Virus record (IMG/VR): IMGVR_UViG_3300001680_000750 | Span: 1 to 24,714 of that record | Length of the DNA stretch: 24,714 bases | Source: a virus | Reading direction: 5' to 3' (one strand) | Shown here: positions 1 to 24,714 of the stretch, in pieces | Layout of the letters: every line of letters begins with the position of its first letter | Position numbering within the stretch: the stretch's first letter is position 1 | The notes under the pieces: model-generated | Told to the model about the DNA's origin: nothing | The model's database searches: none | The model's input: only the letters and a program-made list of their open reading frames with translations | Position numbers and translations under genes: made by a program

Positions 1-480
1 ACTGCTACTGCAGCAGGTTGGTCTTTGGCTAAGATTAGTCAATACTTAGAGGGAAGAGGTAAACATAGAGAGTCGGCTGATGTACTTACAAGACGTGGTG
101 TTAGAAAGGCCTCAACTAGAGGTGACTACGATGAGAGGGTTGATGACTTAAGGAAGAAATATGTTGTTGAGAGTAAACCTCTAGTAGATAATACTAATAA
201 GAACTCTAGAGGTTATGGAGCTGTTAGAACTAAATATAAAGCCCCTGGTTCCCAAGCTACAAGTGGACAAGGTACTGCTAGAGGTGGTGTATTACACCCC
301 CAATATAACAGTGCACAAGGTCTTAATCAAGGACAAGGTATTGATGCTGGCCACCCTGTTGTAAAGGAAGCAGATAAGGCTTTTATTAGAGCTAATAGGG
401 ATCTTAAGTTCGGTATTAAACCTAAGGGTAAACTTGGTATATTAAGTAAAATAATTAAAGCTTTAGGGAGTAAATTCTGA
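1..480 (+). CDS. Structural-arm protein, C-terminal part (cut by window edge)
   Basis: The reading frame is open from base 1, so this is the C-terminal part of a longer gene; the TTG at 25 is not needed as a start. The visible 159 residues begin with a small alanine/threonine/glycine-rich stretch (TATAAGWSLA) and continue as a very basic, polar, glycine-rich tail with many Lys and Arg. The stop overlaps the next start as TGATG, showing translational coupling with a gene that looks like an internal virion protein. No family is recognised. Position in the late arm and composition suggest an internal or ejected virion protein; that role is inferred. Confidence 0.7.
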   Translation, partial: TATAAGWSLAKISQYLEGRGKHRESADVLTRRGVRKASTRGDYDERVDDLRKKYVVESKPLVDNTNKNSRGYGAVRTKYKAPGSQATSGQGTARGGVLHPQYNSAQGLNQGQGIDAGHPVVKEADKAFIRANRDLKFGIKPKGKLGILSKIIKALGSKF

Positions 481-1238
481 TGTCTGAAACAAGAGATTAT
501 AGATTAAAACAAAGACAGGCTATCAAGGGTAAAGAAAGAGAGGCTATAGAAGTAGATCCTTTAGGTGATATTAAAGACGCTTACTATTATTTCAACGGTA
601 AGCATTGGGCAGGGAGTGACAAGGGTCTCTCTCTATGGGCTTCTGAGATGAGACTTAAAGCTAACACTTTCGGTAATTTCAAAGAAGGTGACAGGGAGTT
701 TCTAGATAAAATATCCTTGACTCAAAGGGATAGTGGGAATATAACGTCTACAGAATTAGGTAGTGAAGTGTTTGGTAATGAAATGCATATGGATGATTTA
801 AAGAACTTCATTGCAGAAGAGGCTTTCCCTGCTGTTGGTGCTGTTGGTGGTCATCTTTTAGGTAAGCCTTATAGGATGGTCAAGACTGGCTTGGGTGCTT
901 TAACTGGTGAGGGTGTCAGGAGTACGGCTACTGATGCGAATAAAGGTGGTGAGCTAGATAAAGGTGGTATAGCCAGTAATGCAATAACTTCAGGTGTAGA
1001 GTATAGTATTTTTGACGCATTAATGGAAAAGCTGGGTAAAACTAAAGCAGGTAAGGCTGCAGTTAAGTACGGTAAACCCGTGCTTACAGGCGTAGCTCGT
1101 AAGGTACCTGTCTTGTCTGCACTTTGGCCTGGTGAACTAGGTGGTGGTCTGGATGAATACGGTAAATCATTGGATATGGTAAATCCTAATAGAGGTGACC
1201 CTCTGTTAGATTGGGACAAATTTCAAGGAGATCAATAA
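480..1238 (+). CDS. Putative internal virion protein, 252 aa
   Basis: Starts at the ATG that overlaps the previous stop (TGATG) and ends in TAATG with the next gene, so it is the middle of a coupled trio. The N-terminal 110 residues are charged and polar. From about residue 115 the protein becomes glycine- and alanine-rich with weakly hydrophobic segments (FPAVGAVGGHLLG), and it ends in an acidic tail. Such small-residue segments are common in podovirus internal or ejected proteins. No confident family match can be made by eye; the structural role rests on context. Confidence 0.75.
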   Translation: MSETRDYRLKQRQAIKGKEREAIEVDPLGDIKDAYYYFNGKHWAGSDKGLSLWASEMRLKANTFGNFKEGDREFLDKISLTQRDSGNITSTELGSEVFGNEMHMDDLKNFIAEEAFPAVGAVGGHLLGKPYRMVKTGLGALTGEGVRSTATDANKGGELDKGGIASNAITSGVEYSIFDALMEKLGKTKAGKAAVKYGKPVLTGVARKVPVLSALWPGELGGGLDEYGKSLDMVNPNRGDPLLDWDKFQGDQ

Positions 1239-3166
1239 TGGGTAAGATAAGAATTAAGATACCTGGTCTAGGATCAAAAGCAGCACCTGTTACATCTAGG
1301 TCTGCTGAGATACGGGCTCAAAGGTTAGCAGCTGAGAAGGAGGCCTTAGAACAACAACAACTGACAGGGACCACCGATGACATCTTAAAAGAAGAGGAGC
1401 TAACAAATGCCCCTGATGTACTAAACTTACACATGAGGCAAGGTGAAGCAGGAGAGAATACACCGTTAAAGCGAAAGTTTGGTGCTGAAGCAATGGAGCA
1501 TCAGGTGTACCCAGTGGACACGAAGGATCCTAAGTCTTATGGTAAGAGTGTCTTACAGAGAACAGGAAGTGCAATATCAGGTATCCCTAGAAGGATAGGT
1601 AATACAAAGGATTTCATGTGGGAAAGTGCTGCTAAATCATTAGGAGCTACAGAACTTGCTGAGGATGCCGTTGAAAAACAGGCTAAGACTGTCTTAAAGG
1701 GTGCTAATACTTCTGATGCAGAGTCAGCAAGTAAATTCGCAGAGACCCTATCAACAGAGATTGAACATATTGATTCTTCCTTTTACAAAAAGTATAAGAA
1801 AATTGGTGATGTAGTAGACCCTAATAGACCAAATGAGATCGAGGAATCCCTCAGAAGGGTTGTCTCTAAGTACCGTAAACACAAGGGTCTTTCCGATAGT
1901 AATGCAGCTAAGAACATTACAGGCGTTATGGACAATTGGTTGAACCACCTCAATCTGAACACCTGGACACCATCTAAGGTGTTAAGGAAAATAAGAGCAG
2001 AAACCTCTTATCGGGCCTTTAGGGCAGGGAGGGGTGGTGAGGACTTGCCCGAAGCCCCAATCCTACAGGAACTAGCTGATGATGTACGAGAAGTTTTCAC
2101 GGAAACTATTTCTAGGAAGGCGTTTAGTCTGAAGGGTAACCTCCCAAGACTTAATAAGCAAAGAAGGAAAGCCTACATAGCTGGTGATGAGGATAAGGTT
2201 GCCTCCTTGGATAAACAGATAAATCACAGTAAAAACTTCCTTGAAGAGGCATCAAAAATAGACAGAGACTATTCTAGATATATGCGTCTTAAATCTAAAT
2301 CAACACCTGGCTCTGGTCAGACAGACGTTGTTGACATCCTTAAAACACTGGATGACCCTGTTAAGACAGAAAATTACATGAATAGGAGTGTGAACAGTGT
2401 AGTTAAGATTAAACAACTGAGGAAGAAGATTAAGGCTATTGAGAAAGTGTCAGGCAGGGTCGGATTATCAGACAAGGTTGACCATCACTTAAAGGAGACA
2501 TTGGCTCAAAAACTGTTTAGTAAACAGGGAAAATTCCTTGCCAAAATGAGCGACAGTAATGGTAAGGCTATTATCAATGCTGTGTGGCCAGAAGACAAAG
2601 AGTTAATAAGGCAATGGTCTTATGTACTTAGACGTACTGCTGACAACACCGATGCACAAAGCTATATAACACGAATGTTAGGTACCTTCCTGGGTGGTGG
2701 TTTAGGCACTGCTGGTGGTGCTATCATAGGTGGTGCCTTGGGTGGTCCTTTAGGTGCCGCCTTTGGTGGTGCTGTAGGTGGTGCTGGTTTGGGTCTTGCT
2801 GGTTTAGCTATGACAGGTAGTTTACTGAGGTCCCCAGGTTTCAGGAACTTTGCTATTAAACAATTCACCAAAGAACCGTATAAGCCTTATGAAGCCTTAG
2901 GTAAACTAGGTAATATCCTTGAGAAGGCTGGTATTGAAAGGGTACATGCCAAGCAAGTTCTTGACTCTATGATAGGTGCAGGTGCAATAGGTACAGGTGC
3001 TGCTCTCTACGGAAAGAAGAAGGTTGAGCAGTATGACACATATAGCACAAAAGAGGAGTTCAGGGAGATGATGTGTAAGAGGCATCCTGAAAGGTGTGTT
3101 AAAGATGATGTGATTAGGAAAGAGTTCTACGATACATTCGGCTACCGTGCTGAAGAGGTCGACTAA
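1238..3166 (+). CDS. Internal virion / DNA ejection-type protein with glycine-zipper segments, 642 aa
   Basis: The start is placed at ATG 1238 because GGAG lies about 7 nt upstream and the ATG overlaps the preceding stop; the frame is also open from a GTG-like position at 1211. Residues 1-470 are highly charged and look helical or coiled-coil. Residues about 478-529 form a long glycine-zipper hydrophobic region (LGGGLGTAGGAIIGGALG and onward), and a second small hydrophobic stretch follows near 575-590. The C-terminus has two cysteines (MCKRHPERC). Glycine-zipper segments are typical of proteins that insert into membranes, so a role in the ejection channel or inner core is a reasonable inference. 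It is the last gene before the convergent terminator. Confidence 0.8.
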   Translation: MGKIRIKIPGLGSKAAPVTSRSAEIRAQRLAAEKEALEQQQLTGTTDDILKEEELTNAPDVLNLHMRQGEAGENTPLKRKFGAEAMEHQVYPVDTKDPKSYGKSVLQRTGSAISGIPRRIGNTKDFMWESAAKSLGATELAEDAVEKQAKTVLKGANTSDAESASKFAETLSTEIEHIDSSFYKKYKKIGDVVDPNRPNEIEESLRRVVSKYRKHKGLSDSNAAKNITGVMDNWLNHLNLNTWTPSKVLRKIRAETSYRAFRAGRGGEDLPEAPILQELADDVREVFTETISRKAFSLKGNLPRLNKQRRKAYIAGDEDKVASLDKQINHSKNFLEEASKIDRDYSRYMRLKSKSTPGSGQTDVVDILKTLDDPVKTENYMNRSVNSVVKIKQLRKKIKAIEKVSGRVGLSDKVDHHLKETLAQKLFSKQGKFLAKMSDSNGKAIINAVWPEDKELIRQWSYVLRRTADNTDAQSYITRMLGTFLGGGLGTAGGAIIGGALGGPLGAAFGGAVGGAGLGLAGLAMTGSLLRSPGFRNFAIKQFTKEPYKPYEALGKLGNILEKAGIERVHAKQVLDSMIGAGAIGTGAALYGKKKVEQYDTYSTKEEFREMMCKRHPERCVKDDVIRKEFYDTFGYRAEEVD

Positions 3167-3169
3167 ACC

Positions 3170-3222
3170 ATAAAAAAACCCCAGATAAGTCCAATTAAGG
3201 ACCCGTCTGGGGTTATTTTTTG
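3170..3222. terminator. Bidirectional rho-independent terminator at the convergence of the two arms
   Basis: A 9-bp stem (AACCCCAGA at 3177-3185 with TCTGGGGTT at 3206-3214) encloses a second small stem, GTCC with GGAC. It is followed by a T-run on the + strand (ATTTTTT) and preceded by seven A's that become a T-run on the - strand. It can therefore stop both the rightward structural transcript and the leftward replication transcript, which converge here. Confidence 0.93.
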
Positions 3223-3223
3223 T

Positions 3224-3391
3224 TTAACTATCGCTTGCTCTAAATGCTGATATTCTAAGACTCTTAATAAGACCTAAAATAGTCACCTCTAGTTCATCAA
3301 CTAGGCTACTTTCAAACTCAGTACTATCTTCTGTTGAATTAAACTTAACTTCATTGTAGATAGTTACTGCTGTATCTAACGAGTCTGCAAT
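3224..3391 (-). CDS. Possible 55-codon ORF without a standard start
   Basis: An open frame ends with TAA just before the terminator and reads like protein (acidic, then amphipathic: VDELEVTILGLIKSLRISAF). It begins right after an in-frame stop and contains no ATG, GTG or TTG start near its 5' end. An ATT at 3391, with a weak AAGAG upstream, would have to serve, or ribosomes would enter by a frameshift from the end of the endonuclease gene that it overlaps by 16 nt. It may equally be untranslated 3' sequence. Confidence 0.3.
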   Translation of the reverse strand: MADSLDTAVTIYNEVKFNSTEDSTEFESSLVDELEVTILGLIKSLRISAFRASDS

Positions 3392-3762
3392 AGACTCTTA
3401 GTAAACCACCTAAAGTTATTCTTAACAGCCCACTCCCTGTGGGTCCTCTTTGTACCGTCCTTCCTCACCTTTGCATTAGGCATTGGTGTCTCAGGGTTGT
3501 AAAATAGAAAGATTAGCTCTACTCCTTCGGGTAAAGCCTTTCTAACCCATACATACTTAGCAGCTTCGGATGAATCCATAAACCTACCCTTAGCTTCTAT
3601 AAGTATCCCACCTGTCTTAAAGTCAGGCTGGTATGTATGTTCCGTTGTATAAGGGATACGATCTGGGTGATAATCACAACTCTTAAGTACTGTATCCCTT
3701 AATTCTCCCTCCCACTTAGAGTCTGCCTTCTGGGCACCTTTCCTCCACCTTCTATTCCTCAT
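3376..3762 (-). CDS. T7 endonuclease I-like Holliday junction resolvase, 128 aa
   Basis: A PD-(D/E)xK nuclease that resolves branched DNA and, in T7, also degrades host DNA. The key motif is visible as QPDFKTGGILIEAKGRF: Asp47, Glu56 and Lys58, with Glu18 and Glu20 in WEGEL as the upstream acidic residues, the same order as in T7 endonuclease I. At 128 aa it is slightly shorter than the T7 enzyme (149 aa). A GGAGAGGA site precedes the ATG, and the start overlaps the previous gene by 11 nt. It is near the end of the leftward operon, so it is made together with the replication proteins whose branched intermediates it would cut. Confidence 0.93.
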   Translation of the reverse strand: MRNRRWRKGAQKADSKWEGELRDTVLKSCDYHPDRIPYTTEHTYQPDFKTGGILIEAKGRFMDSSEAAKYVWVRKALPEGVELIFLFYNPETPMPNAKVRKDGTKRTHREWAVKNNFRWFTKSLLQTR

Positions 3763-3919
3763 TCCTCTCCATTGCCCTCATTAGTTCCGTCACCAGAGCC
3801 TGTATATCATCTATAGCATAAACATCTATAGCATCACTGACATCTATCTTCATACTCTCTAACTTACCATTTATAGCCAGTAGCTTAACAAAGCAATCTT
3901 TCTCTGTGTGATACAGCAT
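3752..3919 (-). CDS. Hypothetical protein, 55 aa
   Basis: Starts MLYHTEKDCF and ends MRAMERNEE. The start overlaps the phoH stop as TGATG with a very good ribosome site (GGGAGGG), and the 3' end overlaps the endonuclease start by 11 nt, so it sits coupled between two recognised genes. It is acidic and probably helical (VSDAIDVYAIDDIQALVTEL). No family recognised; it could be a small partner of either neighbour. Confidence 0.75.
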   Translation of the reverse strand: MLYHTEKDCFVKLLAINGKLESMKIDVSDAIDVYAIDDIQALVTELMRAMERNEE

Positions 3920-4620
3920 CAGAATCCCTCCCTGTGAACTATGTATTTAGAAGTAATATAAGCTTTAACAATACCACTCCTCACAATATCACTTACTTCA
4001 AAGTTAGTCTCATCAAACCAATTATCCATACTCTCTAGAACCTCTACAAACTTGTAAACGTCCAGATCCTTGGACTTAGTTAAGTCGGTCTGAAAGAAGT
4101 CACCACAGAAGAGTATCTTAGATCCCTTACCTAATCTAGTAAGAATACTATCGGCCTCATGGGCTGTAAAGTTCTGAAACTCATCTGCAATGACCACTGT
4201 ATGGTCTAGGGTAACACCTCTCACATATGACGTAGTTAAGAAGGTAATCAAACCATGTTTCTTAAGTATCTCATATGCATCTCCTCTACCGAATAAGTTA
4301 GTACAAACTTGCTTATAAGGCAATTCATAAACCTCTCCCTTCTCATCCAAACCCCCCGGTAAGAACCCTAGGTCTCTAGTAGGTACAGCAGACCTAACAA
4401 TAACAACTCTATTAATATCTTTGTTAAGTGTCATTTCCTCTAAAGCCTTATATACAGCTAAGAAGGTCTTTCCTGTTCCTGGGTAACCAATTAGTAACTG
4501 ACTTTTACCACTGTCATATCTCCTGAAGAAATCATCTTGTGCGTCAGTCATCGGTTGTATATCTCTAAGTTTTAGATTCAGTCTAGCAACTAGATCCGAA
4601 CCTTTCTTTTTTCTACTCAT
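3919..4620 (-). CDS. phoH: PhoH-like P-loop ATPase, 233 aa
   Basis: A cytoplasmic ATPase of the PhoH family, very common in aquatic phages; the precise role in infection is unsettled, with RNA metabolism and phosphate stress both proposed. Walker A is GYPGTGKT at residues 45-52 and Walker B is VVIADEFQN at 142-150, followed by a sensor-like segment KILFCGDFFQTDL near 168-180. The family-typical arginine/valine segment VVIVRSAVPTRDLGFLPG lies between them. The site AGGATCACTA precedes the ATG, and the start overlaps the upstream stop by one base. The length is normal for phage PhoH. Confidence 0.93.
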   Translation of the reverse strand: MSRKKKGSDLVARLNLKLRDIQPMTDAQDDFFRRYDSGKSQLLIGYPGTGKTFLAVYKALEEMTLNKDINRVVIVRSAVPTRDLGFLPGGLDEKGEVYELPYKQVCTNLFGRGDAYEILKKHGLITFLTTSYVRGVTLDHTVVIADEFQNFTAHEADSILTRLGKGSKILFCGDFFQTDLTKSKDLDVYKFVEVLESMDNWFDETNFEVSDIVRSGIVKAYITSKYIVHREGF

Positions 4621-4829
4621 TAGTGATCCTTTGTACTTAAGTTAGTAACATTAGTCATAGACCAAGTATCTAGATTCCACTCCCTTTTAACTATGTCAAA
4701 AAGTGTTAAATAGCATAGAGCTAAAAGCTCATCCTCATCATTAACTGAGCTTTCCGTCAAAGTAACAGCCCAATACTTGGCCACATCAGTAAGATCTATA
4801 TTTGTTATGACTCTTTCATCATCATCCAT
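4620..4829 (-). CDS. Hypothetical acidic protein, 69 aa
   Basis: Begins MDDDERVITNIDL and shares one base with the phoH start. A strong GGGGGAG site sits immediately upstream of the ATG. The protein is acidic with an amphipathic helical middle (DEDELLALCYLTLFDIVK). No family recognised. Confidence 0.75.
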   Translation of the reverse strand: MDDDERVITNIDLTDVAKYWAVTLTESSVNDEDELLALCYLTLFDIVKREWNLDTWSMTNVTNLSTKDH

Positions 4830-4837
4830 ACTCCCCC

Positions 4838-5194
4838 TTATATGTATACGTCATCCTCTTCAAGCCTCCTGTGGTACTCCTCAAGATTCTTAGCCTTCTC
4901 TTCATCAGTAGGATTATCCATGACCATTTCATGTTGAACTACAACAGGACCTGCACCGTAGTCAACGTAGTGATCTCCGTCATTACCATTCTGACCTATG
5001 ATGTTAATCCTCTCTTCATCATCATCGTCCCAAGTAGGACCTAACTTGCCAAACTCGGCAGTGTATTTAGGACCACCTATCTTCATTAGATGATCCTTGA
5101 TGGCGTGCTCTAATCCCATCTTAGCGAACAGGGCAACCTCTGAATCATCTAGTTCTACTGTGATACCACCTTCTTTACTTTCTTTAATATTCAT
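4838..5194 (-). CDS. Hypothetical acidic protein, 118 aa
   Basis: The start has AGGAGGCTTA just upstream. Residues 1-50 look folded, with a helix ALFAKMGLEHAIKDHLMKIG; the rest is rich in Asp and Glu (a DDDDEE run near 56-61) and ends in a helical DEEKAKNLEEYHRRLEEDD segment. Such acidity could mean a DNA mimic or simply a disordered tail; neither can be told from sequence alone. It sits in the same leftward operon, 8 nt from its downstream neighbour. Confidence 0.75.
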   Translation of the reverse strand: MNIKESKEGGITVELDDSEVALFAKMGLEHAIKDHLMKIGGPKYTAEFGKLGPTWDDDDEERINIIGQNGNDGDHYVDYGAGPVVVQHEMVMDNPTDEEKAKNLEEYHRRLEEDDVYI

Positions 5195-5202
5195 TAAGCC
5201 TC

Positions 5203-5382
5203 CTAGTGCCAGTACCCGAATATGAAATCATCCCCATTGTCTACCCTATCTTTCCCCTGTTTCCTGATAATCTTACAAAGGTCTTCGTATCTACGACCTA
5301 GTAGTTCATTGTCTTTCTCTAAGTCCTTCAACTTGTTCTCTAATTCCCTATAAGTGGGAATCTTAGGTATACCTTTACTCAC
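5203..5382 (-). CDS. Small coiled-coil protein with GTG start, 59 aa
   Basis: The start is GTG (5382), preceded by GGAGATGGATAA; the product reads MSKGIPKIPTYRELENKL and then a short heptad-like helix (LENKLKDLEKDNELLGRRYEDL). It ends FIFGYWH. The first bases overlap the end of the one-helix membrane protein upstream, so the two are coupled. No family recognised. A small soluble coiled coil next to tiny membrane proteins could be a partner of one of them. Confidence 0.7.
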   Translation of the reverse strand: MSKGIPKIPTYRELENKLKDLEKDNELLGRRYEDLCKIIRKQGKDRVDNGDDFIFGYWH

Positions 5383-5518
5383 TTATCCATCTCCATAGTT
5401 CCCAAAAACCCCAATACATAAGTGCTAAAGAGGTTAATTGTATAACAAAGAAAATCACCCAATACAAGACCTGTTCAAGGAAGTCCTTAGTCGACTTTAG
5501 ACCTATCATACCAAACAT
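5375..5518 (-). CDS. Small single-helix membrane protein, 47 aa
   Basis: MFGMIGLKSTKDFLEQ is followed by one hydrophobic, tryptophan-rich helix (about residues 18-43, YWVIFFVIQLTSLALMYW) and a short charged end WRWISE. It overlaps the upstream gene by 32 nt and the downstream GTG gene by 8 nt. The ribosome site is modest (AGGA about 10 nt upstream). The size and single helix would suit a pinholin, a holin regulator or another inner membrane protein; no family can be assigned. Confidence 0.65.
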   Translation of the reverse strand: MFGMIGLKSTKDFLEQVLYWVIFFVIQLTSLALMYWGFWELWRWISE

Positions 5519-5705
5519 GTCTCACAGTCCTGTCACTGTCCTTGCCCATACCATCCATAGACTCATCTACATTATTCCTAGGGTTATTTATATTAGGTTC
5601 AACAGGGGCTAACTTAGTACCCTCTAGAGGAGGTCTATTAGTCAGATGTACCCTGTTACCATATGTGCTAGTACCTAAGTCCTGGTTCATTGGTTTCTCA
5701 AACAT
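5487..5705 (-). CDS. Hypothetical proline/asparagine-rich protein, 72 aa
   Basis: The frame is open further upstream to 5786, but the start is placed at ATG 5705 because GGAGG lies 8 nt before it and the longer form would fully overlap the membrane protein gene upstream. The protein (MFEKPMNQDLGTSTYGNRVH...) is polar, low in hydrophobic residues and probably disordered, ending in a charged VRHVWYDRSKVD. No family recognised. Confidence 0.7.
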   Translation of the reverse strand: MFEKPMNQDLGTSTYGNRVHLTNRPPLEGTKLAPVEPNINNPRNNVDESMDGMGKDSDRTVRHVWYDRSKVD

Positions 5706-5808
5706 CAGCATCACCTCCGAAGAATAACAATACGATAACAAATAACAAGATAAGTACTGGTTTGACCAGTTCCTTATTATCTTCATATAACTCTTTAAGC
5801 TTTTCCAT
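5698..5808 (-). CDS. Small single-helix membrane protein, 36 aa
   Basis: A charged N-terminus (MEKLKELYEDNKELVKP) is followed by one clean transmembrane helix (VLILLFVIVLLFF) and a short GGDADV tail. AGGAGATGTTAA precedes the ATG. The stop overlaps the start of the next gene by 8 nt, so the pair is translationally coupled. Together with the lipoprotein upstream and the 47-aa membrane protein downstream it forms a cluster of envelope-directed small proteins, consistent with but not proof of a lysis or superinfection-exclusion function. Confidence 0.72.
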   Translation of the reverse strand: MEKLKELYEDNKELVKPVLILLFVIVLLFFGGDADV

Positions 5809-5820
5809 TTAACATCTCCT

Positions 5821-5994
5821 TTAGTATTTCATAAGTTCTACGTAAGTAGTAACTGTTCCGTCTTTATGTATCTCATAACGATAGTTATTTGGATTAGTAA
5901 CTACCTTCCAACCATTACCCACTCTTTCTTTAATGTCATAGTGGACACACCCTGTAAGCGTAACCAATAATGATACGATTAACAATCTTTTCAT
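5821..5994 (-). CDS. Small lipoprotein, 57 aa
   Basis: Starts MKRLLIVSLLVTLTGC: a classical lipoprotein signal with lipobox LTGC, so cleavage before Cys16 would leave a lipid-anchored peptide of about 42 residues. The start at 5994 was chosen over 6012 because it directly begins the signal sequence, follows the nrdB stop by 5 nt and has GGGGATGG at the right distance (inside the nrdB end). The mature part is polar (VHYDIKERVGNGWKVVTNPN). It could be an outer-membrane spanin-like or exclusion lipoprotein; the family is not known to me. It also implies a Gram-negative type host. Confidence 0.82.
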   Translation of the reverse strand: MKRLLIVSLLVTLTGCVHYDIKERVGNGWKVVTNPNNYRYEIHKDGTVTTYVELMKY

Positions 5995-5999
5995 AACAT

Positions 6000-6953
6000 T
6001 TACCATCCCCAACTATCTCCTACTAAACCTGCAGCAGAGTAATCAGTAACCGTCCCTTCAAAGAAGTTCTTGAAACTATCTCCTGCTACAATCCAATCCA
6101 CCCATTCGAGAGGATTATGTTTAACTCCCCAATTAGGTTTCAACCCTAACTGAATTAGTCTTCTATCTGCTAAGTATCTTATGTAATCTTTGACTTGATC
6201 TTTTTCAAGACCTTCGACACTTCCCATTGAATAAGTAAGATCGATAACTTTGTCTTCCAACTTAACAGCTTCTCTAAACATTTTGTATATATCTTTCTTA
6301 AACTCGTCTGTAACGATTCTACGATGTTCATTTGTAAACTCCCTAAATAGTTTAGTCATACCTTCGACATGTTTTGTTTCATCTCTGATAGACCATTCAA
6401 CAACTTCACACATACCTTTCATCTTACCGAATCTTTGATAATTCAATAACATCACAAAGGCCGAGAACAACGACATCCCTTCATTGACACAAGTTTGTGC
6501 CATAGCCTTTCCTAGGCCATGCAGTGTGCTTGTATCATTGTCTTGCATAAACTCAATCTTCTTTACCATCTCTTTATATTCAAGAAATGCAGAATACTCA
6601 CTATCGGGGAACCCCAATGTGTCTGTAAGTAAAGCATACGCTCTCTGGTGTGTACCTTCCCTATTAGCAAAAGACAACAACATATTACGTATCTCATTGT
6701 TCTTAAACTTAGGGATAAATAAGTCACAGTAGTTCTGTGCTACTTGCACATCTGATTGTGTAAACAACCTTAAGATCTGGGTAATATGATTCTTCTCAAC
6801 CTTACTGATAGTACCATTCTTCCATTGATCTACATCTTCTTGTAACTTTAACTCCCAAGTACCCCAGTGGATCTTCTCATGATCCTCAGCCATTTCCATA
6901 GCCCAAGGGTACTTAAAAGGCTTATAAAACCTTGATTCCTCCATTGTACTCAT
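6000..6953 (-). CDS. nrdB: Class I ribonucleotide reductase, small (radical-bearing) subunit, 317 aa
   Basis: Holds the di-iron centre and tyrosyl radical used by NrdA to make deoxynucleotides. Visible ligands: Glu99 and His102 in REGTHQRAY with the radical Tyr106, Glu159 in NEGMSLFSAF, and Glu192/His195 in RDETKHVEG, the same pattern as E. coli NrdB. The first acidic ligand probably lies in ELKLQEDVDQW (about 34-44). The C-terminal tail, which in this family docks into NrdA, is unusually aromatic here (GDSWGW). The start overlaps the HNH gene stop by ATGA, and its ribosome site (AGGGG) lies inside that gene's end. Confidence 0.95.
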   Translation of the reverse strand: MSTMEESRFYKPFKYPWAMEMAEDHEKIHWGTWELKLQEDVDQWKNGTISKVEKNHITQILRLFTQSDVQVAQNYCDLFIPKFKNNEIRNMLLSFANREGTHQRAYALLTDTLGFPDSEYSAFLEYKEMVKKIEFMQDNDTSTLHGLGKAMAQTCVNEGMSLFSAFVMLLNYQRFGKMKGMCEVVEWSIRDETKHVEGMTKLFREFTNEHRRIVTDEFKKDIYKMFREAVKLEDKVIDLTYSMGSVEGLEKDQVKDYIRYLADRRLIQLGLKPNWGVKHNPLEWVDWIVAGDSFKNFFEGTVTDYSAAGLVGDSWGW

Positions 6954-7411
6954 TGCATTCCCCTAATTATATGGTGCTCTGTTTTAGCCTCTAAATAAGC
7001 CAACCTAGCTTCTTGTTCTGTATCAAAGTAACCAAGATATATCTCTTTATTCTCAACATTGATTCTGGCTTTAAACTTACATGCTTGCTTGCAATAAGTG
7101 TAACCCTTACCTTTCTTATTAAATTGATTCTCTTGGTGGGTCAGGAGTCTTAGGTTGTCCAATCTATCATCATCCTTAACTCTGTTTATATGATCTATCT
7201 GATAATCATCTGGGATACTACCGTTATGCATAATCCAAACAGCCCTGCTTCTCTTAAACAGTTTCTTATCTATACTAATCCTGTGGTACCCTGACGATTC
7301 ATCAAACCAACCTGCTAAAGACCCCTCAGGAGATCTGGAACCTCTGTAGATTTTGTTATATAAAACACCATCTTTATAAATAAACACTCTATTTAAATAA
7401 TCCTTATCCAC
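6950..7411 (-). CDS. HNH homing-type endonuclease with AP2-like DNA-binding domain, 153 aa
   Basis: A GTG start (7411) follows a strong GGGGGAGG site. Residues about 55-105 form an HNH domain (SRAVWIMHNG, then YQIDHINRVKDDDRLDNLRLL with the His-Asn pattern). Residues about 108-150 look like an AP2 DNA-binding domain (FKARINVENKEIYLGYF, then a helix DTEQEARLAYLEA). This HNH-AP2 arrangement is typical of free-standing phage homing endonucleases. It sits exactly between nrdA (15 nt away) and nrdB (4-nt overlap), a known hotspot for such elements, and it looks intact. It probably cuts nrd genes of relatives that lack it. Confidence 0.9.
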   Translation of the reverse strand: MDKDYLNRVFIYKDGVLYNKIYRGSRSPEGSLAGWFDESSGYHRISIDKKLFKRSRAVWIMHNGSIPDDYQIDHINRVKDDDRLDNLRLLTHQENQFNKKGKGYTYCKQACKFKARINVENKEIYLGYFDTEQEARLAYLEAKTEHHIIRGMQ

Positions 7412-7426
7412 AATAACCTCCCCCTG

Positions 7427-9208
7427 TTATCCGCTACAACTCATACACTCTTCACTATCTACATAGTCCTGAAGAGCAACTCTCTCTACCTTTTGTCCCA
7501 CTTGTTCAGCAGTATGTCCAGTAGAGGTTCTTAAGTAGTACAGCCCCTTAAGCTTACCTTTCCAGGCCTTAAGGTGTACCTTGTTAACTACAGCCTTATC
7601 ACTGCCAGCAGGAAAGAATAAGTTAACACTCTGACCTTGACAGATAAACTCCTGTCTTTGTGACGCATGTTCAACCACCCATTCCTGATCTAACTCAAAG
7701 GCAGTCTTATAAACATCCTTCTCCCAGTCAGTCAAGTACTCCAGTTGCTGTACCGAACCCTCATGGTGGATAATGTTCTTCCACTCCTTAATAAGCCAAT
7801 CTTGGTCCTTACCTAACCTAAGTCTGTGCTCCTCCATCACCACCTCTAAGTGCTTATTCTTAATCAAATGAGCACCTACTCTAGTCCTATGTGTAAATGC
7901 ATTAGACTTGAGTGGCTCTATTGAAGGTGACGTACCTAAGATAATCCCACTGTTGGCATTAGGAGCCACAGCTAGTAAGTGTGAGTTGCGTCTACCTGTT
8001 CCTTCACCGAAGAGGTACTCTCCTCTAGTAGCAGCTAAGGCCTCTGTAGCCATCACAGCCTGCTCCTTAATTGTCTTAAACATACGTCTGTTATGACTTG
8101 TAGCCATACCACTCTCAAAGGGCACATTCTTCGATTGTAGGTACGAATGGAACCCCATTGCACCTAGCCCTAGACTACGTTCAGTAAGTGCCGAATGAAC
8201 GGCCTTCTTGAGCACCTCAGGGGCACTGTCTGTGAATGCAGTCAGTATATTATCTAACATTGTTATTAAGTCACTTACGAGCGATGATGCTTTCCACTCA
8301 TCAAATCTTTCAAGATTGACGGAGGATAAACAACATACTGCCGTGCGATTCTCATCTGTGGGTAGATGGATTTCATTACAGAGATTGCTTCCTTTAATTG
8401 AGAGTCCATGATCCTTTAAAGCTTTCGGAAGATGTCTGTTAGCTTCATCAATGAAGTTAAGATACGGTTCGCCCGTTCTGAAACGTACTTCGATAATACG
8501 CTGCCAAAGATCTCTAGCAGGAACCATATCACGTATAGAGCCATCATTAGGGTCAACGAGATCCCAATCACTACCAGCAACAACGGCATCCATAAAATCA
8601 TCAGTAATATTGATAGCATTGTTAAGATTAAAGCACTTCCTATTAGGATCGCCTCCCGTAGGTACTCTAATGTTGAGGAACTCGATAATATCTGGGTGAC
8701 TGACTGCCATATACGCTGCATAACTTCCCTTCCTTGTTTGACCTTGTTTATAAGCTGTCATTGCTGAATCAGCTACCTTAATGAATGGTATTGGTGATGG
8801 TGCCTTATCACTTACTGCACGTACATCTGACCAATGGCCCCCGACCCCACCGCCTTTAACACTGAGCCAAGCCAACTCTGATTGGTGTTCAATAAGACCA
8901 TCAAGAGTGTCAGGTACGTAAGAGAGAAAACAAGAAATAGGTAATCCTTTAGCTTGCTCTCCTTCAGCAGGAGCGTTACTAAGTACAGGACTACTAAACA
9001 TAAACCAACCATTACTGACAGCATCATATAACCTCTGTGCTAGACTTAAGTCACCATCACAATAGGCCACTGAGGCTCTAGCGTAGGCCTCCTGTGGACT
9101 CTTCTCCTTCCCCCTTAGATAGTATCCCTTAACAAGTTCCCTTGCCTGTTCAGGCATTGTCCTGTCTCTAGTACGATCTATCGTTATCCCTAAGTACTCA
9201 GTCTTCAT
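7427..9208 (-). CDS. nrdA: Class I ribonucleotide reductase, large catalytic subunit, 593 aa
   Basis: Reduces ribonucleotides using the radical supplied by NrdB. Visible catalytic residues: Cys93 (PISCFLS) and Cys292 (AVCCLSS) as the active-site redox pair, and Asn275-Cys277-Glu279 in SNLCNEI as the radical cysteine with its partners. The C-terminal EECMSCSG supplies the Cys pair that re-reduces the active site. At 593 aa it is far shorter than E. coli NrdA (761 aa) because the N-terminal ATP-cone regulatory domain is missing, so overall activity is probably not shut off by dATP. GGGGATTGGG precedes the start, which overlaps the upstream gene by 11 nt. Confidence 0.95.
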   Translation of the reverse strand: MKTEYLGITIDRTRDRTMPEQARELVKGYYLRGKEKSPQEAYARASVAYCDGDLSLAQRLYDAVSNGWFMFSSPVLSNAPAEGEQAKGLPISCFLSYVPDTLDGLIEHQSELAWLSVKGGGVGGHWSDVRAVSDKAPSPIPFIKVADSAMTAYKQGQTRKGSYAAYMAVSHPDIIEFLNIRVPTGGDPNRKCFNLNNAINITDDFMDAVVAGSDWDLVDPNDGSIRDMVPARDLWQRIIEVRFRTGEPYLNFIDEANRHLPKALKDHGLSIKGSNLCNEIHLPTDENRTAVCCLSSVNLERFDEWKASSLVSDLITMLDNILTAFTDSAPEVLKKAVHSALTERSLGLGAMGFHSYLQSKNVPFESGMATSHNRRMFKTIKEQAVMATEALAATRGEYLFGEGTGRRNSHLLAVAPNANSGIILGTSPSIEPLKSNAFTHRTRVGAHLIKNKHLEVVMEEHRLRLGKDQDWLIKEWKNIIHHEGSVQQLEYLTDWEKDVYKTAFELDQEWVVEHASQRQEFICQGQSVNLFFPAGSDKAVVNKVHLKAWKGKLKGLYYLRTSTGHTAEQVGQKVERVALQDYVDSEECMSCSG

Positions 9209-9413
9209 CCCAATCCCCTGGTTGTATCTTTATATCTAACATTTCAAACCCCTCATCGTCATAACTAGATTCATAGGTAAGCCTCCCCTCGTTGTGCATC
9301 TGTACAGCATCAATCAATCCCCTATCATATGATTTACCATTAGACCAATGTGTGTACCATGCACCTAGGGCACATACTGCAAAGAGTATCTCCCACATAA
9401 AAACCTCACTCAT
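9198..9413 (-). CDS. Small membrane protein, 71 aa
   Basis: MSEVF is followed by one hydrophobic helix (MWEILFAVCALGAWYTHW, about residues 6-23), then a soluble, acidic C-terminal part ending QPGDWDED. GGAGGAGATT precedes the ATG at 9413; an internal ATG six residues in is a possible alternative start. It overlaps both neighbours (8 nt and 11 nt) in the tight stretch between the DNA polymerase and nrdA. No family recognised; a membrane-associated role near replication is only a guess. Confidence 0.72.
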   Translation of the reverse strand: MSEVFMWEILFAVCALGAWYTHWSNGKSYDRGLIDAVQMHNEGRLTYESSYDDEGFEMLDIKIQPGDWDED

Positions 9414-9582
9414 AATCTCCTCCCTTATATTTTGATATTCTCTTGAAACCCATCTCTTTTAGAAGTTGTAGTGTGGTCTCCATACTGAGATATAACTCCC
9501 AATCTTCACCCCTCTCACACCTACCCTTCATATCAGACATACGTTCAAGTGCCTCTTCTATACATATAGAATCACTTTCCAT
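9406..9582 (-). CDS. Hypothetical protein, 58 aa
   Basis: The ATG shares a base with the DNA polymerase stop (TAATG), and the end overlaps the next gene by 8 nt. The product begins MESDSICIEEALERM and is mostly helical and charged, ending in a basic segment (KEMGFKRISKYK). No family recognised; the tight overlaps on both sides support it being real. Confidence 0.7.
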   Translation of the reverse strand: MESDSICIEEALERMSDMKGRCERGEDWELYLSMETTLQLLKEMGFKRISKYKGGDYE

Positions 9583-11546
9583 TAGTGTATCTCATACCAA
9601 TTGTTTCCTATTTTAGAACTACCGTCCATTCTGCAGTAGAACCCTAAGTTCTCACCTGCCTCAGTAGCTGTCTCTTCTAGTAGTTTAGCCAACCTACTTG
9701 CATCATCAGGGTGACACTCAAAGTTCTGCTCATCATGCATCACAGCAAGAAGATTACATCTTAATCCTTCCTTCTTAATCCTCTTATCTGACACACACAT
9801 CCATTCTTTAGTAAGTGTAGCTTCGTCCCCTTGCAACCTATAGTTAAGTATCTTATGGTCAGAGTCTACTTGTATCTTCTTACCGTCTTGTAACTTGATA
9901 AACTTCTTACCAGAATCTTTGTACTGTCTCTTAAGTTTGTTAATCAGAGTACTAAGAGCAGGTAGGTTATTCAAGAATCTCTTCTTAAGTTTCCTACCGT
10001 CACCAGAGGTACCGCCAACAATAGTTCCAATCTTGGCATCACCTGATCCGAACAGCATTGCGTATATGAACGTCTTACTGTTAGACCTACCGTTTGACCT
10101 CTCTTGACTATGTAAGTCCCAGGTTGGGTCAATTAGGCCTGCTGAGATACCATTAACAGTGTGAATGTCAGTACCTTCCGACTCTTTACCTGTAAGTACT
10201 GTTTCAGAGTAATCGTCATCTTCCATTGCAGAGGCTAACAACCTCAACTGGGCAGATGCTAAGTCACAACCTACTAAGACATCACCTCTAGGTGCTATGA
10301 ATAGTTCTCTCATTTCCTTACCGAAGACTGACTTAGCCCCTGGTACATTAACAAGTTTCCTATGAGACATACGACCTGTAGCAGTACCTAAAGTAAACGG
10401 TACACACTCAACTCTGGAGTCTTCTCTCATGACACCTAACCACCCCTTCTTATCGTTCTTCATGTTGAGGATAGTGTTTCTTCTGTGTCTATAGATAGCG
10501 TGAAGTGCTAAGTCCTTACCAATGTCACCCTCAATAGACTCAAAGGAATCCTCAGTAAGCTTGGCTGACGTTCTCTCTTTCTCACCATCTTCATTGATCT
10601 TCATATTCCACTGAGTAGGTTGCCACCCTTGAGTAAACAAGAACTTCTTTATCTCAGCAGTCTGAGTCATCTTGACAGGTATAAACTCAACCCTACAGTA
10701 GAACCCACCTATTAGATGTACATCATCAGGTGATATATTAAACCACTTAGCTGTATTGCTATGTACCTTACCTGCCATAGTGAATAGCTTAGTCTTGGGT
10801 TCTCTTAATCGCTTAGAACCCAGACCAGAATCGTAGCTAATACCCTTAGTATCCATGAGTGTATTACACTCTTCGTTGGTTATCCAAGTGTCCTTACATT
10901 TGACTACATTAGGCAACAGTGGCTCCACTAGGTTAGCAATCCTCTCTAATTCCCTATCTAAGAAATTAACATGTCTCTCAGCTAACCTTCTATTAAACAA
11001 CCAACCGTTCTTAACCTGTTGAGCACTAATAGCAGCAACCTCCATCTCTCTTTCCATAGTCCTCTTAGGCACCTTGATGGTCTTCTGTTCCTTAATAAGA
11101 TGCCTATAGACTAGTACGTTAATACGTACGTCCTCTATACACCTATGTAGCATATTAGGTTCCCACTTGGTCCATTGTTCTTGCTTAGGCTTAGGTACGT
11201 CAAAGTACTCACCCCAATTCTTGAGACTGTGCCTACCTTGTGAAAACTTAAGTCTTCTGTTGAAGTCCAACATTTGACTAAGTAGGAAAGTGTCAATAAT
11301 CTTACCTTCTAACTTTATACCGAACAACTTGTCAAGGACAGGTAAGTCATACATTATGATGTTATGGCCTATAAGTGTATCTGCGTCATGTAGTAGCTTA
11401 AGTCCTTCTTTTATACTTTTACAACCTTTGTCGTTATCTGAAAATACATAAGTCTTTTGAGTGTTTAAGTCATAGGCAGCAATACACCACAACCTATCCA
11501 CACTCTCAAGAAACCCATTAGCTTCTAAGTCAAATACTAACCTCAT
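9582..11546 (-). CDS. Family A (T7-like) replicative DNA polymerase with 3'-5' exonuclease, 654 aa
   Basis: Replicates the phage genome. The exonuclease residues are visible: Asp6 and Glu8 (FDLEANG), Asp67 (IGHNIIMYDLP) and Asp139 (CIEDVRINV), so proofreading should be active. Polymerase motif A is GCDLASAQLRLLA with Asp428. The O-helix motif B is RSNSKTFIYAMLFGSG with Arg487, Lys491 and Tyr495, the Tyr matching T7 Tyr526. Motif C is VMHDEQNFEC with Asp605 and Glu606. The length is close to T7 gp5 (704 aa). Whether a thioredoxin-binding insertion is present cannot be told by eye. AGGGGGAATT precedes the start, 8 nt from the helicase gene. Confidence 0.96.
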   Translation of the reverse strand: MRLVFDLEANGFLESVDRLWCIAAYDLNTQKTYVFSDNDKGCKSIKEGLKLLHDADTLIGHNIIMYDLPVLDKLFGIKLEGKIIDTFLLSQMLDFNRRLKFSQGRHSLKNWGEYFDVPKPKQEQWTKWEPNMLHRCIEDVRINVLVYRHLIKEQKTIKVPKRTMEREMEVAAISAQQVKNGWLFNRRLAERHVNFLDRELERIANLVEPLLPNVVKCKDTWITNEECNTLMDTKGISYDSGLGSKRLREPKTKLFTMAGKVHSNTAKWFNISPDDVHLIGGFYCRVEFIPVKMTQTAEIKKFLFTQGWQPTQWNMKINEDGEKERTSAKLTEDSFESIEGDIGKDLALHAIYRHRRNTILNMKNDKKGWLGVMREDSRVECVPFTLGTATGRMSHRKLVNVPGAKSVFGKEMRELFIAPRGDVLVGCDLASAQLRLLASAMEDDDYSETVLTGKESEGTDIHTVNGISAGLIDPTWDLHSQERSNGRSNSKTFIYAMLFGSGDAKIGTIVGGTSGDGRKLKKRFLNNLPALSTLINKLKRQYKDSGKKFIKLQDGKKIQVDSDHKILNYRLQGDEATLTKEWMCVSDKRIKKEGLRCNLLAVMHDEQNFECHPDDASRLAKLLEETATEAGENLGFYCRMDGSSKIGNNWYEIH

Positions 11547-11554
11547 AATTCCCC

Positions 11555-13237
11555 CTAATCAAATTCACTAAGTACTTTGTACAACCTCCCACTTCCACTG
11601 TCATACCTAGCCTTACCTGCTGGCCCGATAGTTCCTGAGAATCTATTCTTAAGTACAGAGATCTTAACTTCCTGTCTCTCATCTTCAGAGTCAGCATGCT
11701 TATTCCTAGAGAAGGCTATAGTCTGCATTGATATCTGCTTAAGTGATCCAGACCCCTTTAAGTCATCCTCAGTGATCTCAGCTCCTGCTTCAAAGGATTT
11801 ACCACCAGAAGGTGCCTTCCTTAAGTGAGAAACCACACCAATCCATACATCATGCTTCTTACATAACTTAAGTAAGTCAGACATAACCTTATCCATAGCT
11901 TGGTTCTGATTACCATCAGTCTCCGATATAGCCATAGTGATGTGGTCTAAGTACAACCACTTACAACCTAAGGCCACCATGTACTCCATCTTGGTCATAA
12001 GTGAATCATCAGATACAGAACCTTGATGGTCTAATAGAGTCAATCTACCTAACCCCATTGTCTCATCCCAAGCCTTCTTACCTTCCTCTCCTTTACGATC
12101 AAACACTGAGTCAGGTAGATAGATAGGGTGGTTGATATGGATGCCTACAATCCTATCCATCGTCTCTCTGACACTCTCTTCTAGTGACACAATACCAACT
12201 TGGTCATTAGTAGTCATAAGTAGGTGATAGATGTCTTCCTTAGAGAAAGTAGACTTACCTGCACCAGTACCTGCTGTGAAGATAGTCAACTCACCTGTAC
12301 GTCTACCGTAGGTCATGTTATTAACATTACCAAAGCACTCTGGGTAAGGTACTGAATCCTCTCTCTTATCCTTTATAAACTCTTCATAAGTTTCTTTAGA
12401 GTTGATAATCCCTGCTGGAGAGTACTGTTTAGCTTCCCAGATAGCAGCAGTCAGTTCCTTTGTCTTACCTTTGACTAAGTAGTCTGAGGCATCCTTACCG
12501 TATGTACCTAACTGTGTTATGTGAGCCTTGCCCGTTCTTATCATCTTGGCACACTCATGTGCTGCCTTCTGTCCTGATTCGTCTTGGTCAAACATTAGGA
12601 CTACTTTATCAAAAGAGTTGATGTACTCTAAGTTGTGGGCGATTTGCTTCCTAGCACCACCTGCTCCATTGATTACACTAACTACAGGAAAGAACCTACC
12701 GTACTTCTTATATATAACCGTCTGATAGGACATTGCATCTAGTACACCCTCAGCGATAACCAGTAAGTTCCTACTAGAGGCTATACCAGTACCTATGAGT
12801 TGTTGTGTGTTAGCTACATTACCAATTCCTATAAACTTCTTGTCTACTACATCTCTTCTTTGATAACCTTCTACTTGGTTGTTCTGGCCGAGGACAGGGT
12901 AGTAGTGGTACTTGATGTTTCTTTTGTTATCGTAACCAACCTTAACACCATAAGCCTCTGATACTGCCTTAGGTATCTTCCTCTCTTCAAAACCTCTTAT
13001 CTCAAAGTCATTCCTAATATCATTTACTGCTTCTACATCTTCAAAGTCTGTTGTCACCTTAGGTGCCTCCCATTTATAACTATCTTTATATTCTTCTATT
13101 CTTGATTGTTCGCATACAAAACAATGGGATGAAATCCTATCCCCATTATCGTAGTATGCCTTCCCATCAGATGAATCGCAGCCGTCAAAGTCACACGGTT
13201 GGTCTGACTTAAGTAGCCTTCCTTTCTCTTCATCCAT
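11555..13237 (-). CDS. T7-like bifunctional primase-helicase, 560 aa
   Basis: Lays RNA primers and unwinds DNA at the fork. Zinc-binding cysteines 15, 20, 39 and 42 sit at the N-terminus. The TOPRIM primase core shows Glu163 (VIAEGVLDAM) and Asp217/Asp219 (LMFDQDESG). The helicase half has Walker A GTGAGKST at 323-330, Walker B KWLYLDH at 426-432, the VVSHLRKAP motif near 468-476 and a likely arginine finger Arg532 (KNRFSGTIG). The C-terminus is acidic (SEFD), as needed in T7 for binding the polymerase. The start lies about 15 nt after a terminator, so expression depends on read-through. Confidence 0.96.
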   Translation of the reverse strand: MDEEKGRLLKSDQPCDFDGCDSSDGKAYYDNGDRISSHCFVCEQSRIEEYKDSYKWEAPKVTTDFEDVEAVNDIRNDFEIRGFEERKIPKAVSEAYGVKVGYDNKRNIKYHYYPVLGQNNQVEGYQRRDVVDKKFIGIGNVANTQQLIGTGIASSRNLLVIAEGVLDAMSYQTVIYKKYGRFFPVVSVINGAGGARKQIAHNLEYINSFDKVVLMFDQDESGQKAAHECAKMIRTGKAHITQLGTYGKDASDYLVKGKTKELTAAIWEAKQYSPAGIINSKETYEEFIKDKREDSVPYPECFGNVNNMTYGRRTGELTIFTAGTGAGKSTFSKEDIYHLLMTTNDQVGIVSLEESVRETMDRIVGIHINHPIYLPDSVFDRKGEEGKKAWDETMGLGRLTLLDHQGSVSDDSLMTKMEYMVALGCKWLYLDHITMAISETDGNQNQAMDKVMSDLLKLCKKHDVWIGVVSHLRKAPSGGKSFEAGAEITEDDLKGSGSLKQISMQTIAFSRNKHADSEDERQEVKISVLKNRFSGTIGPAGKARYDSGSGRLYKVLSEFD

Positions 13238-13252
13238 ATTCCCTCTCAGACA

Positions 13253-13289
13253 TAAAAAAACCCCACACCTTTAAGTAAGATATGGGGTC
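13253..13289 (-). terminator. Rho-independent terminator between SSB and primase-helicase
   Basis: On the - strand a 12-bp stem (ACCCCA then TATCTT, a 5-nt loop, AAGGTG then TGGGGT, with G-U pairs) is followed by seven T's. It lies just after the SSB gene and before the primase-helicase start. It should end most SSB transcripts and let a fraction read through to the replication genes. Confidence 0.9.
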
Positions 13290-13311
13290 TTTATTTATAT
13301 TTTATCTATAC

Positions 13312-13860
13312 TTAGAATACATCCTCTTCAGTTACAGCTTCTTTAATCTCATTATGAGAGAACTCACTACCTGCTTCCTTCTCAAAACCGAACTCGTCTA
13401 CACCGTCCGATCTCACATAAGGAACTAAACTAGTTACTACTACATTTGCAAGACTCATTGACTTACCCTTCTTACCGTTATATTCCCAAGAATATATTGA
13501 ATAAGAAACATGACCCTTAGAACCATTACCAATACCTACGGCACTAGTGTCTAGTGGCTCCATCTTACCTGCTTCATTTAGAATGAATGACCCTGGTGGA
13601 ATCAACTCTTTACCGTCTCTAGATACTGCTAACTTATTGATATTAATCTTATACATACCAGTTTCATCACCATTCTCATCTTCAACTTCTTTCAAGTTAC
13701 GGATAAGTTTGTCCTTCTTCAAGGCCTTTGCTGTATCTTTATCTACATGTGCAGTCACAGTCCAAACCAGTTTCTCAAATGATTCAGTTGGGCTGGCAGG
13801 ATCTACCGAACACCAATGTAACTCTACGTCTCTTAGTACTTTCTTTTCTTGCTGTGCCAT
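13312..13860 (-). CDS. Single-stranded DNA-binding protein, T7 gp2.5-like, 182 aa
   Basis: Coats single-stranded DNA and coordinates replication proteins. The body is a beta-rich domain of the size of an OB fold (VELHWCSVDPASPTESFEKL onward), and the C-terminus is acidic and ends in Phe (EAVTEEDVF). An acidic tail with a final aromatic residue is the hallmark of T7 gp2.5, where it contacts polymerase and helicase. Position between the exonuclease and primase-helicase agrees. Sequence similarity is otherwise too weak to see by eye. GAGGAAATAAG precedes the ATG. The gene has its own upstream promoter and its own downstream terminator. Confidence 0.82.
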   Translation of the reverse strand: MAQQEKKVLRDVELHWCSVDPASPTESFEKLVWTVTAHVDKDTAKALKKDKLIRNLKEVEDENGDETGMYKININKLAVSRDGKELIPPGSFILNEAGKMEPLDTSAVGIGNGSKGHVSYSIYSWEYNGKKGKSMSLANVVVTSLVPYVRSDGVDEFGFEKEAGSEFSHNEIKEAVTEEDVF

Positions 13861-13925
13861 CTTATTTCCTCACGATTATTATATTATTTTAAATGCAGTA
13901 ACAAACTAAAGATGTTCACTTACTC

Positions 13926-13956
13926 CGTTTATTATCTGCAAAGGTGAGCCAACCCT
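13926..13956 (-). promoter_or_regulatory. Phage promoter-like element upstream of SSB (TTGCAGA subtype)
   Basis: On the - strand AGGGTTGGCTCACC is followed by TTTGCAGATAATAAACG. Thirty of 31 bases match the element upstream of the exonuclease gene, and the first part (TTGGCTCACC) is shared with the + strand T7-like promoters. It starts right after the exonuclease stop, about 65 nt before the SSB start. Function as a promoter is inferred. Confidence 0.75.
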
Positions 13957-13957
13957 G

Positions 13958-14788
13958 CTAACCCCTACTGTAGCAAGCTTCAGGAATTTCCCACATTTCA
14001 TCTTTCTTCTGTCTTATGTACAGAAGTCTTCCTACCTCAAGCAGCGATCCCTCCCAATCTTTGCCATATTGATTTCTATATTGGTCGGCTATGTCAGCCC
14101 ACCTATTAGTAGAGGGTTCAAGTAACTTCTTGGTCTTGACCTTCCCTAATCCATTAATCCCTGGTATGTTATCAACAGTGTCACCTAATATGAATTGGTA
14201 CTGTAGGTGGTACTCTGCTTCCTTCTCATTGACCCAATCTAAAGAGTCAACCCTAAAGTCATAATGCCAACCAGGTACCGTCCAGAGATCTTTATCGATA
14301 GTACATATACATGTATCCTCTGTCTGGTCAATACCTAATAAGTCATCGGCCTCTTCGTTATCACTTACTACGGCCTCATGCTTAGTCTTTAGATACTCTC
14401 TAATCTCCTCATATTGGAGAGGTTTCTCACCAGACCTAGTACCCTTATAGGGTTTGATAGTTGCTACCTCAGTTCGGAAGTTTGTGGAGCCTGAGATATA
14501 CATCTGAGAGAGAGAACACTTGGCTCTCTTAACAATCCAAGCAATCTTCTTATCTAATGCCTCCAATGTTTCCTCTAATGGGTTACACCATTCCTTCTTT
14601 AGTTCAACATGGAACCCATCGGTAGACATAGTGAACTGTGACATCTCTTTAATAAAACTATTACAAGCTGTCTTAGTGGCTTCAGTTGTTAATATATCTC
14701 CCTTATCATTCTTAACTTCCCATTCTTTATTGTGGGCGGCCCAACCTAGTTGATACACCAACACATCTCCGTCTATTAATGCCTTCAT
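13958..14788 (-). CDS. T7 gp6-like 5'-3' exonuclease (FEN/PIN family), 276 aa
   Basis: Removes RNA primers and digests DNA from 5' ends to feed the nucleotide pool. Metal-binding acids are visible in order: Asp6 and Asp8 (ALIDGDVLVY), Glu146, Asp148 and Asp149 (EEADDLLG), Asp165 and Asp167 (TIDKDLWTV), and Asp203/Asp206 (LGDTVDNIPGI). The last is followed by the helix-hairpin-helix GINGLGKVKTKKLL (about 210-223) that holds the DNA backbone. The length is close to T7 gp6 (300 aa). GAGGAAG precedes the ATG. It is the first gene of the leftward replication arm, just behind its own promoter-like element. Confidence 0.93.
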   Translation of the reverse strand: MKALIDGDVLVYQLGWAAHNKEWEVKNDKGDILTTEATKTACNSFIKEMSQFTMSTDGFHVELKKEWCNPLEETLEALDKKIAWIVKRAKCSLSQMYISGSTNFRTEVATIKPYKGTRSGEKPLQYEEIREYLKTKHEAVVSDNEEADDLLGIDQTEDTCICTIDKDLWTVPGWHYDFRVDSLDWVNEKEAEYHLQYQFILGDTVDNIPGINGLGKVKTKKLLEPSTNRWADIADQYRNQYGKDWEGSLLEVGRLLYIRQKKDEMWEIPEACYSRG

Positions 14789-14804
14789 AAAACTTCCTCA
14801 ATTA

Positions 14805-14835
14805 CGTTTATTATCTGCAATGGTGAGCCAACCCT
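14805..14835 (-). promoter_or_regulatory. Phage promoter-like element upstream of exonuclease (TTGCAGA subtype)
   Basis: On the - strand AGGGTTGGCTCACC is followed by ATTGCAGATAATAAACG, the near-identical twin of the element before SSB (one mismatch in 31). It ends 17 nt before the exonuclease start. The shared TTGGCTCACC core with + strand promoters suggests recognition by the phage polymerase. Confidence 0.78.
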
Positions 14836-14845
14836 AAAATAAAGG

Positions 14846-14873
14846 TTGACATATTAGAAAAGGGTGATATAAT
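14846..14873 (+). promoter_or_regulatory. Host sigma-70-type promoter, + strand
   Basis: TTGACA (14846-14851) and TATAAT (14868-14873), both perfect consensus, are separated by 16 nt. Transcription would start near 14880. It faces away from the replication genes, toward the structured non-coding stretch and the exported-protein gene. It is 10 nt beyond the - strand exonuclease promoter element, so the two are back to back. Confidence 0.88.
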
Positions 14874-14879
14874 TCGCTA

Positions 14880-15090
14880 CACCTAATACATTGTTTCCTT
14901 AATATAACTGGGATTTATTAAACACAACAATGGATTGATTTGTTACCAGTAGAAAGGTGACAAGAGATACAGATAGTAGTTATACCTAGAAGAGGCCTAC
15001 CCTGAGGAACCACTTACCAACAACTCTCTGTTCTCATTCCTTCACACTCCCCTTTGACTGTCATTACCTCCTAGAGGGGGAGTGTCCTTT
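14880..15090 (+). ncRNA. Candidate structured non-coding RNA or long structured leader
   Basis: This is the gene-free part of the gap downstream of the sigma-70 promoter. Hand folding finds CACCT (14880-14884) pairing with AGGTG (14955-14959), enclosing ACTGG (14907-14911) with CCAGT (14946-14950). Next, GAGA-ACAGA-AGTT pieces at 14964-14981 pair with AACT-TCTGT-TCTC at 15022-15035, 13 pairs with two bulges. Last, ACACTCCCC (15044-15052) pairs with GGGGAGTGT (15077-15085). The first stem begins at the expected transcript start. No ORF of useful length lies here. It may be an independent RNA of about 200 nt or the leader of the gene at 15164; I do not recognise a known RNA family. Confidence 0.5.
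15043..15090 (+). terminator. Hairpin, possible weak terminator
   Basis: A 9-bp GC-rich stem (ACACTCCCC with GGGGAGTGT) has a loop of about 24 nt that contains ACCTCCT, able to pair with a Shine-Dalgarno sequence. It is followed by CCTTTCATCT, which is pyrimidine-rich but not a strong T-run. It may end the sigma-70 transcript, be a processing site, or act as an attenuator. Confidence 0.4.
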
Positions 15091-15110
15091 CATCTATATT
15101 AGCACTATCT

Positions 15111-15136
15111 TATATAGTTGGCTCACCTATAGAAGG
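15111..15136 (+). promoter_or_regulatory. Phage RNA polymerase promoter, T7/SP6-like
   Basis: TATATAGTT followed by GGCTCACCTATAGAAGG. Compare T7 (CTCACTATAGGG) and SP6 (CACTATAGAAG). The same core occurs at 17753 and 17860. The likely start is the G of TATAG near 15132, about 30 nt before the start codon of the exported-protein gene. Confidence 0.85.
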
Positions 15137-15163
15137 AAACACTTTTAACTATAGGAAATTACA

Positions 15164-15418
15164 ATGAAAAAGACTATTACTGGCTTAGTACTACTAACTA
15201 GCTTATACACAACTGCATATGCAGGATTCTTCGATAACTTCGGCAGCAACGAATATAAAGACAATGGATTCTTCGGATACAACCACTATGAAATGTGGGA
15301 ACCTAGATGGTATGTGAAAGAGGCTGACAACTTCTTAAATGAATTTGACGATAAAAAAGGGAACAAGCATAACCACTCATTCCCCGTAACAGATCAATAC
15401 AGACCCGATTGTGACTAG
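15164..15418 (+). CDS. Small secreted protein, + strand orphan, 84 aa
   Basis: MKKTITGLVLLTSLYTTAYA is a clear Sec signal peptide, with cleavage expected after AYA. The mature part of about 64 residues is rich in aromatic, Asn, Gly and acidic residues (GFFDNFGSNEYKDNGFFGYN, then EMWEPRWYVKEADNFLNEF) and ends with a single Cys (RPDCD). AGGAAATTACA precedes the ATG. It is the only + strand gene between 3166 and the right edge, has a phage promoter and a host promoter upstream, and ends 6 nt from the RNA polymerase stop with no terminator between. The aromatic Gly/Asn-rich style faintly recalls exported proteins of sulfur-oxidising bacteria; that resemblance is from memory and weak. It may be a host-derived accessory gene. 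Confidence 0.82.
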   Translation: MKKTITGLVLLTSLYTTAYAGFFDNFGSNEYKDNGFFGYNHYEMWEPRWYVKEADNFLNEFDDKKGNKHNHSFPVTDQYRPDCD

Positions 15419-15424
15419 ATAAGA

Positions 15425-17716
15425 CTAACTGATGATGTAGTTTGAATGTAAGACTTCATCATCTGTTACGTCTCCATAGACTATTTCAGAGTCTGAGGCT
15501 CCCAAATCCTCCAGTATAGAGGATAAAGTGTCTGACCCTATAGTATCTATGAATACCATCTTAAACTCATCAAATAGGACATCTACTTGGCTCGCAGGTA
15601 CAGAGAACTGGTCATGAATCATCATAAAGTCAGTAACCCCAATGCGGCCCAACTTAGATAGCACCATAGTCATTAGAGAGGCATCAAGCGAATGAACAAT
15701 ATTAGCTGATATGCCTGTCTTATGTCTCTTCTTCAAGATACCCTTAAAGCCGAAGGCTACTGTTATCATTATCCTCTTCTCACCAAACCTAACTCTTAAC
15801 CTCTCGGTATGTATTTGACCGTACCCTTGGAAGGCTGTGAAGTTAGTAGGAGTCTTCCAAGACAAGTACACATCAGTGGCATTCTTAACCGCAGCACACG
15901 CTGTCTTTTGGAATACCTTAAGTGTATTTGCCTGTGGTGGGTAGGCTCCGTCCTTACCGTCAAGTGCTTTGAAGATACATCTAGACAAAGGCTTAGTGTC
16001 TCTAAACTTCATCTTCGTGAAGGCATCAGAGCCGAACGTAGCCCTATCATTGTACAACTGGTATCTGATACAATCTTCACCTGCTGAATAATAGTAGGAC
16101 ATACAAGGTCTTTTGGTGACCTTTCTGGAGCCATACTGTATGTAGTCATTGAATTGGAAGGAAGTAATTAGGTTTTTATCCATCTCCTTCTCATTTTCCT
16201 CTTCATCAAACTTATCCATCATCTTATACATATTGTTAACGGCAACATTCCACACTTCATCATAGGCATCACCAATCTCTCTGATAGGGTGTTGTATAAC
16301 ATTAGTATCTTGACAGCCCTTCCTATCCCTAGTTAAGAATGATAGGATTTGTAGGCCAGAGTTAGTAGCATCTAAACCAACAGGTATTCTGCACTGCCAA
16401 CCCTCACTACCATTCTCTTTCAAGTCTACAAAGGACATGGCACCTGCTAGGAATTGCCACTTGGTCTTCTTCTCACCCTGTAGTTTAAACAGTAGGGCGG
16501 AGTTAAGTGGATCTTCAACAGCATGTTTAATGGCCTCATAGTTATCATAAACCCAATTAACCCTATCCTGCTTAGATAGCTTATCCATACCTGCACAGTT
16601 GGCTATATGGTAGGCTAAGTGAGCCTCTACATTCTCTGACCATTCTTGAGTATTAAAGAATTGTAATAGAGACTTGGCCAGATCACTACCTGTAGGTTCT
16701 AACCACTGTTGCATAGGATAGAATCTACCCCTACTATCTAATTGGAAGTCAAAGAAGAAGGGTGCATCCTCTAGAGACAGAGACCCCTTACTTCTGTCAT
16801 TAATAACAGTAGCCTTCTTAATAACCATATCAAACTCTCTTCTCTTAGAGTGTGCAGCAACCACCTTAATGAGAGGGTCGGCCTTCTCTGTATACCAATC
16901 CTTAGCCATCTGTTTAGACATCTTATCTAAGTACCTACTGTTGATACCTTGAGACATAGCCCACTGAGACTTCTTATCCCTAACAAAGTCTTCTTTATTC
17001 TTAACCTTCATAAGGTCACATAGAGCCTCAGTAACTGTAGCCTGTGGTATCACCTCAGGTATCCAACAGTACCCTGCATCCTCCATAAGTTGAGCAACCT
17101 TAAGTATCCCATCATTAATCACAAAGGGTGTAGAACCATAGTTATTCAGAGCCTCATAGACATGTGGTATCTCTTCTTTAGAATACTTCTCATCCCAACC
17201 TACAGGCATTCTCTTAACAATAGAGTTAACACCCTTCCAAGGAGAAACCCAAGGGACATACTCATTAGTAGGAAAATTACCTAAGGATTCATCAGAAGTA
17301 AGTATAAGCTTAAGAAACTCATCACAGGCAGGTTCAACAGTATACATTTCATTCTTACCACCCACCTTAATAGGTTTAGCTAATCTAATACAACCCGATA
17401 AGGCTAATAGACCAACAGCCTCTATTCCAATCTTTACTAACTCTCTCTTCTTCTTATAGTTACCACCAAAGGTAAGATCAGTCATCTTCTCACCCTCTAA
17501 GTGCAATAACCTAGTACCTACAGCCTCACCTATACTAACTAATTGCTCTCTATTTGATACCCCTTTAATAACAGCCTCTAATATGATATTAGATAACTCT
17601 TCCCTATCCCCTTCATACCTTCTTAAGTACCTACATAAAGGTGAAGGATTATTATTCTTCTTTTGTATAAAATTTAACTTACTTACTAACTTGACAATAA
17701 ACTTCCTATCAATCAT
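15425..17716 (-). CDS. T7-like single-subunit RNA polymerase, 763 aa
   Basis: Transcribes middle and late phage genes from phage promoters. Landmarks of the family are all visible: DSRGRFYP (327-334), motif A VGLDATNSGLQ with Asp449, motif B TKRPCMSYYYSAG with Lys535 and Tyr543 (T7 Lys631 and Tyr639), the ANIVHSLDAS segment (671-680) and motif C MMIHDQFSVPA with Asp702 (T7 Asp812). The residue after the motif B Tyr is Ser, where T7 has Gly640. It is shorter than T7 RNAP (883 aa), mainly in the N-terminal part, so it is a divergent member. GAGGGGAAATCAAGTA precedes the ATG. It is the last gene of the early leftward unit. Confidence 0.96.
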   Translation of the reverse strand: MIDRKFIVKLVSKLNFIQKKNNNPSPLCRYLRRYEGDREELSNIILEAVIKGVSNREQLVSIGEAVGTRLLHLEGEKMTDLTFGGNYKKKRELVKIGIEAVGLLALSGCIRLAKPIKVGGKNEMYTVEPACDEFLKLILTSDESLGNFPTNEYVPWVSPWKGVNSIVKRMPVGWDEKYSKEEIPHVYEALNNYGSTPFVINDGILKVAQLMEDAGYCWIPEVIPQATVTEALCDLMKVKNKEDFVRDKKSQWAMSQGINSRYLDKMSKQMAKDWYTEKADPLIKVVAAHSKRREFDMVIKKATVINDRSKGSLSLEDAPFFFDFQLDSRGRFYPMQQWLEPTGSDLAKSLLQFFNTQEWSENVEAHLAYHIANCAGMDKLSKQDRVNWVYDNYEAIKHAVEDPLNSALLFKLQGEKKTKWQFLAGAMSFVDLKENGSEGWQCRIPVGLDATNSGLQILSFLTRDRKGCQDTNVIQHPIREIGDAYDEVWNVAVNNMYKMMDKFDEEENEKEMDKNLITSFQFNDYIQYGSRKVTKRPCMSYYYSAGEDCIRYQLYNDRATFGSDAFTKMKFRDTKPLSRCIFKALDGKDGAYPPQANTLKVFQKTACAAVKNATDVYLSWKTPTNFTAFQGYGQIHTERLRVRFGEKRIMITVAFGFKGILKKRHKTGISANIVHSLDASLMTMVLSKLGRIGVTDFMMIHDQFSVPASQVDVLFDEFKMVFIDTIGSDTLSSILEDLGASDSEIVYGDVTDDEVLHSNYIIS

Positions 17717-17752
17717 TACTTGATTTCCCCTCTTATTTAATTATATTTATAT

Positions 17753-17776
17753 GTATAGTTGGCTCACCTATAGAAG
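17753..17776 (+). promoter_or_regulatory. Phage RNA polymerase promoter, T7/SP6-like
   Basis: GTATAGTT then GGCTCACCTATAGAAG, matching the promoter at 15111 over 16 bases from GG to AAG. It lies just beyond an AT-rich block and points away from the polymerase gene, into DNA whose genes are all on the other strand. Confidence 0.85.
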
Positions 17777-17859
17777 TAACGACTAGACAGTCATCATAGT
17801 TGCATATCACTACCCCCTATTATGTGTGTTGCATAACAGAGTGTTACTTCTACTACTTA

Positions 17860-17884
17860 CTCAAGGTTGGCTCACCTATAGAGG
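17860..17884 (+). promoter_or_regulatory. Phage RNA polymerase promoter, T7/SP6-like
   Basis: CTCAAGGTT then GGCTCACCTATAGAGG, in the same direction as and 108 nt downstream of the copy at 17753. Tandem spacing of this kind is seen at the T7 primary origin. Confidence 0.83.
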
Positions 17885-17950
17885 ACAATCGAAAGACCCC
17901 CTATATTAGACTATACTAGCTCATTTGTTATCATATTTGGACGGTACTAC

Positions 17951-17975
17951 TTGGCTCACAAACCCACCCCCTAAG
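17951..17975 (+). promoter_or_regulatory. Decayed promoter copy
   Basis: TTGGCTCAC is kept, but the CTATAG start part is replaced by AAACCCACCCCC. It is third in the tandem series, 84 nt after the second. It is probably a non-functional remnant or a binding-only site. Confidence 0.4.
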
Positions 17976-17996
17976 AATACCACTTAAGAGGATACT

Positions 17997-18033
17997 ACTA
18001 TAGACCCACTATAGACTACTAGGGGGGTCTATC
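17997..18033. repeat. Operator-like repeats: ACTATAGAC twice and an inverted copy
   Basis: ACTATAGAC occurs at 17997 and 18008, 11 bp apart (one helical turn), and GGGTCTAT at 18026-18033 is an inverted match to ATAGACCC. Such spacing suits a ribbon-helix-helix repressor, and a gene for one overlaps this spot. It could also form an RNA hairpin. Confidence 0.35.
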
Positions 18034-18200
18034 GCTCCTGAGGTACTACTAGGAGTACTTACTAATTGAAACTCAACGTCCATCATAGCGATCAGCTTTA
18101 TGTAAGAAGTCCTATTGAGTCCCATTTTAGATGCTTTAATATCTAATTGTTCTAATGTCTTTTCTGGTAATTTTAAGTTAATCTGTTTAATTCGTTCCAT
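18009..18200 (-). CDS. Ribbon-helix-helix (CopG/Arc-type) DNA-binding protein, 63 aa
   Basis: Residues about 4-38 fit the fold: a beta strand KQINLKLPE, helix KTLEQLDIKASKMG and helix NRTSYIKLIAMM. The C-terminal tail is Ser/Thr/Pro-rich (STPSSTSGAIDPPSSL) and probably disordered. These proteins bind DNA as dimers and usually repress. It is the last small gene before the polymerase and sits beside tandem phage promoters and spaced repeats, so it is a good candidate for controlling the polymerase gene or those promoters. GGAG lies about 10 nt upstream of the ATG, inside the preceding gene's end. Confidence 0.85.
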   Translation of the reverse strand: MERIKQINLKLPEKTLEQLDIKASKMGLNRTSYIKLIAMMDVEFQLVSTPSSTSGAIDPPSSL

Positions 18201-18203
18201 TTA

Positions 18204-18599
18204 CTATTTACTCCATTTGTTAAGTTTAAAGGTATCTTTATTATACCGTAATTGTAGTCCATTAGAGGTTATATAAGTAAACCATTCATGATACTTTAAC
18301 ATATTACAAGCACTATCCCTAATACATTTCTGGTAGTGTCCGTTCTGTTTAGCCATCAGTGTTCCTAATACCCTCATAGGTGTCCAAATAGACCTCTCAG
18401 TGTAGTCAAACACTGGGTAGTTAAAGAAATAACTATCTTCAACAGGGAATTGAAAGTTATCATCTACTGCTGCCACACTAGAATGCATAGATATTAGGCA
18501 TACTAAGGCTAGGGTAGGGTATCGAAGTCTCTTATATATTTGAAGAGTCTTCTTCGAATTCTCTGGGCTAATTTGGAGTTCTCTTTTAGTAGTATTCAT
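18204..18599 (-). CDS. Putative exported early protein, 131 aa
   Basis: The start is put at ATG 18599 (AGGTG 7 nt upstream; TAATG overlap with the previous stop) rather than at the GTG nine bases earlier. A long basic N-region (MNTTKRELQISPENSKKTLQ) leads to a hydrophobic core YPTLALVCLISM and a likely signal cleavage near VAA, with mature protein from VDDNFQF. The mature part has aromatic residues and a cysteine pair (KCIRDSACNM). An early protein sent to the periplasm could block superinfection or modify the envelope. No family recognised. Confidence 0.72.
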   Translation of the reverse strand: MNTTKRELQISPENSKKTLQIYKRLRYPTLALVCLISMHSSVAAVDDNFQFPVEDSYFFNYPVFDYTERSIWTPMRVLGTLMAKQNGHYQKCIRDSACNMLKYHEWFTYITSNGLQLRYNKDTFKLNKWSK

Positions 18600-19027
18600 T
18601 ATATGCACCTATTGATTAAAGCCCAATGACCATGAATATCATAGTACATCCTGTCAGTGTGCCTAGTACTTACTTCTTTACTTACCTTAACCTTATCAGA
18701 GATAGGCTTTAGTACTCTCTCACTAATGCCATCCATGCAGGACAATCTAGTCCCTGCTGTAGACACCTTACACCCTAAGTGTTCTGCTAAAGTTGCACTA
18801 GTCCATTCTGACCCATCGTCTAACGTATAGGTATACCTACCGTCATTACCTTTAGACCCATGTGCACACCTTGTAGGGCTTACGGACTTGTAGACCCTAC
18901 TTGGATCAGTGAATTTAATAAGTCTTGAGTAGCAGGTACTACGAGGGTATCCTGTCTCAGCTACCATTTCATCCACGGTTGTAATAGTACCGTCATCTAA
19001 TTTATAAGTTCTAGTTGATTTGTTCAT
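18599..19027 (-). CDS. Protein with duplicated DNA-binding-like unit, 142 aa
   Basis: Two similar blocks are visible: residues 8-47 (YKLDDGTITTVDEMVAETGY onward to RVYK) and 67-107 (YTLDDGSEWTSATLAEHLGC onward to RVLK). Each reads as a short beta hairpin followed by helices with a Thr/Ser...RL pattern, resembling helix-turn-helix units attached to phage homing enzymes, but no nuclease is present. It may bind DNA as a monomer through both units. The C-terminus is short and basic. It overlaps the upstream gene by 17 nt and the downstream gene by one base. Confidence 0.72.
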   Translation of the reverse strand: MNKSTRTYKLDDGTITTVDEMVAETGYPRSTCYSRLIKFTDPSRVYKSVSPTRCAHGSKGNDGRYTYTLDDGSEWTSATLAEHLGCKVSTAGTRLSCMDGISERVLKPISDKVKVSKEVSTRHTDRMYYDIHGHWALINRCI

Positions 19028-19214
19028 CCTCTTTTTTCCCCAAGTTATTATTATATGTCTGTTGTACTTCCTCTAAGATATCTTCAAGTAACTCTGTATC
19101 CTTCTCTGAAAGGTAATTGCACATCTTCATGTAGTATGAATGCATCAGTATATCCATATCCACATTCATTGTCATCAAACCTGCTGTCTTGTCTATCATC
19201 TCTTCTCTAGTCAT
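19011..19214 (-). CDS. Hypothetical helical protein, 67 aa
   Basis: The start is set at ATG 19214 because GGAG lies 8 nt upstream and ATGA overlaps the preceding stop; a GTG nine bases earlier has no room for a ribosome site. It is methionine-rich (GLMTMNVDMDILMHSYYMKM) and then acidic helical. No family recognised. Confidence 0.7.
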   Translation of the reverse strand: MTREEMIDKTAGLMTMNVDMDILMHSYYMKMCNYLSEKDTELLEDILEEVQQTYNNNLGKKEDEQIN

Positions 19215-19414
19215 TCCATCCACTCCTTTATATTCTCTATTACTTCAATAGCCTTATTTAATTCATATACTAATTGTTTAGCTTGTTTATAATCTTCTTC
19301 GGCTTCGTAGCTAGTAGTATCTATTAACTCTATTACTTCTCTTATGCTATCTAATACCCCATCTTTAGTTGGGCAACAGATACACTTACTACTTCCCATC
19401 GGTAGTGGTCTCAT
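19211..19414 (-). CDS. Hypothetical helical protein with CxCC motif, 67 aa
   Basis: Begins MRPLPMGSSKCICCPTKDG and continues as helices. AGGAGAAGGT precedes the ATG, and both ends overlap neighbours by ATGA. From residue 19 on it resembles the next upstream gene product (D..LDSI..VIELIDT and a matching LV.EL..AI..IE), so the pair looks like a tandem duplication. The N-terminal cysteines, which may bind metal, are unique to this copy. Confidence 0.72.
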   Translation of the reverse strand: MRPLPMGSSKCICCPTKDGVLDSIREVIELIDTTSYEAEEDYKQAKQLVYELNKAIEVIENIKEWME

Positions 19415-19611
19415 ACCTTCTCCTTAGTGTTTTCGTCAGTATCTTCCCAATCACCATCAACTTGTAATTCAACCCACTTGATAGTTTCCTGCAACCTTGA
19501 CACTAGGTCTTCAGCTTCTTTAATATCGTAAGGTAAGACTGTGTTTATGTATTCCATAGCATCACAGATACTATCCATTGCTTCATCATTTGTTATTCTT
19601 ACGTAACTCAT
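19411..19611 (-). CDS. Hypothetical helical protein, paralogue of its neighbour, 66 aa
   Basis: MSYVRITNDEAMDSICDAME is followed by NTVLPYDIKEAEDLVSRLQE and an acidic tail. The DSI..A.E.I.T...EA..LV..L...I pattern is shared with the gene just downstream. The start overlaps the upstream stop by ATGA. No known family. Confidence 0.72.
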   Translation of the reverse strand: MSYVRITNDEAMDSICDAMEYINTVLPYDIKEAEDLVSRLQETIKWVELQVDGDWEDTDENTKEKV

Positions 19612-19781
19612 ACTGAATACCTTCCCATTAGTTTTCTATAATCTTCTAGTCTAGTTTCCTTAAGTAACATTACATACTTATATAGGTAGTAGTCTGATGC
19701 ATCTGGATCTCTAGCTATGGCAGCAATCCACTTCTCTTGGATCTTGCACTCTTCTATGTTTACTTTGTCTATGATAGTCAT
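19608..19781 (-). CDS. Hypothetical helical protein, 57 aa
   Basis: Begins MTIIDKVNIEECKIQEKW and ends KLMGRYSV, almost entirely helical with a DPDASDYYLYKYV middle. AAAGGAGACCCAAGC precedes the ATG, and both ends overlap neighbours by ATGA. No family recognised. Confidence 0.7.
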   Translation of the reverse strand: MTIIDKVNIEECKIQEKWIAAIARDPDASDYYLYKYVMLLKETRLEDYRKLMGRYSV

Positions 19782-20017
19782 GCTTGGGTCTCCTTTAGGC
19801 TAACTTGGATTATTAAACTCTTTAGTATCAAGTATTCATTAGCTACCTTAAGAGGTGACTTACCACCTCTAATCTTAAGTAGTGTCTTTTCTCTAATGTT
19901 AACACCGTGAATCTTACTACCTACTGCCATCGTTCCAAATGAACTATCTACAACGCCCGAAGATTTAAAAGTATCTCGTGCCCCTTGTCCTGCTCTCTTT
20001 CTAATATCTATATTCAT
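19778..20017 (-). CDS. Hypothetical basic protein, 79 aa
   Basis: MNIDIRKRAGQGARDTFKSS starts a basic, glycine-containing N-terminal part, followed by a more hydrophobic helical end (VANEYLILKSLIIQVSL). GGAG lies about 8 nt before the ATG, and the start overlaps the upstream stop (ATGA). The basic character would allow nucleic acid binding, but no motif proves it. Confidence 0.7.
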   Translation of the reverse strand: MNIDIRKRAGQGARDTFKSSGVVDSSFGTMAVGSKIHGVNIREKTLLKIRGGKSPLKVANEYLILKSLIIQVSLKETQA

Positions 20018-20199
20018 TCCATATCTCCATCTGCTAATTGTACTGTCTCTCTGATTTCACCATTCATGATATCAATCCAAGACTCCTTGTTAATTACTGC
20101 TACTAGGTGTAGCCATCTCTTTCTACTGAAGTCCGTATTAAGCCTATCTGTTGCCTCTAGGTAGTCCCAATAGTCAAACTCTATATTAATCTTTCTCAT
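20014..20199 (-). CDS. Hypothetical protein, 61 aa
   Basis: Begins MRKINIEFDYWDYLEATDRL; aromatic-rich, mixed alpha/beta character, ending in an acidic ADGDME. The start lies inside the 3' end of the upstream gene, and the stop overlaps the next start by ATGA. No family recognised. Confidence 0.68.
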   Translation of the reverse strand: MRKINIEFDYWDYLEATDRLNTDFSRKRWLHLVAVINKESWIDIMNGEIRETVQLADGDME

Positions 20200-20362
20200 C
20201 TTCTAACCTCTCTATGGTTTCATCGAATTCAATCAACATATGTCCACACCATTCACCAAAGTTATCACGATTAACTTTCAAATCTTCTAATAACTCTTCT
20301 TTTGTCTTCTTACCTTTCGTTCTAAAGTTTCCTTGATATTCTATCTCGTATATTTCTTTCAT
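20186..20362 (-). CDS. Hypothetical charged protein, 58 aa
   Basis: Begins MKEIYEIEYQGNFRTKGKKT and ends in an acidic helix (FDETIERLEDEKD). GGAGGGTTTATC precedes the ATG. A strand-turn-helix pattern with the sequence KTKEELLEDLKV is visible. Its 5' end overlaps a tiny membrane-protein gene by 41 nt. No family recognised. Confidence 0.68.
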   Translation of the reverse strand: MKEIYEIEYQGNFRTKGKKTKEELLEDLKVNRDNFGEWCGHMLIEFDETIERLEDEKD

Positions 20363-20435
20363 GATAAACCCTCCATGTTTTATAAATTAAAGCTATCCAT
20401 AGGATTATTGATATTGTTAGTAAAAACTCAAACAT
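20322..20435 (-). CDS. Tiny single-helix membrane protein, 37 aa
   Basis: MFEFLLTISIILWIALIY is a transmembrane helix, followed by a very basic tail (KTWRVYHERNIRDRISRKL). GAGGGATT precedes the ATG, which overlaps the end of the methyltransferase gene by 8 nt. Most of the basic tail is encoded within the overlap with the next gene. The arrangement is compact but plausible; translation is not proven. Confidence 0.55.
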   Translation of the reverse strand: MFEFLLTISIILWIALIYKTWRVYHERNIRDRISRKL

Positions 20436-21510
20436 AATCCCTCTCTTCGATGTTCATACCTTGTAGTATGTGTTCTATGACAGAAACCGACCATCCATTG
20501 CCTAACATTTTGTACCTCTGTGTGTTTGACACACCTTCAGTGTAGTTATCTGGTACTGTTTGTAAGCGTTCACATTCTAGTGGTGTTAGCTTACGGTAAG
20601 TAGGGTGCTCATACCTCATGTACTCATAGTTGGCAGCGGTTAAGCAGTTACTCTTATCCTTCATGTTTCTACCACGCCTAGTCTTACTCTTAGGGAAGGT
20701 CAAGTCAAAGCAGTCACCATCTTCTATCTCTGTATACCCCTTCTTAGTGGCTTCCTTCACTACCAATACCTTAGGCTCTCTATGTCCACCACCCATTGTA
20801 GTGAGTGTTGGTGCTTTGCCGTCTTGATGGTAGACTCTCTTAATTGAATCATTACCCTTCAAATCAGCATCACCAACATGACACAATCCATCTTTAGAGA
20901 ATACCAATTGTCTTCGGTGTTTCTCAAAATAGGACTTTAGGTTACCTCCTTTAAAGTAGTTAGCATCTAAGCAGTGTGACTTATCTCTATCGACAAATCC
21001 ATCCTCTAAGATATCTTTCAATACAATACCTTTGTCTTCGGGTTGCTCTACGGGTAAGTTAGTCCAATACAATCTGTTACGGTTTTGGGCTGTTAATAAA
21101 GAACTATTAATCAAAATAGGCTCTACCCCTAATTGCTCACTAATTACCGCTTGATATTCCTTCTTCATTCGTACGTTTTCCATTAAGAAGTACTTAGGCT
21201 TCAATTCCTTAAGAAGTCTCACGTATTCAAAGAATAGGGCTGATCTTGGGTCATCAAAGTTAAGTTGCTTACCTGCAAAACTAAATCCTTGACAAGGTGA
21301 ACCACCTAATAACAAATCAATCTTAGGTAAGTCATCTGCCACCACCTTAGTTACGTCTCCAATATGGATGGTGTTCGGGTAGTTTTTCTTAGTGATTTGA
21401 ATAGCCCACTTATCAATCTCTGATGCATAGTAGTTATCAACCTTAACACCTAAGTTATCAAGTGCTATTTGGCCACATGACATGCCGTCAAATAAACTTA
21501 ATACGTTCAT
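20428..21510 (-). CDS. Cytosine-C5 DNA methyltransferase, 360 aa
   Basis: Adds a methyl group to carbon 5 of cytosine in a specific DNA sequence. The ordered motifs are present: SAM-binding FDGMSCGQIAL (7-17), catalytic GGSPCQGFSFAG with Cys74, ENV at 111-113, QNRNRLYW (motif VIII) and the C-terminal RYKMLGNGWSVSVIEHIL (motifs IX-X). The target recognition region lies between VIII and IX, about 160-300. No restriction enzyme is encoded nearby, so it is an orphan enzyme, most likely protecting phage DNA from host restriction. AGGACAAGAC precedes the ATG. Confidence 0.95.
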   Translation of the reverse strand: MNVLSLFDGMSCGQIALDNLGVKVDNYYASEIDKWAIQITKKNYPNTIHIGDVTKVVADDLPKIDLLLGGSPCQGFSFAGKQLNFDDPRSALFFEYVRLLKELKPKYFLMENVRMKKEYQAVISEQLGVEPILINSSLLTAQNRNRLYWTNLPVEQPEDKGIVLKDILEDGFVDRDKSHCLDANYFKGGNLKSYFEKHRRQLVFSKDGLCHVGDADLKGNDSIKRVYHQDGKAPTLTTMGGGHREPKVLVVKEATKKGYTEIEDGDCFDLTFPKSKTRRGRNMKDKSNCLTAANYEYMRYEHPTYRKLTPLECERLQTVPDNYTEGVSNTQRYKMLGNGWSVSVIEHILQGMNIEERDYV

Positions 21511-21683
21511 GTCTTGTCCTCTTTTATTTCAGTTACTTCATCTGTTTCCCATCCGTTGTGAATGATTTTGTACTCGGCAATGTCTTTATTGTGCCAATTA
21601 GCACAAGCATCATCAAAGTCTTCAGCTTCTACCACTACCTTGTATGTAATGATTTCTCTTGTGATTATCTTAAATGTTTTCAT
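21507..21683 (-). CDS. DpnD/PcfM-like small protein, 58 aa
   Basis: The start is set at ATG 21683; the longer frame to 21722 would lie inside the upstream gene. MKTFKIITREIITYKVVVEA then EDFDDACANW gives two beta strands followed by an alpha helix, the plan of the small DpnD/PcfM-like family. The same plan recurs in the next two upstream genes and in the 55-aa gene at 23961. The stop overlaps the methyltransferase start by ATGA. The function is unknown. Confidence 0.65.
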   Translation of the reverse strand: MKTFKIITREIITYKVVVEAEDFDDACANWHNKDIAEYKIIHNGWETDEVTEIKEDKT

Positions 21684-22059
21684 TGTAGTCACCACCATCT
21701 CTACTGTAAGACACCTCATCAATGTTTAACTCAAATGAATCTTGATACTCACTAATTTGTTTCTTAACCTTAAGGTAGGCTATTGAGTGTGCTTCCTCTT
21801 CATTGGTTGCGTTCACTGTTACGTGTGAACTGTTGAAGTCTACATAGAATGAGAATGGCTTTAACAGCTTCTCACCGTCTTCAATACTAGATGCTAAGAA
21901 GGTTCTGTCGATATCATCCATAGTACCGTTAGCTACCTTATCAATCTCGTCTGTGGTTACCCCTAGACTATCTAAGAATTGGTATAAGTTAGTTAGTTTA
22001 GTATCTTTAATAATCACCTTCTCAGTGATTGACTCTACTCTTTTAATTAAGTCTTGCAT
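21670..22059 (-). CDS. Early protein with C-terminal DpnD/PcfM-like domain, 129 aa
   Basis: The N-terminal 65 residues are helical (MQDLIKRVESITEKVIIKDT, LYQFLDSLGVTTDEIDKV). The C-terminal half has the strand-strand-helix pattern FYVDFNSSHVTVNATNEEEA then HSIAYLKV, shared with its neighbours. AGGAGCAGAACC precedes the ATG. It overlaps the genes on both sides by 13-14 nt. No function can be assigned. Confidence 0.7.
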   Translation of the reverse strand: MQDLIKRVESITEKVIIKDTKLTNLYQFLDSLGVTTDEIDKVANGTMDDIDRTFLASSIEDGEKLLKPFSFYVDFNSSHVTVNATNEEEAHSIAYLKVKKQISEYQDSFELNIDEVSYSRDGGDYNENI

Positions 22060-22247
22060 GGTTCTGCTCCTGTTACCCTTGTATGTACTTCCTTATTAAA
22101 TGGTGAACCAACTTTAACATTGGTCGCATTAATATCAAAGTGCCTGTCATAGGCTATCTCTTGTGCTTCGTCCCAACTTCTAGCTACTACATCAACCTCT
22201 TCTGAGTAGGTTGTAGTGACTTCAACTTTATATGTATATGTATCCAT
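22047..22247 (-). CDS. DpnD/PcfM-like small protein, 66 aa
   Basis: MDTYTYKVEVTTTYSEEVDV then VARSWDEAQEIAYDRHFDI: beta strands followed by a helix with the DEA..IA core that the neighbouring genes repeat. GGAGGATTAATC precedes the ATG. It is one of three adjacent genes with this unit, likely from duplication. Confidence 0.72.
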   Translation of the reverse strand: MDTYTYKVEVTTTYSEEVDVVARSWDEAQEIAYDRHFDINATNVKVGSPFNKEVHTRVTGAEPCKT

Positions 22248-22249
22248 GA

Positions 22250-22531
22250 TTAATCCTCCACCGTGTAGTAAGTACCACCTGCACGTACTCTAAAGATTGT
22301 GCTTAGGTTTATCGTTCTGTACTCACCTTTAATGGCTTCATATACAACCTTGTAAGCGTTACTCTCTTTTTCTACCTTATTGATACCACCCTTAAGCTTA
22401 GATGTAACACCTAATCTACAAGTCATTGTTCTAAGTGTTCCGTCCTTCTTAGTGAAGTCCACAGTAAAGAATTTACCTTTAGTATTGTCAATCAATCTAA
22501 GTAGCTTTGTTCTGTCTATTACTTCAATCAT
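22250..22531 (-). CDS. SH3-barrel-like phage protein, 93 aa
   Basis: The central segment FFTVDFTKKDGTLRTMTCRL then GVTSKLKGG, followed by YRTINLSTIFRVRAGGTYYT, matches a small conserved phage family often labelled SH3 beta-barrel fold protein, found in many unrelated phages. The function is unknown. The ATG overlaps the upstream stop (TAATG); its ribosome site GAGGATAAATA and start codon are part of a 44-nt direct repeat. The length is typical. Confidence 0.78.
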   Translation of the reverse strand: MIEVIDRTKLLRLIDNTKGKFFTVDFTKKDGTLRTMTCRLGVTSKLKGGINKVEKESNAYKVVYEAIKGEYRTINLSTIFRVRAGGTYYTVED

Positions 22532-22568
22532 TATTTATCCTCATGTTTATGTTTATATGTTGCTTTGT
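22525..22568. repeat. 44-nt direct repeat, copy 1
   Basis: Matches 22830-22873 with a single A/G difference. It covers the shared C-terminal codons (KATYKHKHEDK), the stop, the ribosome site GAGGATAAATA and the first codons (ATGATTG) of the next gene. Confidence 0.92.
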
Positions 22569-22836
22569 ATAATTCCATCATTTTCTCGTATTGCTTTTTA
22601 TTTATATATTGTGGCAACCCTATATCATGATAGAAAGAACCCATCGGAGATGAGAAATCTAAATATAGTTTTCCAGATTTGAGTTGATTTTGCCAATCAT
22701 TAATGGCTTCCTCTCCCCATTCTCTTTTTATGTCATCTACTTGACTCATACCAGAACCACATGTATATGGGTCAAATATTGAAGTCCACGATTGCTCGTC
22801 TGTAAAGTTTGCAAAAATCTCACTAGTATCAATCAT
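22531..22836 (-). CDS. Hypothetical protein ending KATYKHKHEDK, 101 aa
   Basis: Begins MIDTSEIFANFTDEQSW; acidic and aromatic, with helices in the second half, ending in a basic histidine/lysine tail identical to that of the gene upstream. GAGGATAAATA precedes the ATG and lies inside repeat copy 2. No family recognised. Confidence 0.72.
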   Translation of the reverse strand: MIDTSEIFANFTDEQSWTSIFDPYTCGSGMSQVDDIKREWGEEAINDWQNQLKSGKLYLDFSSPMGSFYHDIGLPQYINKKQYEKMMELYKATYKHKHEDK

Positions 22837-22873
22837 TATTTATCCTCGTGTTTATGTTTATATGTTGCTTTGT
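22830..22873. repeat. 44-nt direct repeat, copy 2
   Basis: The partner of 22525-22568, 305 nt away, with one mismatch. It spans the end of the 54-aa gene and the start of the 101-aa gene in the same relative position as copy 1. Confidence 0.92.
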
Positions 22874-23000
22874 TTTTACTACAAAAGTCTTCATAACCTT
22901 TGTACCCCCTTAACCGATAGTGCTTATCAAGTAAGTCACCGAATGATACCACATCATCTATAAGTTTGGTATCTTTATTATTACTTTTATCTATATTCAT
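22836..23000 (-). CDS. Hypothetical protein ending KATYKHKHEDK, 54 aa
   Basis: Begins MNIDKSNNKDTKLIDDVVSF; a short polar protein with a LLDKHYRLRGYKGYEDFC middle and the same C-terminal tail as the next gene. GAGGTACTTAA precedes the ATG, which overlaps the upstream stop as ATGA. No family recognised. Confidence 0.7.
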   Translation of the reverse strand: MNIDKSNNKDTKLIDDVVSFGDLLDKHYRLRGYKGYEDFCSKNKATYKHKHEDK

Positions 23001-23116
23001 TTAAGTACCTCATTAAGTATTAAGTAGTCCTGCTGCCAGATCTGGTAGGCGGTATTATCCGTTACCTCTAATCCACTGATCTGTACTACAAGCTCCATAT
23101 TTGCCCATATAGGCAT
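22997..23116 (-). CDS. Hypothetical small protein, 39 aa
   Basis: MPIWANMELVVQISGLEVTD then an aromatic/Gln segment and YLILNEVLK. Its stop overlaps the next start (ATGA). The ribosome site is poor, so the start may be the second Met. The 98 bases upstream (23117-23214) hold no gene I can support, only an AAGGGGG stretch. Confidence 0.5.
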   Translation of the reverse strand: MPIWANMELVVQISGLEVTDNTAYQIWQQDYLILNEVLK

Positions 23117-23214
23117 TATTATTGTTTAGCCTTGTATTGGTATTGCTTTTGATTAATCGTCCGTGTTTACCCCCTTGTTGTTTGTCTGTTTATATCTTCT
23201 CAACTACCATAGCC

Positions 23215-23418
23215 TTAAAAGATTGACTGTTTATAACTTTCAGATATAGGCTTATAAATTGCCTTGCCTATATCCTTGTATAAAGTATCAAGCCTTTCAC
23301 CTGTTAAACCTGTTAACGTGCTCAATTGCTCACGCTGTTTACGTTCACTGAATGAAGGGTCGTTTACCAACATGTGTATGTAATTGTCCGTGCATTCTTT
23401 AAATTGTTTGTCTGTCAT
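23215..23418 (-). CDS. Hypothetical helical protein, 67 aa
   Basis: MTDKQFKECTDNYIHMLVND, then a charged helix and LTGERLDTLYKDIGKAIYK. AGGGG lies 7 nt before the ATG. It is all-helical and polar. No family recognised. Confidence 0.72.
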   Translation of the reverse strand: MTDKQFKECTDNYIHMLVNDPSFSERKQREQLSTLTGLTGERLDTLYKDIGKAIYKPISESYKQSIF

Positions 23419-23479
23419 TGTATAGCCCCTATATAAGCTTGATAAAATCTGTCATCATCAGTATTAAGGTGATTAATCC

Positions 23480-23532
23480 TTAATAGACAGTAAAGGTAAA
23501 AAGAGGTAAACCCCTACTGTTTCGACTGTTTA
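23480..23532 (-). pseudogene. Possible remnant of a duplicated membrane-protein gene
   Basis: The frame reads TVETVGVYLFLPLLSIKD with no start codon. It echoes the neighbouring 37-aa gene, which has TIETVV and later VYLFW; the DNA words GAAACAGTA and GGTTTACCTCTTTT occur in both. This looks like a shortened tandem copy. The stretch 23419-23532 holds no other gene I can support. Confidence 0.35.
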
Positions 23533-23646
23533 TTATAGTGTCGGTTCAATCCAAAAGAGGTAAACCGTGTAGATATATAAAGCTAACACCGTCAAGGATA
23601 ATATCATTAATGTGTTAACTACTGTTTCAATTGTTTTAGTCTTCAT
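23533..23646 (-). CDS. Tiny single-helix membrane protein, 37 aa
   Basis: MKTKTIETVVNTL is followed by a transmembrane helix (MILSLTVLALYIYTVYLFW) and IEPTL. AAGGGGTAACTA precedes the ATG, which overlaps the previous gene's end by 11 nt. An early membrane peptide of unknown role. Confidence 0.62.
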   Translation of the reverse strand: MKTKTIETVVNTLMILSLTVLALYIYTVYLFWIEPTL

Positions 23647-23926
23647 TAGTTACCCCTTCAGTAAATGTGAAGTACTCTATGAATTTGTCACCTTCACACG
23701 CCCAAAAGTCATCTTCATTAGCATAGATACACGCACACTCACCTGTTACGGTAAACAGTTGCCCATTATCCATTGGTAAGCATGACACGTCACAACCCCC
23801 TCCCGTGTTTAGGTGGTAGCTGTTATCCATTTCTAATATGAATAACTGTAAGTTGCCGTTATAGGCTTTAAATATACCCGTTGCCGTTTCAATTGTTTCA
23901 CTATTGGTATTGTCTATTTTTAACAT
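23636..23926 (-). CDS. Hypothetical cysteine-containing protein, 96 aa
   Basis: MLKIDNTNSETIETATGIFK leads into a beta-rich region with GGGCDVSC and ECACIY, four cysteines that could bind a metal or pair up, then an acidic EDDFWACEGDKF. No clear ribosome site precedes ATG 23926, although the frame is open about 45 nt upstream; the exact start is uncertain. No family recognised. Confidence 0.68.
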   Translation of the reverse strand: MLKIDNTNSETIETATGIFKAYNGNLQLFILEMDNSYHLNTGGGCDVSCLPMDNGQLFTVTGECACIYANEDDFWACEGDKFIEYFTFTEGVTNED

Positions 23927-23960
23927 TGTTTCAAATGCTTGTAATTCTAATTCTTTTGTC

Positions 23961-24128
23961 TTATACTTCTTTTAATAGTGCAACGCTTGCAATACTGGCT
24001 TTATATACGTTGTATTTATCCATTATTTTATTAATTGCTTGATTGTGACTATCAGCGTATATATATTCACGCCTTAGTTGGTTGTCATTATTGTAGTATT
24101 TGACGCTATATTGTTTGTATGTATTCAT
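23961..24128 (-). CDS. DpnD/PcfM-like small protein, 55 aa
   Basis: MNTYKQYSVKYYNNDNQLRR then EYIYADSHNQAINKIMDKYN: two strands and a helix, the same plan as the small genes at 21507, 21670 and 22047. GGGGTAACAC precedes the ATG, 10 nt after the preceding stop. Confidence 0.7.
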   Translation of the reverse strand: MNTYKQYSVKYYNNDNQLRREYIYADSHNQAINKIMDKYNVYKASIASVALLKEV

Positions 24129-24138
24129 GTGTTACCCC

Positions 24139-24714
24139 TTATACATTTATTAAATTGAATTTATTGATCTTACCCTTCGTGCCATGAACAACCGCTGTAA
24201 TGCTTTTGCCCTTACCATGAACACCTAAACCGTCACACAATGTACAATCACGGCATTGAACGCCCGTTGACGCATTGGGACAGTCGATTTCATTGGCCAT
24301 ATTAGCCATATTAGCCCCTTTAACCCTAAACGTGCGCCATCCCATAGAGTGGGCTATAATCGTCTCTTTTTGGCTATCTGTAGAGGCCATGAAGTATGGC
24401 ATATATTCACTGTATTCTAGATTGAGCCATTGATGCGTATAACCTGTAAAGCCCCTTGAATGTTTGGCCATGAATTTAACAAGGTGTAAAGGGATCAATA
24501 CCGGCTCACCATATGCGCCAAATCTAACGGCTTTCCATTTAATCATGGCTTTTAGTATATCAAGGTCTAGAGGTGCATATTTACCGGCCTTATAGGCTTT
24601 ATATACGGCTTGCGGTGCTTGTCCTACATTGACATAGCAAGTACCGTTTGTTAGGTGCGGACAATCAAAGCATATCTCTTTACTTTCACCACTCTTTAAA
24701 GCGGTTACAGGGTT
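24139..24714 (-). CDS. Cysteine-rich phage protein (DUF7227-like), N-terminus beyond window edge
   Basis: The frame stays open to base 24714, so the gene begins outside the window; the Met at 24546 is internal. The visible 191 residues contain an N-terminal CFDCPHLTNGTCYVNVGQAP and a C-terminal CPNASTGVQCRDCTLCDGLG. Paired cysteine clusters at both ends of a protein of this size are typical of a phage/bacterial family that I recall as DUF7227, of unknown function; the cysteines probably bind metal. The middle (SRGFTGYTHQWLN...FMASTDSQKETIIAHSMGWR) is the conserved core. The family name is given from memory. Confidence 0.72.
   Translation of the reverse strand, partial: NPVTALKSGESKEICFDCPHLTNGTCYVNVGQAPQAVYKAYKAGKYAPLDLDILKAMIKWKAVRFGAYGEPVLIPLHLVKFMAKHSRGFTGYTHQWLNLEYSEYMPYFMASTDSQKETIIAHSMGWRTFRVKGANMANMANEIDCPNASTGVQCRDCTLCDGLGVHGKGKSITAVVHGTKGKINKFNLINV

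Follow-up and report, generated by a model that had tools for sequence, protein, structure and literature searches.

Structured RNAs of bacteriophages have been described in several forms. GOLLD and ROOL, structured RNAs that phages encode, have no known function (PMC12286853). Regulatory small RNAs such as PreS, VpdS, c4, OOP and others come mostly from temperate phages and are of the antisense type (Table 1 in PMC12197685), and in marine phages the manA and wcaG motifs are presumed to regulate metabolic genes from the 5' UTR (PMC2864571). We analyzed a 24.7-kb fragment of an uncultivated tailed phage (IMG/VR record IMGVR_UViG_3300001680_000750; 24,714 nucleotides, hereafter the window), for which a structured non-coding RNA behind a host-type promoter had been predicted. 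Both promoter and fold are kept wherever the locus occurs among relatives. We call the RNA RNA1; most likely, as judged from the sequences, it represents a new family confined to one lineage, a structured RNA that the host transcribes early and that acts in trans.

The − strand of the window carries replication genes, i.e., those for a methyltransferase, a single-subunit RNA polymerase, a 5'-3' exonuclease, a Gp2.5-like SSB, a primase-helicase, a DNA polymerase and a ribonucleotide reductase. The RNA polymerase is only about 24–26% identical to polymerases of sequenced phages, the lineage of the window is therefore far from known genera. Relatives of the polymerase were absent from 84,980 prokaryote genomes, hence these gave no hint to the host. 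Between the exonuclease (end 14788) and the polymerase (start 15425) lies a + strand block in which a sigma70 promoter is followed by a gene-free stretch and then by an 84-aa open reading frame (ORF) (Table 1). The absence of genes from this stretch had been predicted and was borne out: between 14788 and the ORF start at 15164 no ORF is common to the relatives, and none on the + strand is shared by the five alignment rows. On the − strand, a short frame covers the RNA1 core; its third codon positions are kept, and beyond the core it is not shared. The RNA1 region is without a conserved reading frame.

Table 1. Features of the RNA1 locus (window coordinates).
Feature	Position	Strand	Remarks
Phage-polymerase-type promoter core GTTGGCTCACC	14822..14832	−	Reads toward exonuclease; kept in five relatives
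Host sigma70 promoter, extended −10, TTGACATATTAG-nnnnnnn-TGATATAAT	14846..14873	+	No change of −35, −10 or TG in any relative
RNA1, conserved structured non-coding RNA, about 155 nt	14880..15035	+	Predicted start about 7 nt after −10
P1	14889..14932	+	Changes on both sides in 10/13 pairs across relatives
P1 lower stem CAUUGUU/AACAAUG	14889–14895 with 14926–14932	+	
P1 upper stem UUAAUA/UAUUAA	14899–14904 with 14916–14921	+	
P1 loop, 11 nt, UAACUGGGAUU	14905–14915	+	
P2 hairpin UUGUUACC/GGUGACAA	14940..14963	+	39/40 cells paired, double changes in 2 pairs
P3, long closing stem GAGA-ACAGA/UCUGU-UCUC around core hairpin	14964..15035	+	
Core AGAGGCCUACCnnGAGGAACC, 21 nt, hairpin GGCCU-ACCnnG-AGG-AA-CC	14991..15011	+	Invariant except two positions
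Imperfect inverted repeat CTATATTAG...CTTATATAG	15094..15117	+	Conserved, just upstream of phage promoter
Phage-polymerase-type promoter GTTGGCTCACCTATAGAAGGA	15117..15137	+	Reads toward exported ORF
84-aa ORF with apparent signal peptide (MKKTITGLVLLTSLYTTAYA-G)	15164..15418	+	Relatives at same place

The host promoter has the perfect TTGACA (14846–14851) and TATAAT (14868–14873) hexamers that the original prediction named, with a 16-bp spacer and, in addition, TG at 14865–14866, i.e., an extended −10 element (TGn). No other such promoter had been noticed in the window; scanning positions 6000–24714 and then the whole window indeed returned it as the sole 12/12 sigma70 site, at 0.055 sites expected by chance (200 dinucleotide-Markov sequences). 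Five IMG/VR relatives have the locus (L004, L005, L006, L007 and L008, the last nearly identical to the window), and TTGACATATTAG-n7-TGATATAAT is unchanged in all of them. The 49.8-kb contig behind L007 contains exactly two 12/12 sites, with 0.1 expected by chance. One, at 29270 (+), is the RNA1 promoter; the other, at 38066 (−), stands ahead of the early − strand genes as an early-operon promoter. As these are the only two, host polymerase would use both when infection begins, which lends indirect support to the suggested early expression. With the promoter pattern alone, one extra viral contig was retrieved and rejected (L043, an unrelated phage where the pattern drives an ordinary ORF).

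Folded alone, the window sequence was unremarkable (z −1.3 and −1.2), the case for the RNA1 fold hence rests on comparison. The minimum-energy fold of each relative on its own gave a hairpin, a second hairpin and a long closing stem. We aligned five distinct sequences from three lineages. In a structural alignment, which was adjusted by hand to the structure and gave the best pair counts, 144 of 146 cells were paired and 16 of 30 pairs had changed on both sides. Permuting the 3' strands (120 permutations) lowered the median to 118 paired cells compared with the observed 144; only the observed order and one exchange within the L005/L006 lineage reached 144, and swaps between lineages destroyed pairing. 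With two sequence-only MAFFT alignments, 95.4–95.6% of the named-helix cells were paired and seven pairs had changed on both sides. No shuffle out of 500 was as highly paired, and sliding the strands left 44–54% paired for one base and 34–54% for one to three bases. RNAalifold z-scores against column shuffles were −3.8 and −3.3 for the two sequence-only alignments, on which the program also predicted P2. In the middle segment of P3, 25/25 cells were paired, with four double changes. P1 was almost fully rewritten between lineages, with the pattern U[AU]ACnnGGnUU of its 11-nt loop kept. Among the non-coding segments, RNA1 has diverged furthest (57–91% identity) with its core invariant, compared with 82–96% for the flanking exonuclease and polymerase genes. 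Compensatory changes in the stems, proposed earlier as a check, are thus found in the relatives; matched-pair changes keep the fold and show that selection acts on the shape of the RNA itself.

Not every detail of the predicted structure held. At least three helices had been claimed, and P1, P2 and P3 exist, however not exactly as the single-sequence fold draws them. Moreover, the first helix does not start at the transcript 5' end as assumed, since the expected start site lies about 9 nt upstream of P1. A GC-rich hairpin at 15044–15086 occurs only in the window and its near-twin L008, lacks a good U-tract and falls outside the conserved RNA1. No clear rho-independent terminator follows P3 in most relatives and none is consistently placed between RNA1 and the ORF. 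RNA1 therefore has no defined 3' end, and transcription may continue into the ORF.

Within the core, CCnnG (15000–15004) is complementary to CnnGG of loop 1 (14908–14912). This loop-loop pairing is present in 24/25 cells with one double change, and it ranks directly behind P2 among 5665 window pairs. Of the two variable core positions, one changes from G-C to A-U in step with loop 1. The other forms G-C or G-U, and U-U in the window, where the docking contact thus carries one mismatch. On alignment A3, RNAalifold favors a long-range helix built from these same loop-loop bases. Because shuffles match the pairing in 2–6% of cases, we regard a contact of the P1 loop with the P3 core loop as tentative.

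Searches of the whole window against Rfam 15 at the gathering threshold gave no match; for the gap alone, three weak matches were reported up to E 10, 28–136 bits under the cut-off, and for L005 nothing came near the cut-off within the RNA. The suggestion that RNA1 might be a decoy for host machinery found no support here, as neither 6S nor any other Rfam family matched. Comparing the gap by BLAST with 50,697 phage records returned nothing convincing, and the core pattern was absent from the 84,980 prokaryote genomes. A covariance model built in this work matches RNA1 in this clade only, and among 28 more distant exonuclease loci and the polymerase relatives at 58% and 37% identity no convincing match was found (best E 0.033, L024). 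Six extra contigs retrieved with a shorter core pattern were discarded, the covariance model being weak there and confined to the pattern itself. As judged by these searches, RNA1 is a new, lineage-restricted RNA family outside every Rfam family.

RNA1 is absent from polymerase relatives at 58% identity or below. In L014 (58%), polymerase and exonuclease are nearly adjacent with only a promoter-like TTCTCACCTATAGTAAGGA between them, and other more distant relatives have a small ORF at this place. From these differing junctions, the RNA1 block looks like a clade-specific insertion. It is an extra unit with its own promoter that is absent at the same junction in relatives, as morons are; it lies between two phage-polymerase promoters and has the look of a moron-style insertion.

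Near the polymerase, exact copies of the phage promoter core GTTGGCTCACC occur at 13943 (−), 14822 (−), 15117 (+), 17758 (+) and 17866 (+). We take this core to resemble the T7-type promoter CTCACTATAG, and the + strand copies continue with TATAGA(A)G, as T7-type promoters do. Related sites stand ahead of late genes in the 49.8-kb relative. From sequence and position we infer that the GTTGGCTCACC sites are phage-polymerase promoters. The upstream edge of the site at 14822..14832 abuts the UP region of the host promoter. The − strand sites at 13943 and 14822 share the initiation region GGCTCACC-ATTGCAGATAATAAACG and the + strand ones have GGCTCACCTATAGAAGG, which suggests two promoter classes.

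Further candidates were observed nearby. Directly 3' of the promoter at 17758 lies a second candidate RNA (17771–17852, +; 83–92 nt), pointing away from the polymerase gene and against − strand genes. Its closing stem GAAGUAAC/GUUACUUC is almost invariant in G001, G002 and L004, and the window shows matched 3-nt deletions on both stem sides. At 17866–17925 (+), a phage-type promoter stands ahead of the motif CTATATTAGACTATACTAG, which G001 and G002 conserve; the promoter at 15117 is also preceded by CTATATTAG. In L053, positions 18050–18600 (G001:38050–38600) form a gap between a divergent early sigma70 promoter and a late phage promoter. It contains a + strand terminator-like hairpin and AGGGGCCTACCTTGG, sharing GGCCTACCTTG with the RNA1 core, and coincides with the GC-skew minimum.

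The original prediction also considered a structured leader of the exported-protein gene. In such a case, one early host-polymerase mRNA would start with RNA1 and run into the ORF, with the RNA1 fold controlling its translation or lifetime. RNA1 indeed lies on the strand of the ORF about 130 nt upstream of its start codon with no consistent terminator in between, and the two co-occur in all relatives and are both absent from L014. However, a conserved phage-type promoter 3' of RNA1 would give the ORF its own transcript. Moreover, L004 is a mosaic: its RNA1 is 87% identical to that of L007 and 61% to that of the window, whereas its ORF is 93% identical to that of the window and 56% to that of L007. 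An L007-type RNA1 thus stands next to a window-type ORF, which places a recombination point between them; RNA1 and ORF types reassort, and a gene-specific leader is therefore disfavored. The core is also invariant beside quite different ORFs (84 and 100 aa), and no riboswitch or leader family matched. The leader claim is hence weakened, and we regard it as unlikely, if still a serious alternative. The ORF itself had no match in PHROG or Pfam. Its family varies at the N- and C-termini and conserves (E/N)PRWY(V/I)KEA(D/N)N; L038 had been taken for a relative of the exported protein and was rejected, as it has no matching locus.

Between its divergent phage promoters, the gap might instead act as DNA that happens to be palindromic, either as an origin of replication or as a regulatory site. 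In T7, phage-polymerase promoters serve as origins, and two divergent phage-type promoters flank the gene-free gap here. Against this, neither turning point of the cumulative GC-skew in the 49.8-kb relative (38260 and 17932) coincides with 29270, RNA1 and the sigma70 promoter are conserved together, and the wholesale compensatory replacement of stems, with the core kept, speaks for a transcript that folds. We consider a DNA element very improbable.

Oligomerization through complementary loops, as in the phi29 packaging RNA or the GOLLD/ROOL cages, for packaging or compartment formation, has a slim chance at best. Loops CnnGG and CCnnG are complementary with one covarying position, and the phi29 packaging RNA has an early promoter, as RNA1 would have. 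The same complement could however equally well form within one molecule and is only modestly significant, no Rfam family including the packaging RNA model matched, and terminase and portal belong to general tailed-phage families. That a good promoter meets incidental hairpins by chance is hardly credible; the window fold alone is not exceptional (z −1.2 to −1.3), but promoter invariance and compensatory change in the relatives contradict it.

We therefore return to RNA1 as a discrete structured non-coding RNA gene that is transcribed early by the host, acts in trans and entered in a moron-like manner, which we consider probable. On phage entry, host RNA polymerase with sigma70 would transcribe RNA1 from the consensus extended −10 promoter, together with the early operon and before the phage polymerase is made. 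The transcript is predicted to fold into three consecutive helices, of which the P1 apical loop and the P3 core hairpin may dock and present the invariant AGAGGCCUACCnnGAGGAACC element. The folded RNA could then act in trans early in infection as a protein- or RNA-binding element, and its unit would have entered the lineage between the polymerase and exonuclease genes. Possible, if on the unlikely side, is a new class of compact docked phage RNA, host-made at infection onset, that redirects a bound host factor (polymerase, ribosome, nuclease or defense protein) before any phage protein is present. In phages with single-subunit RNA polymerases, host takeover is attributed mainly to early proteins. 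A structured RNA produced by host polymerase alongside the early operon would, if true, give such a phage an early function based on RNA. With its core sequence, a covariation model and a clear lineage boundary, RNA1 is directly testable.

Described phage RNAs (PMC12197685, PMC12286853, PMC2864571, PMC11476376) are analogues of RNA1 in kind only. With GOLLD and ROOL (PMC12286853) it shares being a structured, non-coding phage RNA defined by covariation with loop-loop contacts, tentative for RNA1; in contrast to these RNAs of several hundred nucleotides, it has about 155 nt, no Rfam match and no neighboring tRNA genes (none were found). The phi29 packaging RNA (174/120 nt; PMC11476376) is likewise non-coding, of similar size and has complementary loops, whereas RNA1 comes from another kind of phage with its own RNA polymerase and lies beside replication genes. 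Like the small RNAs that regulate phage or host genes (PMC12197685), RNA1 is a small phage RNA, but it has a covarying three-helix fold and an invariant core, and the GC hairpin with U-tract of an intrinsic terminator was not found. Like manA and wcaG (PMC2864571), it is a structured phage RNA found through comparative genomics; it matches neither. Tailed-phage morons resemble the RNA1 unit in their own sigma70 promoter, their place between phage genes on the opposite strand and their absence in relatives; unlike them, the RNA1 unit holds a structured RNA besides its ORF, and this ORF has a phage-type promoter of its own.

Follow-up and report, generated by a model that had tools for sequence, protein, structure and literature searches.

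Conserved tandem phage promoters directed away from a T7-type RNA polymerase gene, and a predicted structured RNA that begins at the first of them

The DNA analysed here (the window) is a virus record of 24,714 bases, in which nearly all genes beyond about 3.4 kb, up to the right end, lie on the minus strand. The genes on this strand include those for an exonuclease, an SSB-like protein, a primase-helicase, a DNA polymerase and a single-subunit RNA polymerase (RNAP) of the T7 type. A gene-free gap (17717-18008) separates the RNAP gene from an open reading frame (ORF) at 18009-18200, and an earlier sequence-only reading of this DNA had located two intact tandem promoters there, beside the RNAP gene. 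Our analysis bears this out: the two sites, P1 and P2, are identical, exact copies of TTGGCTCACCTATAGA that begin at 17759 and 17867 on the plus strand and are oriented away from, and opposite to, the RNAP gene (Table 1).

Table 1. Features of the RNAP locus in the window
Feature	Position	Strand	Evidence
T7-type single-subunit RNAP gene	15425..17716	-	Pfam RNA_pol E 1.1e-44; PHROG 414
P1, phage-RNAP promoter core, +1 at ~17773	17759..17774	+	Exact repeat; matrix score 38.2; 5/5 relatives with RNAP 5' flank
P2, second phage-RNAP promoter of the tandem pair, 108 bp past P1, +1 at ~17881	17867..17882	+	Exact repeat; matrix
Third intact promoter copy, ahead of small plus-strand ORF 15164-15418	15118..15133	+	Exact 16-mer; matrix; absent from earlier reading
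Variant promoter CACCATTGCAG, ahead of exonuclease gene	14816..14831	-	Recognition part same as P1/P2; matrix; absent from earlier reading
Variant promoter CACCTTTGCAG, ahead of SSB gene	13937..13952	-	Recognition part same as P1/P2; matrix; absent from earlier reading
"Decayed copy" of promoter, TTGGCTCAC only	17951..17966	+	Exact 9-mer; window only
AT-rich block upstream of P1, forming the RNAP 5' leader	17731..17757	.	7% GC; ties for lowest-GC 27-mer of window
Predicted structured non-coding RNA of 78 nt, begun at P1; 17773-17780 pairs with 17843-17850 to form the stem	17773..17850	+	96-99% identity; paired changes in L009; held-out model's best L043 match at corresponding place
Tandem TATAGAC-type repeats, then G+C-rich inverted repeat, at gap's far end; candidate operator or terminator region	17997..18050	+	
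Small ribbon-helix-helix (RHH, CopG-like) protein gene, adjoins gap	18009..18200	-	CopG_antitoxin E 7.7e-5, below curated cut-off

The motif has the character of a T7-type RNAP promoter, being a short sequence repeated across the genome and made up of a recognition part, a TATA-like part and an initiating G. Three exact copies of TTGGCTCACCTATAGA are present in the window, and four sites are found at up to three mismatches where 0.34 would be expected; its nine-base portion TTGGCTCAC occurs six times against an expectation of 0.19, a count reached in none of 100 shuffles. A weight matrix from 28 training sites, which include the window sites and those of a related genome (G001) that it was then used to score, separates five sites in the window (33.7-38.2 bits) from the next best at 10.4, and seven sites in G001 (27.3-39.7) from the next best at 7.1, the tandem pair accounting for two of the seven. 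The promoter set is therefore small. Plus-strand copies read CACC[TA][AT]TAGA; on the minus strand the sequence closes with TGCAG or TACAG, and the G start is missing. Across all 28 sites compared, the presumed start is C in the minus-strand promoters (TGCAG/TACAG) and G in those of the plus strand (TAGAA/TAGAG), which suggests that there are two promoter classes. The sequence-only reading also described a decayed third copy in the gap, at 17951; only nine bases match, however, and the site is confined to the window, none of the aligned relatives having it, and it consequently carries little weight.

Some further features of the window lie outside the gap. The small plus-strand gene at 15164-15418, which is positioned tail to tail with the RNAP gene, has a signal-peptide-like start and no family match. 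A sigma-70 promoter that is perfect at 12 of 12 positions (TTGACA-16-TATAAT with an extended -10; 14846-14873, plus strand) reads toward this small ORF and then antisense to the RNAP gene; the aligned relatives retain it along with the conserved block AGAGGCCTACC..GAGGAACC. Just past the RNAP gene, a terminator-like hairpin followed by a T run (15358-15385, minus strand) would terminate the early operon. The early region contains a 45-bp direct repeat (22524-22568 and 22829-22873, 98% identical) and a gene (18599-19027, minus strand) whose product matches the Ren-like exclusion protein family (PHROG 16568, E 8.7e-11).

Conservation of the promoter pair was assessed across 25 RNAP loci from viral contigs. 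L004, which encodes a 100% identical RNAP and has the same gap, was left out of the relative counts, and L025 comprises the 3' part of the RNAP gene only. All five relatives that include the RNAP 5' flank carry the tandem pair opposite to RNAP, so that related phages keep promoters at the gap, which the sequence-only reading had proposed as a check. In four of these (L005-L008) the RNAP is 82-85% identical to that of the window, and in the fifth (L009) it is 58-59% identical. The distance between P1 and P2 ranges from 108 to 140 bp across the six loci. In L009 the motif is changed to TCGCACCTATAGAGAG at both the P1 and P2 places while the pair is still present; the promoter motif changes with the RNAP (59% identical), as seen in one lineage, and the phage group thereby offers two natural RNAPs whose promoter specificities have changed along with them. 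The remaining 18 loci encode RNAPs that are 36-47% identical over the best segment. Eight of these (L010, L011, L014, L016, L017, L019, L020 and L021) were examined upstream and none has such a gap, the upstream ORF ending no more than about 75 bases from the RNAP gene. Searches with the RNAP profile, the L009 RNAP or genome contigs yielded no further relatives with the gap, and a search with the RNA sequence pattern returned four extra contigs, which have no RNAP match.

The AT-rich block that the sequence-only reading had noted in the gap is real, but lies behind P1 and not ahead of it, where the role proposed would require it. We read it as the RNAP leader, with a Shine-Dalgarno-like GAGGGG on the minus strand, and the interval from the RNAP ATG to P1 is 94-97% conserved in the four close relatives. 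A host promoter search for RNAP inside the gap gave one weak match on the minus strand. At the far end, the TATAGAC-type repeats (17997-18015) are spaced by 11 bp and occur also in L006, L007 and L008; they could represent an operator for the RHH protein. A hairpin of the GCCCC/GGGGC type is found at the corresponding gap end in L005, L006, L007 and L008, and in L005, L006 and L008 the plus strand encodes, about 130-160 nt past P2, a G+C-rich hairpin whose tail contains U. The RHH gene adjoins the gap in the window, G001 and L009, and the L009 homologue, which aligns with the window protein at 48% over 33 residues in BLASTP, passes the RHH_1 cut-off.

The strongest conservation is between P1 and P2, not past P2. 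Over gap-free columns this segment is 96-99% identical in the four close relatives, compared with 0.689-0.783 for the four-fold sites of RNAP; pairwise identities between the window and L009 are inflated by gaps and were left out of this comparison. A transcript initiated at P1 is predicted to fold into an RNA of 78-85 nt in which the 5' end, at the +1 of P1, pairs with the 3' end. The stem from +1 comprises 9-11 pairs, with G-U pairs allowed, and its partner segment ends at +78 to +85; such a stem was equalled by 56-194 of 20,000 shuffles, depending on the sequence. When L009 is compared with the window group, all eight aligned pairs of the stem are kept and four of them are changed on both sides, a result reached by one in 500 shuffles, and the slid controls gave no such pairs. 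The fold thus appears to be kept by compensatory changes, all of which come from this single lineage. A covariance model constructed without L009 has its best match in the 15.5 kb L009 record at the P1 transcript, with ends that deviate from those expected by no more than one base (19.1 bits, E 0.0024). The same held-out model also matches L020 at a position unconnected with the gap (17.3 bits), so it is the location of the L009 match and not its score that counts. With a six-sequence model the RNA is found once per genome, only at the gap, and not in the 37% group. Fold z-scores are weak in the window group (-1.1 to -1.6, and -0.35 for a shortened L005 stretch) and reach -3.3 in L009, where a T run follows the stem; this T run is absent from the window group in the alignment. 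No Rfam family matches the window at the gathering score, and within the gap Rfam gave a chance-level match only (E 1.5, minus strand).

No gene is evident for P1 and P2 to serve, as the sequence-only reading had maintained. There is no downstream gene within the window, and in G001 (49,768 bases; P1 at 32168 and P2 at 32301) no plus-strand gene of note follows for about 6.2 kb. Short plus-strand ORFs are present in G001 and G002, as would be required if the promoters drove a small peptide gene in or past the gap; however, the ORFs past P1 and P2 are not conserved and vary in frame, length and sequence over the six loci, and a C run differs in length by one base, which argues against coding. 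This explanation was already disfavoured and we regard it as very improbable.

The early minus-strand genes of G001 end near 38 kb, and a late operon encoding terminase, portal, scaffold and capsid proteins begins on the plus strand at 38597, with a single promoter at 38500. These are the next long plus-strand genes, so P1 and P2 are directed toward the late operon, from which they are separated by 6.3 kb of early genes. It is conceivable that fast phage polymerases starting at the pair cross the early genes, block the host polymerase and enter the late operon, thereby combining antisense shut-off with late supply, and nearly all ORFs between P2 and the late operon are indeed on the minus strand. 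Nevertheless we consider this improbable, as the G+C-rich hairpin past P2 in three of the relatives means that transcripts may stop there, and the conserved RNA fold would be left unexplained. A further element of this region in G001 and G002 is a sense phage promoter (at 32506 and 31466, respectively) that faces P2. A decayed form can be read from the alignment in L008, and none was seen in the window alignment. The opposed arrangement in G001 and G002 suggests a feedback node.

The sequence-only reading interpreted the gap as a candidate primary replication origin of the kind found in T7, at which the phage RNAP would start at P1 and P2 and the transcript would prime leading-strand DNA synthesis. 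The likeness to the T7 origin region (phi1.1A and phi1.1B) includes tandem phage promoters near RNAP, an RNA hairpin between them, a non-coding gap and, less distinctly, an AT-richer stretch past the second promoter, and the gap segment here is also conserved. Since a hairpin also separates the two origin promoters of T7, an RNA fold is compatible with an origin. In addition, the AT skew at four-fold sites flips sign at the gap, between RNAP and the early genes, in the window, G001 and L009, but a similar flip in L020, which has no gap, makes this signal suggestive and not specific. The place is not equivalent to that in T7, as the sequence-only reading had supposed: phi1.1A and phi1.1B are downstream of RNAP (gene 1) and co-directional with it, whereas the pair described here is upstream and opposite. 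The spacing also differs (75 bp in T7 and 108 bp in the window). T7 has a clear AT-rich stretch (17% GC) past its second promoter and genes directly downstream, whereas here no gene follows for kilobases and the AT-rich block lies behind P1. The AT-richest stretch past P2 (25% GC over 40 bp) is of a common kind, being matched in 413 of 1537 sampled 128-bp stretches of the window. The cumulative GC skew, another check that the sequence-only reading had proposed, has no extremum at the gap: over the full G001 genome it turns near 38 kb and 17 kb, at divergent/convergent gene junctions, and not at 32 kb. Taking into account also that conservation is strongest between the promoters and not past P2, we view an origin as possible but rather unlikely.

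The interpretation that we favour, at about even confidence, is that P1 and P2 constitute a dedicated non-coding unit transcribed by the RNAP that the phage itself encodes, most likely producing a countertranscript that acts on the RNAP gene or the early operon, with a role in trans included as an option. The sequence shows that the promoters are paired and directed away from RNAP, that they are conserved, and that a conserved fold is predicted from the P1 +1; transcription, RNA ends, pairing and repression are inferred. Once made, the phage RNAP would transcribe the gap in the direction opposite to the early message, to which, because of the gene order, P1 and P2 RNAs would be antisense (RHH gene, then RNAP). 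The products would be a folded RNA of about 80 nt together with longer transcripts from both promoters, which may stop near the G+C-rich hairpin at the far end of the gap. The countertranscript, along with collision with oncoming transcription, would then act as negative feedback by holding down continued expression of RNAP and the early operon. Within this interpretation, action as a countertranscript is put forward tentatively, and action of the RNA in trans is the less likely part and somewhat doubtful. When gene starts are ranked by duplex energy, predicted pairing between the P1 RNA and the RNAP start is not notable (19th of 32 in the window and 15th of 18 in L009), and no shared trans target was found, the best target differing among the window, G001 and G002.

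The proposed countertranscript has a counterpart in plasmid copy number control. In plasmid pMV158 the RHH gene copG is followed by the counter-transcribed RNA II and then by the controlled gene repB. In the window, likewise, an RHH gene is present and promoters on the opposite strand lie at the leader of the gene thought of as controlled, but here that gene encodes a single-subunit RNAP, the promoters are those of the phage RNAP, and repression and pairing are putative. We raise, as a speculative and fairly unlikely proposal, a circuit resembling that of plasmid copy number, in which the polymerase is controlled from the 5' edge of its gene by an RHH repressor together with a folded countertranscript that the polymerase itself produces; in some members a sense phage promoter faces the antisense pair, which would place positive and negative feedback in one 300-bp gap. 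The T7-like phage LUZ100 (PMC10134795) is similar in having a phage-specific promoter (phi1) in front of RNAP, a regulator gene nearby and antisense RNA. It differs in that phi1 is sense to RNAP and that its antisense RNA is in the structural region.

In searches of one open-access collection, none of the listed titles reports an antisense tandem promoter pair at a phage RNAP gene. T7 RNAP is usually described as being without negative feedback from its own promoters. If our interpretation is correct, a conserved polymerase-driven RNA opposite RNAP would be a new layer of control in a major phage group; otherwise the locus may represent an unusually placed origin of the T7 type.
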